Assembly: GCF_022814725.1 (NCBI RefSeq)
Contig: NZ_CP093442.1
Location: 3,286,001 to 3,350,000 of the forward strand
Reading direction: 5' to 3'
Source: Bdellovibrio reynosensis
Lineage (GTDB): Bacteria > Bdellovibrionota > Bdellovibrionia > Bdellovibrionales > Bdellovibrionaceae
Length of the DNA stretch: 64,000 nt
Both the position numbers and the translations under genes were made by a program. The stretch's first letter is position 1. Every line of letters begins with the position of its first letter. Below the pieces are notes generated by a model. That model worked only from the letters and a program-made list of their open reading frames with translations. It did not search any database and was not told where the DNA came from. Below, piece by piece: positions 1 through 64,000 of the stretch.

Positions 1-1306
1 TGGGCGTATCCCACGAAGGATGGGGTTTAATGCGATTAGCAATTTCATCGCTGAGCGCTTCAGATACACCCATCATGGTTTCCATGAACTCACGATTTTG
101 TTTAAAGCCCGGAAGAACCCCAACAAGCTTGTACCAGTTAAATAGGTTATAATAAACGCGACCGTTTACCGATCCCAGCATGTTGCCAAGGTAAGAATCC
201 ATGTCCTTAATGATCTCGTTTGGAACACCTAGGACTTCACAAAACTGCACGTAGACGGCTTTATAATTGCGAAGGGCAAAACTAAAGCTGAGTGGTGAAG
301 TCAAGCCGCCATAGGATTCAATGATGTTCGAATTGTCCCATAAGTTCGGATAGCCAATAAGATCCTGATCTAAACTTGTCACAGGACGCGTTTGTAAAAC
401 ATAAAGTTTGCCATTTTCAATGGCCCACTCGATATCCTGTGGACGGTGATATTGCTTGTGAATCAGTTGGCCCAGCTGATGAAGCTGATTTAATTCTTGC
501 TCACTCAGTGAAGCCGTATTTACTAAAGGTTCTGCTACAACTTTAAGTTCACAGTGCCCTGATGATGACTTCTTCATCATTTCTTTTTTCTCTACGACTT
601 CCTGACGAAGCAACTTTCCGTGATTTGCGTCTAACCAGAAAGAATCGGCATCAAGGGCGCCTGAAACCAGTCCTTCACCCACGCCATACACCGCAGAAGC
701 GACATAGGTGTCGGTTTTCTTCGCCACCGGATCACAGGTAAAAAGAACTCCGGATTTATCTGGGTCTATCATTCGTTGAAGAACGACAGAAACTGAAATC
801 TTTTTTAGGTCGATCTTGTTTTCAAGGCGATAAACTAAACCACGCTCTGAAAAAGCGGAAGCCCAACAGCCCTTGATATATTTTAAGATATCATCCTTAC
901 CGTTCACGTAAAGGAAGCTAGAAAGTTGACCCGCAAAGGAATGGGCTAAGCTATCCTCATCCGCCGCTGACGAGCGTACGGAAAAAACTTTGTCTTCACC
1001 TAAAGTTTTTAATGCTTCGATCAAAGATTTTTCAACGGAAGTGGGTATGGCTGTCTTATCAAATAAAGCTACGATTTCTTGTTCAGCTTGCGCTGCCGTT
1101 AAAGATCCCTGCTGCAATTTATCTAACGAAATTTCAAGTGCTGATTTTACGCCAGGGGATTGCAAGAATTCATGAAAGTAGCGTTTCCCAAACACCACCC
1201 ATTCAGGTACAGGAAGTCCTGCTTGCGACATTAGGAAAAGGTTGAAACCTTTTCCTCCGGCTTCATTCTTAGCAAAAAACAGGGTGGACTTGGGTGTTAC
1301 TAACAT
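1..1306 (-). CDS. PEP-synthase/RPH-like dikinase, partial
   Basis: About 435 N-terminal residues are visible and the C-terminus lies beyond the left edge. The protein opens with a PPDK_N-type ATP-grasp domain: GGKGFNL near residue 17, FSVRSSAADED near residue 108, and the closing LQTRPVT near residue 307. PEP synthase, pyruvate phosphate dikinase and rifampin phosphotransferase (RPH) share this domain; they split ATP to AMP and Pi and pass phosphate through a mobile His domain. The segment after residue 315 (NIIESYGGLTSPLSF) resembles the linker of RPH-like members more than housekeeping PpsA, so a small-molecule substrate is possible. The ATG lies 3 nt past the stop of the UbiA-like gene, so it is the last visible gene of a tight operon. 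The His-domain, which would help decide, is not visible. Confidence 0.8.
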   Translation of the reverse strand, partial: MLVTPKSTLFFAKNEAGGKGFNLFLMSQAGLPVPEWVVFGKRYFHEFLQSPGVKSALEISLDKLQQGSLTAAQAEQEIVALFDKTAIPTSVEKSLIEALKTLGEDKVFSVRSSAADEDSLAHSFAGQLSSFLYVNGKDDILKYIKGCWASAFSERGLVYRLENKIDLKKISVSVVLQRMIDPDKSGVLFTCDPVAKKTDTYVASAVYGVGEGLVSGALDADSFWLDANHGKLLRQEVVEKKEMMKKSSSGHCELKVVAEPLVNTASLSEQELNQLHQLGQLIHKQYHRPQDIEWAIENGKLYVLQTRPVTSLDQDLIGYPNLWDNSNIIESYGGLTSPLSFSFALRNYKAVYVQFCEVLGVPNEIIKDMDSYLGNMLGSVNGRVYYNLFNWYKLVGVLPGFKQNREFMETMMGVSEALSDEIANRIKPHPSWDTP

Positions 1307-1309
1307 AGC

Positions 1310-2173
1310 TTAAGCTCCCACGACGTAAATAAGAATGAGGTAATGCAAAAGTAAATAAACGCCGGAAATATTTCTAAAAAGATTCGCGGTTTTGTTTGTT
1401 TTCTTAAGCAGGTATCCCAGGCTTATTAAGATATAAATTCCAGCGGCCACCGCAAAAAGCGGAAGCGAAAAATACCAGGCAATTATTCCTACACCCAGTA
1501 TCACTTGACTGATCGAAAGGGCCCAAGCCCCATGGCAGCCAAAAATATTTGAATAGCTTGGAACGTGGGGTCTTTCCTCGGTCGGTGCGAAAGTTTTTCG
1601 CGCAAATTCAAAGAGGTTAAAAAAGGCCCAGTTCATTAGAAAGAAAAATAAAATAGCGGGCGATAAGAGTGTAATATCAACGCCACTCATAGCCACGGCA
1701 CTTGAAAGACCTAAAAGCACGCTGACGAAGGTGTGAGTAACTGCATAAGTGGTGAGGTGAGGACGAAGAATTTCGCCAATAAAAAACTCTTCATACATTA
1801 ACAGACTATAACCAATAGCCATTGCATGAATCAAAAAAGCATTTCGCCCAAAGCAAGCCGCTAAAACAAGTTCGAAGATGATTAATCCAATCAGTGCTTT
1901 TTTTACTTGGATAACGCTTAAGATACCGCGAGCCAGGGGACGAGTGGGATTGACCTTCAAATCCACTTCATAGTCTTTGATCTCATCAAACAAGCGCATG
2001 CGGAAAAAGAAAGAAAGCATTAACAGGAAGACTCCAGCAAAACGCAACCAATCCCACGTGCCACTAGTAAGTTTGACCAAATAAAGGCCATTAGCCCATG
2101 AAAATAATAGGATCATGGGCACGTAGGCAGCAGGACTGAATCTCTCTTGGATGAGAATCCACCAATTACGCAA
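1310..2173 (-). CDS. UbiA-family prenyltransferase-like membrane protein
   Basis: A 287-residue protein made of about eight hydrophobic segments. After the second segment it carries FRMRLFDEIKDYEVD followed by NPTRPLARG. This matches the position of the Asp-rich NDxxDxxxD loop and the following PxRP motif of UbiA-superfamily enzymes, which bind Mg-prenyl diphosphate and alkylate an acceptor in the membrane. The first Asp-rich motif is variant (DEIKDYEVD), and I did not find a clear second DxxxD loop, so substrate and activity are open. It overlaps the upstream fusion gene by 8 nt and sits 3 nt from the dikinase gene, which implies co-translation. The surrounding acyl-activating genes suggest a lipid or meroterpenoid-like product rather than ubiquinone (inference). 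Confidence 0.75.
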   Translation of the reverse strand: MRNWWILIQERFSPAAYVPMILLFSWANGLYLVKLTSGTWDWLRFAGVFLLMLSFFFRMRLFDEIKDYEVDLKVNPTRPLARGILSVIQVKKALIGLIIFELVLAACFGRNAFLIHAMAIGYSLLMYEEFFIGEILRPHLTTYAVTHTFVSVLLGLSSAVAMSGVDITLLSPAILFFFLMNWAFFNLFEFARKTFAPTEERPHVPSYSNIFGCHGAWALSISQVILGVGIIAWYFSLPLFAVAAGIYILISLGYLLKKTNKTANLFRNISGVYLLLHYLILIYVVGA

Positions 2174-4565
2174 TAATCACCGCCGGGTCTTTTAATTGAT
2201 CACGCAGCACTTTGTATTCAACTTTCGAGTGATGACGCGGATCCATAGGTATCTTATGGACAAACTTAATTTCGTCCACTGGGATTTTGTTTTTATCAAA
2301 CACACGGCGAATTTCTTTTTTAGCAGCCTCATAATCAAAACCGTCTTTAGAAATTTCAGCTTTAAGCTCGATACAGGCATAAGTTGCCTGACCTAAATCC
2401 CTATGATCAACACCCAAGAAAGCGCAGCGATAAGTAAAGTCCATGCGTTTTAATAAGACTTCCGCGCGCACCGGGAAAAAGTATTTTCCAGCTCGTTCAA
2501 TTGCATTGTTAACACGGCCTACGATCCACAGGTCTTTATTCTTATCAATGTAAGCAAGGTCACCCGTGCGATGCCAGACGCGGTTTTGTGCATCCATGAT
2601 TTTAGTGGTTTTAAAGGCGTCTGGATTATTATAGTAATCTCGGCAAACGTGGTCACCTGTACAGATGAACTCACCAACTTCACCTTCTGGCAATTCTACT
2701 TTTGACCAATCACCATTTTGAAGTTCCACGGGGCCATCTTTAATGCGGATAAACTTAAAGTCGATGTCTTCGCTGATATGACCCACGTTCACACCTTCTT
2801 CGATGATTTCATTGTCTGTGATCGTACTTTCTTTTAGCATATCACGGCCTTCAATGTGGGCCATCGGCTCAGCCTCGGTAGAACCATACAAAATCCAAAG
2901 ATCTGTTTGCGGGGCAATCTCATAGAAGGCTTTTACGTCATCTTTAGAAATCGGCGCGCCACCGGTGACTACACGGCGCAGTTTTGTAAGCTGAATGCCT
3001 TTTTCTTTACAGAATTTAGCAAGGCCCACAAGCATGCTTGGCGATAATGTCGTGCAGTTGATATTTTCATTGATGATTTGATTAGCTAGGATGGCGGGAT
3101 CTTTTTCTGAGGGCGCTGCTAAATCCAGTGCCGGCAGAACTGTTGTTACACCCGATGCTAGGTTGTTTAAACTGAAAATAGGGAATGCCGGCATGTCCTT
3201 ATCCACTTCTGTATAGGGGATAACATGGGAAAGGGCATGATGTTGCGCAGACAAGAATCTATGGGTGCGGTTTGCTCCCTTAGGTTTACCAGTTGATCCC
3301 GTAGTGAAAGTGATAAGAGCTGTGAATTCACTTTCAACCGCAGCTACTGGTGAAGGATCTTTTTTAAGAAGCTCTTCAAAGCGGTGAGTGAACTTGTCAC
3401 CCGGTCCATATAAAATACGGATCGGCATTGATTTAAATTCGGGAACTTGATCAACAAGATCAAACGCCATTTTGAAGCTGATCATGGCTTTAGGATTTAC
3501 GCATTCAGCTGAAGCACCAAGGTGATGGCTTCGTGCCCATGAATCCAAGAACACGGCGATGGCGCCAATTCTTTGCACGGCAAACATAGCCGTGTACATA
3601 TCAAGACTCATAGGTAAAAAGATGATGACGCGATCGCCTTTTTGAATGCCGATATCTAATAGTCCGCGGGCGAAGGAATTAATTCTTGTCGCAAACTGCG
3701 CGAAGGTAATTTTATCGTGGGCAATAGGCGTGTGCGGATTGCCATCCCATTTTTGCAAAGCTTCGCGATTTGCCCAGGTTAAGGCAATGCGATCAGGGAA
3801 CTCACGCAAATGCTTTTCCATATAGCCGATGACGTTGTTGCGTTCGTCAGAACCTGGATAATAACCGATTTTATTATTTCCTTGCGAAGAAGACATAGCT
3901 TTAATCACCTCTTCGGGGTGGGACCATAAAAGGCCATGACCCGCATCTTTGATTTCCACGGATTTAAACTTTGGATAATGCTTTAAAATTTCACTTTGAA
4001 AAGCGGTCGCTGAAATCTTATCTTGTGTACCAAATAGCGCTGTCACTGGAATGTCGCACACATCGGATTTGGACCATGGATTTTTCTGCATAAGAATTTT
4101 GTTTTGCGCCGTCTTCTGCCAAAACTTCCAATCCTGCAGCCGTTCTTTAACTTCAGAAAGATACTTATCATGTCCTTCTTGCAAAGGATGAATAAGGTCC
4201 GCAAAAAAGCTGTCTTTGCTTTTTGCATGGTTGCCTTGAATGATTTTGTCACCAAGAACTGGCAATCCAAGCAGGGTTTGCGCAAGACCACTAAGCTCAC
4301 GCTCTGGCTTGATATAAGGGGTCACTAGAACCACGTGTTCGACATAGTCTTTGAACTGCGGAAGATTTTTAAGAATGCGGTAAGCACCCCAAGAATGGCC
4401 TAAAAGAATTTTTTTAGTTTTATCTTTTTTTAGAAGTTCCAACCATTGATCACTATAAGCATCAACAGCTTGCAAATCATATCCTTGGCCTTCAAGTTTC
4501 TTTTTCAAGATGGACCAATCTTCAGAATGACCAGGATTGCCGTGAAGTGCCAGGATGGTTTTCAT
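2166..4565 (-). CDS. Alpha/beta-hydrolase fused to OleC-like AMP-ligase
   Basis: A 799-residue two-domain protein. Residues 1-225 form an alpha/beta hydrolase with nucleophile elbow GHSWG (Ser58), a candidate acid in GTQDK (Asp182) and His in DAGHG (His210). Residues 245-795 form an ANL-superfamily adenylating enzyme with P-loop TTGSTGKPKG (421-430), YGSTEAEP and HRTGDLAYID. Details such as MPAFPIFSLNNLASG and VTGGAPIS recall OleC, the beta-lactone synthetase of long-chain olefin synthesis. Natural OleB-OleC fusions are known in actinobacteria. Here the hydrolase looks like a generic serine hydrolase rather than the Asp-nucleophile OleB. No OleA or OleD is seen in the window. It overlaps its neighbours on both sides (4 and 8 nt). 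Acyl-activating function is fairly secure; the product is unknown. Confidence 0.82.
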   Translation of the reverse strand: MKTILALHGNPGHSEDWSILKKKLEGQGYDLQAVDAYSDQWLELLKKDKTKKILLGHSWGAYRILKNLPQFKDYVEHVVLVTPYIKPERELSGLAQTLLGLPVLGDKIIQGNHAKSKDSFFADLIHPLQEGHDKYLSEVKERLQDWKFWQKTAQNKILMQKNPWSKSDVCDIPVTALFGTQDKISATAFQSEILKHYPKFKSVEIKDAGHGLLWSHPEEVIKAMSSSQGNNKIGYYPGSDERNNVIGYMEKHLREFPDRIALTWANREALQKWDGNPHTPIAHDKITFAQFATRINSFARGLLDIGIQKGDRVIIFLPMSLDMYTAMFAVQRIGAIAVFLDSWARSHHLGASAECVNPKAMISFKMAFDLVDQVPEFKSMPIRILYGPGDKFTHRFEELLKKDPSPVAAVESEFTALITFTTGSTGKPKGANRTHRFLSAQHHALSHVIPYTEVDKDMPAFPIFSLNNLASGVTTVLPALDLAAPSEKDPAILANQIINENINCTTLSPSMLVGLAKFCKEKGIQLTKLRRVVTGGAPISKDDVKAFYEIAPQTDLWILYGSTEAEPMAHIEGRDMLKESTITDNEIIEEGVNVGHISEDIDFKFIRIKDGPVELQNGDWSKVELPEGEVGEFICTGDHVCRDYYNNPDAFKTTKIMDAQNRVWHRTGDLAYIDKNKDLWIVGRVNNAIERAGKYFFPVRAEVLLKRMDFTYRCAFLGVDHRDLGQATYACIELKAEISKDGFDYEAAKKEIRRVFDKNKIPVDEIKFVHKIPMDPRHHSKVEYKVLRDQLKDPAVIIA

Positions 4566-5302
4566 ATTTTGGTTCCTCTAAGTCGTAATCTATAGAAGTC
4601 TGTGATCTTCGGATTGCTCCGATACACGGTACTTGTTGTTTTTAAGTTCTCTTGGCCCTGGATCTTTCCCGTATTTTCAAGTTCTGCCAACACGTTCGAG
4701 ATGGCTTTGGCTTCTAAGGCCGCACCCATTTCCAAAGAGGCTAAGTAGTCTTTTTTATCGGAGGGAACGACCTCGACCTTTAACAAGGCACCATCATCAA
4801 GTTTTGAGGTCATCTCATGAATGGAAAATCCCGCCTCGGTCTTATGAAGATGAGCCCAAAAATCACACATTAAACCGCGTTGATCAGGCAGTAATCCGTG
4901 ATGGATGTTAATGCATCCCATTTTGGGAATGCTTAGCAGGTTCTTTTTAAAGAAAGAACGAGTTCTTGCATTTACAATTAAATCTAACTTTAAAGATTTT
5001 AAAAGTTCTAAGCTTTCAGGGGAGTTGATGTCTTTAACGACAAGAATTTTTTTGCCAGCCGCTTGATACGCTTGGATTTTTCTTTTTAAGGAATTATCAA
5101 ATTGATTTTTAAGAAGCTGCAGTCCCATGAAAGGGGCGGCTCCTGAAAGGAAAAGAAGCAGAGCCTTTAGCACGATATCCCAAGAGCGGTTGTCTATGAC
5201 GATAAGGCCTTGGATCCGTGGATCGTTTGCCAGCGGTAAAACCAGGCCATCATAGTTCTTTGGGACAAATGTCACCGCTGAGGTGACAAGCCATGCGTTC
5301 AT
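4562..5302 (-). CDS. Formyltransferase-fold protein (Formyl_trans_N only)
   Basis: A 246-residue protein with the Formyl_trans_N signature INIHHGLLPDQRG near residue 131, then HEMTSKLDDGALL. The catalytic Asn-His-Asp trio of 10-formyl-tetrahydrofolate-dependent formyltransferases (Fmt, PurN, ArnA) appears kept. The usual SLLP folate loop reads GLLP. It is shorter than Fmt (about 315 residues) and lacks the C-terminal tRNA-binding OB domain, so it is not the translation-initiation enzyme. The start overlaps the stop of the acyl-CoA ligase (ATGA-type, 4 nt) and its end overlaps the hydrolase-ligase fusion. The context suggests formylation of an amine in the same pathway (inference). It could instead use another one-carbon donor or have lost activity. 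Confidence 0.75.
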   Translation of the reverse strand: MNAWLVTSAVTFVPKNYDGLVLPLANDPRIQGLIVIDNRSWDIVLKALLLFLSGAAPFMGLQLLKNQFDNSLKRKIQAYQAAGKKILVVKDINSPESLELLKSLKLDLIVNARTRSFFKKNLLSIPKMGCINIHHGLLPDQRGLMCDFWAHLHKTEAGFSIHEMTSKLDDGALLKVEVVPSDKKDYLASLEMGAALEAKAISNVLAELENTGKIQGQENLKTTSTVYRSNPKITDFYRLRLRGTKI

Positions 5303-7080
5303 AAATAAAGCTCTTCGATTTTATCCTTAAACTTTTGATCCAATACTTTTCTTTTTACTTTTAAAGACGGCGTAAGCTCGCCACCTTCCACAGAAAATTC
5401 ATTGGGAAGGACTGCATACTTTTTGATGCTTTCAAAGCTTGCAAGCTGGGCATTAGCATCAGCAATGGCTTTTCTTACTAGGTCTTGGGCAAATGGAGTT
5501 TGCACCAGCGAATTCCAATCGCTGAATGAAACCTGTTTTTCTTTTGCCAGGCTTTCAACCGATGGACGATCCAAGGTCACTAAAGCGATAATATATTTAC
5601 GTTGATCGCCATGAATGTGCACATGGGATACAAATGGATTCATCTTTAACAATCCATCAAGGCGCTGTGGCGCTACGTATTTACCACCAGCAGTTTTAAT
5701 CAAGTCTTTTTTACGATCCGTGATTTTTAAATCTCCGCCAGGCATGATTTCGCCGATGTCGCCGGTATGAAACCAGCCATCAGTGAAAACTTCTTTGGTG
5801 GCTTGCTCGTTATGAAAGTATTCTTTCATAACCTTATTACTTTTAATTAAAATCTCGCCGTCTTCAGCGATTTTAATTTTCACATCACCAATAGGACGTC
5901 CCACGCTGCCAAAGCGATAGTTGAATGGCGTATTCACGCACACAGCCGCTGTAGTTTCAGTAAGACCATAACCCTCAAGAATTAAGATTCCTGCAGAGTG
6001 GAAGAATAAAGCAATATCTTTTGAAATCGGCGCGCCACCACTGATGGAAAAACGCAGACGTCCGCCAAAGGCTTCAGTGATCTTAGAAAGTACAAGCTTT
6101 CTAGCCAGTTCATACTTCACAAGCAAATCAAGGGGCAAGATCTGACCGCTTAATTTATATTCGCCAACCTTTTGACCAACATCCAAAGCCCACTTGAAAA
6201 GTTTCATTTTCAAAGGTTGGGTTTGTACTTGCGCCCAGATAGCCGCATAGATTTTTTCAAAGATGCGCGGTACTGAAACTAAGATAGTCGGGCGAACTTC
6301 GCCCAAGTTCCCTCTGATTTTTTCGATGCTTTCTGCATAGGCCATAGTAAAACCAATGTACATATGGCCCCAGTGCTCGATGCGTCCCAGGATGTGGGCA
6401 TAGGGAAGAAAACTTAATGAAACGTCTTTTTCATTGACCCCGCATAAAGGGAAAGCTTCAGAAACTTCGCTGAAAGCCTGAAGGTGAGTAAGAACCACAC
6501 CCTTAGGTTTTCCGGTCGTGCCTGAAGTGTAAAGCAAGCTTGCCATATCATCAGGTTTTAGTGTTGAAACTCTTGAAGTATAGCAATCTGCATGTTCTTT
6601 TAGATAAGCAAAACCAAGCGCGTTTAAATGTTTCCAAGTGATCACGTCGGGGTTAGAAGCGTTATCTTCAAAAACAATGACTTTTTCAACCAAGGGGCAT
6701 TTATCTTTGATGCTATTAAAAACTTTTAAAGGACCTCGGGTTTCGCAAATAAGGATCTTTGCGCCACAGTTGTTAAGAATGTATTCAACATCTTCAGCTG
6801 TGTTGTTTTGGTAAATAGGAACTGTTACAGCTTTGATCCCAAGGATAGCGTAATCAGAAACAGACCATTCATAACGAGTATTAGCCATGATGGCAACGCG
6901 GTCCCCAGCCTGCACACCTAGCGATAGAAGTGCTGCCCCCACTTTTTCAATATCTTGAAAGTATTCAGACCAAGATTTGCTGTGCCATTGGCCATCTGCT
7001 TTAAAGCGAACAGCATCGGCATGAGGATTTCTTTTGGTCATGCTTAGAATAGATGGGCCCAGGGTGTCTAACTTCGTCAT
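5299..7080 (-). CDS. AMP-forming long-chain acyl-CoA synthetase
   Basis: A 593-residue ANL-family ligase of FadD15/long-chain-fatty-acid-CoA-ligase type. It carries the P-loop LLYTSGTTGKPKG (about 183-195), EGYGLTETTA, the WFHTGDIGE motif and the ITDRKKDLIKTAGGKYVAP hinge. The length fits bacterial and eukaryotic long-chain acyl-CoA synthetases, which activate fatty acids to acyl-AMP and then acyl-CoA at the inner membrane. A GAGGAG Shine-Dalgarno lies about 8 nt before the ATG. It is the first gene of the five-gene minus-strand operon and begins 40 nt after the stop of the kinase gene, so read-through from the kinase is possible. It probably supplies acyl-CoA for the operon's later enzymes, though a general role in fatty-acid activation cannot be excluded. 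Confidence 0.9.
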   Translation of the reverse strand: MTKLDTLGPSILSMTKRNPHADAVRFKADGQWHSKSWSEYFQDIEKVGAALLSLGVQAGDRVAIMANTRYEWSVSDYAILGIKAVTVPIYQNNTAEDVEYILNNCGAKILICETRGPLKVFNSIKDKCPLVEKVIVFEDNASNPDVITWKHLNALGFAYLKEHADCYTSRVSTLKPDDMASLLYTSGTTGKPKGVVLTHLQAFSEVSEAFPLCGVNEKDVSLSFLPYAHILGRIEHWGHMYIGFTMAYAESIEKIRGNLGEVRPTILVSVPRIFEKIYAAIWAQVQTQPLKMKLFKWALDVGQKVGEYKLSGQILPLDLLVKYELARKLVLSKITEAFGGRLRFSISGGAPISKDIALFFHSAGILILEGYGLTETTAAVCVNTPFNYRFGSVGRPIGDVKIKIAEDGEILIKSNKVMKEYFHNEQATKEVFTDGWFHTGDIGEIMPGGDLKITDRKKDLIKTAGGKYVAPQRLDGLLKMNPFVSHVHIHGDQRKYIIALVTLDRPSVESLAKEKQVSFSDWNSLVQTPFAQDLVRKAIADANAQLASFESIKKYAVLPNEFSVEGGELTPSLKVKRKVLDQKFKDKIEELYL

Positions 7081-7120
7081 GGTGGCTCCTCAAGGTTGCA
7101 AATTTCTTAACGAAGAAAAA

Positions 7121-9082
7121 TTATTTTAAAAATAAATCTATCATTTTTCTTTGGTCGGCAGGAACAGTGACTGTCGTTTCTGCTGAAAGACCGGTGGTCT
7201 TATTCAGGGCTTGGATTTTTACACCCACTTCAGCTTGAATAAGATAAGCATCGCCTGAAGGTTTGATGGATACAGGAACCCCTGCAATTCTTAACTCAGG
7301 ATTCGCTCCGCCATTAATGATGTTAACCATCACCGAAGCCACACGCGGAAGTCTTTGCATAGTTCCTGTGAATGAATAAGCCTCATAGGTTGGAGTAATC
7401 GTAGTTACAAGGTCTGTGTAACCTTCTTTAACCAAACGAAGTCCAAACGGAGTGTTTGCTTTTACAGTTTTTCTAACAGGAGTGAATTCGCCTGTATCTA
7501 CGCCATCGATCACTACGCGCGCACGCTCTGGAGTCGAGTAGATTGTGACGGTGTAGGCTGGAGCCGTAGCCGCCATATCCACTTGTTGTGAAGATGGGTC
7601 CGCTGTTGCAGTTCCAGTCGCCGTGGTTGCTGTCACTGTCGAAAGGCCCGCTGACGGAGTACGGTTGGGTTGTTTTTTACCAAGGAAGTTATTATAAAAC
7701 CACCAGCCACCAACAACTAAAACCAAACCAATCACAGCCTTCATCGCAAGACCGGTGATGTCTTCGATAGAAGAAGACCCGCCATTTCTTGAAGAAGGGT
7801 AGGGATTCGTTGGAAGACCGTTAGGTGTTCTTGTCATTGTGCCATTGCTGTTACTAATACCCGTCGCATGGGTGCGAGTTTGCGTGATATTGGTGTTCGT
7901 CTGAGTATTTGTTTGCCCACCCATTCCCGGAGGTTTCGGAGGAGCTTTCAGACCGTCCAAGTTCACACGAATATCAGTTGAAGTATCTAGATCTAGTTTT
8001 TCATTTGCTTCATCTTCCATCGGCATAGGGGCTGGCATAGCACCCGGGCGAGGAGGAGCGCGCAGATCCGTTTGAGTCACGACAGTTTTATCATCTGCCG
8101 TTGACGCTTGAACTTTTGCAAACTCCACAAGTTTACGGCGTTGATCCAAGAAAGCAGCAGAAAATGCGTTTTTCATGAACACGCTAAAGTCGTGTGGAGA
8201 GAAGTCAGGATATTGAGTATTTAGGAAACGATTTAAATCACGATGCAAGTCTGCGGCTTTTTGATAGCGCAGGCTTTTATCTTTCGCTAAGCCCTTATTT
8301 ACGATTCTTTCTAATTCCGGCGGAATAGAAGGATTGATTTTGCGAATCGAAGGGATTTGGCATTCACGGATTTTTCTTAAGATCGCCGCTTCACTGTTTG
8401 AAGTGAAAAGACGGTCGTTAGCTAAAAGCTCCCAAAGAACAATCGCTAAAGAGAAAATATCTGTGGTGTTATCAATGTGCTGGCCATCAGCTTGCTCTGG
8501 GCTCATGTAACCGTATTTCCCTTTAAGGGTTCCGGCTTTAGTAGCTTCCAATTGAGTTTCTGCTTTGGCGATACCAAAATCGATGATCTTCACTTCACCT
8601 TCAAAGCTGACCATGATGTTTTGCGGACTCATATCACGGTGAACGATATTTAAAGGTTTACCAGTGGTGCCATCAATACAACGGTGAGCATGGTCAAGAC
8701 CTGCTGCCACCTCTTTGATCATGAAGACAACTTGTTCTGGTGTGAATTGCGTATTTGATTTTTTTAGTTCATTCAAGATCTGGCGAAGATTGCGTCCTTC
8801 GACGTATTCCATCACCAAGTAAAATTGCCCTCGCTCAACCCCGAAATCATAAATGGAAACCACGTTTCCATGATTGAGATTTACAGCAATCTTTGCTTCT
8901 TCTTTAAACATATCAATAAATTCTTGGTGATCCGAATATTGGGGAAGAATTCGCTTGATAGCGACGAACTTATTGACACCTACGGCTCCCGTAGACTTTG
9001 CTAGATACACTTCGGCCATACCGCCCGCGGCGAGACGTTCCAGAAGGATGTATTTACCAAACTGCTCTACAGGTTGAGACAT
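7121..9082 (-). CDS. Ser/Thr protein kinase with TM and PEGA domain
   Basis: A 653-residue Hanks-type kinase. It shows the glycine loop LAAGGMAEVY (17-26), Lys43 in VAIKR, catalytic HRDMSPQN (Asp150), DFG (168-170) and GYMSPEQ. The PQN form of the catalytic loop is typical of myxobacterial and bdellovibrio kinases. A proline- and threonine-rich linker (about 330-440) leads to one transmembrane helix (about 447-467). The outside part contains a PEGA domain (STPERARVVIDGVDTG, EGYTDLV), which may sense or bind the envelope. The kinase domain is therefore cytoplasmic and the PEGA part periplasmic. It is divergent from coaE across about 65 nt. The acyl-CoA ligase operon begins 40 nt downstream, so the kinase may be part of that transcript (inference). 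Confidence 0.93.
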   Translation of the reverse strand: MSQPVEQFGKYILLERLAAGGMAEVYLAKSTGAVGVNKFVAIKRILPQYSDHQEFIDMFKEEAKIAVNLNHGNVVSIYDFGVERGQFYLVMEYVEGRNLRQILNELKKSNTQFTPEQVVFMIKEVAAGLDHAHRCIDGTTGKPLNIVHRDMSPQNIMVSFEGEVKIIDFGIAKAETQLEATKAGTLKGKYGYMSPEQADGQHIDNTTDIFSLAIVLWELLANDRLFTSNSEAAILRKIRECQIPSIRKINPSIPPELERIVNKGLAKDKSLRYQKAADLHRDLNRFLNTQYPDFSPHDFSVFMKNAFSAAFLDQRRKLVEFAKVQASTADDKTVVTQTDLRAPPRPGAMPAPMPMEDEANEKLDLDTSTDIRVNLDGLKAPPKPPGMGGQTNTQTNTNITQTRTHATGISNSNGTMTRTPNGLPTNPYPSSRNGGSSSIEDITGLAMKAVIGLVLVVGGWWFYNNFLGKKQPNRTPSAGLSTVTATTATGTATADPSSQQVDMAATAPAYTVTIYSTPERARVVIDGVDTGEFTPVRKTVKANTPFGLRLVKEGYTDLVTTITPTYEAYSFTGTMQRLPRVASVMVNIINGGANPELRIAGVPVSIKPSGDAYLIQAEVGVKIQALNKTTGLSAETTVTVPADQRKMIDLFLK

Positions 9083-9147
9083 GAAAACTGATTCCCCTTT
9101 GTGAGGACTATCGGTAAAATAAAATGAATCCTTAAGGAGATTTGTCT

Positions 9148-9756
9148 ATGAGATGGATAGGACTGACCGGAGGTATAGCTTGTGGTAAGAGCACCGTAAG
9201 CCGTCTGCTCAAAAATCACTCCATTCCGATTATAGACGCTGACGAGATTGCTCACGAAGTCGTGCGGCCTGCTTCGCCTGGACTTAAGTCGGTTGTTCAT
9301 CACTTCGGAAATGAAGTTTTGAATGAAGACGGATCGTTAAATCGACGCAAGCTTGGCCAATTGGTGTTCGGTCATCCCGAAAAATTGAAAGCCTTAGAAT
9401 CTATTCTTCATCCACTTATTCGGGCTGAAACCCAACGTCGTCGCCAAGTACTGCTGGATATGAACGCGCCTTTAGCGATTTACGATATTCCGTTACTGTT
9501 TGAAACCCACGCTCAAGATCAGTTTGATGCCATTGTGGTAGTAACTTGCACTAAAGAACAACAAAAAGAGCGACTGCGCCGTAAAAACGGGTGGAGCGAA
9601 GACGAAATCGATATGCGCATTGCCTCGCAAATTCCCACTCAGTTTAAAGAAAAAGAAGCTGATTTTATTCTAGAGAACAACCGCGATGAACAGCATCTGC
9701 TGAAGGAATTCCATCGCTTGTTAGCCTGGTTGGAAGAACAGAAAAAACAAACCTAG
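9148..9756 (+). CDS. coaE: Dephospho-CoA kinase
   Basis: A 202-residue P-loop kinase that performs the last step of coenzyme A synthesis, phosphorylating the 3'-OH of dephospho-CoA. It has the Walker A GGIACGKST (8-16), DADEIAHEVV, LKALESILHPLI, DIPLLFE and the lid RLRRKNGWSEDE. These are the standard CoaE motifs at standard length. I chose ATG 9148 because AAGGAGA ends 8 nt upstream; an in-frame TTG at 9142 would be only 2 nt from that site. Its stop overlaps by 4 nt the end of the convergent barrel-like gene. The divergent partner is the PEGA kinase, and the shared 65-nt gap must hold both promoters. Confidence 0.96.
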   Translation: MRWIGLTGGIACGKSTVSRLLKNHSIPIIDADEIAHEVVRPASPGLKSVVHHFGNEVLNEDGSLNRRKLGQLVFGHPEKLKALESILHPLIRAETQRRRQVLLDMNAPLAIYDIPLLFETHAQDQFDAIVVVTCTKEQQKERLRRKNGWSEDEIDMRIASQIPTQFKEKEADFILENNRDEQHLLKEFHRLLAWLEEQKKQT

Positions 9757-10316
9757 AATCCCCAGTTGTAACCAAATTGCGCAAAGATATCAGGGCCAGT
9801 GATGGCGTAACCAATGCCAACTTCCGTGGTGAAAGTATCACCCACGCCCGCTGATGCTCGGAATCGCCAACGGCGTATTTCAACGAACCCGGCTAACTCT
9901 CCAGCGCCTTCAAGAAATAAGGCACCTGATAATCTTAAGTACGGAATGTAATCGTATTCAGGACAGCAGTAAAAGCGGCGTCCTGCAGAAAGGCCAATGA
10001 GGTTGCTTGAATTCACTTCAACTTGATAATCCCAAGTCGGAAACTCACTCCACAAGGGAAGATAGCGAATTGCTAGATAGGGCCCTTGAGAAACTTCATC
10101 CGCTTCTAGATAATTTCCACCCGAAAATCCCAGCGAAGTATTTAATAGGTAAGTCGGACTTTCCTCTCGGAGTTCAGGATCAATGGGTACTAAGTTCGGG
10201 TCTGGTTCCGTCGATAATGGAGTCGTTTCTAGTGTTGTTTTTGTTTGAGGCGCCGCCATTGTGTAAGGGGTGCTCAAGACGAAGGTCAAAAAAAGTAGAG
10301 AAAGAAAAACTCGCAT
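9753..10316 (-). CDS. Secreted protein, probable small outer-membrane barrel
   Basis: A 187-residue protein with a signal peptide (hydrophobic LSLLFLTFVL, cleavage near AAP, residue 22). The mature part alternates aromatic and small residues (YLAIRYLPLW, VEVNSSNLIGLSAG, WRFRASAGVG) and ends in FAQFGYNWGF, a terminal aromatic typical of BamA-recognised outer-membrane proteins. It has no recognised family in this reading; it resembles the small barrels common in Bdellovibrio. It converges on coaE with a 4-nt overlap. Upstream it is divergent from the TraF/PorV-like gene at 10391, sharing a gap of about 75 nt. Confidence 0.7.
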   Translation of the reverse strand: MRVFLSLLFLTFVLSTPYTMAAPQTKTTLETTPLSTEPDPNLVPIDPELREESPTYLLNTSLGFSGGNYLEADEVSQGPYLAIRYLPLWSEFPTWDYQVEVNSSNLIGLSAGRRFYCCPEYDYIPYLRLSGALFLEGAGELAGFVEIRRWRFRASAGVGDTFTTEVGIGYAITGPDIFAQFGYNWGF

Positions 10317-10390
10317 ACGACAAAGTATAAATTATGTCTACAATCAATGTCGAGGGCTCCTTTGCCCTAATTTTTTTGGAGGCAGATTTT

Positions 10391-11575
10391 ATGTCAAAAA
10401 AAGGAACCGTCGTTCTAGCAGGATTGATGACTCTTCTTGCGGGACCGATTTCTTTGGCTGCTGAAAGCATCAGTACAACCATCCATCACTCTTACCAGGC
10501 GCCGCGAGCGTTGGGGATGGGAGACGCTTTCGTTGCCGTTGCAAATGATTACACAGCCATGTTTTATAACCCTGCGGGTTTAGCACGCAGAGAAGACGGG
10601 CAGATCAACATGTCTATGTCTTTTGCTGGTACGCCTGGTGTGATGGATTTTTACAATGAGTTTTCTGAAATTGAATCGTCGGGCCAATCTGAGTCTGATA
10701 AAACTCAAGCTATTTTGCAATTGATTGACGACCATTACGGTGAATCTATGCAATTCCGCCTGCAACCTCTGGAAGGTGTGTGGGTTCGTCCTAACTGGGG
10801 TATCGCTTTAATTCCTGCTGACGTTAGCTTGGACTTTGCTATGCATCGCCAAGTAGGACCAGCGATTGATACGACTCTGTATGCTGATACGACATTGGCA
10901 CTTTCTTATGCGGATGATATTAAATCTGTAAGCCATGGCCGTCTTTCTGTAGGTATCACAGGAAAATTCGTCAATCGTGCATTCTTCAGTAAGTCAGTGG
11001 CAGCTTCTGATTTCGCTTCTCAAGATGAAGTCATTCAGACTTCCGATCTTTTAGAGGGTTATACTCTTGACGCTGATATCGGGGCGTTGTGGACACCGGA
11101 ACTTCCTGACTCGGGAATGTGGTCTGTGCTTCGTTTGGCTCGCCCCACTTTCGGTGCGGTCGTTCGTAACGTCGGTGAAGTAGGATTTGGTCAAAGTCTT
11201 GGTTTAATTAACAAAGAAACGCAAAACGATACTCCTGAAAAATTGTACCGCGTGGTGGATTTAGGAAGCCGCTGGGAATATCCAAGCATGTGGATCTTTG
11301 GGGGGCGCGGTGTTCTTGATATCAGAGACATCAACCACCCTGAATTTAGCTGGAGAAAAGGTCTTCACTTAGGTTTTGAGTTCGACTGGACAATGACTTC
11401 ATGGTGGAAAGGACACTACCGCTTTGGTATGAGTCAGGGATTCTGGACCGCGGGTCTTTCTGCGGAACTTGGAATCTTCAACTTGGATCTAGTGAGTTAT
11501 GCTGATGACGTTGGAACTCGCAATACGCCGGTTGAAAGTCGTTTCTATGCTACGAAATTGAGCTTGGATTTTTAA
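10391..11575 (+). CDS. TraF/PorV-like outer-membrane protein (paralog 1)
   Basis: A 394-residue protein with a signal peptide (LAGLMTLLAGPISLAAE) and then ALGMGDAFVAVANDYTAMFY followed by NPAGL. This N-terminal signature marks the FadL/PorV-like barrels annotated as TraF-like or UPF0164. The rest alternates as expected for an outer-membrane beta-barrel and ends in KLSLDF with a terminal Phe. GGAGG lies 8 nt before ATG 10391, which I prefer to an in-frame upstream ATG at 10334 that would place 19 residues ahead of the signal peptide. It is the first of three paralogs in 5.5 kb (with 12594 and 14729), each with the GMG...NPA(G/A)L signature. A strong terminator follows. The transported or assembled substrate is unknown. 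Confidence 0.82.
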   Translation: MSKKGTVVLAGLMTLLAGPISLAAESISTTIHHSYQAPRALGMGDAFVAVANDYTAMFYNPAGLARREDGQINMSMSFAGTPGVMDFYNEFSEIESSGQSESDKTQAILQLIDDHYGESMQFRLQPLEGVWVRPNWGIALIPADVSLDFAMHRQVGPAIDTTLYADTTLALSYADDIKSVSHGRLSVGITGKFVNRAFFSKSVAASDFASQDEVIQTSDLLEGYTLDADIGALWTPELPDSGMWSVLRLARPTFGAVVRNVGEVGFGQSLGLINKETQNDTPEKLYRVVDLGSRWEYPSMWIFGGRGVLDIRDINHPEFSWRKGLHLGFEFDWTMTSWWKGHYRFGMSQGFWTAGLSAELGIFNLDLVSYADDVGTRNTPVESRFYATKLSLDF

Positions 11576-11650
11576 TCCGCGGTCGCGGGCAGAGCTGGAA
11601 CGCCGGCCGGCGTGGAAGCTGGAGCAGCTTAAAGTTCAAAGATAAAAAAA

Positions 11651-11676
11651 ACGGAGTCTTTAGACTCCGTTTTTAT
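11651..11676. terminator. Bidirectional rho-independent terminator
   Basis: An 8-bp perfect stem ACGGAGTC/GACTCCGT with loop TTTA is followed by a T-run on the plus strand. An A-run (11644-11651) precedes it and gives a T-run on the minus strand. It lies between the ends of the convergent genes at 10391 (plus) and 11701 (minus), so it can stop transcription in both directions. Confidence 0.9.
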
Positions 11677-11700
11677 TTTCTTCCCAGTCAAATCGGAAAA

Positions 11701-12399
11701 TTAATTTTCATTCCAGTGTTCAAGAAGAAGTTGACCGATTGTTTCAGCATCAGCTGGATCATTGATATCAATAGTTCCATCTTGTGCTAAGGCTTCATCA
11801 ATCGAACCGCACATGTCTTCGTTAGAAACAGTCAACGCGCAAGAAGCTGTATAGACTGCCTGAATAGTCGAACCAACGTCCTCTGCAACTTGGCCATCTG
11901 GGACAGTTGAAAGCTGTTGTAGGATTGCTGCTAGTTGCGCTTCAGGATCACCGCCTGAACCTAAAACTCCACCATATTCATTTAGAATTGTGGCAGTTTT
12001 AGCCATCGCACCAAGTAACTGTAAACCTTCGCTTCCTGAATCTTGACAATATTCAAATGTAGTATTCGCACGCTCTCTTGTATCAAAAGCTAAAACCCCA
12101 AGAACACCAGCAGAACTTCCGCCAGACTCATTCATAGTATTTAAAGCCTGGGAAAGATTCGCGGGACTAGCAACTTGGTAAAACCCTGCAGCACATCTTA
12201 ATTCGTTAGCTCTTTCAGAATTCAAGCCAGATATTTTAGTCATGCATGTATCTGCTTCGGATTCGCTTTGTGCATCGTCCAAGCAATACTGAGCTTCGGC
12301 TAACATGTCTTTTTCAGTTTGTTCAGCCTCACATCCTGTGAGTAAAAGTGATGTGCAGCTAAGTGCAAGCAAGGTTGCGGTAAGTTTAGAGAATCGCAT
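11701..12399 (-). CDS. Lipoprotein, unknown function
   Basis: A 232-residue lipoprotein with signal MRFSKLTATLLALSCTSLLL followed by the lipobox LTGC. The mature part is acidic, has several Cys residues and helical stretches (EAQLAAILQQLSTVPDG) and ends EHWNEN. I chose the ATG at 12399 because GGAGGAGA lies 7 nt upstream; an earlier in-frame ATG at 12414 would overlap that site. There is no recognised domain. It resembles the lipoprotein at 13689 in general character (acidic, Cys-containing, about 230-350 residues, beside a TraF/PorV-like barrel), which suggests barrel-lipoprotein pairs (inference). It is transcribed toward the terminator at 11651 and is divergent from the gene at 12594. Confidence 0.75.
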   Translation of the reverse strand: MRFSKLTATLLALSCTSLLLTGCEAEQTEKDMLAEAQYCLDDAQSESEADTCMTKISGLNSERANELRCAAGFYQVASPANLSQALNTMNESGGSSAGVLGVLAFDTRERANTTFEYCQDSGSEGLQLLGAMAKTATILNEYGGVLGSGGDPEAQLAAILQQLSTVPDGQVAEDVGSTIQAVYTASCALTVSNEDMCGSIDEALAQDGTIDINDPADAETIGQLLLEHWNEN

Positions 12400-12532
12400 C
12401 GAGATCTCCTCCATAGAGTCTTTTATATATAACTTATCGGAATTGCTTCTTGGGCCTTAACGGCGGAGGTCGAGGTTCTCTAAAAATGAGACGGGGAACC
12501 TGTACTTTTGACCTTATTTATTGGAAATGTCT

Positions 12533-12559
12533 CAAACTGAGCCCGAATTCTGCCGATAT
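12533..12559 (+). promoter_or_regulatory. Candidate sigma-28 (FliA) promoter
   Basis: CAAACTGA (12533-12540), an 11-nt spacer and GCCGATAT (12552-12559) match the flagellar sigma-28 layout TAAAGTTT-N11-GCCGATAA, strongly at the -10 half and moderately at the -35. It ends 34 nt before the GTG at 12594. It would drive the barrel/lipoprotein/barrel operon 12594-15847. Confidence 0.45.
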
Positions 12560-12593
12560 ATAAAGTGGTTCTAAATTTTCAGCGAGGTAGTCT

Positions 12594-13679
12594 GTGAAAA
12601 GGATTTTATGGATCGCGCTCTTACAATTTATTTTTCTTACGGCGTTGAGCTTCAATGTCAGCGCAAGAGAGCGTCGCAGTTTTTATAGTGGTGCCCGATG
12701 CCAAGCCATGGGCGGGGCGTGCATCGCCGTCACGAATGACGAAACAGCTCTGTTGGTGAATCCCGCAGCGCTTGGAAAATTACGTGATTTTTACGGAACT
12801 ATCTTCGATCCGGAATTAGAATTCGGATTTGAAACTCAAGGTATTTATCAAGATCACAATTTTTCAAACCCATACACTTTAAGCGATATCGTTCCTGCAC
12901 TGAACGTGAAGCGCGGCGCCCACTATCACGCGAAAGCCCAAGTCTTTCCTTCCTTTGTTGGCAGAAACTTTGGCGTTGGTATTTTTAGTAATTATATTCT
13001 TGATGCGAAGATGGCAGACGATGGAAGTACTGTCGATGCATTTTATCGTAACGACCTTGCCTTTGCCCTGGGTTTCAATTTCCGCTTATGGGATGGACGA
13101 ATCAAGATTGGTTTAGCGACGAAGATCGTAAGTCGTATTGAAGTGGATGATCCTTTATTAAGTGCCACAGGTCCATTGGATTATGAATCCATAGCTGCCG
13201 AAGGACTGGGATTATCAAATGATGTGGGTCTCATTTTGACTGCCCCATGGGCTTTATTACCTACAATTTCTGCTGTAGCTCGAGACGTTGGAACGACTAC
13301 TTTTGATTCAGCAGAGGGTGTACGAATGGACACAGCCACTCGTCCCAATATGGTAAAACAAGATTTAGACGTCGCTATGGCGATTTTCCCGATTCATTCA
13401 AATAATATTCGCAGTACATGGACGGTGGAATACCGTGGCTTATTAACCTCAGAAGATGAACCGGATAAAGCCAAATTGTTACACGCAGGATATGAGGTCA
13501 ACTTCGGGGATGTGTTCTTTTTTCGTGCCGGTTATAATCAAAGGTATTGGACAGCAGGCATGGAGCTTTCATCAGAACGTTTTCAGTGGCAAGTCTCTTC
13601 TTATGGTGAAGAGGTCGGAACTGTGGATGCGCCCGTCGAAGATCGCAGATACACTTTCAAATTTGCCTATAGATTTTAA
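12594..13679 (+). CDS. TraF/PorV-like outer-membrane protein (paralog 2)
   Basis: A 361-residue barrel-type protein with a signal peptide (LWIALLQFIFLTALSFNVSA). The family signature follows: QAMGGACIAVTNDETALLVN, then PAALGKLRDFYG. It ends YTFKFAYRF with a terminal Phe. GTG is the start; GAGG is about 6 nt upstream and no better start precedes the signal peptide. It shares the C-terminal pattern RYWTAGMELSSERFQWQVSS followed by YGEEVGTVDAPVEDRRY with the other paralogs (FWTAGLSAELG... DDVGTRNTPVESRFY in the first), which supports common descent. It is followed after 9 nt by a lipoprotein and then by paralog 3, so the three genes appear to form an operon. A sigma-28-like promoter precedes it. 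Confidence 0.82.
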   Translation: MKRILWIALLQFIFLTALSFNVSARERRSFYSGARCQAMGGACIAVTNDETALLVNPAALGKLRDFYGTIFDPELEFGFETQGIYQDHNFSNPYTLSDIVPALNVKRGAHYHAKAQVFPSFVGRNFGVGIFSNYILDAKMADDGSTVDAFYRNDLAFALGFNFRLWDGRIKIGLATKIVSRIEVDDPLLSATGPLDYESIAAEGLGLSNDVGLILTAPWALLPTISAVARDVGTTTFDSAEGVRMDTATRPNMVKQDLDVAMAIFPIHSNNIRSTWTVEYRGLLTSEDEPDKAKLLHAGYEVNFGDVFFFRAGYNQRYWTAGMELSSERFQWQVSSYGEEVGTVDAPVEDRRYTFKFAYRF

Positions 13680-13688
13680 GGACGATGT

Positions 13689-14738
13689 ATGAAGAGTGTT
13701 AAAAGAATTTTTATCATTTTCTTAAGTGCTGTTTTAACCACCTCGTGTGGTGATCCGAATCTATTGACTGAATTTTCAGAAACAGATTCTGACGAAGCTT
13801 TATGGGTCGACGCCAAAAAACACATTGATGATCTTGAGTGGGATTCCGCGATTGATATTATCGAAAATCAATTGAGCGCGGGATATCAAGAGCGTATCGA
13901 TGTGAAAGAGGGTTTAGCTGGAGCTTATGTTGGCAAATGTGGCTTAACTTTCTTAGAAATCGTTAGCGGAATGACGGATGCTCCATCTTCAAATCTTTTT
14001 GAATACTTCATGGGTATTTTTAAAGATATGGAATTAGAACCTGAACACTGTGAAACTGCGATTGAAATCATTCAAGGCTTGGGAACTGTATCGCAACGAA
14101 CTCAAGATCAAAATTTATTTTTAGCGATTCTTGGGATTGCTCGTTTGGGTGTGACTTTAAGTTATAAGTTAGATCAAGTGGATCATGACGGGCAGATGGA
14201 TGCAAATTCCAATGTATGTAACGATCATTCTGGAGGTCAACTTTCGCCTTGGCCGATGCCAGTATATCAGTTCATGCCTCGACAAACTCCAGTGCCGGCG
14301 CATTATTTAAATGATGCTGATATGAGAAAAATAGTCTCAGGATTTGGATTGATTATAGAGAATCTCGCTGCTCTAACCGCTGCAATTGGAAATGACAGCG
14401 ACACTATCACCGCTTTAGATGATTTTAAAGCGGATTGTCAGGAGGCTTCCGGGGATGTTGCTTGCGACATCACGGATCCGGACGATGTTGATGATGCTTT
14501 GATGAAATATGCGTTCAGAGTATTCATGGATACTTCGGATGTGGGATTCGGAACCTGTTCGTTGAGTACACCGTTGCCAGTCGATGACATTGCAGATTTG
14601 GTAGATGATTATCTTAGCGGCAGTGATGCCGACGACGATCCTGAACCCGATACTGCAGATGACGACGTTGATGTAGACGTTACTGGCTTATGCTGTCCAT
14701 CTACTTTACCTCCAGGATTTGATAACCCATGGGATTGA
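13689..14738 (+). CDS. Acidic lipoprotein, unknown function
   Basis: A 349-residue lipoprotein with signal KRIFIIFLSAVLTTSC (Cys20 predicted lipidated). The mature protein begins with helical, possibly TPR-like stretches (DAKKHIDDLEWDSAIDIIEN) and ends in a very acidic tail rich in Asp (SDADDDPEPDTADDDVDVDV) followed by CCPSTLPPGF. The Asp-rich segment suggests calcium or cation binding (inference). It sits between two TraF/PorV-like barrel genes and its stop overlaps the ATG of the next by 10 nt, so translation is probably coupled. This makes it a likely accessory subunit of the barrels. No named family was recognised. Confidence 0.75.
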   Translation: MKSVKRIFIIFLSAVLTTSCGDPNLLTEFSETDSDEALWVDAKKHIDDLEWDSAIDIIENQLSAGYQERIDVKEGLAGAYVGKCGLTFLEIVSGMTDAPSSNLFEYFMGIFKDMELEPEHCETAIEIIQGLGTVSQRTQDQNLFLAILGIARLGVTLSYKLDQVDHDGQMDANSNVCNDHSGGQLSPWPMPVYQFMPRQTPVPAHYLNDADMRKIVSGFGLIIENLAALTAAIGNDSDTITALDDFKADCQEASGDVACDITDPDDVDDALMKYAFRVFMDTSDVGFGTCSLSTPLPVDDIADLVDDYLSGSDADDDPEPDTADDDVDVDVTGLCCPSTLPPGFDNPWD

Positions 14739-15847
14739 TTTATGTAGTACTTGTTATTTTATTAAGTCCAGTCGTAGGCCATACCCAGGAACTCTACGAA
14801 CCCTTCCGCGGAATTCGTTCCCTGGGCATGGGTGGAGTTGTCATTAGTATCGTCAACGATGCAGAAGCTGTCTTTCATAATCCGGCCGCTTTAGGACGAG
14901 TAGAGGGATTAAATATCCATCTTTTAGAATTGGGTCTGGGCGGAAGAATGTTGTCTCCAGAAGATCTTGCTGCCATTGAAGGTATCGATAGTGATGACCC
15001 GTCGACCTACAACGATCTTTTTGGAACGCGCTTAAATTTTAAAGCTAATGGGGCCTTGGGGCTTGCTTTGCCATACTTCGGGGTTGGCTATTACACGGAT
15101 TATGATCTTTCATTAGAACTGCACAATCCAGGTTATCCCGAATTCACAACTTACTTTAAAAATGATTCGGCAGTTTCAATTGGAGCGGCTTATCCCGTCG
15201 GTCCTAAATCATACATTGGTATGGCACTGAAACGTATGACTCGTTGGGGTGGAGAGACTCAAGAATTAGGTTTAACTACCGTTGCCAACGCCGGTGATAT
15301 TCAAGGTGTGATGGATGAATTTGAAAACAAAGGCCAAGGTTATGGTATTGACCTTGCCTTGTTAACGGAGGTTCCCGCTCCATTAAGTCCTGTGCTGACC
15401 GTCGTGTGGCAAGATGTGGGTAGTACCGCTTTCACAAAAACCGGTGGGGCGGATGCTCCTCCGCATGTTCCCCAGAATCTTTCTGCCGGTGTCAGCTTAG
15501 GCCTGGATTTGCCCGGTTTAGATTGGGTGTTTGCGATGGAAGGTCGCCACTTGTTAGAGCCTGAAGTGCAGATTGGTAAAAAGGTTCACATTGGTACCGA
15601 AATCTCAATCCCATTTTTGGATTTAAGAGCGGGTATCAACCAAGGTTACATGACTTATGGTGTAGGCTTTGATTTCTTAATTTTCCGTCTTGATGCTGCA
15701 AGTTACACAGAAGAGCTTGGCATCTATCCCGGGCAAACAGCGGATAATCGAGTTATGATCGGTCTTAGCATCGATTTAGGCTTTGATGCTAACTTTAATT
15801 TCACTGATAATAGCGGTAAGAAAAGAAAGCTTAAACAGCGTCGGTAG
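14729..15847 (+). CDS. TraF/PorV-like outer-membrane protein (paralog 3)
   Basis: A 372-residue protein with a short signal peptide (GLIYVVLVILLSPVVGHTQE) and then RSLGMGGVVISIVNDAEAVF and HNPAALGRVEG, the family signature of the two upstream paralogs. The C-terminal QGYMTYGVGFDFLIFRLDAA and YTEELGIYPGQTADNRVMI parallel RYWTAGMEL...GEEVGTVDAPVEDR. Unlike them it has a basic tail, KKRKLKQRR, after IGLSIDLGFDANFNF, which is odd for a barrel C-terminus. Its start lies inside the end of the lipoprotein gene (10-nt overlap). It is the last gene of the operon, and the next gene, the AddB-like nuclease, starts 38 nt later behind a hairpin. Confidence 0.8.
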   Translation: MGLIYVVLVILLSPVVGHTQELYEPFRGIRSLGMGGVVISIVNDAEAVFHNPAALGRVEGLNIHLLELGLGGRMLSPEDLAAIEGIDSDDPSTYNDLFGTRLNFKANGALGLALPYFGVGYYTDYDLSLELHNPGYPEFTTYFKNDSAVSIGAAYPVGPKSYIGMALKRMTRWGGETQELGLTTVANAGDIQGVMDEFENKGQGYGIDLALLTEVPAPLSPVLTVVWQDVGSTAFTKTGGADAPPHVPQNLSAGVSLGLDLPGLDWVFAMEGRHLLEPEVQIGKKVHIGTEISIPFLDLRAGINQGYMTYGVGFDFLIFRLDAASYTEELGIYPGQTADNRVMIGLSIDLGFDANFNFTDNSGKKRKLKQRR

Positions 15848-15860
15848 AACGTGCTAAAAC

Positions 15861-15879
15861 ACTCCGGCGTCGCTGGAGT
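15861..15879 (+). promoter_or_regulatory. Hairpin enclosing the ribosome-binding site
   Basis: ACTCCGGCG at the 5' side can pair with CGCTGGAGT at the 3' side (8 bp with one G-U, 3-nt loop). The 3' arm contains GGAG (15875-15878), the only plausible Shine-Dalgarno for ATG 15886. A folded leader would hide it. A near-identical 19-nt hairpin occurs at 61089-61107. Confidence 0.5.
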
Positions 15880-15885
15880 ACGTTC

Positions 15886-18609
15886 ATGTTGCAAGTCATT
15901 CCAATTCAGAGTCGATCTCAGATTTCGGAGATCTTCGCAAATTACAGTCCACAGACTCAGTCGTGGCTTGTTTCTGACTTGCGCACTAAATTTGAACTGC
16001 AACAGAAAATCTTAAATCGCGAAGGCCACTACATCGATGAATCCGTTCTTCGCGCCAGTGATCTTTGGAAAATTCTTTTAAAACGTTTGGATCCGGGTTT
16101 GCGTTTAGTAAGTGATCCTTTTGCAAGATCACTTTTGCGTACGATCATGGATGAACATGCTGAAATCCTGGGTGTCAATTCGTCTGCCGAAGACACTGTT
16201 TTTTCATACATCGATCAAATGGCGGCAGTGATTTTTCACCCTGAAGGCACACAGCGCTTAGAAGAGTGGTTTGAAAACCATCCTGAAGCTATGAATCGCT
16301 GGAAGGAATGGTATCTTCGCGCCCGGTTCTGCGCGATCAAACTTTTGCAAGATCATCGAGTCATCACGGCCGATTGGATTACGGCTTATTTGCAAAATTT
16401 CAATGATCTTGAAAGAGTATGGAATATTCCCCTGATCGTGGATCTAAGTGGCGAGATCTCTAGAGTAGAAGCTGAGATCTTAAGAATTCTTTCCCGTTCT
16501 GTGGATGTCATTGTTCTTGAACCAAGCCCTGAGTGGAAAGAAGACTTTCATTTTCTTCTTAAGCCCTACGAAGACTTGCGTGCGCAAAGTCCAAAACCTG
16601 TACCGTTAAAGCCTGTTTCTAAAAAAGAAAAGCGTAAGGAAGTCTTAAGATTTTCTGGGATGTTGGCAGAAATAAAAAATGCCGTTGGGCTAAGTCGCCA
16701 ATGGTTGGATTCAGGTATTAAAGCCGAATCGATCGCTATCATTGCGCCTGATATCGAAACATATTGGCCCGTTTTACAAGCTTACTTAGAAGAAGAAGGC
16801 ATTCCTGTTCAAAAAGATATCACCCACAAAGCGCAAAGCTTGCCAGCTGTAACAAGGTGGTTGGCGTATTTACGCTCTAAGAGTGGTCGCCTTTCAAGTT
16901 CTGACCTAGAGATTTCGTTTTTTGAACGTGAAGAAGCGCAACAGCTTCGTTATGAAGAATTCAAAGCCTTGTTTAAAAGTCTTTATGTGAATGAAGATTT
17001 AGCTCGTAACGAAATCGTGCAAAAAGTTTTCCATGATCAGCTAGATATGAGCGGTCTTTTAGGACGCGATGAATTTGTCGCTAAAGCGCTTATGCATTGG
17101 CATTCCCAGGAAACAGATATCGTGCAGGTGATTTTGCGCGAACTTCTGCAGAATGCGACAAGCTCTAACAAACTTGTGTGGAAAGAATGGCTTAGTTACT
17201 TAGAAAGTATCGTCGCTGCTAAAGAATACACTTTAGAAAAAGGCAATCCCCAAGGTTTAATGGTGACGAAGCTAATGTCTGCTTACAGCGACAAGGTTCA
17301 ATATCGAATTTTTTTAGGCATGACCGACGAAGCCCTGCGCAGTCGCAATAAGACCCAATTATCTGGTCAGGACTATTTTGACCTCGCAAAGGATATTGGT
17401 TTTTACTTGGATAACCCTGATCAAAGTGACTTGGCATTTGAACTTCGTCTGTTAGCAGAAGCGGATAGCACCCATGATGTGTACTGCTTTGGGGCGACGG
17501 ATCTGAGTGGAACCCTATGTTCACCGGCGACTTTTTGGATGAGCTTAGAAGGCGAGCATGAAGTGCTTTCCGTTCCTGCTGAAACCCGCTGGGATGAACT
17601 GCAGTACGCTGTGGATCCGGGCTTGCGTTCTTTGGTGTTGCCGCGAAAAGAAATCATTGAAAAGCGCATTCAGCAAGATCTAGGCAAGCTTCCCCAGGAT
17701 TTAATCAGTCCTAAAGAACTTCCGCGAATTTCAGCCTCTTCTTTAAAAACATTCTTAGAATGTCCATTTGTCTTTGCAGCGCAAAGATATTTTAAACTAA
17801 AAGATCTTCCAGAAGTAGATTTGGATGTTGATCATCGTACGCGTGGACAGCTAGCCCACGGATTATTTGAAAAGCTGACAGTGGAACCCATGCGCTTTGA
17901 TTGGACCGCTGAAGAGCTAGATAAAATTCTAGAAGACGTTCGTAAAGAAAAGAAATTAATCTTTGCTGATGAACGTCTGTGGATTCCGCAAAAGAAAAAG
18001 CATTTATCTTTGGGCTTACGCTTTTTGGATTTTGAAAAGAAATGGCGCCAAGAGTTTAATAAAACAAAAACCCTGGGTCGCGAAAAACAGTTTAAGTTTT
18101 ATATTGATCCCCAAACTCAAGAAATCACCAAAGAGTCTAAAGAAAATGCCTTCTGTATTTCTGGTTCTGTGGATCGCATTGACGGTCATGAAAATGATCT
18201 AGTGGTCATTGATTATAAAAGTTCGGCAGGTGGAACCTCTGCACCTGGTTCGTGGTTTAAAAACCGTGAACTGCAATTGCTTTTTTATATGTGGGTGATT
18301 GAAAAAGGCTTGATGGAAGACGTCAGTGGTGAAGTCATTGGTCTGTTCTATTATGTCTTTAAAACGTTTGATCGTAAGAAGGGTTTTAAACTTGAAGACC
18401 GCGCCGGTCTTTTATACCCGAATTCAAAACGTGCTGATAAAAATGCCAATGCTGAAACCAAAGAAGCTTACCTTTCAGAATTCAGCCAGTTAATGATGGC
18501 AACCTTAGAACGAATCAAAGCCGGGGAGTGTGAAGCAAAACCTGTCGAACACACCCAATGCACATCCTGTGAGTGGAGGCGCCAATGTCGGGCACCACAT
18601 CTATCTTAA
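15886..18609 (+). CDS. addB: AddB-like nuclease subunit (PD-(D/E)XK, Fe-S)
   Basis: A 907-residue protein. The C-terminal third carries a RecB/AddB-type nuclease: SLKTFLECPFVFAAQRY, the GSVDRIDGHENDLVVIDYKS nuclease core and the tail CTSCEWRRQC. The Cys in LECPF plus the C-x2-C-x5-C tail match the four ligands of the AddB 4Fe-4S staple. I saw no Walker A at the N-terminus, so the N-terminal region is likely a non-motor helicase-like scaffold, and the protein is shorter than B. subtilis AddB (about 1160). With the following UvrD-type subunit it should form an end-processing helicase-nuclease for recombinational repair. The start codon sits behind a hairpin that hides GGAG. The symbol is assigned by architecture and gene order. 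Confidence 0.85.
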   Translation: MLQVIPIQSRSQISEIFANYSPQTQSWLVSDLRTKFELQQKILNREGHYIDESVLRASDLWKILLKRLDPGLRLVSDPFARSLLRTIMDEHAEILGVNSSAEDTVFSYIDQMAAVIFHPEGTQRLEEWFENHPEAMNRWKEWYLRARFCAIKLLQDHRVITADWITAYLQNFNDLERVWNIPLIVDLSGEISRVEAEILRILSRSVDVIVLEPSPEWKEDFHFLLKPYEDLRAQSPKPVPLKPVSKKEKRKEVLRFSGMLAEIKNAVGLSRQWLDSGIKAESIAIIAPDIETYWPVLQAYLEEEGIPVQKDITHKAQSLPAVTRWLAYLRSKSGRLSSSDLEISFFEREEAQQLRYEEFKALFKSLYVNEDLARNEIVQKVFHDQLDMSGLLGRDEFVAKALMHWHSQETDIVQVILRELLQNATSSNKLVWKEWLSYLESIVAAKEYTLEKGNPQGLMVTKLMSAYSDKVQYRIFLGMTDEALRSRNKTQLSGQDYFDLAKDIGFYLDNPDQSDLAFELRLLAEADSTHDVYCFGATDLSGTLCSPATFWMSLEGEHEVLSVPAETRWDELQYAVDPGLRSLVLPRKEIIEKRIQQDLGKLPQDLISPKELPRISASSLKTFLECPFVFAAQRYFKLKDLPEVDLDVDHRTRGQLAHGLFEKLTVEPMRFDWTAEELDKILEDVRKEKKLIFADERLWIPQKKKHLSLGLRFLDFEKKWRQEFNKTKTLGREKQFKFYIDPQTQEITKESKENAFCISGSVDRIDGHENDLVVIDYKSSAGGTSAPGSWFKNRELQLLFYMWVIEKGLMEDVSGEVIGLFYYVFKTFDRKKGFKLEDRAGLLYPNSKRADKNANAETKEAYLSEFSQLMMATLERIKAGECEAKPVEHTQCTSCEWRRQCRAPHLS

Positions 18610-21600
18610 AAAATACGATTCTGCGTGCCGGTGCTGGTGCAGGTAAAACCACCACATTGACGGCTACTTTTTTAAAGTTCGCAAGCGACTTTAAAGAACA
18701 AAACAAAAAGTTCCCGCGCATTGTGGTGACCACTTTTACCCGTAAGGCCACCCAAGAGCTTAAAGAACGTTTGCTTAAAAAAGCCTTAGATGAAAAGCGT
18801 GATGATTTGTTTCAATTCGTCAGCTCTAAATCCCAAGTACAGATTTCAACGATCCACGGGGTTTTAAGTCTGTTCCTATCTCGTTACGGCGCTTCGATTG
18901 GTCTGACGCCTGATTATAAAATCCTTAGCGAATCCGAAATTAGAAAAAACGCGCGTAAGATTATGCGCAAATATCTAGTTGAAAATCCGCAGCTTCAAGA
19001 GCTGTTAGAAGAATATGACTTCCCCGTACTTGAAGGAGCCTTATTAAAGTATTTTGGGGAAAATGTTATCTTCCCAGACATGAAGTTTATCGAAGCTGGC
19101 GATCAAGAAGTAGAAGCTAAAAAAGCTCTTGCTGATTTAAGTTCGCGATTGCGACGGGTATGTACTGAAATCCAACAAGAAACGACGAATGATAAATGGA
19201 TCGAATACTGCCAATCTTTAGCAGCGTTCCCTTGGCAGGTTCAAGACGGTCAATGGCAAAAGTTCTTTGAGCATTTAGATAGCTTTTTAGAACATGCGCC
19301 AACAAAGCCGCAATTCAGAAAAGCAACACCTCCGTTTGCTGCAAATTTAAATGACGAATTAGAAGAAATCAGAAAACAAATTAAAAAGTTTTCTGAAAAA
19401 GCCTGCTATCGCCCGGAATATTGGGAAAAGCATCAGCAAAACTGTGCTTTGTTTCAAGAGCTGGCTAAAAACTTCTGCCAGGATTTCTTGCAAAGCAAAC
19501 TTGAAAAAGGCTTGCTGTCTATGAGTGACCTTGAAACTTTGTCTTTCAAAATTATAAAAGACGCGCCTGAAGCAGCCACAAAGTTTTCCCAAGAGTGGGA
19601 TTTCTGGATGGTCGACGAATATCAAGATACCAGCCCGGTTCAGGTGGAACTGTTAAATCATCTTATCGGTGATAAGCCATTATTCGTAGTTGGGGACCCA
19701 CAACAAAGTATTTATCTATTCCGTGGGGCCCGTTCGGAAGTGTTCCAAGAAAAAGTCGAAACGATTCAAAACCAAAAAGGTGATGTTCAGGTTAAGTTAA
19801 CCAACTACCGTTCATCCCCTGAAGTTTTAGAATTCTTCAATCACTACTTCACTCGACTTTCAGGTCAGTTTGCGGCGATGACGCCGGCTCCGGATAAAGT
19901 GCGCAAAGGGAATGCGGATCCTGTCGTTCAAGTGCTTTTGTCAGAAACGGGCGATGAAGATGACATTTCTGCTGAAGTTTTAAATGCGGTGGCCCGCGCG
20001 CAAGAACTTTTAAAAGAAGGCCTCAGCCCCGAGCAAATTTGTATTCTTGGCAGAACCCATAAGACTTTAGAACAAATCGCTCGTGTTGCCCAGGACCATG
20101 GTGTTCCTGTGCAACTTCATAGTGGCAGCGGATTTTATGAACGTCGGGAAGTGATGGATGCTCTAGCAATTTTAAAATTTCTAGTAAATCCCCATGACAA
20201 TGGAAACTTTATCGCTCTTTTACGTTCGCCGTGGTTAGCACTTTCAGATAGTGAAATTGCATCTTACTGCCATAGTTATCGCCACTCGTTCTGGAAGGAA
20301 GCACAAAAAACCATTGAAACTTTACCAGATCTGCATCCGTTAAAAATCCTGAAAGGTCTATTAGTTCTTAGTGAAACCAAAGGTCTTTCCTGGACTTTAA
20401 AACGCGCGCTTATTGATCTTGGATTCTTTGACTATTCCGCGCGCATCGACGGCACCGGCCGTCGCGAAGCCAACCTTTGGAAAGTCGTAGCGATGTTAAG
20501 CCAGGAAGAACGTCGTCCTGGATTTAATTATTTAGATTTCTTGGATTCAAGTCTTGATGCTCTTTCTACGGATGAAGGTGGCGAAGATGCTGATGCGACT
20601 CCGGTGATTGAACCTAAAAGGGTTAATTTGATGACCGTGCATGCCTCAAAAGGTTTGCAGTTTGAACATGTGATTTTGCCGGGCATGGGGCAGGATCCCC
20701 GCGCTAGCCACGCACCTGTTTTAAGTATTCGCGAAACTGATGGACTATGGACCTTAAAAGTTCGTGACCCAGAAACGCAAAGCATGTCAGGTAGTATCCT
20801 ATCTGAACAAATCACCGAAGAACTTCGCGAACGTGAAAGTGAAGAGTTTAACCGCGTTCTTTACGTGGCGCTGACCCGGGCTAAATCCGGAGTGACACTT
20901 TTGTGGGATAAAGATATCGGAAAGAAATCTTGGGCTTCACAATGTCCTTTGAACTTAGAAGAAGGCTTTCATCAGGAAAAAGATTTTTCCTATGTTGTTC
21001 GCGTCGACAACTTGCACCCAGAAAAAATGCAGGAAGAAAGCATCAGCAATAAAGATTTGCGTCCTGCTTGGCAGCCCTCAGAAACGGTTGAAAGACGTAA
21101 ATACATCTCGGTCACTGAATTGGTGTCTCCGCTAGAAAAGGAATCATCGGCAGCAGCTTACAGTCCGAAGGCGTCACAACTTGGCCCAAGCTTGGCCCGC
21201 GCTCAACAGGGTACAAACGCCCATCGTTTGTTTGAAGCTTTGAAGTATACGAGCTATGAAGATTTATTGGGAATTTGCGAAGAAGATTTGAAAAAGCCTT
21301 TGCAGTTCCTGAACAGCTCCGAACAGATTCCTCTTTTGAAAATCATTGAACAAGGTTTTGTTGAGTATGGTTTTGCGTTGACGGTGGATGACTCTCTGAT
21401 GCAGGGGCAAATCGACCTTTGGGGAATCGTCGATGGTTGCCTGTGGATGGTGGATTACAAAACGGGGTCACAAAAATATTCAGAAACTGCCTTTAAACAG
21501 CTTGAAGCCTATGCTTGGGCTCTTTACAAAATGAATCGCCTTGAAGGAGTTCAGGAAATTAGGTTGGCCGTTGTTTATCCAATGGATGAAGTGGTCAAGG

Positions 21601-21674
21601 TCAAGACTCTAGACAGTTTAGAACAATTGGATCTAAGGATGTTAGAGACTTTACGACTCTTTTCCCTTGTGTAG
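18585..21674 (+). CDS. addA: AddA-like UvrD/Rep helicase-nuclease
   Basis: A 1029-residue superfamily 1A helicase. It has Walker A AGAGAGKTTT, VVTTFTRKATQEL (Ia), DEYQDTSPVQ (II), DPQQSIYLFRGA (III), LMTVHASKGLQFEHVILPGM (V) and VALTRAKSGVTLLW (VI). A C-terminal PD-(D/E)XK nuclease follows, with QIDLWG and MVDYKTGSQKYSE. This order is that of AddA/RecB, the motor and nuclease subunit that resects broken DNA ends. I start at ATG 18585, 5 nt after TGGAGG; a GTG at 18573 is possible. It overlaps the AddB-like gene by 25 nt, so the two are translationally coupled. No RecC or RecD is seen here, consistent with a two-subunit AddAB type. Confidence 0.93.
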   Translation: MSGTTSILKNTILRAGAGAGKTTTLTATFLKFASDFKEQNKKFPRIVVTTFTRKATQELKERLLKKALDEKRDDLFQFVSSKSQVQISTIHGVLSLFLSRYGASIGLTPDYKILSESEIRKNARKIMRKYLVENPQLQELLEEYDFPVLEGALLKYFGENVIFPDMKFIEAGDQEVEAKKALADLSSRLRRVCTEIQQETTNDKWIEYCQSLAAFPWQVQDGQWQKFFEHLDSFLEHAPTKPQFRKATPPFAANLNDELEEIRKQIKKFSEKACYRPEYWEKHQQNCALFQELAKNFCQDFLQSKLEKGLLSMSDLETLSFKIIKDAPEAATKFSQEWDFWMVDEYQDTSPVQVELLNHLIGDKPLFVVGDPQQSIYLFRGARSEVFQEKVETIQNQKGDVQVKLTNYRSSPEVLEFFNHYFTRLSGQFAAMTPAPDKVRKGNADPVVQVLLSETGDEDDISAEVLNAVARAQELLKEGLSPEQICILGRTHKTLEQIARVAQDHGVPVQLHSGSGFYERREVMDALAILKFLVNPHDNGNFIALLRSPWLALSDSEIASYCHSYRHSFWKEAQKTIETLPDLHPLKILKGLLVLSETKGLSWTLKRALIDLGFFDYSARIDGTGRREANLWKVVAMLSQEERRPGFNYLDFLDSSLDALSTDEGGEDADATPVIEPKRVNLMTVHASKGLQFEHVILPGMGQDPRASHAPVLSIRETDGLWTLKVRDPETQSMSGSILSEQITEELRERESEEFNRVLYVALTRAKSGVTLLWDKDIGKKSWASQCPLNLEEGFHQEKDFSYVVRVDNLHPEKMQEESISNKDLRPAWQPSETVERRKYISVTELVSPLEKESSAAAYSPKASQLGPSLARAQQGTNAHRLFEALKYTSYEDLLGICEEDLKKPLQFLNSSEQIPLLKIIEQGFVEYGFALTVDDSLMQGQIDLWGIVDGCLWMVDYKTGSQKYSETAFKQLEAYAWALYKMNRLEGVQEIRLAVVYPMDEVVKVKTLDSLEQLDLRMLETLRLFSLV

Positions 21675-21702
21675 TTATTAAGTGTTACCTATCATTTTAG
21701 GT

Positions 21703-22485
21703 ATGAAAACAAAACCATGGACACTTGTCATCCTAGCGCTTCTTCACATCCTAGCACCATTCGGAAATATGCTTGTAAATGCTTTGCGATCCGGGCGCAC
21801 TTTGCCTCAGCAATGGCATTACTGGTTTGATGTTCTTCCGAAATATTTATTGTTCGTCTATATCGGCCTGCCGATTCTAGCAGGTATATTCATTTATATG
21901 TGCCGTCGTTGGAGTTACTGGGCGTACCTAGGATGTATCGCACTTATCTTTGTTTCGAACTTATATAGTTATTGGACAAGCATGAACTGGCCAACTCTGA
22001 TTGCTTTAGTTGCAGTTCTTGTAGTGGACATTTTAATTGTGGCGTACTTCGTTGTGCCCTCGGTTCAAAAAATTTATTTCGATCCAAGAATGCGTTGGTG
22101 GGAAGCGGCGCCAAGATACAACTTCAATCATGAAGGCACTGTGAATGGACAAGCGGCTTTTATTAAAAACCTTTCCCAAGGTGGCATGTTCATGACTTCG
22201 GGCCCTCAATTAAATGAGGGCGACAAGGTTGAGGTCGCTTGGAATTATGAAAATCAAGAATGCAAAGTAAGCGGCCTTGCTGTTTACAAGGGTCCACAAG
22301 GTGTGGGCGTTCGTTTTGATCACAGCCCTGAAACACAAAAACAAACTAAACTTGTGATCAGCAAACTTCATCAAAAAGGTTTGATCGTAGTTGAACGTTT
22401 GCCTGGGCCAGAAGACAGCTTTGTCACTTGGTGCAAAAAACTTTTCACTAAAGGTGAAGGTTTATTCCCGAAATTTCGCGGGTAA
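21703..22485 (+). CDS. Multi-pass membrane protein with PilZ domain
   Basis: A 260-residue protein with four to five hydrophobic helices in the first 130 residues (VILALLHILAPFG, YLLFVYIGLPILAGIFIYM, YLGCIALIFVSNLYSYW, LIALVAVLVVDILIVAYF). A cytoplasmic PilZ-like domain follows: APRYNFNHEG, NLSQGGMFMTSG, VGVRFDH. The NxSxGG motif is kept, but the leading RxxxR reads RYNFN, so cyclic-di-GMP binding is uncertain. ATG 21703 was chosen because it begins the hydrophobic-helix protein; a GTG at 21682 is an alternative, and neither has a strong Shine-Dalgarno. It follows addA by 28 nt and may be co-transcribed. Its function is unknown. Confidence 0.75.
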   Translation: MKTKPWTLVILALLHILAPFGNMLVNALRSGRTLPQQWHYWFDVLPKYLLFVYIGLPILAGIFIYMCRRWSYWAYLGCIALIFVSNLYSYWTSMNWPTLIALVAVLVVDILIVAYFVVPSVQKIYFDPRMRWWEAAPRYNFNHEGTVNGQAAFIKNLSQGGMFMTSGPQLNEGDKVEVAWNYENQECKVSGLAVYKGPQGVGVRFDHSPETQKQTKLVISKLHQKGLIVVERLPGPEDSFVTWCKKLFTKGEGLFPKFRG

Positions 22486-22612
22486 TTAACACGGCAATTT
22501 CAGATAACAGACAATCAAAAAGCTTTTAGCAAAGATTTAGTTAAACCTAGCTGATCACTAGCTCCTTCGTTACTTTTAGCGATGATTCCTACGCTAATAA
22601 TAAGGAGGAGCT

Positions 22613-23563
22613 ATGCGTATTAGATTCGGTTTATTGATGCTTGCATTGTTCGCTGTCGCCTCGGTGGCGCCACGGATGGCTGATGCAAATGAAAGTGCTT
22701 TTGTGGTGGCGGGCCCGCCAGATTTATCAACACTCCACGATGACCCAAGCTATCCTGGTTGGAATGAATGGGCCCACATTGGTGGGACGGGAACCTCAGA
22801 TCCTGCAGCCTGTTCACGATCTAATTATCGCACCGATGTTTTTGTGCGCGGAACAGACAATGCTCTTTGGTATAAACATTGGAATGGATTTTCGTGGTCG
22901 GCTTGGGTTTCTTTGGGTGGAACTATAACGTCTTCACCTGCAGCTGCTTGCTGGGGTCCAAATCGTATCGACGTTTTCGCACGTGGAACTGACAATGCTT
23001 TATGGCATCGTACAATGCGCCATGGAACATGGTCAGCATGGGTTTCCAGAGGAGGAACGTTAACTTCCGGTCCTGCGGTGGCTTCTTGGGCTGGCGGACG
23101 CTTGGATGTTTTTGTTCGCGGCACTGACAACGCCTTATGGCACCTTTGGTATGCTGGCGGTTCATGGCGGTCATGGGAATCTTTGGGCGGGACTTTAACT
23201 TCCGATCCGGGCGCTGTCTCGTGGGGACCAAATCGCATCGATGTGTTTGTGCGTGGAACTGATAACGGTCTTTGGCACAAATGGTGGAACGGTTCATGGT
23301 CAGGCTGGGAATCTTTGGGTGGAACCTTAACTTCGTCCCCGGATGCGGCTTCAATGAGACCTAATCACATAGATGTATTTGCTCGCGGCGGTAACAATGC
23401 TCTTTGGCACAAGTGGTGGAACGGATCTTCTTGGTCTGGTTGGGATTCTTTAGGTGGAACTCTTATATCCGGACCGGGTGCTACATCCAGCGCCAATGGC
23501 AGAGAATTAGTGTTCGTATTAGGCACGGATGCGAAAGTTTACTATCGCAGCTATCGCGAATAG
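22613..23563 (+). CDS. Secreted DUF346/PLL-type beta-propeller lectin
   Basis: A 316-residue secreted protein with a signal peptide (GLLMLALFAVASVAPRMADA). The mature part is six tandem repeats of about 44-46 residues built on the pattern GGTLTSxPxAxSWGPNRIDV and FVRGTDNALWHKWW plus SWSxWESLGG. These are DUF346 (PF03984) repeats, as in the fucose-binding PLL lectins of Photorhabdus. PLL itself has seven blades. Here six repeats are visible, with the N-terminal WNEWAHIGG able to close the last blade. Trp and aromatic residues between blades would make glycan pockets (family knowledge). AAGGAGG precedes the ATG. It stands alone between a PilZ gene and a strong terminator. A role in binding prey or matrix glycans is inferred. 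Confidence 0.88.
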   Translation: MRIRFGLLMLALFAVASVAPRMADANESAFVVAGPPDLSTLHDDPSYPGWNEWAHIGGTGTSDPAACSRSNYRTDVFVRGTDNALWYKHWNGFSWSAWVSLGGTITSSPAAACWGPNRIDVFARGTDNALWHRTMRHGTWSAWVSRGGTLTSGPAVASWAGGRLDVFVRGTDNALWHLWYAGGSWRSWESLGGTLTSDPGAVSWGPNRIDVFVRGTDNGLWHKWWNGSWSGWESLGGTLTSSPDAASMRPNHIDVFARGGNNALWHKWWNGSSWSGWDSLGGTLISGPGATSSANGRELVFVLGTDAKVYYRSYRE

Positions 23564-23588
23564 CTAGTTTGCTTAAGTTAAAAAAAAA

Positions 23589-23619
23589 GGAGAGCTTGTT
23601 ACGGCTCTCCTTTTTTTTT
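23589..23619. terminator. Bidirectional rho-independent terminator
   Basis: Stem GGAGAGC/GCTCTCC (23589-23595 with 23604-23610) has an 8-nt loop. It is followed by nine T and preceded by eight A, so the stem can extend and function on both strands. It lies between the lectin gene (plus) and the metalloprotease gene (minus), which converge here. Confidence 0.92.
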
Positions 23620-23636
23620 CCTAATTCTGCTTCAGA

Positions 23637-26600
23637 CTATCTGTTGTATTCAGGGTTCGTCATCAAAGTAAGCTTGCTTAGGAATTCGATGTTTTTCATG
23701 ATCACACCATAGCTAACATCAAGCTGCATTCCATTCACCAGTTGCGAAGCCCAATTTCCCCAGCCTTTGAAGGATGGATTTTTGGATTGCTCCGCCAAGG
23801 CTGCACCAAGTTGCGCGCCAGTAGCTTTAACTGCTTTTTGGCTTAACGAGTGAAGAGGCAGGGCCTGACCCGCTAAGTAAGTTTTAGTTCTCAAAGAGCG
23901 AGATTTTTCTAGATGCGGTTTCATATTCTGCTTTTTATCAGTTGCATTTTGTAAATCGATAGCTAAAGCAATCACTTCCTTATTTTCAGCGATGATGTAT
24001 TCAATTTGTTTTTCAATTGCCAATTCAGGATTCGCTTTTACCACGTCTGCTGAAACAATTTTGCCGTCTTTATTTAACTCGTTCAACTTTTCGATCAATA
24101 CTGCTTTTTCCTTTGCAACCATCTCGTTAAATTTTTCTCCACCGAAAGAGCTTTGAACCTGCGCTATGAAAAGTTTCGCAAAAAGTGGTTCAAGAACCTT
24201 ACCTGACTGGATGAAGAAGTTCTTAGCTGCTGCAACCGATAGGATTGCATTTGAAGAAGTCGCATTATCCAAGGCCCAGAAGCTAAGACGAGTCGTGCTG
24301 CTTTCGGATACGCCAAGTTGGCTTAGAGCAATTCTATCAGTAGGCGCACTTCCGATACTGCTGCCGACTTTAAACAAGGATGCAAAGTTATCTTGATCTC
24401 TTAACGTTGCCGCCTCCAGATTAAAGATAGAGTAAATTGCTGCATATGTTGTCATAGCAGGAGTGATCGTAGAGGTTGCTCCTTCGATAGGATGCAAGGC
24501 AACCTTGTCGTTTGTAAAGGTTGGTTGCAATTCATCTAGCATCATTCCTGTCACAGTATTCACATACAAGCTTTCTTCAGGACGCTTTCCTAAAGTGTAC
24601 TTTTCAAAATCAAGGAACGAGAAAATGATGTTTTGAGACCGGTATTTATACTGCGGGAAACCTTTCATCGTTAAGAAGTTAAGCGCAGCGATTTTGTCGT
24701 TTTCGTATCCAACAGTATCAATTCGGTGTTCATTAACCGAAAGAGTTTGAATGGCACGAGTTTCAACAAGGGCCACATCAGGAATCATCTCGCCAGTCTC
24801 ATTCCCATTCTTGTCTAATTCTGGGTAAGAATAAGTTATTGCTTGGAAGCGATCTGTATTTTTAAAAGCAAGATTTGCATCTGGCGTTCTTAATACTTGG
24901 TTATAGAATAAATACACTTTCGTAGCAGCGTTCTCTAGATCGGCAAGTTCTGCTGCATCGTGAGGGCCTACTTGTTCCCTGTAGTACAATTCATCAAAGA
25001 ATTGGCGCATTGTGAACATCTTGTAAGCGCTTGAACCGATAGCTCTACCCGCAGCGCCTAAGCCGAAGTTGTTTCTGTCCCAAGCGTGGTAACCGTTGAT
25101 ATAGTTTTGTTCGTAGTCTTCAATGATATTTTCTACGATTTCAGTCGCGCTTGTACCGTGGTCAAAGCGTTGACATTGTGGTTCGTACCCAACGTGCACA
25201 TCAGTGCAATATTTGTATGGCTTCAAGATGCCCTTGATTTGGTGGCTGCTGAAGTTGTTCCATCCAGTAGGTGCAAAACTCGATTTAATAGTATCGATTT
25301 TGATAAACTTATCCTGAACAATAAGTCCACCTTTGTTTTGTTTTTTCAAATTCTCAATGACATTTGGACTTAGCTCTAACAAACCTTCATGGGCAGCACG
25401 AAGTGCATGGATGTCGTAAGTACCGATGCCATCCCAGTTAAATTTACCTGGTTGCATGTAATCCATGATGGATGAATAGTTTCTGTTTGAATCTGTTCCA
25501 TCCATGTTTTTGAAGTTTTCTTTATCGAAAGAAGCGATGAAATTGTGAGTCAGACCCTGAGAGTGACCCATTTCATGACCCAGATCGAAGTAAAGAATAT
25601 CTCTTAATGCATCTTCGAATTTTTTATTGGCAAAATCGCGGCCAATATCTGCTGTCGACGTTAACAGACAGCCAGGCGCATTCTTAAACAAGGCATTCAT
25701 TTTAGAACGCAATTTACCAGTATGAACCGCGCGCTGAAGATCCAGGCGTTGGGCAGATGTAAGAGTGCCTTCTTTCGATGCAAGCATTTCTGCAGCTACA
25801 ACACCTTGCAGCTCTTGTTCGTCCATGTTTCTGTTTTCAGCAAGTTTTCTTAGCACACGGTCAATCCATGCGCTTTCCATTTGTGGTGGAGCATATTTAA
25901 ATGTGCCTGCACCAGCAACTTGCATATTCTTAACCGCAGCTTGAATGTCTGATGAAACTAAGTTCGCTTTGCTAGCACTTACAAAGGAGCTACCGTTCAA
26001 ACGAATTCCTTTTAGTAAGCCATTAACTCCTTGAGTGAACTGATTTGCTGCTTTGGCTTTTTCTACAGCAACAGCGCCCACAGTCTTCGCTTCTTTAGAA
26101 GACTTATCTTTGGCTTTTAGCTCTGCAGCCTTTGTGTCGCGCAGGTGAGCCTTCATTGCATTCCATTGTAGACTATTTCTTAAGGTGTGCTGGAAACCTG
26201 CAACGAACTGCTGCAAGTTACCTGCGTAAATAATTAACGAGTCAGCGACAACGATACCAGAGCGGGGATTGTAACCCACCATTGAAACACCTAGAACACC
26301 GTGGTTATCGTTAAACTTGTTTTCAAAGTGGATGATGTTTTTATCTAAGTCGCCGACTTTAGCTTCAATTCCATTTTCACCAGCGAATTGGATGTCTACA
26401 TATCGACCGTCACGTTTTTCATTTTTTACTGCAAAGGCTTGTTTATAAGCGAAGTCCCATGCATCAACTACCTTGCGAGCTGTTTCTTTGTAAATCTGGC
26501 GAATCTTTGGATCTAGGTCCACAGAAGGTTCAAGACCAGTCACAGTGTACATGATCTTTTTACCGTCGCGTAGATCATGAACAACAGAGTAGTTGGTTTC

Positions 26601-28535
26601 TTGACCTTCGCGTCCCAACATACCAGTTTCAGTTGGGTTCATTTTACCGATTGTCCAAACACCATAACCAAGTTCATTTTGTGCGCGGAATGGAACTTGC
26701 GGCGCAAAAGCCACGTTCGTAGCAGGGTCTACTAGTTTAAAGGAAATGCGTTCCTTAATTCGTGCAGTTGTTTGGTAACCAGCAACACCATTGTAATCAT
26801 TGATTGGTAATGCTGATTCAGCAATACACTCACCAACTAGGCCCGTAGAGTATCCTTGGGTAAAGTTCAGAACACCTTTATCAAGTCTCATATCAACATC
26901 AGAAATTTCTGTGTTTGAAACGGAACGGAAGCAAGCTTCCTGAAGTGAGCTGAATGGAGAGTAATCAGAACTTAGTGAGTTGTTTGTCCAGTCAAGTTCA
27001 ACAATTTCTGCATCCACACGTGTTGCAGGCACAAGGCGTACTACAGAATAGTCAGAACCATCCGCGGTTTTAGTGTCATGCTTAAAGTACTTCACTGGAA
27101 TGTTCATAAGCTCTTCGTAATCTGTATCATTTGATCCAGATTTGAATTCAACAAGCTTATCAGCTTTGCGTACGATCAAACGAGTTTCGCGGAATTCGAA
27201 CTTCACAATAGTTAATTGGCCAGCCATACCTGGGGCAAACATCGTAGTTACAGGCGCGTCTTCAAGGGTGCGTTTAAAGAAGAATTCTTTATCTTTGATA
27301 TCAGCAATGCGGATCATTGTGCGAGGATCCATTTCATTGTTGCTTTCAATTTTCTTTGGCTCAACGTTAGCAGAAATTTGCACTAAACCTACATTTTTGC
27401 TGGCTGTAGTATCACGGAAAGTCACTTCTGCATCTTGGTTGCCGTCTTGGTCGGCAACTGGAAGTTCTGGGCGAACGTATTTCACAGGAATATCAAAACG
27501 CAAGATCATGATGCAGTTTGCTTGTTCTTCTTTTGGAAGAACTTGCACGATGTCAGCAGGACATTGGCGAATGTTAGATTTGTTAGAACCTAGTTTAAGT
27601 TGTTGCAATTGTGAATCAGTCAAAACAGTTTTGCCAAGTTGACCGATTTCAAAAATATGAAGAGCGTCCACGTCAAGAAGGGTACGAATCTTTGTGTCTT
27701 TTGCAAGGTTCACAGAGATTTGGAATTCTTCTTTCAAAGTTTCAGCCGTCATGATTTTGTTATTGATGTTATTCATAACAAAAGTGCGGTCTAACTCGCT
27801 TCCACGTGTTTTAGGATCTACACCAACAGCCAAACGATCTGTCGAAGTATTAGAAATTTGAATATGTGTTGCTTCAGCCCACTCAGAGGATTTAAGTCTT
27901 AAAGAAGAAGTCTCTTCACCCAACTGATTTTTAGTGCGGTTCAAAGTACCGAAATCTTTTACAGAGTATTTAAAAATTGGAACTAGCAATGCCTGCTTTT
28001 TCGCTTGTTTTTGAGCGCGGGCCTCTTTAAGGCTAGCTAACAATGATTTTACTTTTTTGTTGTCAGACGTTTTTTGCAGTTGTTTTTGCAACTGAACTTC
28101 ATTTTTAGAAACTGCAAGTTCCTTTTCCAAAATAGAAAGTTCTGTCGTGTCAGAAACAATTTTATAAGCAGTAACATATTTTTTATCTACAGAGAATACA
28201 ACCGGGTAAGAACGGTTTGCTTGACCCGTGATTTGCAAGCCTTTGAACATGAATTTAAGTCTTTTTGGAACTTCAACGTCAGTAACTGCAACCATGCCTT
28301 TTTCAGCTGTCGCTTTTGAAGCTTCGCCTAAAGACAACTCAGTCAAACGCTCGTCGGTTTGAACTTTTTGTGAGCTGTTATCAAGGTTTAACTGCCCAAA
28401 CTCAGAGATCGCAAAGATTGTTTCCTCTTCGCTTTCAGACAACGAGGCATCACGTTTTTTCGTACAACCTGATACGAACAGTGTCAAAGCAACTAAGGCC
28501 ATGAAGGCTTTTGCGTATTGAGACTTAGGTGTCAT
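23637..28535 (-). CDS. Giant zinc-dependent metalloprotease lipoprotein
   Basis: A 1632-residue lipoprotein with signal YAKAFMALVALTLFVSGC. Near residue 988 it carries HEMGHSQGLTH, the metzincin zinc motif HExxHxxGxxH. About 30 residues later SSIMDYMQPG fits the Met-turn. The arrangement recalls the DUF5117/DUF4953 'zinc-dependent metalloprotease' family (HExGHxxGLxHNF... SSxMDY), but this protein is much longer than usual (about 800), with an N-terminal half of no recognised domain. Lipidation suggests it acts in the periplasm or at the outer surface. ATG 28535 is chosen because GGAGAA is 5 nt upstream; an earlier in-frame ATG at 28568 would add residues before the lipoprotein signal. No partner gene overlaps it. 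A proteolytic function on envelope or prey proteins is inferred. Confidence 0.85.
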   Translation of the reverse strand: MTPKSQYAKAFMALVALTLFVSGCTKKRDASLSESEEETIFAISEFGQLNLDNSSQKVQTDERLTELSLGEASKATAEKGMVAVTDVEVPKRLKFMFKGLQITGQANRSYPVVFSVDKKYVTAYKIVSDTTELSILEKELAVSKNEVQLQKQLQKTSDNKKVKSLLASLKEARAQKQAKKQALLVPIFKYSVKDFGTLNRTKNQLGEETSSLRLKSSEWAEATHIQISNTSTDRLAVGVDPKTRGSELDRTFVMNNINNKIMTAETLKEEFQISVNLAKDTKIRTLLDVDALHIFEIGQLGKTVLTDSQLQQLKLGSNKSNIRQCPADIVQVLPKEEQANCIMILRFDIPVKYVRPELPVADQDGNQDAEVTFRDTTASKNVGLVQISANVEPKKIESNNEMDPRTMIRIADIKDKEFFFKRTLEDAPVTTMFAPGMAGQLTIVKFEFRETRLIVRKADKLVEFKSGSNDTDYEELMNIPVKYFKHDTKTADGSDYSVVRLVPATRVDAEIVELDWTNNSLSSDYSPFSSLQEACFRSVSNTEISDVDMRLDKGVLNFTQGYSTGLVGECIAESALPINDYNGVAGYQTTARIKERISFKLVDPATNVAFAPQVPFRAQNELGYGVWTIGKMNPTETGMLGREGQETNYSVVHDLRDGKKIMYTVTGLEPSVDLDPKIRQIYKETARKVVDAWDFAYKQAFAVKNEKRDGRYVDIQFAGENGIEAKVGDLDKNIIHFENKFNDNHGVLGVSMVGYNPRSGIVVADSLIIYAGNLQQFVAGFQHTLRNSLQWNAMKAHLRDTKAAELKAKDKSSKEAKTVGAVAVEKAKAANQFTQGVNGLLKGIRLNGSSFVSASKANLVSSDIQAAVKNMQVAGAGTFKYAPPQMESAWIDRVLRKLAENRNMDEQELQGVVAAEMLASKEGTLTSAQRLDLQRAVHTGKLRSKMNALFKNAPGCLLTSTADIGRDFANKKFEDALRDILYFDLGHEMGHSQGLTHNFIASFDKENFKNMDGTDSNRNYSSIMDYMQPGKFNWDGIGTYDIHALRAAHEGLLELSPNVIENLKKQNKGGLIVQDKFIKIDTIKSSFAPTGWNNFSSHQIKGILKPYKYCTDVHVGYEPQCQRFDHGTSATEIVENIIEDYEQNYINGYHAWDRNNFGLGAAGRAIGSSAYKMFTMRQFFDELYYREQVGPHDAAELADLENAATKVYLFYNQVLRTPDANLAFKNTDRFQAITYSYPELDKNGNETGEMIPDVALVETRAIQTLSVNEHRIDTVGYENDKIAALNFLTMKGFPQYKYRSQNIIFSFLDFEKYTLGKRPEESLYVNTVTGMMLDELQPTFTNDKVALHPIEGATSTITPAMTTYAAIYSIFNLEAATLRDQDNFASLFKVGSSIGSAPTDRIALSQLGVSESSTTRLSFWALDNATSSNAILSVAAAKNFFIQSGKVLEPLFAKLFIAQVQSSFGGEKFNEMVAKEKAVLIEKLNELNKDGKIVSADVVKANPELAIEKQIEYIIAENKEVIALAIDLQNATDKKQNMKPHLEKSRSLRTKTYLAGQALPLHSLSQKAVKATGAQLGAALAEQSKNPSFKGWGNWASQLVNGMQLDVSYGVIMKNIEFLSKLTLMTNPEYNR

Positions 28536-28829
28536 TGAGTTCTCCGATCCCTTTTTGTCACCACCCAAAACCCATATCTAATATATAGGCTATGGAACAG
28601 TGACTCTCTCCTAATAGGTTATAAATGCACTGACGGTGCCATCTGTAGAGAACTCTCATGTTGAATAGGTTCCATTTCAGGTTAGAAATGCGTTTAAACT
28701 TTTAACACAGGACAATTAAGGGAAAGCGTCTCAAAACGAAACAGTTGTATTCACGCAGCCATCTTTACAAGTTCTTGTCCGTCAGAAATTTTAAAAGAAT
28801 CATGCATAAAAAAAGACCACGGAGGGTTC
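28536..28829. other. Divergent intergenic region with direct repeats
   Basis: This gap separates the divergent metalloprotease and TTHB210-like genes. It holds AGGTTATAAATGC near 28617 and AGGTTAGAAATGC near 28679, an imperfect direct repeat spaced about 62 nt apart. Both are preceded by or close to AATAGGTT. They could be activator or repressor sites for either gene. No clear sigma-70 boxes were assigned. Confidence 0.35.
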
Positions 28830-29555
28830 ATGAAGGAGTTCGTATTATTTCTTTGTTTGTTATTCGCCGGCTTTAATGCCCAAGCATTCATAATCAACGG
28901 CGAAGAAAAAAGTATCGGCAATGGTTCGGCCTGGGCCTTTGCAGATATCACCAGCGATGGCTTCCCTAAAGCCATAGGCATGGCATTTACAGAAGGCGCA
29001 TTGCAGGGGTTACCCCCTGATATGTTTATCCTTGAGTTGTTCTTGCCATCGGTTTTAAACATTCCGCCCTATTCGCATATGAACATTGATTGGAATCCCC
29101 ACGGGCATGAGCCTGATGGCGTTTATAACGTGCCTCACTTTGATTTTCATTTTTTCTTTATTCCACCGGAAGTGCAAAAGGCTATTACTTGCATGGGAGA
29201 TGATAGAGCGGTTTGTTTGACTCAGCCATCACCTGAAGAAATCCCGCCCTTCTACGTGCCGACTCCCGAAGGAGTACCTGGTATGGGCTGGCATTGGGTG
29301 GATAGCAGATCTCCAGAATTAAACGGCGGAAAATTCACATCAACCATGATTTATGGATTTTATGCAGGCGATATGAACTTCGTGGAACCAATGATCACCC
29401 GAGATTTTTTCTTGTCTAAAAAATCCCACCACGCGAATATTCCGACGCCGTTGCACTATGCGAAGAATGGAATTTATCCAACTTCTTACAGCGTTACGTT
29501 TAACAGCATCGAAAAAGTTTACTATGTCACTATGAAGAATACGGAATCAAAATAA
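28830..29555 (+). CDS. Secreted TTHB210-like/DUF5602-type protein
   Basis: A 241-residue protein with a signal peptide (FVLFLCLLFAGFNAQA). The mature part contains SAWAFADITSDGFPKAIGMA, the His-rich MNIDWNPHGHEPDGVYNVPH and FDFHFFF, and two Cys (ITCMGDDRAVCL). The NPHGHxPxxxY...PHFDFHFF pattern recalls the TTHB210-like family, small secreted proteins of unknown activity; the His cluster suggests metal binding (inference). GGAGG lies 7 nt before the ATG. The stop overlaps the end of the convergent barrel gene by 9 nt. Family assignment is from memory of the motif and is moderate. Confidence 0.65.
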   Translation: MKEFVLFLCLLFAGFNAQAFIINGEEKSIGNGSAWAFADITSDGFPKAIGMAFTEGALQGLPPDMFILELFLPSVLNIPPYSHMNIDWNPHGHEPDGVYNVPHFDFHFFFIPPEVQKAITCMGDDRAVCLTQPSPEEIPPFYVPTPEGVPGMGWHWVDSRSPELNGGKFTSTMIYGFYAGDMNFVEPMITRDFFLSKKSHHANIPTPLHYAKNGIYPTSYSVTFNSIEKVYYVTMKNTESK

Positions 29556-30368
29556 GACCGTAGCAGAAGCGTAAACGGTAGAGTCATTTTCATTCAGGAT
29601 TTGGATATTGGAATCAGTTCCATTGGCCTTTAAAGCTGATCCGCCATTAGTGTGGCCCACGGAAAGCGATAAGTGGTCGTGAACTTGGTATCCAATATCC
29701 TGACTGATTTCAAAAGAATTGCGCATCACATTTTGATAAGAAAACACCGAAACATACGCAAAACTAGCAGAAATATACACGCCAGAGCTAAAGTTGTAGG
29801 CAAAACTTAAGCTTTGATTCGCAGCATATTCCGTGTTCACCGGCCCATCAGCGCGAGTGATATATTGATGGAAATTTCGAACAAAAATGGCACTGCCGCT
29901 GATCGAAAAACCTGTTAGTAAAAGATCAGGATTGATAGCCGCAGTTACGCCCCCAGAAACGCTTGCTTGCAAGCTTTGGAACTTGCTTGCATCACGGGAC
30001 GTGGGAAGGCCTAAGCCCAATAAATATCCACCTTTAAGGTATTTTCCGACTGAAACCGCGGCTCTAGAAAAGTTGAATGAAAGATTTGATACATCATCAT
30101 TTTCATAATCGATAAGATCTTGGCTATATCCAATCTGGGCACGTGTCGAATAGTTTTCTGAAATACGATAGGACACGCGGCCCATGTAATCGATGCCGTC
30201 ACGTTTGGTGCCATCTTGAAAATCATAAAGGCTTGTAGACCGACTGACGTTCACAAAACCGCTCCAAGAACTGGGTGGGGCTTTGGCTTCCTTTTTAGAA
30301 GTATTAGCCAATGCAGGAGCCGCTAAGCTAAGGGTCACTAAAAATCCAAGTATTGATCGTAGGGCCAT
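29547..30368 (-). CDS. Probable outer-membrane beta-barrel
   Basis: A 273-residue protein with a signal peptide (SILGFLVTLSLAAPALANT). The rest is alternating strands (RVSYRISENYSTRAQIGYSQ, QSLSFAYNFSSGVYISASFA, DHLSLSVGHTNGG) ending SATVLF with a terminal Phe, the usual mark of an outer-membrane barrel. No named family was recognised. About 12 strands would fit the length. It converges on the TTHB210-like gene with a 9-nt overlap and is divergent from the RNase H gene. A 21-bp palindrome (30421-30441) in the shared upstream region could control it. Confidence 0.72.
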   Translation of the reverse strand: MALRSILGFLVTLSLAAPALANTSKKEAKAPPSSWSGFVNVSRSTSLYDFQDGTKRDGIDYMGRVSYRISENYSTRAQIGYSQDLIDYENDDVSNLSFNFSRAAVSVGKYLKGGYLLGLGLPTSRDASKFQSLQASVSGGVTAAINPDLLLTGFSISGSAIFVRNFHQYITRADGPVNTEYAANQSLSFAYNFSSGVYISASFAYVSVFSYQNVMRNSFEISQDIGYQVHDHLSLSVGHTNGGSALKANGTDSNIQILNENDSTVYASATVLF

Positions 30369-30420
30369 TGCAAACTCCTTCAGACAAAAAGGTTGCAGGG
30401 AAAGTGCCAGGGCTTTTGCG

Positions 30421-30441
30421 CACCAGTTTGTAATACTGGTG
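30421..30441. promoter_or_regulatory. Palindrome, candidate operator
   Basis: CACCAGT (30421-30427) and ACTGGTG (30435-30441) are perfect inverted 7-mers around a 7-nt centre, TTGTAAT. It sits 52 nt before the barrel-gene start and about 103 nt before the RNase H start. It could be an operator or a leader hairpin. Confidence 0.35.
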
Positions 30442-30544
30442 TTTAAGAATTGATCAAGGGACCAAGTTTGTTCCTATATTTGCAGATGGCCACATCGCCG
30501 CTTTGAGCATTGACACCACTGCCATCCCTCGCGAGGATAACCCC

Positions 30545-31300
30545 GTGGAAAACCAACATCGAAACTATTTGCTGATTTATTCTGACGGAGCTTGCTCTGG
30601 TAATCCTGGCCCTGGTGGGTGGGGGAGTGTGATCCTGCTTCCAGAAAATTCAGTTATCGAACTGGGTGGTGGTGAATATTCCACAACCAACAATCGCATG
30701 GAGATGATGGCCGCCCTTGAGGCATTACGACAAGTTTCCCACCGCGCAGAGCCCATTCACTTCTACACGGATTCTACTTACCTGATTCGCGGAATCACCC
30801 AGTGGATCTGGGGCTGGCGCAAGCGCAACTGGAAAACTGCAGACGGCGAAGACGTTTCTAACCGGGACCTGTGGGAAGAAATCGCCAAAGTCGTTCAAGC
30901 TCGCAGCGCCATGGGAAAAATTGACTGGCGATATTCCCGTGGTCACATTGGAACCCCGGGTAATGAACGTTGTGATCGTATCGCCGTTGGTTTTTCTAAA
31001 AACGATCATGTGCAGTTGTACACAGGGCCTTACAATACTTATTCAGTAAATCTGCTGGATGTCCCTGGCGATCACTCTTTACCAGAAATGCGTCAAGCTG
31101 GAGCTGCGAAAAAAGAAGCGTTCAGTTATTTGAGCAATTTGGGTGGATTGGTGTATCGCCATAGAAATTGGCCTTCTTGTCAGAAAAGAGTGAGCGGTCA
31201 ATCCGGTGCAAAATTTAAAAAAGCCATGTCCCAAGCAGAAGAGTTTGAGATTTTAAAAGCCTGGGGATTAAGTCCCGCCACAGAAATTAAAGAGGGATAG
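30545..31300 (+). CDS. rnhA: Ribonuclease HI with C-terminal viroplasmin-like domain
   Basis: A 251-residue protein. Residues 1-140 are RNase HI: IYSDGACSGNPGPGGWG (first Asp), TTNNRMEMMAALEAL (Glu), HFYTDSTYLIRG (second Asp) and GHIGTPGNERCDRIA (last Asp). It degrades the RNA strand of RNA-DNA hybrids. The last 60 residues (YLSNLGGLVYRHRNWPSCQK, then SGQSGAKFKKAMSQAEEFEI) match the RNHn/caulimovirus viroplasmin-like hybrid-binding domain (PF01693). That domain is at the N-terminus in eukaryotic and Bacillus halodurans RNase H1, so the order is swapped. I prefer GTG 30545 (GAGG 8 nt upstream); a TTG at 30503 is possible but lacks a good site. It is followed after 3 nt by an SDR gene. Confidence 0.9.
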   Translation: MENQHRNYLLIYSDGACSGNPGPGGWGSVILLPENSVIELGGGEYSTTNNRMEMMAALEALRQVSHRAEPIHFYTDSTYLIRGITQWIWGWRKRNWKTADGEDVSNRDLWEEIAKVVQARSAMGKIDWRYSRGHIGTPGNERCDRIAVGFSKNDHVQLYTGPYNTYSVNLLDVPGDHSLPEMRQAGAAKKEAFSYLSNLGGLVYRHRNWPSCQKRVSGQSGAKFKKAMSQAEEFEILKAWGLSPATEIKEG

Positions 31301-31303
31301 CAA

Positions 31304-32080
31304 ATGGAAATTGCAAACCGCCACATCCTAGTCACTGGTGCCAGTCGCGGAATTGGCAAAGCCTTCGCAAAAATGTGTGCTGAAGATAAAGCCAATCTTT
31401 ATTTGATCTTGCGAAAAAACGACGAAGAGATCGTCAAGGAACTGCAGCAGGCCGGCGCGAAATCGGTGAAGGTTTTTGAAACCGATCTGCGCAGCCGCGA
31501 GGCTGTCACTGCGTTGATTGAGCAGCTTAAAGAAATCCCCGTAGATATTCTTTTTAACAACGCTGGAATTTTAACCGGCGGCTTGATTGAGGAACAAAAC
31601 ATTGAGCACATCTATCAAATGTTGCAAGTGAATGTGAATTCCTTAATTCAACTGACCCATGGTGTATTGCCAGGGATGATTGCCCGCAAGCGCGGTAAGA
31701 TCATCAATAATTCTAGCGTTTCAGCGTATATGCATTTCCCTTGTGCTTCGACCTATGCCGCAAGTAAAGCCGCGGTGGCAGCTTTCACTGACTGCATTCG
31801 CATTGAACTAAAAGAAACCGGCGTGACCACATTATTGTTAATTACACCAGGCATTCGCACCCGCATGTTTGATGAAGTTGAAACAGTCTTTGGCAAGAAC
31901 TTCCAAATTCCAGAAGACACCATTTCGCCCCATAAGTATGCGCAGATGATTCGTGAAGCTGTGTTGCATGATTTGCCGGTGCTTGAGCCGTCAGGATTGA
32001 CTGGTGTGGGATTAAAAGTGGCTAAGTTTGTTAAGCCACTTTTTGAAATCGAAGTCGCAAGAAGATTTAAAAGAAACTAA
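31304..32080 (+). CDS. Short-chain dehydrogenase/reductase
   Basis: A 258-residue classical SDR. It has the cofactor loop TGASRGIGKAF, ETDLR, the NNAG motif LFNNAGILTGG, catalytic Ser in NNSSVSAY and the YAASK pair (Tyr and Lys). The residue after the first strand does not clearly show NADP preference. It begins 3 nt after rnhA and probably shares its transcript. It converges with a lipoprotein gene over 4 nt. The C-terminal region (VARRFKRN) is basic. The substrate cannot be predicted; enzymes of this shape often reduce acyl or lipid ketones. Confidence 0.9.
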   Translation: MEIANRHILVTGASRGIGKAFAKMCAEDKANLYLILRKNDEEIVKELQQAGAKSVKVFETDLRSREAVTALIEQLKEIPVDILFNNAGILTGGLIEEQNIEHIYQMLQVNVNSLIQLTHGVLPGMIARKRGKIINNSSVSAYMHFPCASTYAASKAAVAAFTDCIRIELKETGVTTLLLITPGIRTRMFDEVETVFGKNFQIPEDTISPHKYAQMIREAVLHDLPVLEPSGLTGVGLKVAKFVKPLFEIEVARRFKRN

Positions 32081-32661
32081 GGATTAAATTCTAAAACCCC
32101 AGAACCGACGGCGCCAGTCACAGTCAGTTTTAAAGGCTTTCCCTCGATAGATCTCATCGTCACAGGGAAGACCACGGAATATGGCGAATAAAACCGGTTG
32201 TGATATGGATAAAGTCCTTCGATTTCTGCTAGCTGCAACTTCAGTTTAGTCACTTTGCCTTCATAGCGACGACCTTCTACATCCAAAAAAACCTTCCACA
32301 TCGTGTTGGGCTTAGAAAGATCATCGTTTTTACGTTCAGGCGTATAAAAGCTTAAAAAGAAATCCGTTTGTTTGCTTAAACGATCTTCGACTTTCGCTTT
32401 TTCTTCAGCGAACTTTTTTTCATCCCATTGATATAACATCGCACCTTGTTCAAGTTGCGCTTGGGAAACGGCCGAATTTAAAACGGTGCCTTCCATTTCT
32501 AGGGTATTGTAAAAACCTGAATAACGTCGAACTTTATCAGAATTTTTATCAATGACCGAAGCATAATCGCCCGTGGTTTTGATAGTGTGGCCCGAAGGAG
32601 TCACTTCGTAATTAGTCGCACAAGCTGATAGAAAAAGTAAAGCTAACAAAAGATATTTCAT
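32077..32661 (-). CDS. Lipoprotein, unknown function
   Basis: A 194-residue lipoprotein with signal MKYLLLALLFLSAC (Cys14). The mature region reads YEVTPSGHTIKTTGDYASVI and later FFLSFYTPERKNDDLSKPN, VEGRRYEGKV and SPYSVVFPV, suggesting a beta-rich fold. The family is not recognised. The upstream lipase stop and this ATG share one base (TAATG), so translation is coupled. It is the last gene of a nadB-lipase-lipoprotein run. It may be an envelope factor acting with the lipase (inference). Confidence 0.75.
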   Translation of the reverse strand: MKYLLLALLFLSACATNYEVTPSGHTIKTTGDYASVIDKNSDKVRRYSGFYNTLEMEGTVLNSAVSQAQLEQGAMLYQWDEKKFAEEKAKVEDRLSKQTDFFLSFYTPERKNDDLSKPNTMWKVFLDVEGRRYEGKVTKLKLQLAEIEGLYPYHNRFYSPYSVVFPVTMRSIEGKPLKLTVTGAVGSGVLEFNP

Positions 32662-33512
32662 TATTTAGACTCCAAAAAACCATCCATGAATTTTTTAATA
32701 TCAGCAAAAACAGTGTTGCGAATGATATCATTCACAAGTTCATGCTTGGCATCAGGATAGACGTACAATTCTTTTTTAGAACTTCCCAAGGCATCGTAAA
32801 ACTTCTTCGCTTCAGCAGTGCTTACCACCGGATCATTTTCAGCTAAGATAAATAACGCCGGCTTCGTGATATGGCTTCCGCGCGGACGAACAAAATCAAA
32901 AGACTCTAACATTCCAAGGAATGATCCAGGTGAAATACGCCCATGTCTTAAAGCATCTTGTTCATATTCACGAATCACGTCTGGATCGCGAGTCAGCATG
33001 TCGTTAGTAAGTTCGTTACTCATGGTGATTTGCGGAATTAGCGCATTCAGTAAGCCCGCGCCTTTAGATTTAAATAAAGGTACTGGAACAGAAACTCCTA
33101 ACAACGGAGAGCTGATGACAATCGCATCACATCTGATGTCAGGATTGCGGATCAAAGTTTTTAGTTGAATCAATCCACCCATAGAATGGGCAAAAAGAAT
33201 CACCGGACCATTTTTGATCTTTTCATTTTTTAAAACCATCTCTAAAAAGATTTTATAATCTTCGCAATAGTCATCAAAGTTTGCGACAAATCCGCGACGA
33301 CCTTCAGAGCGTCCATGGCCGCGTAAGTCCCAGCCATAGAAATTCCATTTGTCGTTTTCAAATGCTTTAATCAAGCGGTGATAGGATTCGGAATGTTCGC
33401 CATGTCCATGGGTCACAATCACAGTGCCGATGGCTTCTGGATTGTTCCAAACCTGGAAGAACAAGTTGATATCTTTATAGCCTTTAAAAAAACCTTCAGA
33501 TCGATTGTACAT
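32661..33512 (-). CDS. Monoacylglycerol-lipase-like alpha/beta hydrolase
   Basis: A 283-residue serine hydrolase. Motifs are THGHGEHSESYHRLI (oxyanion HG), the Ser elbow LFAHSMGGLI, AENDPVV (Asp) and DAKHEL (His). GWDLRGHGRSEGRRGFV is typical of the monoglyceride-lipase/PldB group (COG2267). It should hydrolyse a monoacylglycerol or lysophospholipid. It has no signal peptide, so it is cytoplasmic or membrane-associated. It begins 39 nt after nadB ends and its stop is coupled to the lipoprotein gene. The Shine-Dalgarno is weak (GGGG very close to the ATG). Confidence 0.88.
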   Translation of the reverse strand: MYNRSEGFFKGYKDINLFFQVWNNPEAIGTVIVTHGHGEHSESYHRLIKAFENDKWNFYGWDLRGHGRSEGRRGFVANFDDYCEDYKIFLEMVLKNEKIKNGPVILFAHSMGGLIQLKTLIRNPDIRCDAIVISSPLLGVSVPVPLFKSKGAGLLNALIPQITMSNELTNDMLTRDPDVIREYEQDALRHGRISPGSFLGMLESFDFVRPRGSHITKPALFILAENDPVVSTAEAKKFYDALGSSKKELYVYPDAKHELVNDIIRNTVFADIKKFMDGFLESK

Positions 33513-33551
33513 ACCCCATTAGATTGCCGCGAGAGCAACTACGGGGCAAGT

Positions 33552-35165
33552 TCAAATCAAGCCCCGGACCACGATTGTATCGTGTGCGTAGGATGAAGTT
33601 TCTGGATAGTCGATGTTGTAATGAATACCGCGGGATTCATGACGGCGAAGCGCGCATTCTACTGATAAATCAGCGACTGTCGCAATATTGCGCAGCTCTA
33701 AGATGTCAGAATGGATTTTCATGTTGGAATAGTATTCTTTGGTTTCCGCTAAAATATTTTTAAGACGGTGTTGGGCCCGTGCCAGACGTTTGTTAGAGCG
33801 AACAATCCCCATGTAGTTCCACATCAAGCGCCGAATTTCATCCCACATGTGGTTGATCACGATCATCTCGTCATCATTGGCCTCTTGCGGATGGGTCCAC
33901 GCCTTCGGCTCTTTTTCAAAGAAATGATATTCATCCCAATGCTGCTTTAAATGTTCAGAACAGTTATGGGCTGTAGTCAGACATTCAAGTAAAGAATTGG
34001 AAGCTAAACGGTTAGCACCATGTAAGCCTGTGCACGCAGTCTCGCCAACGGCCCATAAACCCGGAATATCCGTCTGGCCATTTAAGTCTGTCACGACGCC
34101 GCCGCAAAGATAGTGGGCAGCGGGAACGACTGGAATCGGTTGAGTGCTCATGTCGATGCCGAACTCTAAGCACTTATTGAATATCGTCGGAAAGCGGCTT
34201 TTTAAAAACTCGCGATCCAATTTCGTCATATCCAGATACACGCACGGGGCACCGGTTTTTTTCATTTCGTTATCGATGCCACGAGCGACAACATCGCGCG
34301 GGGCAAGGGACCCAAGGCGATGATACTTGTGCATGAAAGCGTGCCCTTGGGAATCAATCAGTTCGCCTCCTTCACCGCGCAAAGCTTCAGAAATTAGAAA
34401 ATTTCTAGATTCACGATGATAAAGGCAAGTGGGGTGGAACTGCATGAATTCAAGATTTGAAATGCGCGCACCCACTCGGTAAGCCATGGCAATTCCATCG
34501 CCCGAAGCGCCAGCCCAGTTGGAAGTGTAAAGATAAACTTTGCCCGCTCCACCAGTAGCTAATGCGGTATTTTTTGCTAAGAAAGTGTGCACTTCGCCGG
34601 TTTCTTTGTTCAAAGCATAACAGCCGATACAGGTCACAGGGCTCATGTCGTCAGGATCTACTTCTTTATTAACGATCAAGTCGATGGCGTAAAAACGCTC
34701 CATCATCTGGATGTTGGGATTTTCTTGAACACGAGCTAAAAGAGTGCGGTGAATTTCTAAACCAGTTTGGTCTTCGAAGTGCAAAATACGACGGAAGCTG
34801 TGTCCGCCTTCGCGCGTCAAATCGATCTCATTGCTTTCTTCAGAGCCTTTTTTACGGACGTCGAAATTCACGCCCCAGTTTATCAAATCGTGAATGCGTT
34901 CAGGGGCTTGCTTAACATAATTGGTGACGACAGTTTCTTTGCAAAGGCCAGCGCCGGCGATGATCGTATCTTGGATGTGAGAATCAAAGCTGTCTTCCTC
35001 AGACATGACGGCAGAAATGCCCCCCTGGGCCATGGCGCTATTAGTGCCACCCGCAGATTCTTTTGCGAGGACAATCACTTTTCCGAATGAGGAAAGCTTC
35101 AGTGCCAGGGCAAGGCCCGCAGTGCCAGAGCCGACAATCAAAACGTCACAACGATGAGTACTCAT
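33552..35165 (-). CDS. nadB: L-aspartate oxidase
   Basis: A 537-residue FAD enzyme that oxidises L-aspartate to iminoaspartate, the first step of de novo NAD synthesis with quinolinate synthase (NadA). It has the dinucleotide loop VLIVGSGTAGLALAL, the GGTNSAMAQGGISAV active-site region, REGGHSFRRILH, HPTCLYHRESR and the FAD tail WAVGETACTGLHGANRLASN. Length and motifs are those of NadB rather than succinate dehydrogenase. No nadA or nadC gene is in the window. The monoacylglycerol lipase follows 39 nt downstream. Confidence 0.95.
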   Translation of the reverse strand: MSTHRCDVLIVGSGTAGLALALKLSSFGKVIVLAKESAGGTNSAMAQGGISAVMSEEDSFDSHIQDTIIAGAGLCKETVVTNYVKQAPERIHDLINWGVNFDVRKKGSEESNEIDLTREGGHSFRRILHFEDQTGLEIHRTLLARVQENPNIQMMERFYAIDLIVNKEVDPDDMSPVTCIGCYALNKETGEVHTFLAKNTALATGGAGKVYLYTSNWAGASGDGIAMAYRVGARISNLEFMQFHPTCLYHRESRNFLISEALRGEGGELIDSQGHAFMHKYHRLGSLAPRDVVARGIDNEMKKTGAPCVYLDMTKLDREFLKSRFPTIFNKCLEFGIDMSTQPIPVVPAAHYLCGGVVTDLNGQTDIPGLWAVGETACTGLHGANRLASNSLLECLTTAHNCSEHLKQHWDEYHFFEKEPKAWTHPQEANDDEMIVINHMWDEIRRLMWNYMGIVRSNKRLARAQHRLKNILAETKEYYSNMKIHSDILELRNIATVADLSVECALRRHESRGIHYNIDYPETSSYAHDTIVVRGLI

Positions 35166-35213
35166 ATGCTGACTCTTCTACTCCTTTTGTTCACATTTGC
35201 AAAGCACCTTTGC

Positions 35214-35243
35214 TTGATTCTTACTAGTTTCTAAAACTACAAT
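35214..35243 (+). promoter_or_regulatory. Candidate sigma-70 promoter
   Basis: TTGATT (35214-35219), an 18-nt spacer and TACAAT (35238-35243) precede the histidine kinase ATG at 35301 by about 57 nt. It could start the ten-gene transcript 35301-47097. Confidence 0.45.
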
Positions 35244-35300
35244 AAAATCAGGGATGTCGGCTTCGGAAGGTCGGCAATTTTTTGTGCAGGGAAGGTCTTA

Positions 35301-37493
35301 ATGAAAGTAAAACTTATCGCCGTTCTCGTTGCTATTGCGACGGTATTTATTGGCGCTGTTTTATGGCGAACCGACAGTTTCGTTTATGGGGATCGCTTAA
35401 GCTGGGTCGAGGCGCAAACGCGCACTCAACTTGGTTCGATCAATAACTCCCTTGCAGCTGAATTTAAATCCCTGCAAAGAGTGATCACCACCTTCAATGC
35501 GGAAAATTTTCAAAAAGGAAAACTGAATTTCAGTTCGCTTTCACCTTACTATGCAGCCGCTTCGTTTTCATTGAATGGTTCTGAATTAGAACCCCAAACT
35601 ATTTTAGCAAAAGAAAATTCCAAAGCAGCAAACTGGACACCTGAATTTGTAAAGGCCGCTGTCGGAACGATTCCTGAAAGAACCGCGGATCTTCGATTCT
35701 TTGTAAAACCTTTTCAAGATTCTCAACAAGGTCGTTATGTTGCTTTGATTTTCATCGAAGGCAATCGCGCTTACGGTCTTTTTGGTTCTGGTGAAATTTT
35801 TCAAAGTTTGATTGATGCCCAAAGAGGCGCCCTCAGTTCTTTTTCCATCGTTACAACGACGGGTCTTACTGTAGGCCACTCTGTTCCAGAATACCTAGGC
35901 ACGGTGATGCGCGATGATCCTGTTTTTAGAGACGCGCAGAAAAGCGGAGCGTCCCATGGAAGCAACACTTTCAAGTTAAAATCTGGCGAACTTTATGGCA
36001 TGTACGAAAAAATCCCAGCAACAAACTTGGTGGTTTTAAGTTCAGCGCCATTAACTGAAACCATGAAGGGTCGCAGTGGCTTGTGGTGGCAATACCTACT
36101 GATGGGACTTGGTCTTGTCGCTGTGGGTGTTGCTGCGATTTTATTTGTGACTTCTTCAGCAGATAAAGAATCTGAAGATCTGCAAGCGCAACTGCAGGCT
36201 TTAAAAGCAAAACCAATGCCGGCACCTGTACAAGAAAAAGTAATGACCCACGATCCAGAACTTGTGCAAAAAGAAAAAGTCGAAGCCTCAATGCGTGTGG
36301 CTTCAGCTTTAGCCCATGAAATGCGTGGACCATTGGCTTCAATCTTAGGTTACTCACAAATGATTCTGGCGAAGACTCCGGAATCAGACATCGTGCAAAG
36401 CACAGATTCCATTTTGCGTGAAACCAGAGCCGCCCGCGGTGTCCTTGATAAACTGCTTGGTTTTGCTGGTGAAGAAGTAAAAGAAAAAAATTCTTTAAAA
36501 GTCGAAGGCCCTTTAGTGAAAGCGTTAAAGTCTGTTGAAGGCTTGCTATCACAAAAAGGGGTGAAGCTTACTAAGAACATTCAAGACACTTCCGCGTTGG
36601 ACTTGCACGCTGACGCCATCATTCGCGCGATCTCAAATATCCTGCACAATTCGGTTGAAGCCATGGAACGAATGGCCAACAAAGAAATCAAAGTCAGCTT
36701 GTTTGAAGAAAACGATGGCGTTCATTTAGAAATAGAAGATTCAGGCGAAGGCATTGAAGCCCAAAACCTAGAAAAAATCTTTGATCCGTTTTTCACTACA
36801 CGCTCATTCCATAATCACATGGGCTTGGGACTTTCAGTCGCATTCGGGATTTTCAAAGAACACGGCGCTGACGTCAAAGTTGAATCGAAAAAGGGCCAAG
36901 GCACAAAGATGAGCGTGATCTTTAAAAAGGTGCAAACGGCAAGCGTATTGAAAGCTCCAGAAGTGAAGGAAGACGAAGTGATTATTGCGACTGAGTTACC
37001 ACAGCTTAAAGACGAATCCCCAGCGCGCGTTGAAGCCGAAGAAGAATTCGCACAAGTGCAGTTGGCGCCATCAACGCCAGCTCCTGCTTCACCGTTAGAT
37101 GTGAACATTGATAAAATGCTCGAGTTCCCCGAGGCCCACGAAGTGGCTGCGCCAGTTGAACCTTCTGAACCTGTGGCTGCGGCTTCGGAAGTTGCAGAAA
37201 CAAAAAAACCAATTCCTCCGCCGCCAGCAAATTCTTCAAGCTTCAACGATGATGAGTTTTCTTTCATCGATGGTTTTAATGAACCAGCAAAAGCAGCGGC
37301 ACCAGTTCAAGCTCCAGTGCTTGAAACTGCCGAAGTTGGCGCTTCAGGACCAACGGGTGCAGAACTTGCGACTATGGATGATGAATTAACTCCAGTGAAC
37401 CTAATCAATCCTCCGAAAATGGCAATGCGACAAAAGGTTTCTAAGCTTGATTCATATCATGTTGAAATTCGTCGTCCTGGAAAGAGGCTTTAA
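35301..37493 (+). CDS. Membrane sensor histidine kinase with Ala/Pro-rich tail
   Basis: A 730-residue kinase. An N-terminal helix (LIAVLVAIATVFIGAVLW) and a second one near residue 265 (LLMGLGLVAVGVAAILFV) flank a periplasmic sensor of about 230 residues. The cytoplasmic part has a HisKA box ALAHEMRGPLASILGYSQ (phospho-His near 339), an N-box ISNILHNSVEAM, DSGEGIEAQNLEKIFDPFFT, and the G2 region GLGLSVAFGIF. The last 170 residues are acidic, Pro/Ala-rich and low-complexity (PPPPANSSSFNDDEFSFIDG), unusual for a kinase and perhaps a docking tail. GGGAAGG precedes the ATG. The next gene begins at the base after its stop (TAA TTG). I saw no cognate receiver gene with DNA-binding output nearby. 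Confidence 0.92.
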   Translation: MKVKLIAVLVAIATVFIGAVLWRTDSFVYGDRLSWVEAQTRTQLGSINNSLAAEFKSLQRVITTFNAENFQKGKLNFSSLSPYYAAASFSLNGSELEPQTILAKENSKAANWTPEFVKAAVGTIPERTADLRFFVKPFQDSQQGRYVALIFIEGNRAYGLFGSGEIFQSLIDAQRGALSSFSIVTTTGLTVGHSVPEYLGTVMRDDPVFRDAQKSGASHGSNTFKLKSGELYGMYEKIPATNLVVLSSAPLTETMKGRSGLWWQYLLMGLGLVAVGVAAILFVTSSADKESEDLQAQLQALKAKPMPAPVQEKVMTHDPELVQKEKVEASMRVASALAHEMRGPLASILGYSQMILAKTPESDIVQSTDSILRETRAARGVLDKLLGFAGEEVKEKNSLKVEGPLVKALKSVEGLLSQKGVKLTKNIQDTSALDLHADAIIRAISNILHNSVEAMERMANKEIKVSLFEENDGVHLEIEDSGEGIEAQNLEKIFDPFFTTRSFHNHMGLGLSVAFGIFKEHGADVKVESKKGQGTKMSVIFKKVQTASVLKAPEVKEDEVIIATELPQLKDESPARVEAEEEFAQVQLAPSTPAPASPLDVNIDKMLEFPEAHEVAAPVEPSEPVAAASEVAETKKPIPPPPANSSSFNDDEFSFIDGFNEPAKAAAPVQAPVLETAEVGASGPTGAELATMDDELTPVNLINPPKMAMRQKVSKLDSYHVEIRRPGKRL

Positions 37494-38981
37494 TTGAATA
37501 TTCGTGATCATAGCTCTCAGTTTTCAGTTTTTGTTTTTACCACAGGTGTGGATCTGGGGGCGTCGGCGAAAGTTTATCTTTCTCAAGCCGGTTATGATGC
37601 TTATTTCTTTCAAGACGTCCAAACCCTAGAAGAGCGAGTGAAAGAAAATGCTCCGCACTTTATCGTGTTTGCGACGTCCGCGCTTTCGGGTGCTTTAAGT
37701 GATTTCGTTGAAAAGATCCATGGGCACAATGATGATATCAAATTTATCGCGATCACTTCTATTTCCCAGTTCGATATATTAGCTCAGTACAACAACCACG
37801 GTTTCGTGGATGTTATTTCTGATGAAGTCGCAGCCTTAGAATCCCGCATCGTGTGGTCGGTGGACCGGGCCTGTGAAAAGTTGTATCTGACTTACCAAAA
37901 CGAACAACTTTTTGACGACCTTCAAAAAACTACTGCTGAAAAAGAAGAAGTTCACACCGCTGCTCTTTCGGCGATGAAAAAAGCAGAAGAAAAAGCGCCG
38001 ATAGTAAATATCTCAATGCGCATCGGTGAATACCGTTCGGCGGCTAGTAAAGAAGACTTGATTCAGAAGTATCTGACTCATATCCCGCCGGTGCTTTGCG
38101 TGTTCTTTAAATTTTTACCATCGGTTCGCTCGTTTGTAGCAACCCATGCCCAAGGAATTCCGGCGTCCGATATCCAAGGTGTCGGAGTGCAATTAGAATC
38201 TAACGACATGAAAGAGTTGGGTTCGCAGCTTGCAATGGGATTATTGCCAGCACGTTTTAACGAAATGCTGGTTGAAGCTTTTCATTTAAATCCACCGAAA
38301 GCATTGCCGTTATACGCTCATCATAATTTAGAGGGTATCTTCGTTTACTCTGGTAATATCCAACCAGAAGAAGCTGCGCTTTTAGGCGAAGAGTTTTCTT
38401 TGATGTCTGTATGCTACACGAACTTCGCATTAGAAAAGAAAGTAGACTCTTTAGAAGTTCAAGACTTCGTTACAGAGCTTTACAACCGTAATTATTACTC
38501 AAAGATTATTACCGATGAAGTTTCAAGATCTCGCCGTGTGAAGCAGCCCGTTTCCGTGGTTAAAGTGGCGTTAGACGACTTCTACGAGATTGAAACTTCT
38601 TTAGGCGAAGCAGTTCGTGATGAACTTTTAAAATCCGTAGCAACTGTGATTGTAAAAACAAGTCGCAGTAACGATGTGACTTGCCGAACGGCCGCTAACG
38701 AAATGGCCATGGTTTTACCTCACTGTTCTAAAAAAGGGGCGGCCCTTAGGGCAGAACGTTTACGTCGTATCATCGAAGCGACAAGCTTCCTAGATAACGG
38801 CATGAAGGTTTCCGTTAGCTTAGGTATTAGTGAATATCCTTCGCTATGTGATTCCGCGAAAACTTTGGACGAGTCAGCAAGCAAGGCGCTTATGCATATT
38901 GCTGACAAGGGTGGAAATAAAATTTGCCTTTATAAAGCGCCAGACAGTCACAAACCCGAATTTGAAGTGACATTGGATTAA
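37494..38981 (+). CDS. Degenerate receiver/GGDEF-like protein
   Basis: A 495-residue cytoplasmic protein. The N-terminus (FVFTTGVDLGASAKVYLSQA and FIVFATSALSGAL) looks like a response-regulator fold but without clear phospho-acceptor Asp. The C-terminus from about residue 320 has DFVTELYNRNYYSKIITDEV, RSRRVKQPVSVVKVALDDFY and LGISEYPSL, a GGDEF fold. The catalytic GGDEF itself reads AANEM (RTAANEMAMVLP), so diguanylate cyclase activity is most unlikely; it may bind GTP or a partner. TTG is the start, directly after the kinase stop, with AGAGG 7 nt upstream. Close coupling suggests it is the kinase's partner (inference). Confidence 0.8.
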   Translation: MNIRDHSSQFSVFVFTTGVDLGASAKVYLSQAGYDAYFFQDVQTLEERVKENAPHFIVFATSALSGALSDFVEKIHGHNDDIKFIAITSISQFDILAQYNNHGFVDVISDEVAALESRIVWSVDRACEKLYLTYQNEQLFDDLQKTTAEKEEVHTAALSAMKKAEEKAPIVNISMRIGEYRSAASKEDLIQKYLTHIPPVLCVFFKFLPSVRSFVATHAQGIPASDIQGVGVQLESNDMKELGSQLAMGLLPARFNEMLVEAFHLNPPKALPLYAHHNLEGIFVYSGNIQPEEAALLGEEFSLMSVCYTNFALEKKVDSLEVQDFVTELYNRNYYSKIITDEVSRSRRVKQPVSVVKVALDDFYEIETSLGEAVRDELLKSVATVIVKTSRSNDVTCRTAANEMAMVLPHCSKKGAALRAERLRRIIEATSFLDNGMKVSVSLGISEYPSLCDSAKTLDESASKALMHIADKGGNKICLYKAPDSHKPEFEVTLD

Positions 38982-38988
38982 AAAAATA

Positions 38989-40191
38989 ATGGAAATGTAC
39001 CGACGAACCTTTGCGGAAATTAACTTAGATAATCTTAGGCACAATATTCGTGTCTTGCAGACGACATTTCCAGATGCGCCGTTTTTATGTCCTATGGTGA
39101 AGGCTAATGCCTATGGCCATGGTGACGTTCAATTAGCAAGATTTCTTGAAACCCTAGGAATTCAACACCTGGGTGTCTGTCTTATCGAAGAAGGTCTGCT
39201 ATTAAGAAACTTTGGCGTTAAAGCAGAGATTCTTGTATTCCGTGGCTTTGATCGTGAGGGTGCTGAAAAAATCATCCAATACAATATGACTCCGGTGGTA
39301 AGTAGCTGGGATCATATTGAGCATCTTGAATCCGTGGCTTCTTCACCGGTTTCCATCCATTTAAAGTTTGATACGGGCATGAACCGTCTTGGTTTCAGAC
39401 CCGAAGAAGCGCAGAAAGTTTTTGATCGTCTTTGGCAGAATAAATACATTCGTTTAAAGGCTATTGCGACACACCTGTTTAATGGTGAAGACGGTGTTGA
39501 TCCTAACGGGCAAAGTGCAAGGCAGCTTAAAACCTTAGATCAAATCAGCAAGATCTTTAAGCCTTTCAATATTTTCTGCCACGCTTTAAATAGTGCGGGG
39601 ATTTTAAGTAAGGCAGCTTTACTGAAAAAAGGTGTCAGCAAAGATCATCCGCTGTTTTTGCAAAACTGGGGTCTGCGCCCAGGTTTGATGATTTACGGGT
39701 ATAATCCGCTACCTCAGGATAATCCATTAGATCTTTTACCGGTGATGAGTTTTAAATCCCACGTCGGCACCTACCGGCATCTTAAAGCGGGTGAAACCGT
39801 TTCCTACGGCGGCACTTGGAAAGCAGAAAAAGATTCTGTTATAGCTGTTGTCCCAGTGGGATATGCGGATGGTTATCACCGTATTTTATCCAATCAAAGC
39901 TCTGCCGTATTTGCTGGCCAAAGAGCGCGAGTGATTGGAAATGTGTGCATGGATTATCTCATGTTAGATGTGACTGAATTTGTTCAAGGTAAAGACCTTG
40001 CTGATTTCAAAGATGCCGAAGTCACATTGTTTGGTTACGGATCTGACGGCAGTTTTTTATCTCCGGAAGAGCTTGCTAAACTTGCAAAAAGTATTACTTG
40101 GGAAATGCTTACCAGCGTCGGTGAACGGGTTCCGCGAGTTTATACTGGCCTTGATGCAAGCTTTATTGCCGAAGAAATTGGAGGGCAATAA
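38989..40191 (+). CDS. alr: Alanine racemase
   Basis: A 400-residue PLP enzyme that makes D-alanine for peptidoglycan. It has the N-terminal signature MVKANAYGHG (PLP Lys) and DTGMNRLGF. The second-domain motifs SYGGTWKAEKDSVIAVVPVG and CMDYLMLDVT place the catalytic Tyr and C-terminal barrel. Size is slightly above the 360 norm. A second ATG at 38995 could be the true start; neither has a strong Shine-Dalgarno. The stop and the mlaE ATG share one base (TAATG). Its place in front of mlaEFD links D-alanine supply to outer-membrane lipid upkeep (inference). Confidence 0.94.
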   Translation: MEMYRRTFAEINLDNLRHNIRVLQTTFPDAPFLCPMVKANAYGHGDVQLARFLETLGIQHLGVCLIEEGLLLRNFGVKAEILVFRGFDREGAEKIIQYNMTPVVSSWDHIEHLESVASSPVSIHLKFDTGMNRLGFRPEEAQKVFDRLWQNKYIRLKAIATHLFNGEDGVDPNGQSARQLKTLDQISKIFKPFNIFCHALNSAGILSKAALLKKGVSKDHPLFLQNWGLRPGLMIYGYNPLPQDNPLDLLPVMSFKSHVGTYRHLKAGETVSYGGTWKAEKDSVIAVVPVGYADGYHRILSNQSSAVFAGQRARVIGNVCMDYLMLDVTEFVQGKDLADFKDAEVTLFGYGSDGSFLSPEELAKLAKSITWEMLTSVGERVPRVYTGLDASFIAEEIGGQ

Positions 40192-41018
40192 TGAATTTGA
40201 CCCAAAAACTTTACCGATGGATTTCAAATCTGGGTGCGTTTGTTATTAACTCTCTTAAAAGGTTAATCGGCGAAACGGGTAATATCGTTATCTTTTTTAA
40301 CGAAAGCGTTCGTTTGATTTTTGCCCAGCCATCAAGGTTTCCTGAAATCATTCGCCATATGGAATTCATCGGCAATCAATCTGTCGGTATCATTTGTTTG
40401 ACCGGAGTTTTCACTGGTCTTGCACTGTCGTTTCAACTTTATCTTGGTTTTAAACTTTTTAATGCCGTAAATATGGTGGGACCCACTGTAGCCTTAGGGA
40501 TCACTCGTGAATTAGGCCCGGTCTTAACCGGTTTGATCGTGGCCGCAAGAGCGGGTGGTGCGATGGCAGCTCGCCTTGGCACGATGCGAGTGAACGAACA
40601 AATCGATGCCCTTGATGTGATGGGAGTCAATACCAAGCAGTATTTGATTTCCCCGCGTATCGTGGCCGCTTTTATTTGTATGCCGTTACTTGTTGCCGTG
40701 TTTGACTTCGTGGCGATGATGGGAAGTTACTTCCTTTGTGTAAAGTTAGTTCAGTTAGATGAAGCGATCTTCTGGCAAAAGATATCTGATTTTATCGAAG
40801 TTAAACACATCAACGAGGGCCTTGTAAAAGGCATGATCTTCGGAATTTATTTTGCTACTATTTGCACCTATCGCGGTTTCTATACTAAGGGTGGCGCCAA
40901 AGGAGTGGGTGATGCCACCAATGAAGGCGTCGTACAAAGTATGGTTGGTATTATTATCTTAGATTACTTCGTGTCTAATTTGATTCGCTTCTTTTACAAC
41001 GTTATGGGGATTTCCTAA
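40191..41018 (+). CDS. mlaE: MlaE-family ABC permease
   Basis: A 275-residue inner-membrane permease of the Mla/MCE lipid transporter. It shows RELGPVLTGLIVAARAGGAM and LGTMRVNEQIDALDVMGVN followed by LISPRIVA, the family's coupling-helix signature, and several helices. MlaE moves phospholipids between the inner membrane and the MCE protein, powered by MlaF. The ATG overlaps the alr stop and the mlaF ATG overlaps its stop by one base. N-terminal length and helix pattern match E. coli MlaE (about 260). Confidence 0.94.
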   Translation: MNLTQKLYRWISNLGAFVINSLKRLIGETGNIVIFFNESVRLIFAQPSRFPEIIRHMEFIGNQSVGIICLTGVFTGLALSFQLYLGFKLFNAVNMVGPTVALGITRELGPVLTGLIVAARAGGAMAARLGTMRVNEQIDALDVMGVNTKQYLISPRIVAAFICMPLLVAVFDFVAMMGSYFLCVKLVQLDEAIFWQKISDFIEVKHINEGLVKGMIFGIYFATICTYRGFYTKGGAKGVGDATNEGVVQSMVGIIILDYFVSNLIRFFYNVMGIS

Positions 41019-41779
41019 TGAAACAAGAAGCTGCTGTTCGCTTAACTGATGTAAAAAAGACGTTTGACGGAAAAGAATTCGTCTTAAAAGGAATTGATCT
41101 TGAAATTCCTAAGGGCAGTTTAACTGCGATCATTGGATTTTCTGGAACTGGAAAAAGTGTGGTGTTGAAACATCTTTTAGGATTGTTCAAGCCGACGTCT
41201 GGTAAAATTGAAGTTTTGGGAACAGATCTTTCCACTTTGTCTGAAGACGAACTTACAAAGTTGCGCCAAAAATTCGGCGTGCTTTTTCAATCAGCAGCTT
41301 TGTTCGACGATATGACAGTAATGGAAAATGTTTGTTTTCCACTGTTTGAACATCGCCGAGAATTAAAGCAGGCCCAGGTCCTTCGTATAGCTGAAGAAAA
41401 ACTGCAGCAAGTAGGACTTGATCCAAAACACTTTAATAAATTGCCAAGCCAAATTAGCGGTGGAATGCAGAAAAGAACAGGCTTAGCTCGGGCTCTCGCC
41501 CTAGATCCAGAAATCTTGATCTACGATGAGCCGACGACGGGATTAGATCCCATTCTAACGGAAATGGTGGATAATTTGATTCTGAGTACGCATAAGTTGA
41601 GAGAAGGTGTGACTTCTATCATGGTGTCCCACGATTTGTCCGCCGCGTTCAGGATTGCAGACCATATTGCAATGTTAGATAGTGGCCGGGTTCTTCTGTT
41701 TGGTACTCCGGAGGACTTTTTTAAAACCGAAATTGAACTGGTTAAAAAGTTCGTGAATAAAGGGATGAAACATCAATGA
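41018..41779 (+). CDS. mlaF: MlaF-family ABC ATPase
   Basis: A 253-residue ATPase of the Mla system. It has Walker A GFSGTGKSVVLKH, the QSAALFDDMTVMENVCFPL Q-loop segment, signature SGGMQKRTGLARALAL, Walker B ILIYDEPTTGLDP and switch His in MVSHDLS. It supplies energy for phospholipid transfer with MlaE. The signature SGGMQKR is usual for MlaF. It is coupled on both sides (1 and 4 nt overlaps). MlaB, the STAS protein of enterobacteria, is absent from this cluster. Confidence 0.94.
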   Translation: MKQEAAVRLTDVKKTFDGKEFVLKGIDLEIPKGSLTAIIGFSGTGKSVVLKHLLGLFKPTSGKIEVLGTDLSTLSEDELTKLRQKFGVLFQSAALFDDMTVMENVCFPLFEHRRELKQAQVLRIAEEKLQQVGLDPKHFNKLPSQISGGMQKRTGLARALALDPEILIYDEPTTGLDPILTEMVDNLILSTHKLREGVTSIMVSHDLSAAFRIADHIAMLDSGRVLLFGTPEDFFKTEIELVKKFVNKGMKHQ

Positions 41780-43152
41780 ATTGGCTTCGCGCTGCCGAAT
41801 TTAAAGTAGGAATGTTAGTGATTGTGGTGGGATCGTTGATCGCCGTCATGTCTATGCAAGTAAGCGATGACCCTTCTTATCTAGGTCGTTCTAAAAAAGC
41901 CTGGTTCTTACTTCCAAATGCAGGTGGTTTAGTAAAAAACTCGGCAGTTCGTTCCGCTGGTATCCCTGTGGGTGTGATTAAAAACATCACCTTGCAAGAC
42001 GGGAAAGCCCGCATTGAAATCACTGTTAAATCGGATGTGCCGTTAACGACATCAGCGTCAGTAGAAATTAAATCCCAAGGTATTTTAGGTGATAAGCACG
42101 TTGAAGTTTACCCAGGCTCCCCAACTGATCCGCCGTTAGAAGATAATGCACAAATTTTAACCGTTAAAGATTCTGGATCGTTAGATAATGTCGTGGGCCA
42201 GATCTCTGAAGTGACCGGCTCGTTAAAAGAGGTTGCTAAGAACTTGCAAGAAGCGACTTCAGCGGACGGCACACGCGCCCATGTCTTAGGAAGAATTGTT
42301 AAAAATATCGAAACACTGACCGAAGACCTTGCCCACATGACCACCGAAAACAGAGATAAAATCGGTGATATCGTTGATGACGTTCACGAAGTGACAGCCT
42401 CTTTGCGTGAAGTCATGAACGATAAAAGTGATACAGGCTTAAAGGAAACTTGGAAGCGTCTGTCTAATTCAGTTAAAAACCTAGATGAAATCACAAGCAA
42501 AATTAACAAAGGTGAAGGTGCCATTGGTAAACTTGTCAGCGATGAAGCCACTGCTGAAAATGTGACTTCCGCGATCGATGGTTTAAGTGGCCTGGTTGAT
42601 ACTGCAAGCCGTATTCAAACAGCCTTTGATTACCGTGCCGAATACTTAAGTGATGCCCAGGCGACAAAATCATATATCGGGGTGCAAATTCAACCGGGCC
42701 TTGATCGTTACTATTATATCGCCGTCGTTGATGATCCGGCAGGGGTGGTTGAAACAACAAGAACTGAAGTTAGCGGTGACAGCACCAACCCAAGTTCACC
42801 AGCCGATTACACAGAAAAGAAAACCTACCAAAACAAAATCAAATTCACGGTTTTGTTTGCTAAGAATTTTTGGGATCTTACGATCAAGGGTGGTTTGATT
42901 GAAAACTCGGGCGGGTTTGGGGTTGATTACCACTTTTTCCGTCGTAAGTTGAAGTTCTCTGTGGAAGCATTTGATTTCAGCAAAACGAATATTCGTAGCT
43001 CTTTAACTTATACCTTGTATCGCGGAATTTACGTCACAGGTGGTGTGAACGATGCTTTGAACAAAGGCAACGCGCAAACTGGTTACCTTGGAGCAGGTCT
43101 ATTCTTAACTAATGATGACTTGAAACTGCTCTTAACTAAGGCTCCGTTTTAA
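41776..43152 (+). CDS. mlaD: MCE/MlaD protein with C-terminal barrel-like region
   Basis: A 458-residue periplasmic lipid-shuttle protein. One N-terminal membrane helix (VGMLVIVVGSLIAVMSMQV) is followed by an MCE domain (about 39-118; AGGLVKNSAVRSAGIPVGVI, IKSQGILGDKHVEVYPG). A helical region with repeated VKNIETLTEDL-type heptads (about 140-280) comes next. The last 160 residues alternate as beta strands (LDRYYYIAVVDDP, FGVDYHFFRRKLKFSVEAFD, SLTYTLYRGIYVTGGVND) and end in KAPF, suggesting a beta-barrel. E. coli MlaD is only 183 residues. Long MlaD proteins with a barrel are known in Veillonella, where one protein spans the envelope. The ATG overlaps the mlaF stop. Confidence 0.9.
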   Translation: MNWLRAAEFKVGMLVIVVGSLIAVMSMQVSDDPSYLGRSKKAWFLLPNAGGLVKNSAVRSAGIPVGVIKNITLQDGKARIEITVKSDVPLTTSASVEIKSQGILGDKHVEVYPGSPTDPPLEDNAQILTVKDSGSLDNVVGQISEVTGSLKEVAKNLQEATSADGTRAHVLGRIVKNIETLTEDLAHMTTENRDKIGDIVDDVHEVTASLREVMNDKSDTGLKETWKRLSNSVKNLDEITSKINKGEGAIGKLVSDEATAENVTSAIDGLSGLVDTASRIQTAFDYRAEYLSDAQATKSYIGVQIQPGLDRYYYIAVVDDPAGVVETTRTEVSGDSTNPSSPADYTEKKTYQNKIKFTVLFAKNFWDLTIKGGLIENSGGFGVDYHFFRRKLKFSVEAFDFSKTNIRSSLTYTLYRGIYVTGGVNDALNKGNAQTGYLGAGLFLTNDDLKLLLTKAPF

Positions 43153-43158
43153 TCCCTT

Positions 43159-44934
43159 ATGAATACAGAAAATGTGAACAAAAACGAAAAAAATTGGCTC
43201 GTAAAATCCTCAACAAGGATCCTGGGGCCGTTCACATTGTCTGAAGTTACAGAGCTTTTAAAATCCAAGCAGGTTTCCATCATTGATGAAGTCCGACAGC
43301 CTGAAGGCCGTTGGAGTTATATCCGCGAAAATCAGTTGTTCATGGAAGTCGTTCGCAATATTCGCGATGAACAGGACTCTCATTCAGAGCAGACCATGAC
43401 TCAGTCGATTGCTCATCACACGATGACTAAAACGGATGTGTTGCCTGTTTCTGATGAAATGACTTTGACGCCGACACCAGCTCCACACCGTATGGATATT
43501 ACTCCGCCGCCGGTGCGTGAAACTTTTAAAGATATCACTCCTTCCGCAGATAAGTCTTATAATCCCGGTGCCGCGACGGTTTCAAAAAGTTATGGCACTG
43601 CGGATGATTCAAGATTGCGTGCCCAGCTTCAGCAAAAATCAAGTCTGATTCGTTGGGGAATGATTGCCGGTGCTGTGGCTATTGTGGGTTTTGTCGCCTT
43701 TTCACTGACGCAAAAAGATAAAAAGAAAAATATCGGCTACAGCGAAATGATCAGTCAGGCTGTGCGCTATAAAAACTTAGGTCTTTACGAGCGTTCATTG
43801 CAGACCTATATGAAAGCTGCAAAATTAAAAGAGCCTGATGAAGAAGCGCAAATTCAAATGGCGCCAGTTCTTATTTCTGAAGACCGTCAAAGTTTGTTAG
43901 GCCGTCGCATTCTTGAAAGAGCCTTAGTCCAAGAAGGTCGCAGCCGCACTGAAGTCGTTGAAGCTTATTTGGGTATAGCAGTTTCTTATATTATGGACGG
44001 GGATTTAAAGCAGGCTGAAGATACTTTGCAAAAAGCCATCGGCCATGAACCGTTTAATTTATCTGCTCTTTTAAATCTTGCGATCATTCAGCTTAAAAAA
44101 GGAAACTACACCGAAGCTTCACGAGAGTTTGATGCCATCTACAAAAAGAATCCAAATTCATCATTGGCATTATACGGGCGTGCTCTTGCAACGGTAGAGC
44201 AAGCAAAACAAACGCCGGATGAAAACAATTTGCAGTCCTTGATTCGCGATATTAAATCCCACAACCAAAAAAATGGTTACCTTCGTCAAGAATTAAGCCT
44301 TTTTGTTATTTACGCCCACAACCTTCTTGGCGATGTGGATGGCGTAAACCAAGCTGTGGTTCAGTTTTTAAATCAAGTTCCTGGATTGGCAAGAAACTAT
44401 ATTCATCCTTTGAATGTCGAATGGCGTTTTACACAGTGGGATTATTTAGAAAAATACTGTGCCGAGATCTATCAAAAACAGATTCCGCATCCTGAGTTAA
44501 AAGCCTTAAGGGCTATTTGTTTGATGGAAGTAAACCGCGATGGTGAAGCTTCAAAGCTTTTACAAGAGGCGGTTGCGGAAGCTCCAAAAGATCCGTATGT
44601 GCTTTCGACTCAAGCAAGTTACTTAGCTAAAAGCGGACGCTTGCCAGAAGCTTTAGTGATTTTAAAGATGCCAGAGCTTTCCGTGTTATCGGTGAAAAAC
44701 CTTTTAATGGGTGATATCTGTATTAACACCCAAGACTTGAATTGCGCACGAGCGGCTTACAATCAAGCTTTCAAACAAGATCCAAAAAGTGCGACAGCAC
44801 TGTTTGGTTTAGCATGGGTGATGATGCGCAGTCAGGATCGCGCGGCCGCCTATGATTATGTCAGAGCTGGATTGCAATCAGAACCCACGTTCCTTCCACT
44901 GTTAGAACTGCGGGATCAGTTGGAGTCAGAGTGA
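43159..44934 (+). CDS. GYF_2-domain and TPR membrane protein
   Basis: A 591-residue protein. Residues 11-70 form a GYF_2 domain (WLVKSSTRILGPFTLSEVTE). A low-complexity linker follows, then a membrane helix near 165-185 (WGMIAGAVAIVGFVAF). From about 190 to 590 come TPR-like repeats (AVRYKNLGLYERSLQTYMKA, NLAIIQLKKGNYTEASREFD, NCARAAYNQAFKQDPKSATA). GYF_2 sits in the cytoplasm and TPRs on the other side, if the helix crosses once. GYF_2 domains bind proline-rich peptides in some bacteria and occur again at 54748. It follows mlaD by 6 nt and overlaps the lipoprotein gene by 1. A scaffold for envelope assembly is inferred. Confidence 0.82.
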   Translation: MNTENVNKNEKNWLVKSSTRILGPFTLSEVTELLKSKQVSIIDEVRQPEGRWSYIRENQLFMEVVRNIRDEQDSHSEQTMTQSIAHHTMTKTDVLPVSDEMTLTPTPAPHRMDITPPPVRETFKDITPSADKSYNPGAATVSKSYGTADDSRLRAQLQQKSSLIRWGMIAGAVAIVGFVAFSLTQKDKKKNIGYSEMISQAVRYKNLGLYERSLQTYMKAAKLKEPDEEAQIQMAPVLISEDRQSLLGRRILERALVQEGRSRTEVVEAYLGIAVSYIMDGDLKQAEDTLQKAIGHEPFNLSALLNLAIIQLKKGNYTEASREFDAIYKKNPNSSLALYGRALATVEQAKQTPDENNLQSLIRDIKSHNQKNGYLRQELSLFVIYAHNLLGDVDGVNQAVVQFLNQVPGLARNYIHPLNVEWRFTQWDYLEKYCAEIYQKQIPHPELKALRAICLMEVNRDGEASKLLQEAVAEAPKDPYVLSTQASYLAKSGRLPEALVILKMPELSVLSVKNLLMGDICINTQDLNCARAAYNQAFKQDPKSATALFGLAWVMMRSQDRAAAYDYVRAGLQSEPTFLPLLELRDQLESE

Positions 44935-45629
44935 TGAAAAGATTCGTCCAGGTTGTTTTAATTTGGATGCCTTTAGCCTTGGGAGCATGCACACAGTCCC
45001 CAGGGTATCACGTTGAAAAATACCACGAAGTTAAATTCTCTGACCTTCCAGTAGATGTAAAAATTCCGACGAAGGCTTGGGATCTGCTAGAGCTGAAAGC
45101 TCCAGCGGCGGCCCACGGTGAAGGTGGGGGCGACCATGGTGCTGCGGCGGGTGAAGCGACACCTGCAGCAAAAAATATTATCTTCGGTGATGTCGCTGTC
45201 TTTCTGGTGCAAAAAAATGATGGCATCGTAAAAAGCGAAGCTGTTAAAATCCTTCTTCCGAAAGGCGGGGGCACCATTGATTTAGCACAGTTTATTACTG
45301 ACAAACAGGGGTCCTTTTACGTGGGATTTGAAGTTCCTGGCCTTGCTGAAGCTGTCAGTAAAAAAGTTCTATTTGTCAGCGGTGCTAAAAAAAGAAAACT
45401 GGGTGATAAGGTTATTGGTGCCGGTTGCAATCAATTCGTCGACATCACGGATTCGTTTTTAAAAAACATGCAAGGTGAGGGCTTAAAGGTCAACACCACT
45501 CAAGAAAGATATCTTAGTGTTTTAGGCGGAACCTTTTTATTTTCCGCAGAAATTAATAAAGATGTGCAGGTCGCTGCTGTCACCTTTAAGAACTCTAAAT
45601 ACAACCACCTTTTCTGCGAGGAAAACTGA
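44934..45629 (+). CDS. Lipoprotein with His-rich insert
   Basis: A 231-residue lipoprotein with signal FVQVVLIWMPLALGAC. A Gly/His/Ala-rich insert (AAAHGEGGGDHGAAAGEATP) near residue 60 may bind metal. The rest (IIFGDVAVFLVQKNDGIVKS, YVGFEVPGLAEAV) is beta-rich, of no recognised family. ATG 44934 shares one base with the stop of the TPR gene (TGATG); GTG 44931 is an in-frame alternative. Its stop overlaps the YhaM-like gene by one base. The operon position suggests an envelope partner of Mla or the TPR protein. Confidence 0.75.
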   Translation: MKRFVQVVLIWMPLALGACTQSPGYHVEKYHEVKFSDLPVDVKIPTKAWDLLELKAPAAAHGEGGGDHGAAAGEATPAAKNIIFGDVAVFLVQKNDGIVKSEAVKILLPKGGGTIDLAQFITDKQGSFYVGFEVPGLAEAVSKKVLFVSGAKKRKLGDKVIGAGCNQFVDITDSFLKNMQGEGLKVNTTQERYLSVLGGTFLFSAEINKDVQVAAVTFKNSKYNHLFCEEN

Positions 45630-46591
45630 TGGAACGTCAAAACATTCAGGCCCTTCAAGATAAAGAAAATGTTGATTCCCTTTTCTTAGTAAAAGAAAAG
45701 CACGTAGCAGTTGGAAAAAACGGCCGGCCTTTTATGGGTTTGCAGTTAGGTGATGCGACAGGCTCTATTGACGCAAGATTATGGGACCGAGTCGATGAAC
45801 TTTCCCGTGAATTTGATGTGGGTGATGTGATTCGTGTGAAGGGGCTGGTTCAGCTTTTTCAAAATCGCAAACAGTTGATCGTACACCGTTTAGAAAAAGT
45901 CGATTCCAGCACCGTGAACTTTGAAGAGTACATTCCTAAAGCCTCTAAGAACGTCGAAGACATGTACGTTGAATTGTTGCAGATGGTTCGCACCATGAAG
46001 AACGATCATTTACGCCAGCTAACTTTAGATACACTTGAGGACCCCGAAATAAGACCGATGGTTTTAAAAGCTCCAGCGGCTAAAACCATTCACCATGCGT
46101 GGCTGGGTGGTTTGCTAGAGCATATCTTGTCTATTTGCAAAATCATGGACTTCATGGGGACTCATTACCCGTTCTTAAATCGCGATCTTTTGCTTTTCGG
46201 TGGAATCTTCCATGACATTGGTAAGCTGTGGGAGCTTTCTTACGATAACGGAATTTCTTACACGGACCGCGGTCGATTGATCGGGCACATGCAAATTGCC
46301 TGTGAATTGATTGATAAGAAATCATCTCGCATACTAGGATTTAACGAAGAACTGCGTGACATCTGTAAGCATATTATTTTAAGTCATCATGGCAAGTTGG
46401 AGTACGGCTCTCCAAAGCGTCCAAAATTTTTGGAAGCGATGGTGGTCGCGATGATTGATGACTTCGATAGCAAAGTAGCCACACTTAAAACAGTGATTGA
46501 TAGCGAAAGAGGATCCGGTGAAAAATGGTCCCGCTATAATGACCTCTTTGATCGTTACTTTTTGCTCGAAGATTTAAACGAGAAATATTAA
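45629..46591 (+). CDS. YhaM-like 3'-5' exoribonuclease (OB-HD)
   Basis: A 320-residue cytoplasmic protein. The N-terminal OB-fold ([20 protein letters not shown]) is followed by an HD domain: [37 protein letters not shown] and [14 protein letters not shown]. The H...HD...H...SHHG set is the metal site. This layout is the YhaM/CBF1 family, which trims RNA and DNA from the 3' end. It has a one-base overlap with the genes on either side (TGATG, TAATG). Its reason for sitting in an Mla operon is not clear. Confidence 0.85.
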
Positions 46592-47097
46592 TGATCAACA
46601 AAGTCCTAGAACTTTTAAAGACCTACAAAAACTACGACCCCGCAGCGAAATCATTGTGGGAAATCGGCTTATTATATCCAGGTCCCAAAGCCATTCTTTT
46701 TCACCGCATCGCTAACGGACTTTATAAAGCACATATGTTTTTCTTAGCGCGCTTGGTAGCAGAAATCTCTCGCTTGTTAACGGGGATTGAAATCCACCCT
46801 GGCGCAACTATTGGCAAACGCTTGGTGATCGACCACGGCATGGGCTCCGTCATCGGTGAAACCGCAGTGATCGGCGACGATTGCATCATCTTTCACGGAG
46901 TTACTTTAGGCGGAGTTAAATTCGACCCAGTAAAACGCCATCCCACAGTAGGCAACAAAGTCATGATCGGCACAGGAGCTAAAGTCCTAGGTCCCATCAC
47001 CATCGGTGATCGTGCCTTGATCGGCGCCAACGCCGTCGTCATGAGAGACGTCCCCCCAGGAACCACAATGGTAGGCCCCATCGCGACGGAGCGGTGA
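46591..47097 (+). CDS. cysE: Serine O-acetyltransferase, short form
   Basis: A 168-residue left-handed beta-helix acyltransferase. It acetylates L-serine for cysteine synthesis. The [20 protein letters not shown] stretch and [20 protein letters not shown] then [19 protein letters not shown] then RHPTVG are the standard SAT signature with catalytic His in DHGMG. It lacks the N-terminal helical domain of E. coli CysE (273), as in EpsC-type short enzymes. The end is odd: after [10 protein letters not shown] it reads PIATER and stops, where the family continues NPARVV or similar. The last codons lie inside an inverted-repeat element (47088-47162), so the C-terminus may have been replaced. Confidence 0.85.
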
Positions 47098-47162
47098 AAA
47101 ACGGCCAGCTGACTTCGTTGTCAGGCCTTCCCGCCTCGCATCTGTCCGTTTTTGACCGCTCC
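47088..47162. repeat. Structured inverted-repeat element, copy A
   Basis: GGAGCGGTGAAAAACGG (47088-47104) and CCGTTTTTGACCGCTCC (47146-47162) pair at 16 of 17 positions. The 41-nt centre forms a hairpin CTGAC/GTCAG with GGCC/GGCC below it. It covers the last three codons of cysE. It shares CTGACTTCGTTG and GCCTCGCAT, plus the TGAAAAACGG/CCGTTTTTGA arms, with copy B at 49060-49178. Confidence 0.7.
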
Positions 47163-47371
47163 TAGGTTGGCATTAAGGTGGCTGGCACTTATTTCAGTCT
47201 ACGCCGCGTCATAGAATCGTAAAATTGAGATAAAAAGCTATTGGTTGGCTATTGCGCCGGTTTTCTCATCGGGTTTGCATGAATTAAAACTAACAATTAA
47301 GTGGTCGCGTGTCGCGCCGCATCTCTGAGAGAATGATCATGTTCTTAATCTAGTTCGAAAGGAGTTCGGCT

Positions 47372-47491
47372 ATGAAGCAGACAGAAACGATTCAGACGGT
47401 GCCAACTTCGAGCACTCATCCAGGCGAGAGCAGCAAAACGGCTGCTCCCGTTCGTAAAAGAAGTCGCCGTCGTCACCTTGCCGGATGGTAG
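47372..47491 (+). CDS. Small basic ORF, 39 residues
   Basis: ATG at 47372 is preceded by AAGGAG about 7 nt upstream and leads to MKQTETIQTVPTSSTHPGES followed by a basic end with KRSRRRHLAGW. There is no signal peptide or membrane segment. The C-terminal third holds seven Arg/Lys, which suggests nucleic-acid or anionic-surface binding. It stands alone between copy A of the repeat element and a hairpin shared with the convergent gene. I know no family. The good Shine-Dalgarno is the main evidence that it is translated. Confidence 0.5.
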   Translation: MKQTETIQTVPTSSTHPGESSKTAAPVRKRSRRRHLAGW

Positions 47492-47502
47492 GTGATTAAG
47501 CG

Positions 47503-47525
47503 GGCCCTCCTAGTATAGGGGGGCC
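47503..47525. terminator. Hairpin between convergent small genes
   Basis: GGCCCTCCTA (47503-47512) pairs with TAGGGGGGCC (47516-47525), 10 bp with one G-U and a 3-nt loop. There is no long T-run. It overlaps the stop codon of the minus-strand gene and lies 11 nt past the small ORF. Confidence 0.45.
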
Positions 47526-47869
47526 TCTTCACACTGAGCTTTCGTAACAAAGCCAGAATCCCCAAGATAGTTCACAACAAACCAGCCATCTTGTTCACGA
47601 TTCAAATAACGTTCAGTCATTCCGTCGTGTGGAAGTTGAATGTAACCTTCAGAATAATCTTCAGTTTCAATTTCAAAAGAAGACACTTCACCTTTTGCCG
47701 AAGTCAAAACCATCTCATAAGAGAATCGTTTAGCAGAGTCTTCGTAAGTGCGCACGATCGCCGTTGAGATATCATCTAGACCCAATGATGTGCAGTTAAG
47801 AACGATTTCAGTCGCAGCGACTGATTGAAGGCCGAAAAACAAAACAGGAAGAGCAAGAATTGCTTTCAT
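47510..47869 (-). CDS. Small secreted protein, unknown function
   Basis: A 119-residue protein with a signal peptide (AILALPVLFFGLQSVAAT). The mature part of about 100 residues has two Cys (VLNCTSL near the start, KAQCEEAPLY near the end), which may form a disulfide closing a beta-rich fold (FSYEMVLTSAKGEVSSFEIE). It is of a size and style common among periplasmic proteins in this lineage, with no named family recognised. Its RBS region contains AAGGAG about 7 nt upstream. It converges on the 39-residue ORF. Confidence 0.72.
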   Translation of the reverse strand: MKAILALPVLFFGLQSVAATEIVLNCTSLGLDDISTAIVRTYEDSAKRFSYEMVLTSAKGEVSSFEIETEDYSEGYIQLPHDGMTERYLNREQDGWFVVNYLGDSGFVTKAQCEEAPLY

Positions 47870-48113
47870 AAGAAATACTCCTTTTGTATTCGAGGGCTTT
47901 AGATAGCAAAGCCACGTTTCACTATCAATAAGTTTTCGTTCTCAATTCCTTTTCAAGGGACTTTCTTCATATTTTCAGTTCGTATGATTTTTTTTGATTC
48001 GCTGGAGTTTGTTCAAGACTGCTTTTAAATAGCTTTGCAACGGTCGTTAAGGGATTCATCGGGTAGTTGAACCAGAATAGACGACTTTAAACTTATTACC
48101 ATAGAGAGTAATT
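47870..48113 (+). other. rpsD upstream region
   Basis: This gap separates the divergent small secreted gene and rpsD. It is AT-rich with TTTTTTTTGATTCG and GATTCGCTGGAG stretches. I could not fix a confident promoter or a Zur-like palindrome in it. The Shine-Dalgarno for rpsD is weak (AGAGAG). Confidence 0.3.
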
Positions 48114-48740
48114 ATGAATAGAGAAGGCAAAACGCCAAGATTTAAAAGACAGCGCAGACTTTTGACGGAACTTCCTGGAATGGGCAAAGCGGGAGCTTTA
48201 GAGCGCCGTCCATATCCTCCAGGTCAACACGGTTTACAACGTCGCAAATACTCTGAGTTCGCGTTGCAACTAGAAGAAAAACAAAAACTTCGTTTCCACT
48301 ACGGTCTGCACGAAGAACAATTCCGCCGCATGATCGCTAAAGCAAAAAAATCAAAAGCTACCAATTGGGTAGAAGCTTTGGTGAACCTTCTTGAAAAGCG
48401 TTTGGACAACGTTGTTTTCCGTCTTGGTTTTGCACCAAGCATTCCAGCAGCTAGACAAATGATTTCCCACGGGAAAGTTCTAGTGAACGGTAAAAAAGTA
48501 AACATCGGTTCGCAAATCATTAAAGTTGGCGAAAAGATCACTTTGAAACCAGAAGCTTACACGAACCAAGTTTACCTTCAGGCAAAACAAACTCCACGCT
48601 TGCCACTTCCAACTTTCATGGTGAAAGAAGAAGCTGCTGGCGCTGAAATGGGTCGTTTGACTGATGAACCAAATCTTGAAGCCGTACCATTTGCCTTCGA
48701 ACCAGGCTTGGTCATCGGTTACTACTCAATGAGAGGCTAG
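48114..48740 (+). CDS. rpsD: Ribosomal protein S4, cysteine-free form
   Basis: A 208-residue small-subunit protein that nucleates 16S rRNA folding. It has LERRPYPPGQHG near residue 30, the S4 RNA-binding domain (RLDNVVFRLGFAPSIPAARQ, SHGKVLVNGKKVNIGS) and the standard C-terminus. The usual N-terminal zinc site (CRLCRREG... C...KC) is missing: it reads TPRFKRQRRLLTELPGMG. Such cysteine-free S4 copies exist in many bacteria beside a zinc-binding copy. The gene stands outside a ribosomal operon, which suggests a second, alternative copy (inference). A small ORF follows 8 nt downstream. Confidence 0.92.
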   Translation: MNREGKTPRFKRQRRLLTELPGMGKAGALERRPYPPGQHGLQRRKYSEFALQLEEKQKLRFHYGLHEEQFRRMIAKAKKSKATNWVEALVNLLEKRLDNVVFRLGFAPSIPAARQMISHGKVLVNGKKVNIGSQIIKVGEKITLKPEAYTNQVYLQAKQTPRLPLPTFMVKEEAAGAEMGRLTDEPNLEAVPFAFEPGLVIGYYSMRG

Positions 48741-48748
48741 TACTTCAA

Positions 48749-48982
48749 ATGAAGACTAAATTTGTAGAAGCAGAAAACATTGCTTTCGAAGAAGTTGCAG
48801 AAAATCTAGTGTCTATGAAATTGAACGACGAGAAATTCGTTTTCGATATGGACACTTTGTATGATCTAGCTTTTAGAAGTGCCGCTTTTCTAGCTTTCTT
48901 AGAAGGCAAAGAAGAAGAGCAAATGGCAGCAATCGAAGCTGGCGAAGCTCAATGCCTTTGCCAAAAAGAAAACGTACATTAA
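48749..48982 (+). CDS. Small acidic protein with CxC end
   Basis: A 77-residue cytoplasmic protein, acidic, with a helical middle (LYDLAFRSAAFLAFLEGKEE EQ region) and a C-terminus AQCLCQKENVH. The CxC plus His end could bind a metal. It starts 8 nt after rpsD and is probably in its transcript. There is no recognised family. The Shine-Dalgarno is weak, so translational coupling with rpsD is likely. Confidence 0.65.
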   Translation: MKTKFVEAENIAFEEVAENLVSMKLNDEKFVFDMDTLYDLAFRSAAFLAFLEGKEEEQMAAIEAGEAQCLCQKENVH

Positions 48983-49007
48983 TTTTTAAAGTCCCCGAAA
49001 TCATGCG

Positions 49008-49024
49008 AGACGAATGCAGCGTCT
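49008..49024 (+). terminator. Candidate terminator after rpsD operon
   Basis: AGACG (49008-49012) pairs with CGTCT (49020-49024). An outer AAGTCCCC (48989-48996) can pair with GGGGATT (49037-49043), followed by GTTTTAT. It lies between the small CxC gene and copy B of the repeat element. Confidence 0.4.
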
Positions 49025-49059
49025 TATAACGATGGAGGGGATTGTTTTATGACCCGAGC

Positions 49060-49178
49060 GAATGAAAACGGTCCCTCTGACTGCGTTGGAATCCTCTGGT
49101 CCTCTCTCCGACGTACCTTACAAGTACGCCTGCGTTGCGGGCAGAGGCTTCTGCCTTGCATATGAACCGTTTTGATTC
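49060..49178. repeat. Structured inverted-repeat element, copy B
   Basis: GAATGAAAACGGT (49060-49072) and ACCGTTTTGATTC (49166-49178) pair at 12 of 13 positions. The single mismatch (G opposite G) is at the same spot as in copy A. Inside are hairpins CGTAC..GTACG and GGCAGA/TCTGCC. CTGACTGCGTTG and GCCTTGCAT match copy A. It lies between convergent genes ending at 48982 and 49186. Confidence 0.7.
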
Positions 49179-49185
49179 TCTCTAG

Positions 49186-51720
49186 TTATTGTCTTCTTCT
49201 TCCCTTGGCTTCTGGAGTGCCCTCCGCGGGGTCTTCTGGCCATTGATGTTTTGGGTATTTGATTCTTAGTTCTTTTCTTACTTCTGGGTATCCGTTTTTC
49301 CAAAAGCTTTCCAAATTTGCTGTTACTTGAACGGGTCTGAAGTTAGGACCTAATAAATGGAATGTTAATGGGATTTTTCCGAAATAGACTTTCGGAGTTT
49401 CCATCATTCCGAAGACTTCTTGGATTCTAACTTCTAAGTACGGTGCTTTGTCTTGTGGGTAGATGACTTTGATTTTACTTCCGCTTGGGACTTGAATTTT
49501 ATCTGGGACTTCTTTGCGTAAGATTTGCACTTGGACTTGTGGTAATGCGGTTTCGAAAAAATAGACTAAGTCTTTTTCCATTACAGCAGCCATTTTGGTT
49601 TCGCCCATACAAGCTTGGGTGAATGCTCCTAGTTTTACTTTTTCAAAATCTAGATTCAGTGATTCTAGTCTTTCCAGGAATTGCAGACGAGTCCACCAAT
49701 CAGCCAGGACTTCGTTATTCTTTAATACAAAATCAAAACGATCTGTCATGATTTGCGGAAGCTTTTCGGAAATTTCTGCTGCTGTCGCTGGAACTAATGA
49801 AGGTTCATCCAAGGGAAGTCCATGCAAAGCTCGGTATTCTCGAGTGAAAAACTGTCCCTTTTCTTCAATAAAGACAACATCGCGAACCTTTTGAATTTGG
49901 TCTTTGAAGACCTGCACGACGAAATCCTTTTCAAAACCGCATGCAAGGCCTACCACTGTTTCTGCATCAGAACTTCCTTCAACACCACTTAAAGCGACGA
50001 AGAATTCAGAAGTCTTAACTAAACTTTCGGATTGCAGCTTTACGCCGCGTCCACCCACCATGAGCGCGCGATCTGATTTTCCACGACGGCGGCACAGGCG
50101 ATCTGCGTAAGATAAAGCTAGGATGTGTTTGGTTAGGTCATGCTGTTCCGCTTTTGATAACGATTTATCGCTATTTGAATCTTTTAAGCGATTAGCAAGT
50201 TCAGCAATTTGCCTTGCGCCTTGATCGACTGTTTGTAAAGCAATGAAAGAAGCCTCTTTAGGTGCGCGCTTATCCCTGCGGAACTGAGTTAATACATAAA
50301 GGCGGGCAGATAAATCGCATTCTAGGTTGTCGCCAATGAACGCCGAAACCGCATCTCGTCTTAAGATATCGCGATCTTGAAGCAATGCTGCGATCTCTGA
50401 TCCCAGTTCTGGCGCTTTCATTTCTAAGGACACCAACATCAGTTTTGCTAAACGCACTGGCAATGGGAAGTGCAGAATCTTTTTTCCCAATGAAGTAATT
50501 TTATTTTGGGAATCAATGGCACCTGATAGCTGAAGAAATCTTTCTGCATTTTTTAGGGCGACTGCTGGTGGTTTTTCAAACCAGCTAAAGGAATTAAAAT
50601 CTGTTACACCCTGGGCGCTCAGAAACAATAGAGTTTCTGAAAGATCCACACGCTGGATTTCTGCTGTCTCGCTTTTTGCGAAAGACAGTTCATCCATTTT
50701 ATTCCACATACGGTAAGAAACACCGGGGTATTGACGGGCAGCACGGCCAGAGCGCTGAATGGCGCTAGAAAGACTTATACGACCTAATTCAAGGCGAGAA
50801 AAGCCCGTGCGATGATCTTGCTTCATGCTTTTCGCTAAGCCTGAATCGATTACTGTATTCACGCCATCTAAGGTCACCGAGCTTTCTGCGATATTCGTCG
50901 AAAGCACAATTCTTTGCCTATTTGATTTCTGCAAAGCTCTTCTTTGATCTTCTAAATTTAAGGACCCATGCAAAGGCACAAGTTCAATATTTTTTACGTC
51001 CGCCCAAATCTGCAACGTAGAAATTGCTCTGTCGATTTCACCTACACCAGGCAAAAAAACCAAAAGATCTTTCTGGGTCGCAGCTTGTGCTTCCTTCACG
51101 GTCTGAAAAAGGTTTTCATAGAAAGCAGGGAATGTTTGTAAGCTCTGAGAAGACTTTTGATACTTGACCTCAAGCTCAAAAAGTTTTCCAGGCACGCTAA
51201 CAATAGGACAATCGCTTAAGTAACTAGAAATCTTTTCTGCCTCAAGGGTTGCGGACATAATGACGATTTTAATTTCTCGTCCTAGCTCTTGCAGTTCCTT
51301 TAGTAACCCTAAGGCTACATCGACATGCATAGAACGTTCATGGAACTCATCTAGAACAATTAGATCAACGTCTTTAAGCTCTGGATCATCAATCATCTGC
51401 CGTGCAAGCAATGCTTCCGTCATAAAAACCAGACGTGTTTCTTTTGACGTCTTATTTGCAAAGCGCACCTGATAGCCAATTTCTTTGCCCACTTCCCAGC
51501 CTTGCTCTTCAGCGATGCGGTGGGCAGCGGCAATAGCGGCCATTCTTCGTGGCTCAAGCACGATGATTTTTTTCTTAACTTCAGAAAGCAATGCGGGTGG
51601 AAGTCGTGTGGTTTTACCGGCACCCGGTGCGGCGGTAATAACTAAATTGTTGCTAATTTGAAGCTTGCTCTTAATCTCGGGAATAAAATCATCAATGGGA
51701 AGATGAACAAGCTCTGCCAT
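49186..51720 (-). CDS. hrpB: DEAH-box ATP-dependent helicase
   Basis: An 844-residue HrpB-type helicase. It has Walker A ITAAPGAGKTTRLPPAL, the DEFH box LIVLDEFHERS, SATLE, QRSGRAAR (VI) and LVFLPGVGEIDRA. The C-terminal region with EWVxx-like VYFGKIPLTFHLLGPN and PVQVTANLESFWKNGYPEVR followed by KELRIKYPKHQWPEDP is the HrpB C-terminal hallmark. HrpB homologues are ATP-dependent RNA helicases whose role is poorly known. It ends in GKRRRQ-like basic tail (KGRRRQ). It precedes the RsmI-like gene's stop by 1 nt on the same strand, so they share a transcript. Confidence 0.93.
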   Translation of the reverse strand: MAELVHLPIDDFIPEIKSKLQISNNLVITAAPGAGKTTRLPPALLSEVKKKIIVLEPRRMAAIAAAHRIAEEQGWEVGKEIGYQVRFANKTSKETRLVFMTEALLARQMIDDPELKDVDLIVLDEFHERSMHVDVALGLLKELQELGREIKIVIMSATLEAEKISSYLSDCPIVSVPGKLFELEVKYQKSSQSLQTFPAFYENLFQTVKEAQAATQKDLLVFLPGVGEIDRAISTLQIWADVKNIELVPLHGSLNLEDQRRALQKSNRQRIVLSTNIAESSVTLDGVNTVIDSGLAKSMKQDHRTGFSRLELGRISLSSAIQRSGRAARQYPGVSYRMWNKMDELSFAKSETAEIQRVDLSETLLFLSAQGVTDFNSFSWFEKPPAVALKNAERFLQLSGAIDSQNKITSLGKKILHFPLPVRLAKLMLVSLEMKAPELGSEIAALLQDRDILRRDAVSAFIGDNLECDLSARLYVLTQFRRDKRAPKEASFIALQTVDQGARQIAELANRLKDSNSDKSLSKAEQHDLTKHILALSYADRLCRRRGKSDRALMVGGRGVKLQSESLVKTSEFFVALSGVEGSSDAETVVGLACGFEKDFVVQVFKDQIQKVRDVVFIEEKGQFFTREYRALHGLPLDEPSLVPATAAEISEKLPQIMTDRFDFVLKNNEVLADWWTRLQFLERLESLNLDFEKVKLGAFTQACMGETKMAAVMEKDLVYFFETALPQVQVQILRKEVPDKIQVPSGSKIKVIYPQDKAPYLEVRIQEVFGMMETPKVYFGKIPLTFHLLGPNFRPVQVTANLESFWKNGYPEVRKELRIKYPKHQWPEDPAEGTPEAKGRRRQ

Positions 51721-51721
51721 A

Positions 51722-52378
51722 TTATGCCGGATAAATTAACAACATGAACTCGGCCTTATCATAGGGAAGACCCGAAATTAGTTTATCGATATTCCCTTCA
51801 AGGATGGTTTCATCTTCTTGGGAAAGATTTAGTGTTAGCAGAAACTTGCGATTAGAAAAGTGCTCTTTCATATCGCCCAAGGTTTTTTTAAGTCGGTAAG
51901 GGGTATCCATCAAGATAATGGCACGCTTTTCTTTAGTAAGGTCTTTTAAAGCCTTCGCGCGGGCTTCGCTTTCAGCAGGAACAAAACCGCGAAATAAAAA
52001 CTCATCAATGCGCTGGCCACTTAATGAAAGCAAACCCATTAAAGCAGAAGCACCTAAGACAGATTTAACTTTAATATTCTTTTGGCGACAAAGACGAACT
52101 AAGTCAGCACCTGGATCACAAAATCCCGGAGTCCCGCAGTCCGTTACCAGCGCCACGGTTTTTTCCGCACAGATCGGCACTAAGGCCGCTTTATCATCAG
52201 GGGTAGAGTGTTCATCCAAAGTTTCATAGGTCTTGCCAGTAATGCCATGGGCGCGAAGAAGTTTGGATGCTTCCTTCGTACTTTCGCAAATGACCACATC
52301 ACAGGTTTTTAGAATTTCTAAAGCACGCAGGGTGATTTCAGTTGTATCGCCAATAGGGGTCGCTACCAGATAAAGCAT
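51722..52378 (-). CDS. RsmI-like SAM-dependent methyltransferase, short
   Basis: A 218-residue tetrapyrrole-methylase-fold enzyme. VATPIGDTTEITLRALEILK (compare VSTPIGNLGDITLRALE of RsmI), LVTDCGTPGFCDPGADLVRL and LGASALMGLLSLSG match RsmI, which 2'-O-methylates C1402 of 16S rRNA. EDTR of RsmI reads ESTKEASKLLRAHG here, and the usual C-terminal domain (about 60 residues) is absent. It may be a divergent or orphan rRNA methyltransferase. The ATG overlaps the HAD gene's stop by one base, and the gene ends 1 nt before hrpB begins. Confidence 0.8.
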   Translation of the reverse strand: MLYLVATPIGDTTEITLRALEILKTCDVVICESTKEASKLLRAHGITGKTYETLDEHSTPDDKAALVPICAEKTVALVTDCGTPGFCDPGADLVRLCRQKNIKVKSVLGASALMGLLSLSGQRIDEFLFRGFVPAESEARAKALKDLTKEKRAIILMDTPYRLKKTLGDMKEHFSNRKFLLTLNLSQEDETILEGNIDKLISGLPYDKAEFMLLIYPA

Positions 52379-53106
52379 TAGGATTCCTTTTGGTTTAACA
52401 AGAAATTCATGATTCGCGGCAAAGCTTCCGGTGGTTGTGCTTTGCCTGCGTGGGTGCTTTCAAAGAAAATCATTTCAACATGGGGGCAGAATTGTGAAAG
52501 ATGAACTAGGTTCACCGGCTCGTTTTCAAAGAAATAAATTTTTTCGTAACCCTTTTTGTCGGCTTCAATAAACCAATCGGTTTTAAATTGGGCATCATCC
52601 ATACTGCGATGGGGCTTTAACACCAAGGTCGCTTTTTCGTGCAAAGGGAAATCCCACTGACGAAGAATTTCTGCAGAGCCAACACCCATTCTTTCCACAT
52701 CACGCCCCGTAAGATAAGCAAGTTCGGCGCCCGCTTTTTCTAAAGCTAAAACAAATTCCAAGGCACCTTCGTACAAGTCATCGAACTGAAGATAGTGATT
52801 GGAAAAAAAGTTTTTTTGCCAATAGATGCGAATGGCTTCTTGAAATTCAGGATGGTGGCCATCAAGTCCTGCTCTTTGCAAAGCACCTTGAATGCCCCAG
52901 TCCGTGCGCAAGGTTTTAATGTTCTTAAGCAAAGCCACCTGTTCAGGAAATTTTTTTTGATTCAACGGGGAGGCAGCAAAGTCCAAAAGGATGCGTTCTA
53001 AACGAGGACTAACATCGAATAATGTGGAGTCCAAATCGAAAACCACCAGGCTTTTAAGACCACGTTCGGATAGGGCCTGAATGTTAACAATAATTTGGCT
53101 TAGCAT
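52378..53106 (-). CDS. HAD-superfamily hydrolase
   Basis: A 242-residue phosphohydrolase-like protein. Motif I is VFDLDSTLFD (nucleophile Asp); motif II is YLTGRD; Lys in LVLKPHRSMDDAQFKTDW fits motif III. Motif IV reads FFENEPVNL, where many HADs have DD, so the acid is Glu. It looks like a small-molecule phosphatase; the substrate is not apparent. It is the first gene of a three-gene minus-strand run (HAD, rsmI-like, hrpB), coupled by a one-base overlap. Confidence 0.85.
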   Translation of the reverse strand: MLSQIIVNIQALSERGLKSLVVFDLDSTLFDVSPRLERILLDFAASPLNQKKFPEQVALLKNIKTLRTDWGIQGALQRAGLDGHHPEFQEAIRIYWQKNFFSNHYLQFDDLYEGALEFVLALEKAGAELAYLTGRDVERMGVGSAEILRQWDFPLHEKATLVLKPHRSMDDAQFKTDWFIEADKKGYEKIYFFENEPVNLVHLSQFCPHVEMIFFESTHAGKAQPPEALPRIMNFLLNQKES

Positions 53107-53204
53107 AGGGGAAAATTACTCTGCCAGACTTTACAAGTCTAGTGAAATCAAAGACTTTTGTTGCCGCTGTCTTGTGATTTTTTATAATGTCCCAGGGGGC
53201 AAAA

Positions 53205-53606
53205 ATGTCAGATGTAAGCCACTACAATATCACCATTAAAGAATATCACGTCGACTCTTATGGACACGTGAACAACGCCACCTATTTGCAAATTTACGAA
53301 GAGGCGCGCTGGGAACTTATCACTTCAAAGGGTTATGGATTTCATGAAGTGCATCAGTTGCAACAAGGCCCCGTGATTTTAGAAGTGAACGTAAAATTCT
53401 TTAAAGAAATCCCACTTAGATCAAAGATCGATGTCACCACAGAAGTGATGAACTACAAAGGCAAGGTCGGACAACTCTTACAAAAGATGATGAAAGAAGA
53501 TGGCACAGTAGCCAGTGAAGCGGTTTTTACTTTTGGACTTTTTGATATGAAGGCTCGAAAGCTAATCGAGCCCACAGAAAAATGGAAAAAAGCTTTAGGA
53601 ATTTAA
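53205..53606 (+). CDS. YbgC/4HBT-type thioesterase
   Basis: A 133-residue hot-dog-fold protein. The motif EYHVDSYGHVNNATYLQIYEEA carries the usual D...GHVNN..Y active-site pattern of 4-hydroxybenzoyl-CoA and YbgC-type thioesterases, which cleave acyl-CoA. I start at ATG 53205 because AGGGGG lies about 5 nt upstream; an earlier ATG (53187) lies before that site. Its end overlaps the end of the convergent CheX gene by 12 nt. Confidence 0.88.
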   Translation: MSDVSHYNITIKEYHVDSYGHVNNATYLQIYEEARWELITSKGYGFHEVHQLQQGPVILEVNVKFFKEIPLRSKIDVTTEVMNYKGKVGQLLQKMMKEDGTVASEAVFTFGLFDMKARKLIEPTEKWKKALGI

Positions 53607-54536
53607 GCCTTTTTTCGGTACTGGATAACCTACCACCTGAAGATAGAATCGTCCTTTTTCAGTAGCAAAAGGAATCATCATCCCAGCGGCCCCTTGCGGG
53701 CTCAGGATTAATTGATTTGCGCCCATGATCACACGGGGAACGGTCATCTCAACACCATAGGCCTCAAGATCCGCTTTAGCATTTCCTAAAATAATATTGT
53801 TAATTTCACCAACAGCGTCTTGATTGTCAGGGGTGAAATCTTCTTGAACTTCACCAAACATTTTAGAAATTAAATCCAAATAACAAGCTTTATCAAAAGA
53901 AACACAAAGATAGCCTTGGAAAGAAGCGCTCTTAATATCAATGATTGAAGAGACTTCACCTAGAATTGGCTCTTGCGGAGACCGTGGACCTGCTTTTTCC
54001 ATTTTCATGGAAGTCATTCCAAGCTCAGCCATTACTTTTGTGGTTGAAGCTAGAAGAGCATTGATCACTCGCACGTCCACCGCGAACTTCGGCGGCGGGG
54101 GAGGAATAGGTTTTCCACCGTGGTGTTGAGTATTGATCAACGTAACCATCGTACTCATTAGCTCTTCAGCATTAACTGGTTTTTTAAAAAAGCGGGAACG
54201 ACGAAGTTGTTCAGGAATTTCATCGATGTCTTTATTCGACATCACAATCAAATTAGCGTCCTGAGTATTTCTGAAAGTATTAATACCGTAAACGAAACCG
54301 CCATCCATTAAGCGCGGGACATCTGTATCAATTAGAACCATATCAAATTTCTGGTTCTCTGATTTCATTGCGGCTTCCGCACCGTCTTTCGCTCGAACCA
54401 TGATAGGGGTGAAGCCTGAAGCTTCTAAATGATCAAATAAAGGCTCACGCAGGGATTTTTCAAGCTCAGTCTTGTTATCAACTAAGAGGATGTTTTTTCT
54501 GACCTTCGGAGTTGTTGCTTTTATTGTAGTGGTCAT
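53595..54536 (-). CDS. Receiver-CheX fusion protein
   Basis: A 313-residue protein. The N-terminus is a receiver domain (NILLVDNKTELEKSLREPLF, MVLIDTDVP with Asp70 the likely phospho-acceptor, SRFFKKPVN). After a proline-rich linker (GGKPIPPPPPKF) comes a CheX-type domain with DAVGEINNIILGNAKADLEA, whose ExxN pair is the CheY-P phosphatase signature. CheX proteins take phosphate off CheY in chemotaxis; linking one to a receiver suggests phosphorylation-controlled or self-directed phosphatase activity (inference). It is divergent from the GYF-PilZ gene. Confidence 0.88.
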   Translation of the reverse strand: MTTTIKATTPKVRKNILLVDNKTELEKSLREPLFDHLEASGFTPIMVRAKDGAEAAMKSENQKFDMVLIDTDVPRLMDGGFVYGINTFRNTQDANLIVMSNKDIDEIPEQLRRSRFFKKPVNAEELMSTMVTLINTQHHGGKPIPPPPPKFAVDVRVINALLASTTKVMAELGMTSMKMEKAGPRSPQEPILGEVSSIIDIKSASFQGYLCVSFDKACYLDLISKMFGEVQEDFTPDNQDAVGEINNIILGNAKADLEAYGVEMTVPRVIMGANQLILSPQGAAGMMIPFATEKGRFYLQVVGYPVPKKGLNS

Positions 54537-54692
54537 AAACTCGCTTTTGTATCTAGAACATTTATAATAGGAAACAACTGCGGGCCTGTTAACAAGTATA
54601 TATTCGTCCAGGTCTTTTTTCCTGCTTTTTTTGCCTAAAAGTTCGACGAAAAAACACGGTTTTTTCGCAATAAAACGTTTAATTTCCTACAG

Positions 54693-54720
54693 TTAAGTCA
54701 GGTCTTGTTTGTGCCGATAG
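54693..54720 (+). promoter_or_regulatory. Candidate sigma-28 (FliA) promoter
   Basis: TTAAGTCA (54693-54700) or TAAGTCAG, then 11-12 nt, then GCCGATAG (54713-54720) fits the flagellar sigma-28 consensus, with seven of eight bases at the -10. The start codon at 54748 is 27 nt away, after GAGGAG. It would make the GYF-PilZ gene part of the motility regulon. Confidence 0.55.
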
Positions 54721-54747
54721 TCTCAAATAAGAGGAGCAGATAGGACC

Positions 54748-55530
54748 ATGATGAAACAATACTATCTTTCAAACAACGGCACTCATATTGGACCTTTCGG
54801 GTTTGAGACGATCCTAAAAAAGATCGAAAACAAAGAGCATCAGTGGACTGATTATATTTTTGATGAGTCTATTGGCGAATGGTTGATGCTATTAGAGCAT
54901 CCCGAGTTTTCAGTGAAGCTTGCACAAAAACCCGCGACCGCGCCTCAAACAGCTCCGACAGAATTAAAAAGCCAAGTAAAAGACAAAGAGTGGTTCATCC
55001 TTAAAGAGGGTAACAACTACGGACCTTTTAGCCAGGCAGAGCTGATTCAGATGCTTCAAGAAAAAGCATTGTTTGAATACGACTATATTTGGCACGCAAA
55101 ACTTCCGGCTTGGAAGCGAGTTGCTGAAGTGGAAGATTTTTCTGCCACATCGATCCGTGCATTAAAGAATTCAAAAGATGCCGATCTTTCAGAAATCTTT
55201 TTCCGTCGTCGTCATGCCCGTGCAGCCTATGGTGCTTCTTTGATCGTTCACAATAATAAAACTGTTTTCCGTGGCCAGGCTTTGGAAATCAGCGCAGGTG
55301 GGGCGGGTGTACTGATTGATTCAGCAAATTTGCAACCGGGTCAGTCATTATTCTTGCACTTTCAACCAGGCAACGGTGTTCCTCCGTTTAATGCTGTTTG
55401 CCAGGTCGTAAGTAAGCAGTTCGTCGCTTCTTCAGGAGAAAACGAATCTGTAAAATATGGCGTTAAGTTTACGAACCTTAGCCAATCAGTGCGCGAATCA
55501 ATTAAGAATTTTACTAGCAAAGCAGCATAA
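54748..55530 (+). CDS. GYF_2-GYF_2-PilZ protein
   Basis: A 260-residue cytoplasmic protein. Two GYF_2 domains occur in tandem: the first has YLSNNGTHIGPFGFETILKK, the second WFILKEGNNYGPFSQAELIQ. The C-terminal PilZ domain (RRRHARAAYGASLIVHNNKT, ALEISAGGAGVLIDS, VKYGVKFTNLS) has RRRHAR in place of RxxxR and ISAGG in place of NxSxxG, so cyclic-di-GMP binding is possible but variant. GYF_2 domains could dock proline-rich partners, such as the PPPPP linker of the adjacent CheX protein (inference). A sigma-28-like promoter and GAGGAG precede it. A strong terminator follows. Confidence 0.88.
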   Translation: MMKQYYLSNNGTHIGPFGFETILKKIENKEHQWTDYIFDESIGEWLMLLEHPEFSVKLAQKPATAPQTAPTELKSQVKDKEWFILKEGNNYGPFSQAELIQMLQEKALFEYDYIWHAKLPAWKRVAEVEDFSATSIRALKNSKDADLSEIFFRRRHARAAYGASLIVHNNKTVFRGQALEISAGGAGVLIDSANLQPGQSLFLHFQPGNGVPPFNAVCQVVSKQFVASSGENESVKYGVKFTNLSQSVRESIKNFTSKAA

Positions 55531-55537
55531 TCATAAG

Positions 55538-55562
55538 GCCCGGAAATTCCGGGCGCTTTTTT
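55538..55562 (+). terminator. Rho-independent terminator
   Basis: GCCCGGAA (55538-55545) pairs with TTCCGGGC (55547-55554) in a perfect 8-bp stem, followed by GCTTTTTT. It lies 8 nt after the stop of the GYF-PilZ gene. A plain end for that transcript. Confidence 0.92.
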
Positions 55563-55589
55563 GGGCGAAGAAGCCCTGAAGGACCGAAG

Positions 55590-56567
55590 ATGGAATTTCC
55601 GAAGTTAATCGCAGCCATGACTTTATCAACATTGCTCATGGCTTGCGCTCAAGATGTTAAGTTTGATCTTCCGGCCACTTCAGACAACTTCGATCAAAAT
55701 ATTACATACAACAACAAAGTGGATATACTTTGGATCGTCGACAACTCTTCATCGATGTTGAAGCATCAGCAAAACTTAAGTGCCCAAGTCCCTGATCTTG
55801 TCGCAAAACTGAATTCATTAAAAATGGATTACCATATGGCCGTAGTGACTACCAGCATGGGTGGAGCATTGCCTGATGGGGGTAAGTTTATCGGTTCGCC
55901 AAAATATGTGACTTCTAAAACGCCAGACCTTGTGAATAGTTTAAAAAGCCGCATGATCGTGGGCGAAGCGGGCAGTAACAACGAGCGCGGCCTAGAGTCG
56001 ATGCAAACCGCCCTATCACCAAGCTACCTTGCCAACGAAGGAAAAGGTTTTTTCCGTAACGATGCTTTGTTAGTGGTGATCGCTTTATCAGATGAAAACG
56101 ACAAGAGTGCTGTATCTAGTCCAGCAAGCTATTACACAAATTTCTTAGATAGCATCAAAGCCCCATGGGTGGATGGCACGCGATCTTGGGTGTTCAATTT
56201 TATTGGTGTGATTCCTTCAAGCATTAACTGTAAGACATTTAATGATTATGCTGAATCAGGTCTGACGTTCATGGATATCGTCGCTGAATCTAAAGGTGTG
56301 CAGGAATCAATTTGCAGCACAAATCTTTCAATGGCCGTGGGCAATATCCGCGCGCGCATATATCAAATTCTTACCGACTTTAAACTGACGAAAAAGCCGG
56401 TAGTAGAATCAATCACGGTTAAAATCAATGGAGTTTCAGTCCCACGCAATCAAACTGACGGTTGGGATTATATCGAAGCAGGGAATTTGATCCGCTTCTA
56501 CGGATCCGCGGTTCCCGCAGCAGATGCATCCATCAAAGTGGATTTCAAACCTAGAGAAGCAAACTGA
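55590..56567 (+). CDS. vWA-like lipoprotein
   Basis: A 325-residue lipoprotein with signal PKLIAAMTLSTLLMAC. The mature part is a von Willebrand A-like domain: VDILWIVDNSSSM carries the MIDAS DxSxS, followed by YHMAVVTTSMGG and LLVVIALSDENDKS. Such domains bind a ligand through a divalent metal. The C-terminal 60 residues (SITVKINGVSVPRNQTDGWD) look like a small beta domain. The last 70 bp overlap the end of the convergent ABC gene. Its partner is not evident. Confidence 0.85.
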   Translation: MEFPKLIAAMTLSTLLMACAQDVKFDLPATSDNFDQNITYNNKVDILWIVDNSSSMLKHQQNLSAQVPDLVAKLNSLKMDYHMAVVTTSMGGALPDGGKFIGSPKYVTSKTPDLVNSLKSRMIVGEAGSNNERGLESMQTALSPSYLANEGKGFFRNDALLVVIALSDENDKSAVSSPASYYTNFLDSIKAPWVDGTRSWVFNFIGVIPSSINCKTFNDYAESGLTFMDIVAESKGVQESICSTNLSMAVGNIRARIYQILTDFKLTKKPVVESITVKINGVSVPRNQTDGWDYIEAGNLIRFYGSAVPAADASIKVDFKPREAN

Positions 56568-58309
56568 TAATAAAGTCCCTGGGCTTTCATCAACTCAGAA
56601 TGAGAGCCCATCTCAAGCACTTCGCCATGATCTAAAACAATAATACGATCGCACTGCTCAATCGTTGAAAGACGATGGGCGATGATGATGCTTGTGCGGC
56701 CACGGGTGATTTCTTTCGTCGCTTCCTGAATGATGTGTTCGCTTTCAGAATCGATATTCGCTGTTGCTTCATCCAAAATCAGGATGTCTGGATTAAACGC
56801 TAGGATACGCGCAAAGGCGATCAACTGGCGTTCACCCACAGAAAGGTTGGAACCCCGCTCAGCCACAGGGCTTTGTAAGTTGCGGCCGGTGCGTTTAAGT
56901 AATTCCATGTATCCTGTTTTCGCGCAGGCCTTTTCAATTTGTTCAGCACTGACGGCCGGGTCACCAAGCCCGATATTATCAGCAATGGTGCCTCTGAAAA
57001 TAAAGTTGTCCTGTTGAACTACGCCCACATGGTGACGGATTTCACCACGAGGAATCTGTTCTAAAGCCATACCGTCAACGAACACCGTTTTTTCAGGAGC
57101 ATCGTAAAAACGCTGGAGCAAAGAAATAAACGTCGATTTACCACTGCCAGTTCGGCCTACCAAAGCTACGGATTCACCGGCTTTGATGTGCAGGTTGATG
57201 TTTTTAAGAACTAGCGGCAGGTTGTCCTCATAGCGGAAGTTAAGATTATGAATCTTAATTTCGCCATGCAGGCCTTCTGGTTTAGATAGATCTTGGAATT
57301 CTTGTTCCACTTGCTCATCCATCAGTGTGAAAATACGTTCCGCGCTGGTTAACGAGTTTTGGAACTGCTGATACTTCTCTAAGATTTCTCTTAAAGGTGG
57401 GATGAAATCTTGAATGTTCATTAAAAACGCAATCAAGGCACCGATGCCGATGGCGTTTTCAGCGCTTAACATACCACCGAAGTACAAAGCTGAGGTGATT
57501 GTGGTTGCATTAAACAAGTTCATAATAGGCTGCATCAGTGCATAAGCACGGATTGAGCGCATGTTTGTGTCGCGGTAATCAACCGACAGACCACCGAATT
57601 TTTCGCGGTTGCGGTTTAAGCGGTTATAAAGTTGAACGACCTTGATGCCGTTTAAGTTTTCAGCCAAGAAAGCGTTGATCAACGATAACTTCTTTTTTTG
57701 CTCACTTAGGATTTCACGGATTTTGTTACTCAGGTAAAACGAAGCCCCGATAAAGATCGGCGCCAAGATCAAAGAAACCAAAGTCAGCTTCCAAGAAATC
57801 ACTGCAAGCGCAATAACGACCGAGCAGATGATAACTGCATTGGTAAATACAGAGATCACGCCTTCAGAGAACAACTCACCCAATGAAGCCACATCGTTGG
57901 TTAAGCGAGTAACAATACGACCTGTGGGCGTTTTGTTGAAAAACTGCATCGGCAAGTGCTGTACGTGAGACATCAAAGCTTCGCGCAAATGGAATAACAT
58001 GCGGTTGCCGAAAAGCTGGAACAGGTAAGCATTCGCAAACGAGAAAATAGAACGCATGATCTCAAGGATCAGGTACGCAATCGCAACGTTCGTGAAGATT
58101 TGATAGTCTTTTTGTTTTACACCGTGATCAATAGCATAACCGATCAGGAAAGGCACAAGACGGGCAACAATGGCTCCACCGGCAACAGCAAAGATCGCCG
58201 CGAACAAAAGTCCCTTTTCTTTTCTAGCGTAGGGCCAAAGACGTCTAAATAATCCAGGGTAAGTGATCTTAGTCTTAACCAGATCCTCATGCATGAAATT
58301 ATCACTCAT
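56498..58309 (-). CDS. ABC exporter half, catalytic-site subunit
   Basis: A 603-residue type IV ABC half-exporter: six membrane helices, then an ATPase with Walker A GRTGSGKSTF, Walker B ILILDEATANID and switch His in IIAHRLSTI. The signature reads LSVGERQ rather than LSGGQ. I start at ATG 58309, with AAGGGGG upstream; it overlaps the partner by 8 nt. It has a canonical Glu, so with its neighbour it forms a heterodimer like TM287/288, in which the degenerate ATP site pairs the partner's Asp with this subunit's altered signature. The substrate is unknown; multidrug or lipid export is usual. It overlaps the vWA gene by 70 bp in convergent fashion. Confidence 0.9.
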   Translation of the reverse strand: MSDNFMHEDLVKTKITYPGLFRRLWPYARKEKGLLFAAIFAVAGGAIVARLVPFLIGYAIDHGVKQKDYQIFTNVAIAYLILEIMRSIFSFANAYLFQLFGNRMLFHLREALMSHVQHLPMQFFNKTPTGRIVTRLTNDVASLGELFSEGVISVFTNAVIICSVVIALAVISWKLTLVSLILAPIFIGASFYLSNKIREILSEQKKKLSLINAFLAENLNGIKVVQLYNRLNRNREKFGGLSVDYRDTNMRSIRAYALMQPIMNLFNATTITSALYFGGMLSAENAIGIGALIAFLMNIQDFIPPLREILEKYQQFQNSLTSAERIFTLMDEQVEQEFQDLSKPEGLHGEIKIHNLNFRYEDNLPLVLKNINLHIKAGESVALVGRTGSGKSTFISLLQRFYDAPEKTVFVDGMALEQIPRGEIRHHVGVVQQDNFIFRGTIADNIGLGDPAVSAEQIEKACAKTGYMELLKRTGRNLQSPVAERGSNLSVGERQLIAFARILAFNPDILILDEATANIDSESEHIIQEATKEITRGRTSIIIAHRLSTIEQCDRIIVLDHGEVLEMGSHSELMKAQGLYYQFASLGLKSTLMDASAAGTADP

Positions 58310-60059
58310 GATGTTCCCCCTTTCCTTGAATATGCACAATTTTTTGGAAGGTCGGGCTGGTTCTAAAGACATCCATGTAAGAGCCTAAAGCCTCTACTTG
58401 TCCATCTTTTAAAATAAGCAGCTTATTAACGCCTTTTAAAGAAGACAGGCGGTGAGCTACGATAATTCGAGTCGTCGTCGAATCGCTTTTTGAAAGCTCC
58501 GCCTCAATCGCTTTTTCAGTTCTTGTATCAACCGCACTGAGCGAGTCATCTAAAACTAGGACCGGGGTTTTCATAATCAAGCCACGGGCAATTGTCAGGC
58601 GTTGCTTTTGGCCACCAGAAAGATTCACGCCTCGTTCACCAAGTTGAGAGTCATATTTGTGCGGAAGGGCATCGATTTCTTTATTCAGATCCACGATCCC
58701 CACCATGCGCATGATTTCGCCTTCAGTAGCGCGAGCATGCAAGCCGAAGCTGACGTTTTCAGAAATAGAGTCACTGAATAAGAAAGCTTCCTGGGGAACT
58801 AGTAAGAAAGTTTTGCGCAAAGATTCTTGTTTGATCTTTTCAATGGAAATTCCATTTACTAAAATTTGACCTTCTTTCAAAGGATACATACGCGACAACA
58901 GATGCAATAGCGTTGTTTTTCCTGCGCCCACAGGTCCCATGATTCCAAGACTTTCACCTGCATGCAAAGTGAATGAAACGTCTTTTAAAACGTAAACAGT
59001 GCTGTCTTGGTGTTTGTAGGATACATTTTTAAACTCAAGACTTTCGAATTTTTGAATTTCAATCGTTCCATCATCAGGAATGTCACTGTTTGTTTTCAAC
59101 ACATCCTTAATACGATCAAAGGAAGCATAACCTTTTTGAAAATATGAAAAGCCCATTCCCAAAGCAGTCATTGGCCAAACCATCTTTTGAATATAGCGAT
59201 GAAAGGCTACGAAAGTACCAATAGTCACCGCACCGGAATAAATATCATCTTTAGCGATGAATAAAAGAATCACACTGCCTGAGGTAACACCGAACTCCAT
59301 CACCGGAACAAAGAACGCATCAATGCGCGCCACTTTGTTACAAGCTTTTTCAAAAGCCGAGCTGACAGCGTTGAACAAAGAAGTTCTGTTATCTTCCTGA
59401 GCGAAACTTTTGATAACGCGAATACCACCCACGGTTTCTTGGGCAACACCGGTAAGTTCAGAAAACTTATCTTGCTGAACTTTGTAATTGGAATGGATCA
59501 AGCGCATGACCTTCCAAATTAAAAACGGAACTAAAGGCAAGAACACCAATGTCTTCCAAGTCCATTCCCAGTTTAATCCAACCATAATTGGTAAAACCAC
59601 GGCGATGATAATGATACCATCGGCAAGAATTAATAATCCTGGGCCAATTGCTTGACGGAAGGATTGAACGTCATTGGTCATTAAGCTCATCAATTCGCCC
59701 ACTTGGTTTTTGTGGAAGAAGTTCGGGCCCAATGAAGTGACATGACGGAATAACTTTTGGCGAATGTGTTCAGCTGCAAAAGTATGGAAGCGACCGAAGT
59801 TGGTTCTCCAGCCATAACGAGTGAATGCAAGTCCTGCCATAATTGCAAAAAACATTGCACAGGTTTTGCCAATGGCACTTAACGGCGCCATGGTTTCAAT
59901 CTGATCGATGGCTATCTTCATGATCAGCGGATAGACGCCGTCCAAAATATTTGTGACCAGCAAAAACAGCATACCCAAGCTGAAAGCTCGAGGGTTGTTT
60001 TTGATGTAGTACCAAAGGGGACGCTTATAAAGAATAGTGTTATCTGATGAACTTTGCAT
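58302..60059 (-). CDS. ABC exporter half, degenerate-site subunit
   Basis: A 585-residue ABC half-exporter with six helices (FSLGMLFLLVTNILDGVYPL and others). The ATPase shows Walker A GPVGAGKTTL, signature LSGGQKQRLTIARGL, and Walker B LVLDDSLSAVD, where the catalytic Glu is Asp. The switch His is in IVAHRLSSL. An Asp here with a canonical signature marks the degenerate-site half of a heterodimeric exporter; the downstream half has the opposite pattern. The start is 15 nt after the 52-residue ORF, so the three genes are likely one transcript. Confidence 0.9.
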   Translation of the reverse strand: MQSSSDNTILYKRPLWYYIKNNPRAFSLGMLFLLVTNILDGVYPLIMKIAIDQIETMAPLSAIGKTCAMFFAIMAGLAFTRYGWRTNFGRFHTFAAEHIRQKLFRHVTSLGPNFFHKNQVGELMSLMTNDVQSFRQAIGPGLLILADGIIIIAVVLPIMVGLNWEWTWKTLVFLPLVPFLIWKVMRLIHSNYKVQQDKFSELTGVAQETVGGIRVIKSFAQEDNRTSLFNAVSSAFEKACNKVARIDAFFVPVMEFGVTSGSVILLFIAKDDIYSGAVTIGTFVAFHRYIQKMVWPMTALGMGFSYFQKGYASFDRIKDVLKTNSDIPDDGTIEIQKFESLEFKNVSYKHQDSTVYVLKDVSFTLHAGESLGIMGPVGAGKTTLLHLLSRMYPLKEGQILVNGISIEKIKQESLRKTFLLVPQEAFLFSDSISENVSFGLHARATEGEIMRMVGIVDLNKEIDALPHKYDSQLGERGVNLSGGQKQRLTIARGLIMKTPVLVLDDSLSAVDTRTEKAIEAELSKSDSTTTRIIVAHRLSSLKGVNKLLILKDGQVEALGSYMDVFRTSPTFQKIVHIQGKGEHHE

Positions 60060-60074
60060 TCCCGCAAACTCTAG

Positions 60075-60233
60075 TTAATCCCACTTGATCCTGCAAGTAC
60101 TTTGGCCTGAATAAGATTCATGTTGTTGTTCAAAGCGTCGTTCTAGGCGGCGCTCGAAGGCTCTTTCTTCCCACAGGTAATAAAAGGGTCTTTTATTGTT
60201 AAAACGCTCTATTAAAAATCTTAGTAAGCCCAT
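60075..60233 (-). CDS. Small Arg-rich ORF before the ABC exporter
   Basis: 52 residues starting MGLLRFLIERFNNKRPFYYL, with an Arg/Glu-rich helical centre (WEERAFERRLERRFEQQHES) and ending TCRIKWD. AAGGAG lies 7 nt before the ATG. An N-terminal amphipathic or membrane-touching stretch is possible. It ends 15 nt before the ABC gene, on the same strand. I know no homologue. The RBS and position support translation, and it could be a small regulator or subunit of the exporter (inference). Confidence 0.6.
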   Translation of the reverse strand: MGLLRFLIERFNNKRPFYYLWEERAFERRLERRFEQQHESYSGQSTCRIKWD

Positions 60234-60339
60234 AGTGTGCTCCTTCAATCCTTAGACTCTAAGATCGGCATTGCGGGTGCATATTTCAATACCCTTGCTT
60301 AAAGTAGCATTTAGTAATACTCTCGTTTTGAGGTGTGGA

Positions 60340-61074
60340 ATGTCGCAAATAGATCAATTCCTTAACGCGCTAAAAAGAGCTTTGAAGGCCAAAAATGTTT
60401 TGTACCGCGATCTTGCTAAGGCCCTGGATCTGAGCGAATCCAGCGTCAAAAGAATTCTTTCTAGCAAAAGCTTAAGCCTAGAGCGTTTAGAAGAAATCTG
60501 TCGAGTTGCTGATATCAGTTTTTCAGAAGTAGTGAAGTCAGCCAATCTAGAAGAGGCCAACCAGGTCGTCATCTTAACGGACGACCAAGAGCGCGCCTTA
60601 GCTGAAAACATCCGCTTACTGCATTACTATATGATGTTGCATGAAGGAAAGACGCCGCAAAAAATCGAACGTGAATATCAGATCACTCCGGCTGAATCTA
60701 AAAAGTATTTGTTCCAGTTGGATCGCCTCAAACTTTTAGAACTGCACCCACGTGATAAAGTGAAATTTAAAAAAACTGGCTTCCTACGCTTCCATCGTGA
60801 TGGGCCCGTTGGTAAGGCTTTGTTTGAACAAACTAAATCAAGCTATTTAAATTACGATTTTCGTCCTGAAGACTATATTCGTTTTTCATTCTTAAAAGTC
60901 AGTCCTCCAACTTTAGCTAAATACAAAGCCAAGTTAGAAAGACTGCTTTTAGAGTTGCAAGAAGAATCTAGGTTTGAAGGGGAGCATAATGTGCCAGTAG
61001 TTGAAACGGGCGTACTGCTTTCGTTCCGCCCATGGCAATATTCGTACATGGGTGCGATTAAGAAAAAAGACTAA
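60340..61074 (+). CDS. XRE-type helix-turn-helix regulator
   Basis: A 244-residue cytoplasmic protein. The N-terminal HTH (LYRDLAKALDLSESSVKRIL, SLSLERLEEICRVADIS) is of the Cro/C1 type. The C-terminal 150 residues (HYYMMLHEGKTPQKIEREYQ, KYLFQLDRLKLLELH) hold a winged-helix-like region and no ligand domain I know. I start at ATG 60340, with GAGGTG upstream; an earlier in-frame ATG (60271) would add 23 residues. It is divergent from the 52-residue ORF and ABC genes, so it may regulate them (inference). Confidence 0.85.
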   Translation: MSQIDQFLNALKRALKAKNVLYRDLAKALDLSESSVKRILSSKSLSLERLEEICRVADISFSEVVKSANLEEANQVVILTDDQERALAENIRLLHYYMMLHEGKTPQKIEREYQITPAESKKYLFQLDRLKLLELHPRDKVKFKKTGFLRFHRDGPVGKALFEQTKSSYLNYDFRPEDYIRFSFLKVSPPTLAKYKAKLERLLLELQEESRFEGEHNVPVVETGVLLSFRPWQYSYMGAIKKKD

Positions 61075-61087
61075 CTTTGTTCCGGGC

Positions 61088-61110
61088 TCACTCCGGCGAT
61101 GCCGGAGTGA
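61088..61110. repeat. Perfect hairpin between convergent genes
   Basis: TCACTCCGGC (61088-61097) and GCCGGAGTGA (61101-61110) form a perfect 10-bp stem around GAT. No T-run follows, so it is a weak terminator at best. The inner 19 nt, ACTCCGGCGATGCCGGAGT, matches 16 of 19 with the hairpin at 15861-15879. Confidence 0.75.
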
Positions 61111-61111
61111 A

Positions 61112-64000
61112 TTAGTCGATGCGTTTGATACTTAAAGAACCAGCATAACCGACAGTAGCGTACTGAAGATAAGTTTCAACGCCTGTCGGAGGCCCGCAGG
61201 TAATCAAATTGCCGACTGATAACGTGCCCATGAAATTAGATTCAGTAAAAGAGGCAGCGGTCGTGACGTGGTCATGATTCCACATAGCATCCGTTCTGCT
61301 ATCTAAGACTGAACGGTCACCATCTACACCAATACCAACATAGGAAGAACCAGTGCCAGAACCCCGTTGTACACAACGGATCTCATAGGTACCTGCTTTT
61401 AAAATGATGCAACCATTGGCATTGCTCGTACAATCAATACTAGTACCCACGTGGTGACCGTGATCCCAGGCATTTTTATAGTTAGACACCCAAGATGTAG
61501 GACCTTCTTTCATGCCCCAACTTTTCTGTCCATAAATTTCACCAGTCACTTTTAAGTTACCGCTGACTTCCATTTTTTCTACCGGAGCCGTCACACCAAC
61601 ACCTAATTTCCCAGTCTCTGTGATACGCACAGCTTCTGTATCTTTAGGTTTAAAGATGATGTGGGCTTCATCAGCATCATCGGCCATCGTACGGATTTTA
61701 AGACCTTGATAGTCATACATCATTTGGAAATAATCGACAGTGGATTCCCAAGATCTAGACATCGTAAAGGCACTTAGCCAAGAATCATCTTTTTCTACGA
61801 TATGAACCTGGGCAGCAGGTGCTGATGTGTTAACACCAACGTAACCATCACCGCGCACGACAAATGGATAACTTGGCGTACCGTCAGCATCAACCACGGT
61901 ATTGATAAGCTTAAATGTCGTAGCTGAGGTTCTATTAACAGCCGCACGAATAACATCGCCAATGAAGGCTGAGGCATGTCTTCCGGTTGCAACTAAAACG
62001 TCTTCACCGGCACCACCATCACCACCGCCATCAACCACAAGGGCAGGTTTGTTATCAGCAGCATTAGAGCCCACCTTCACAACACTTGAAGTTGTCGTCG
62101 TATAAGTACCTAACGTCGCTGAACCAACCACATGTAATTTTTCTGTTGGGGCGTTGAAACCAATACCGACGTTACCATTGGTATCTATACGCATACGCTC
62201 CGTACCGTTACCCGCAGAGGCAGCACCGGTATAGAATAAAATATTTTGCGCAGGAATCTTAGTTGAAGTCGGTCCAAAAGTAGGTTGTCCACCGATTGTC
62301 ACGTTGATAGATCCGCAATCAACCTCACTTCCCAACAACATCGTTGGTGAAGCCAAAGTACTGTGCGACATCACTGCATTATTAAACGTCCAACAGTTGC
62401 CTGGTACGCCAGTGACGATTTCACCTCTGACATCAAGCTTTGCTAGTGGCGACGTTGTGCCAACGCCCACTTGGCCCGTAGAAAGAATCGTCATCTTAGC
62501 TGTATTATTGGTGATAAGGTTCAAGCTATAAGCATCGGCCGCACCGACAGACATAGCAGCGCCCGTCGTATTCCCGCCAAGGACCACGGGATTGCTTGTG
62601 CCTGCAGGTAAAGCGGAAGCTGGAATTCTGCCGTTGCCATCAAGTAGCAATACTTCGCCAGCGGCTGTCCCTGCTGCCTTTGTCGAAGCCGTTCCAAGAC
62701 CAGAAACTTGAGTGTTTGCGATAGCGATCGTCTGACACTGAAATTTGTCTGTGATGGCGCTCCAGTTCATTGTTTGACCCGCCGTACATGAAGCCACGTC
62801 AAAGGCACTGCCACCGGTAGAGTTCACAAGCTCACTTAATTTTACAAAGTTCGCAGTCCATTTACTGGCAGTGTTATCCCATTTCAAAACTTTATTTGCA
62901 GTCGGAGCGGCAGTATCAACCGCATAACCTTGCAGTTTTGCGACTGCAGGACCAGGATAAGATCCACTTAAATCACCACTGGCTGATCCAGTCGGAGCGG
63001 CACCTGTTGTTGCAATTGTGATTGAACCAGTGCCATTCGCGATCGAGATACCTGTGCCCGCTGTTAGTGTCGCTTTGGTTAATGTATTTCCGGTGGTATT
63101 ACCAATTAAAAGCTCACCGTTCACATAGGAAGTTTGACCCGTACCACCTTTATTTACAGGGACAGCACTGGCTAAATTCGCTGGGGTTAAATTCGTGATT
63201 AAAGAACCATTCACCGCAGGAATTTTTGCGGTTCCATCAAGTTGTAGAATTTGATTATTTCCCGTACCTACGTTCACGTTTAAAGTCACGGCACCGGTTG
63301 TGCCGCCACCAGTAAGACCTGTACCCGCAGTTACGCCAGTGATCGTACCACCAGAACCTGCAGAAGAAGCGATACCAACCCAAGCACCCGAATTATATTG
63401 ATAGATAACTTTTGTATCCGTCGCAAAATAAATCGCACCTGCAGTAGGGGAGGCGGGTTTACTTGCATCCAGGCCCGTTTGCACTGAAGGAGTGCCCCCT
63501 GCATTCAACATGTAGTTGCCTGCAGCTTGTTTATTATTAAACGTATTCCAATCAGTCGAAGACAAGTAACCATTTGTTGAAGTGGTCGCTTGAGAAATGG
63601 AAATCGCTGGCGTCGTTGAACCCGTCGCCACAGACAATGGAGCGGAAGCTGTTACGTTAGTAACAGTACCACCAGCATTTGTATCTGTATCAGCAGCTGG
63701 CGCCCAGTTTGTGCCGTTATACTTAAGAACTTGTCCATTGGTAGGCGCAGTCGCATCAACACCCACTCCACGGATTTTCGCCACGGTTGGATTTGGATAG
63801 GTACTGCTTAAATCTCCACCCGCTGAACCCGTCGGCGCAGCACCAGATGTAGCGATGGTAATTGAGCCATTGCCATTCGTAATCGTAACACCAGTTCCCG
63901 CGGTCAAAGTAGACTTCGTTAAAGTGTTTCCAGAAGAGTTACCAATGAGAATTTGACCATCGGTATATGAGGACTGACCGGTACCACCTTTATTAACAGC
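61112..64000 (-). CDS. Tail-fibre-like repetitive surface protein, partial
   Basis: At least 962 residues are visible; the N-terminus is past the right edge. The visible part is rich in Gly, Thr, Ser and Asn. Repeats of the form VNKGGTGQTSYVNGELLIGN and TLTAGTGISIANGTGSITIA followed by GAAPTGSASGDLSGSYPGP occur at the right edge and again about 270 residues later. Other segments (GNVGIGFNAPTEKLHVVGSA, GKLGVGVTAPVEKMEVSGNL) are typical of trimeric tail-fibre and collar-like proteins. The last 130 residues (SWGMKEGPTSWVSNYKNAWD, CIILKAGTYEIRCVQRGSGT) form a distinct C-terminal domain, not an obvious S74 chaperone. It is probably cell-surface adhesin or fibre. Bdellovibrio genomes carry several such genes. 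Confidence 0.8.
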   Translation of the reverse strand, partial: AVNKGGTGQSSYTDGQILIGNSSGNTLTKSTLTAGTGVTITNGNGSITIATSGAAPTGSAGGDLSSTYPNPTVAKIRGVGVDATAPTNGQVLKYNGTNWAPAADTDTNAGGTVTNVTASAPLSVATGSTTPAISISQATTSTNGYLSSTDWNTFNNKQAAGNYMLNAGGTPSVQTGLDASKPASPTAGAIYFATDTKVIYQYNSGAWVGIASSAGSGGTITGVTAGTGLTGGGTTGAVTLNVNVGTGNNQILQLDGTAKIPAVNGSLITNLTPANLASAVPVNKGGTGQTSYVNGELLIGNTTGNTLTKATLTAGTGISIANGTGSITIATTGAAPTGSASGDLSGSYPGPAVAKLQGYAVDTAAPTANKVLKWDNTASKWTANFVKLSELVNSTGGSAFDVASCTAGQTMNWSAITDKFQCQTIAIANTQVSGLGTASTKAAGTAAGEVLLLDGNGRIPASALPAGTSNPVVLGGNTTGAAMSVGAADAYSLNLITNNTAKMTILSTGQVGVGTTSPLAKLDVRGEIVTGVPGNCWTFNNAVMSHSTLASPTMLLGSEVDCGSINVTIGGQPTFGPTSTKIPAQNILFYTGAASAGNGTERMRIDTNGNVGIGFNAPTEKLHVVGSATLGTYTTTTSSVVKVGSNAADNKPALVVDGGGDGGAGEDVLVATGRHASAFIGDVIRAAVNRTSATTFKLINTVVDADGTPSYPFVVRGDGYVGVNTSAPAAQVHIVEKDDSWLSAFTMSRSWESTVDYFQMMYDYQGLKIRTMADDADEAHIIFKPKDTEAVRITETGKLGVGVTAPVEKMEVSGNLKVTGEIYGQKSWGMKEGPTSWVSNYKNAWDHGHHVGTSIDCTSNANGCIILKAGTYEIRCVQRGSGTGSSYVGIGVDGDRSVLDSRTDAMWNHDHVTTAASFTESNFMGTLSVGNLITCGPPTGVETYLQYATVGYAGSLSIKRID

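Follow-up and report, generated by a model that had tools for sequence, protein, structure and literature searches.

The window analysed here is a 64,000-nucleotide stretch of Bdellovibrio reynosensis (contig NZ_CP093442.1, positions 3,286,001 to 3,350,000). At its left edge we found all five of the closely spaced minus-strand open reading frames described in an earlier sequence-only reading, and Pfam confirmed the families that it had named. The genes concerned, with their neighbours, are:

1-1306, minus strand: first 435 codons of a dikinase (RPH/PigC/RedH-like phosphotransferase; PPDK_N and PEP-utilizers mobile domain); the whole gene, of 895 aa, lies on the minus strand at genome C1:3284619-3287306 (L002:12619-15306)
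1310-2173, minus strand: UbiA-superfamily membrane transferase, 287 aa (Pfam UbiA, barely over the cut-off)
2166-4565, minus strand: hydrolase-ligase fusion, a serine alpha/beta-hydrolase (about residues 1-228) joined to an AMP-forming acid ligase (about 229-799) (Pfam Abhydrolase_6, AMP-binding)
4562-5302, minus strand: formyltransferase-like protein, 246 aa (Formyl_trans_N)
5299-7080, minus strand: long-chain acyl-CoA ligase, FadD-like (AMP-binding); flank, not module, present in 8 island-free congeners
7121-9082, minus strand: Ser/Thr protein kinase with a PEGA domain (Pfam); flank, not module, present in the same 8 congeners
9142-9756, plus strand: coaE-like gene, divergent, presumably encoding dephospho-CoA kinase; flank, a conserved neighbour recognised by sequence

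From the acyl-CoA ligase to the dikinase, the five frames overlap by 4, 4 and 8 nt and then leave a 3-nt gap; their order is conserved elsewhere and is therefore not due to chance. The kinase gene shares the strand of the ligase and precedes it by 40 nt, and beyond the kinase the divergent coaE starts at position 9142. Scanning 4000-9400 for promoters showed no enrichment over shuffled sequence. The dikinase is the last gene, ending at genome position 3284619, 1.4 kb left of the window, and since the gene beyond it is convergent, no sixth gene belongs to that transcript. The pathway is larger than the earlier reading had it, with a second operon whose genes lie 8-19 kb beyond the window's left edge.

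The module was absent from at least 8 congeneric genomes. In 8 of these, the island-free site reads coaE, kinase and ligase, followed directly by the genes that here lie beyond the island. Because both the acyl-CoA ligase and the Ser/Thr kinase are kept in 8 congeners without the module, we treat them as flank, so that the proposed five-gene grouping contracts to a conserved module of four (formyltransferase-like protein, hydrolase-ligase, UbiA and dikinase). Two other congeners (G024 and G005) carry a type II module at the same site, between FadD and the DUF3419 operon, with a distant ligase, UbiA and dikinase and with a tandem-GNAT acyltransferase replacing the formyltransferase of the type I module found here. 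The protein in this GNAT slot has an AlphaFold pLDDT of 84.5 and matches tandem GNATs in the PDB at E 4e-13; formyltransferase and GNAT never occurred in the same locus (24 versus 27 loci, some sharing a genome). The G024 type II module additionally encodes a P450 and an MFS transporter.

Gene order in the four-gene module is conserved over Bdellovibrionota and other phyla, with related modules in records from Verrucomicrobiota, Omnitrophota, Planctomycetota, Spirochaetota and Bacteroidota. The module is thus not limited to predatory bacteria, a restriction that the earlier reading had raised as a check. That reading had staked the pathway idea on co-occurrence outside this genome, and four of its five genes, all but the acyl-CoA ligase, do co-occur elsewhere. 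Distances of the four module proteins correlate at 0.80-0.94 over 21 loci, against a permutation maximum of at most 0.445. Among 144 genomes of the class, raw counts that ignore phylogeny (both/first only/second only/neither) were 29/0/1/114 for the full-length dikinase and the reductase of the second operon, 18/1/0/125 for the formyltransferase and type I UbiA, and 27/2/6/109 for the dikinase and DUF3419. The sole exception in the formyltransferase and UbiA comparison, a lone formyltransferase in G066, is explained by a masked neighbour, bases 1-9501 of L038 being N. In L051 and L052 the complete set stands in a single run, DAGK-SDR-reductase-DUF3419-formyltransferase-hydrolase/ligase-UbiA-dikinase. 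One could read these genes as salvage or housekeeping enzymes that are merely adjacent, and automatic names such as PEP synthase, prenyltransferase and acyl-CoA ligase do have a housekeeping ring. However, all-or-none presence, the empty site, module exchange and co-divergence, as well as a dikinase without the PEP-binding domain of PEP synthase, make this scarcely credible.

The four module genes form one end of an island of about 24 kb, in which this genome has five further open reading frames of unassigned function. The second operon encodes an ABC exporter, a lipid kinase, an SDR, an acyl-thioester reductase, a LolA-like protein, an outer-membrane-protein-like gene product and a BtaA-like (DUF3419) protein. 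The reductase (717 aa) has the fold of cyanobacterial acyl-ACP reductase (AAR; E 4e-19), scores 168 bits against the PigE N-domain and has an invariant Cys648; fold and cysteine lie in its C-terminal half, and it differs from AAR and PigE in an N-terminal domain of about 350 residues without a family match. In Bacteroidota loci with dikinase and UbiA no reductase was found nearby, so aldehyde formation would not be universal. The DUF3419 domain was recognised at E 2.5e-59, in a family that holds the betaine lipid synthases. BtaA forms diacylglycerol-O-homoserine from SAM (PMC10685587). The island departs from BtaA/BtaB in adding N-formyl- or N-acyltransferase slots, UbiA and a dikinase, and its DUF3419 members are divergent, those sampled being 19-33% identical to the one in this genome. 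Export genes have LolA_like, MacB_PCD/FtsX and ABC_tran domains; a MacB/FtsX ABC pair with a LolA-like carrier accompanies both module types in Bdellovibrionota, and an MMPL transporter is the alternative in Bacteroidota and Spirochaetota. These resemble the known Lol and MMPL export systems, except that here the exporter genes sit within a lipid biosynthesis island. DAGK, APH and c10 were never together in a locus. The c10 family, found in relatives, shows a motif resemblance to dolichol/phytol kinase (SEC59/VTE5); comparisons with Pfam, NCBIfam and the PDB returned nothing relevant that would confirm this candidate assignment.

The dikinase has the architecture of RPH, PigC and RedH, with ATP-grasp, middle and C-terminal phosphohistidine (catalytic-His mobile) domains and a full-length profile match; the PEP-binding C-terminal barrel is absent by Pfam. 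His851 is kept in 52 of 53 relatives, with a gap in the other, and R111, E293 and Q305 in all 53. It scores 1342 bits against NCBIfam PRK06241.2-2. We rejected its identification as PEP synthase (pyruvate, water dikinase), given the lack of PF02896 and 293 bits against a cut-off of 740 for TIGR01418. Scores for RedH (395 bits) and PigC (375) exceed that for RPH (339), and with the 168 bits of the reductase for PigE they would suit, in place of a structural envelope lipid, a small secreted metabolite made by prodigiosin-like logic, in which the aldehyde from the reductase is condensed with an amine or carbon nucleophile by a PigC/RedH-like dikinase and the product exported as a signal or weapon; the P450 and MFS transporter of G024 would also fit. 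We nevertheless judge this unlikely. The RedH, PigC and PigE cut-offs (1350, 1300 and 850) are far from reached, which also disposes of the dikinase as a PigC or RedH equivalog, and it lies under the RPH cut-off too and always occurs alongside UbiA. The reductase has no aminotransferase domain, no pyrrole genes were recognised, no reductase was found near the Bacteroidota loci, and the lipid kinase and LolA-like protein point to a lipid.

The sequence-only reading had also proposed a beta-lactone-type condensation, and an olefin or beta-lactone pathway of the Ole type has several features in its favour. The AMP ligase of the fusion scores 223.9 and 221.6 bits against the NCBIfam OleC models, SDRs of this family weakly match OleD (65 bits for L051), and the joining of hydrolase to ligase recalls the oleBC fusions that Micrococcales and Granulosicoccus are known to carry (PMC7064751). 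However, the OleC (900 and 850) and OleD (580) cut-offs are not reached, and no OleA or other thiolase-type gene was seen in the island, the three thiolase-type (PF08541) matches lying far off in the genome. The hydrolase has a GHSWG motif and a Ser58, Asp182, His210 triad, whereas OleB is an Asp-nucleophile enzyme. Nor is the fusion constant among relatives: hydrolase and ligase are two genes in L041 and L061, and the ligase stands alone in Verrucomicrobia and Omnitrophota records. A plasmid collection yielded distant AMP ligases only, none spanning 80% of the fusion. With UbiA, dikinase and formyltransferase as extra genes besides, the Ole reading is largely refuted and very improbable.

UbiA scores 35 bits against a Pfam cut-off of 34.2. 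Its first Asp-rich motif, DExxDxxxD, is invariant in 58 relatives, as is an ExxRK motif at the position where many relatives carry the second Asp motif. The nearest PDB sequence match is digeranylgeranylglyceryl phosphate synthase (E 6e-5), as would be expected if the island made an archaeal-type ether lipid with UbiA in that role. The match is weak and partial, however, and PcrB/GGGPS (PF01884) is absent from the genome by a search that was positive in 7 control genomes, so we consider this reading improbable. For the formyltransferase-like protein, profile matches in the PDB are Fmt, sugar N-formyltransferases and ArnA. The formyltransferase match is limited to about residues 90-200; the N-x-H ... 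D catalytic triad (N132-H134-D169) is invariant in 23 relatives. Additional formyltransferase matches, in G142 and in the second copy of G022, are remote, at 34-36% along some 110 residues, and no other tested module gene was seen alongside.

These data agree with the earlier description of a co-inherited, lipid-like biosynthetic set; as that reading had supposed, we found no literature on the gene set, pathway or product, in a search that took in only a minority of subscription papers. We infer the substrates, order of steps, surface location, product and biological role as follows. The island probably produces a modified lipid that is delivered to the cell surface, and on balance we favour an envelope lipid that is prenyl- or alkyl-linked and N-formylated, or N-acylated in the case of type II. 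In the shared half, outside the window, the reductase would form an aldehyde, an SDR and a lipid kinase are supplied as well, and the BtaA/DUF3419-type enzyme would be expected to link SAM's 3-amino-3-carboxypropyl group to the hydroxyl of a lipid. Elaboration of this lipid would fall to the exchangeable half, inside the window: the formyltransferase-like protein, or the tandem-GNAT N-acyltransferase in that slot in type II, may cap an amine, the ligase would convert a carboxylate to an acyl-AMP with the hydrolase serving thioester or ester turnover, UbiA would form an ether with a prenyl or alkyl chain, and an oxygen of the same intermediate may be phosphorylated by the phosphohistidine dikinase. 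Export would proceed through the MacB/FtsX-type ABC exporter, the LolA-like carrier and the outer-membrane-protein-like gene product. More tentatively, it is possible that the product represents an undescribed envelope-lipid class with a formyl- or acyl-capped aminocarboxypropyl head and a UbiA-made ether chain, its shared backbone and export half combined at one chromosomal site with swappable decoration modules, like O-antigen loci but for lipid.

If true, a lipid pathway spans several phyla, hidden by automatic annotation under names like 'PEP synthase'. A predator inside its prey must spare its own envelope, and we speculate that a variable surface lipid is a candidate for recognition or for distinguishing self from prey. 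Presence or absence of the island and the swap between type I and type II within one genus provide natural comparisons.

The compact run of five genes that the sequence-only reading placed at positions 1-7080 is present, on the minus strand and tightly packed. Leftward extension, which that reading had proposed up to the next strand change, completed the dikinase truncated by the window edge (895 aa, ending at genome position 3284619) but brought no further gene into the transcript, because the neighbour of the dikinase is convergent; this neighbour (L002:11349-12563, in a fetched locus left of the window) encodes a 404-aa protein without a Pfam match. At the other end, the acyl-CoA ligase gene is preceded on its own strand, across a 40 nt gap, by a Ser/Thr kinase gene, beyond which coaE is divergent.

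When the gene order was followed in relatives, four of the five genes stayed together. The formyltransferase-like protein (FT), the alpha/beta-hydrolase fused to an AMP-forming ligase, UbiA and the dikinase were found in identical order at 15 of the 20 fetched places; of the other five, two held unrelated formyltransferases, and in three the locus ran into a contig end or a masked stretch. The acyl-CoA ligase and the Ser/Thr kinase adjoin this module in the closest genomes only. A scan of genome contigs with a UbiA alignment gave 51 loci, in which the order FT, ligase, UbiA, dikinase recurred in Bdellovibrionota, Verrucomicrobiota, Planctomycetota and other metagenome records (the Kiritimatiellae record, L058, ends before the dikinase), and the UbiA-dikinase pair additionally occurred in Bacteroidota, Spirochaetota and one WOR-3 record; taxon labels of single loci may be wrong, because many of the records are metagenome bins. 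The suggested five-gene synteny thus holds across several phyla as a four-gene order, with the acyl-CoA ligase left out of it. Pairwise distances of the four module proteins were correlated at 0.80-0.94 over 21 loci.

Motif residues of the module proteins are largely retained in the alignments of relatives. N132-H134-D169 of the FT is invariant, as are DExxDxxxD and ExxRK of UbiA and R111, E293, Q305, R307 and His851 of the dikinase, with one gap at His851. The hydrolase triad Ser58-Asp182-His210 shows a few departures in relatives, and the A10-motif lysine of the ligase is K in 47 cases and R in 5. The automatic name of the dikinase stems from its passing the NCBIfam PRK06241.2-2 cut-off; we rejected PEP synthase as its function, as the protein lacks the PEP domain. 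A beta-lactone (Ole-type) role had also been proposed for the hydrolase-ligase set, and we rejected it after comparison with the Ole pathway (PMC7064751), in view of profile scores, a thiolase search and the hydrolase residues. Archaeal-type ether lipid synthesis was likewise rejected, there being no PcrB in the genome.

Neighbour clustering and family scans identified recurrent companions of the module. Among them are a lipid kinase of the DAGK/YegS type, an SDR and a protein of 700 aa that carries an acyl-thioester reductase in its C-terminal half (AAR fold, E 4e-19; PigE N-domain, 168 bits). The others are a BtaA-like protein of the DUF3419 family, a LolA-like protein, an ABC pair of MacB/FtsX type and a gene resembling those of outer-membrane proteins. 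Here the companions make up a second operon outside the window:

L095:9017-10970, L095:12910-14991 and L002:942-6009, plus strand, second-operon companions, 8-19 kb left of the window

Eight of the module and companion genes stand in a single run in L051/L052. The N-terminal half of the reductase (L002:942-3095, residues 1-350) has no family match and a lower-confidence structure model. An NHL-repeat protein gene on the opposite strand (L095:10988-12715) separates the ABC exporter genes from that of the lipid kinase.

Inheritance over the 144 class genomes links the components further. FT and the type I UbiA, that of the FT-bearing module, were both present in 18 genomes and both absent from 125, with FT alone in one, where the neighbour is masked. 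The full-length dikinase and the reductase occurred together in 29 genomes, the reductase alone in 1 and neither in 114; for the dikinase and DUF3419 the counts were 27 with both, 2 with the dikinase alone, 6 with DUF3419 alone and 109 with neither. Fisher p for co-occurrence is ~3e-21 or smaller, with phylogeny ignored.

In two genomes of the same genus, G024 and G005, the site between FadD, the acyl-CoA ligase, and the DUF3419 operon is occupied by a different, type II module, composed of a distant AMP ligase (~26% identity), a tandem-GNAT protein, UbiA (27-33%) and a dikinase (41-43%). That of G024 also holds a cytochrome P450 (L106:8193-9536) and an MFS transporter (L106:9533-10699), which suggests further tailoring. 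No genome was seen to carry both types. Eight congeneric genomes without either type retain coaE, the kinase and the acyl-CoA ligase; after the latter comes, mostly directly and in some congeners behind one or two small genes, the gene pair situated to the left of the island in the present genome (at 44-61% and 56-67% identity), followed by the same flank. This empty site therefore delimits an island of ~24 kb, from the end of the acyl-CoA ligase gene (window position 5298) to the ABC ATPase (genome position 3267017), and the acyl-CoA ligase, previously counted as a pathway gene, falls outside it.

FT and GNAT never share a locus (24 vs 27 loci), and the kinases, which are of three kinds (DAGK, APH-like and c10), likewise exclude one another; both exclusions suggest interchangeable steps. 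The c10 proteins (L062, L066, L068, L069, L071, L087) are polytopic membrane proteins with RKxxH and SDxxAAxxGxxYG...KSLEGS, motifs that we take to resemble those of dolichol/phytol kinases; they gave no family or PDB match.

From family knowledge we infer a chemistry for both halves of the island. The module would N-formylate (type I) or N-acylate (type II) its substrate, activate a carboxyl group, form an ether through UbiA and phosphorylate by the dikinase. The shared half would form an aldehyde and an alcohol, phosphorylate through the lipid kinase and transfer a SAM-derived aminocarboxypropyl group, the BtaA reaction being described in PMC10685587; the product would be exported through the ABC, LolA-like and outer-membrane proteins. 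Between the island's two operons, left of the window, lies a gene for a 1047-aa tail-fibre-like protein (L002:6706-9849; genome 3278706-3281849) with a Peptidase_S74 chaperone domain close to its C-terminus.

Follow-up and report, generated by a model that had tools for sequence, protein, structure and literature searches.

The window, a 64,000-nucleotide stretch of Bdellovibrio reynosensis DNA, holds five neighbouring genes between positions 10391 and 15847. The original prediction had described them as three barrel genes with two lipoprotein genes set among them, the last two overlapping by 10 nt. ORFs were found at all five coordinates, both lipoproteins adjoin the barrels, and the L2 and B3 ORFs share exactly 10 nt. 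The features are as follows:

10391-11575, plus strand: B1, predicted FadL-superfamily barrel paralog of 394 aa with a TraF_2 match (evidence: ORF, PF13729, paralog alignment, tree)
11647-11674, both strands: terminator-like hairpin with a 12 bp stem, in the gap between B1 and L1
11701-12399, minus strand: L1, acidic lipoprotein with a lipid Cys and six invariant Cys (the ORF extends to 12414; the family start is 12399)
12594-13679, plus strand: B2, predicted FadL-superfamily barrel of 361 aa with a GTG start, phylum-wide
13689-14738, plus strand: L2, predicted acidic TPR-like lipoprotein of 349 aa, lipobox Cys20
14729-15847, plus strand: B3, barrel paralog immediately 3' of L2 and its putative partner
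15785-15844, plus strand: C-terminal tail of B3, past the region it has in common with B1 and B2; last residues KLKQRR

B2, L2 and B3 run head to tail, with a 9-nt gap between B2 and L2, and are followed on the 3' side by addB, addA and a PilZ gene. L1 is encoded on the strand opposite to the other four genes. Because the terminator-like hairpin lies between B1 and L1, the locus probably comprises three transcription units: B1, L1 and B2-L2-B3.

The barrels share 24-28% pairwise identity. A search of the 3.58 Mb single-contig genome with B2 returned, beyond B2 itself, only B3 (E 5.3e-20) and B1 (E 4.9e-16), which places the paralogy proposed for them beyond chance. As for their supposed common motifs, GMG is loose, B2 having AMGG instead; the common C-terminal pattern is real on alignment, and B3 alone continues for about 20 residues past it.

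A tree of 118 rows recovers B1 (23 rows) and B2 (24 rows) as clades at SH-aLRT 100, and B3 (24 rows) at 92, each of the three being its own clade across the order Bdellovibrionales. Barrels from outside the order group with either B2 (SH-aLRT 98) or B3 (94); B1 itself branches on the side of B3 (98). On this tree, the B2/B3 split is older than the families sampled in the phylum. The deep branching order is unsure, as the tree comes from a quick search without bootstrap, was midpoint-rooted for drawing, and leaves 37 forks open, with L215 as one long branch. An 'expanded' system had been suspected at this locus; aligned and dated in this way, the paralogs are old, and a recent expansion is ruled out.

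The AlphaFold2 model of B2 (pLDDT 92.9, pTM 0.85) has a confident FadL/PorV/BamG-like fold. Foldseek gave PorV as its best match (8gl6_F, E 1.5e-8), with FadL next, and VIA-align gave CymD (Z 25.0, 281 residues aligned at 3.5 Å), FadL and TodX (about 24), PorV (23.2-23.3) and BamG (21.5-21.8). The predicted barrel, its N-terminal hatch and the NPA motif are features shared with the FadL, TodX and CymD channels (Z 22.6-25.0 over 277-291 residues), although identity to B2 is 11-17%; on this model, B2 belongs to the FadL superfamily. A FadL-like fold is assigned to B3 and B1 by homology to B2 (B2-B3 profiles, prob 100).

B1 matched TraF_2 (PF13729) at 28.5 bits, the cut-off being 25; B2 and B3 gave no match to it at E <= 1, and the Pfam FadL/Toluene_X model was not among the barrel matches at the same threshold. 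On PorV of type IX secretion, raised by the original prediction, NCBIfam PorV_fam is the top NCBIfam match for all three barrels, but they scored 39.3, 35.6 and 30.4 bits against a cut-off of 90. A genome search for SprA was empty at E <= 1, the control genomes likewise all staying below the cut-off. Type IX membership of the barrels is not supported by these searches. On the BamG model, B3 reached 12 bits against a cut-off of 250, and 1 of 50 B3 members matched it at E <= 1e-3.

Both lipoproteins are acidic, with a mature pI of 4.1. L1 has a canonical lipobox (LLTGC), and the six Cys that are invariant in its family besides the lipid Cys suggest three disulfides. The lipobox of L2 (VLTTSC) is weaker, its Cys being invariant in the family. 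AlphaFold2 predicts L2 to be almost wholly helical (pLDDT 84.4, pTM 0.80). Foldseek returned nothing under E 0.001 (best E 0.18), and VIA-align reached a best Z of 10.2, with BamD at 7.3-7.6; according to the tool, values below about 13 are uninformative for helical repeats. With matches this weak, only 'TPR-like' is safe, and we class the L2 model as a TPR-like helical protein and no closer.

An identity of L2 with BamD was rejected: the sole match above the BamD/YfiO cut-off (81.4) is G000:C1:2426763, at 211.8 bits, and the L2 locus is absent from the BamD/YfiO matches at E <= 1 in the genome. Against BamD chains, the L2 profile matches the signal and first repeat only (best E 9.6e-5). Aligned to each other, the L1 and L2 profiles reach prob 94.6 when signal peptides are included and 46.6 (E 2e-4) for the mature parts, where five column shuffles and one reversal gave prob <= 0.2: a hint that the two may be distant paralogs. 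The L2 family also carries an acidic DxDxDGxxD-like loop, in strict form in 47 of 121 rows and in loose form in 101 (in some rows elsewhere in the protein), which is possibly a calcium loop.

We surveyed relatives on two scales: 57 fragments around L2 matches in the order, mapped with the window proteins, and a phylum sample of 144 genomes, 37 in Bdellovibrionales and 107 outside. Synteny of the five genes extends across the order. All five are present on 40 of the 57 fragments, and at the threshold applied the remaining 17 miss at least one of them within the fragment. L2 followed by B3 is intact in every order fragment having both genes (53/53), and B2 followed by L2 is kept in 48 of 52, with B2 inverted in the other four. 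Four of the 57 fragments are without B3. One of them carries a second L2 copy (L119, in genome G017), and no barrel was found on its 16 kb.

The 34 of 144 genomes that the L1 profile matched all belong to the order, the 107 from elsewhere giving no match; by this search, L1 is order-specific in this sample. L2 is present in the same 34 of the 37 order genomes. Both lipoproteins are missing from G039, G125 and G147, which are natural loss cases; G039 and G147 are also without barrels among the matches listed.

Over the whole sample, 91 of the 144 genomes have an L2-profile match, and many of the matches beyond the order are weak. At least 33 of the 34 order genomes carry a B3-type barrel immediately 3' of L2 on the same strand (in the exception, G048, the gene sits close to the end of its contig), as do at least 43 of the 57 L2-matching genomes outside; the other 14 show no L2-B3 pair among the matches listed. 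Counted by rows, at least 76 of 120 L2 genes are paired in this way. At 20 further loci, 15 of which had no match in the earlier L2-profile search, a relaxed search of local ORFs (E <= 0.1) showed B3 preceded by an L2-like gene in 16 cases, two of these at E 0.02-0.04 only. B3 stands without an upstream lipoprotein gene at three of the 20 (L233, L235 and L240), and at L229 the upstream ORF has no L2-profile match. The barrel-lipoprotein pairing that the survey was meant to find thus holds phylum-wide for L2 and B3. From its distribution, the pair appears older than the order and ancestral to most sampled Bdellovibrionota, with B2 as a solitary relative of B3, seemingly as old as the pair itself.

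L2 and B3 also evolve in step. Using residual branch rates on a fixed background tree of neighbouring housekeeping genes (35 taxa), we obtained a rho of 0.72 for L2-B3 (60 branches), against 0.32 for L2-B2 and 0.33 for L2-B1. The bootstrap difference between L2-B3 and L2-B2 spans 0.11 to 0.71. Four branch-length cut-offs give 0.69-0.76 for the L2-B3 correlation, and removal of two fast lineages leaves it at 0.72. Distance is not the cause of the excess, since L2 is equally close to B2 and B3. An adjacent predicted secreted protein (9753-10316, 22 taxa), taken as a control, gave 0.14 with L2; its higher values with L1 (0.42) and the barrels (0.43-0.62) show that nearby secreted proteins share rates in general, which counts against an L2-B3 complex. 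For the same reason the correlations of L1 are not partner-specific, that with B1 (0.51) being no higher than those with B2 or B3. The residuals of AddB, STK and CoaE are biased, as these genes belong to the background tree. Partner-specific evidence is thus confined to L2-B3, with none for L1 or B2.

All 117 B3 rows from the order end in Arg-Arg, 114 of them in K-x-R-R and 87 in LKQRR; the rows come from two overlapping collections and represent 95 distinct genes, excluding the window. The stretch before this end varies in length and composition. The codons of the conserved end vary synonymously; the constraint therefore acts on the protein. No B2 row has three basic residues among its last six (0/52), no such basic end appears among the B1 and B2 ends displayed (six of each), and B3 barrels from outside the order have other C-terminal ends. 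A general KQRR sorting tag is ruled out, because the KQRR-stop pattern is not enriched in the genome of the window (21 occurrences against 20 for the reversed-pattern control). Nor can the tail be the ancestral dock of L2, as it is absent outside the order where L2 is present.

Kept together across the phylum and evolving in step, L2 and B3 point to an unstudied outer-membrane complex. The explanation we favour, with slightly better than even confidence in it as a whole, makes L2 the dedicated periplasmic adaptor of B3. In this complex, ancestral to most sampled Bdellovibrionota, the lipid-anchored, TPR-like L2 would dock on the periplasmic face of the FadL-type B3 and would either aid its assembly, in the manner of a pilotin, or couple it to other parts of the envelope. 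The ancestor of Bdellovibrionales would have gained B1, L1 and the basic B3 tail, the last of these probably as an additional docking peptide. The putative complex may, like FadL barrels, handle lipids or hydrophobic molecules at the outer membrane; this is our best guess by analogy, held with low confidence, and it fits the presence of a FadD11-like acyl-CoA ligase (5299-7080) in the conserved order-level block. As to the barrel-lipoprotein system originally set against unrelated neighbours, synteny, the phylum-wide pair and rate covariation speak for it, with the partner-specific part holding for L2-B3 only.

Secretin-pilotin pairs such as PilQ-PilF and PulD-PulS offer a parallel. PilF is a TPR lipoprotein, as L2 may be, and PulD is an outer-membrane protein with a linker and a conserved C-terminal peptide, comparable to those of B3; however, the B3 barrel is FadL-type, and its tail is missing from the L2-B3 pairs outside the order.

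The same ligase could serve another arrangement, in which B1-B3 are ordinary FadL-type uptake channels for fatty acids or other hydrophobic molecules, used with it, and the lipoproteins are conserved neighbours that make no direct contact. The best VIA-align matches of the B2 fold, FadL, CymD and TodX, speak for this, yet we judge it unlikely: the L2-B3 pairing is kept phylum-wide in differing surroundings, its rate covariation is specific, and the barrels gave no match to the Pfam FadL/Toluene_X model at E <= 1. We know of no TPR lipoprotein partner for FadL. A duplication of L2-B3 that yielded L1-B1, and with it two complexes with different clients, would be compatible with the adaptor role of L2. 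The grouping of B1 towards B3 in the tree and the L1/L2 profile alignment argue for it; the L1-B1 covariation, not above that of L1 with the other barrels, the opposite strands with a hairpin between them and the weak mature-only similarity argue against it, and we regard such a duplication as possible but doubtful.

FadL-type barrels have lately been found as structural parts of Bacteroidota machines, the fold serving assembly in BamG and secretion in PorV (PMC12578637, PMC12611786). In the first of these papers, the FadL homologue BamG is described as binding BamH, a lipoprotein, and a putative operon contains BamG2-BamH2. Barrels of the B1-B3 kind might likewise form a BAM-linked or PorV-like scaffold that keeps lipoproteins or further clients in place at the outer membrane; the likeness of B2 to BamG (Z about 22) and PorV and the barrel-lipoprotein pairing would allow this. 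We find this the least probable reading, given that B3 falls far short on the BamG sequence model, that BamH, a surface lipoprotein, differs in kind from the TPR-like L2, and that a canonical BamD is encoded elsewhere in the genome. It is conceivable, if speculative, that B3-L2 together with B2, B1 and L1 make up an outer-membrane machine not described before, the equivalent in Bdellovibrionota of the BamG-BamH or PorV systems, in which the TPR adaptor and the order-only dibasic tail of B3 recruit periplasmic partners.

In the literature searched, we recognised no description of the L2-B3 gene pair or of the B3 tail. For the L2-B3 complex that we favour, the phylum-wide pair provides a second, independent setting, beside Bacteroidota, for asking whether FadL-type barrels use dedicated lipoprotein partners, and the Arg-Arg end that B3 shows throughout the order is a well-defined feature that lends itself to testing.

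Elsewhere in the window, the gene at 2166-4565 (minus strand) encodes a 799-aa fusion of an alpha/beta-hydrolase and an AMP-ligase, like the OleB-OleC enzymes of olefin synthesis, and lies near a UbiA-like and a FadD-like gene. Further along are a DUF346/beta-propeller lectin-like protein (22613-23563) and a met-zincin-like protein of 1643 aa (DUF4953, 23637-28568).
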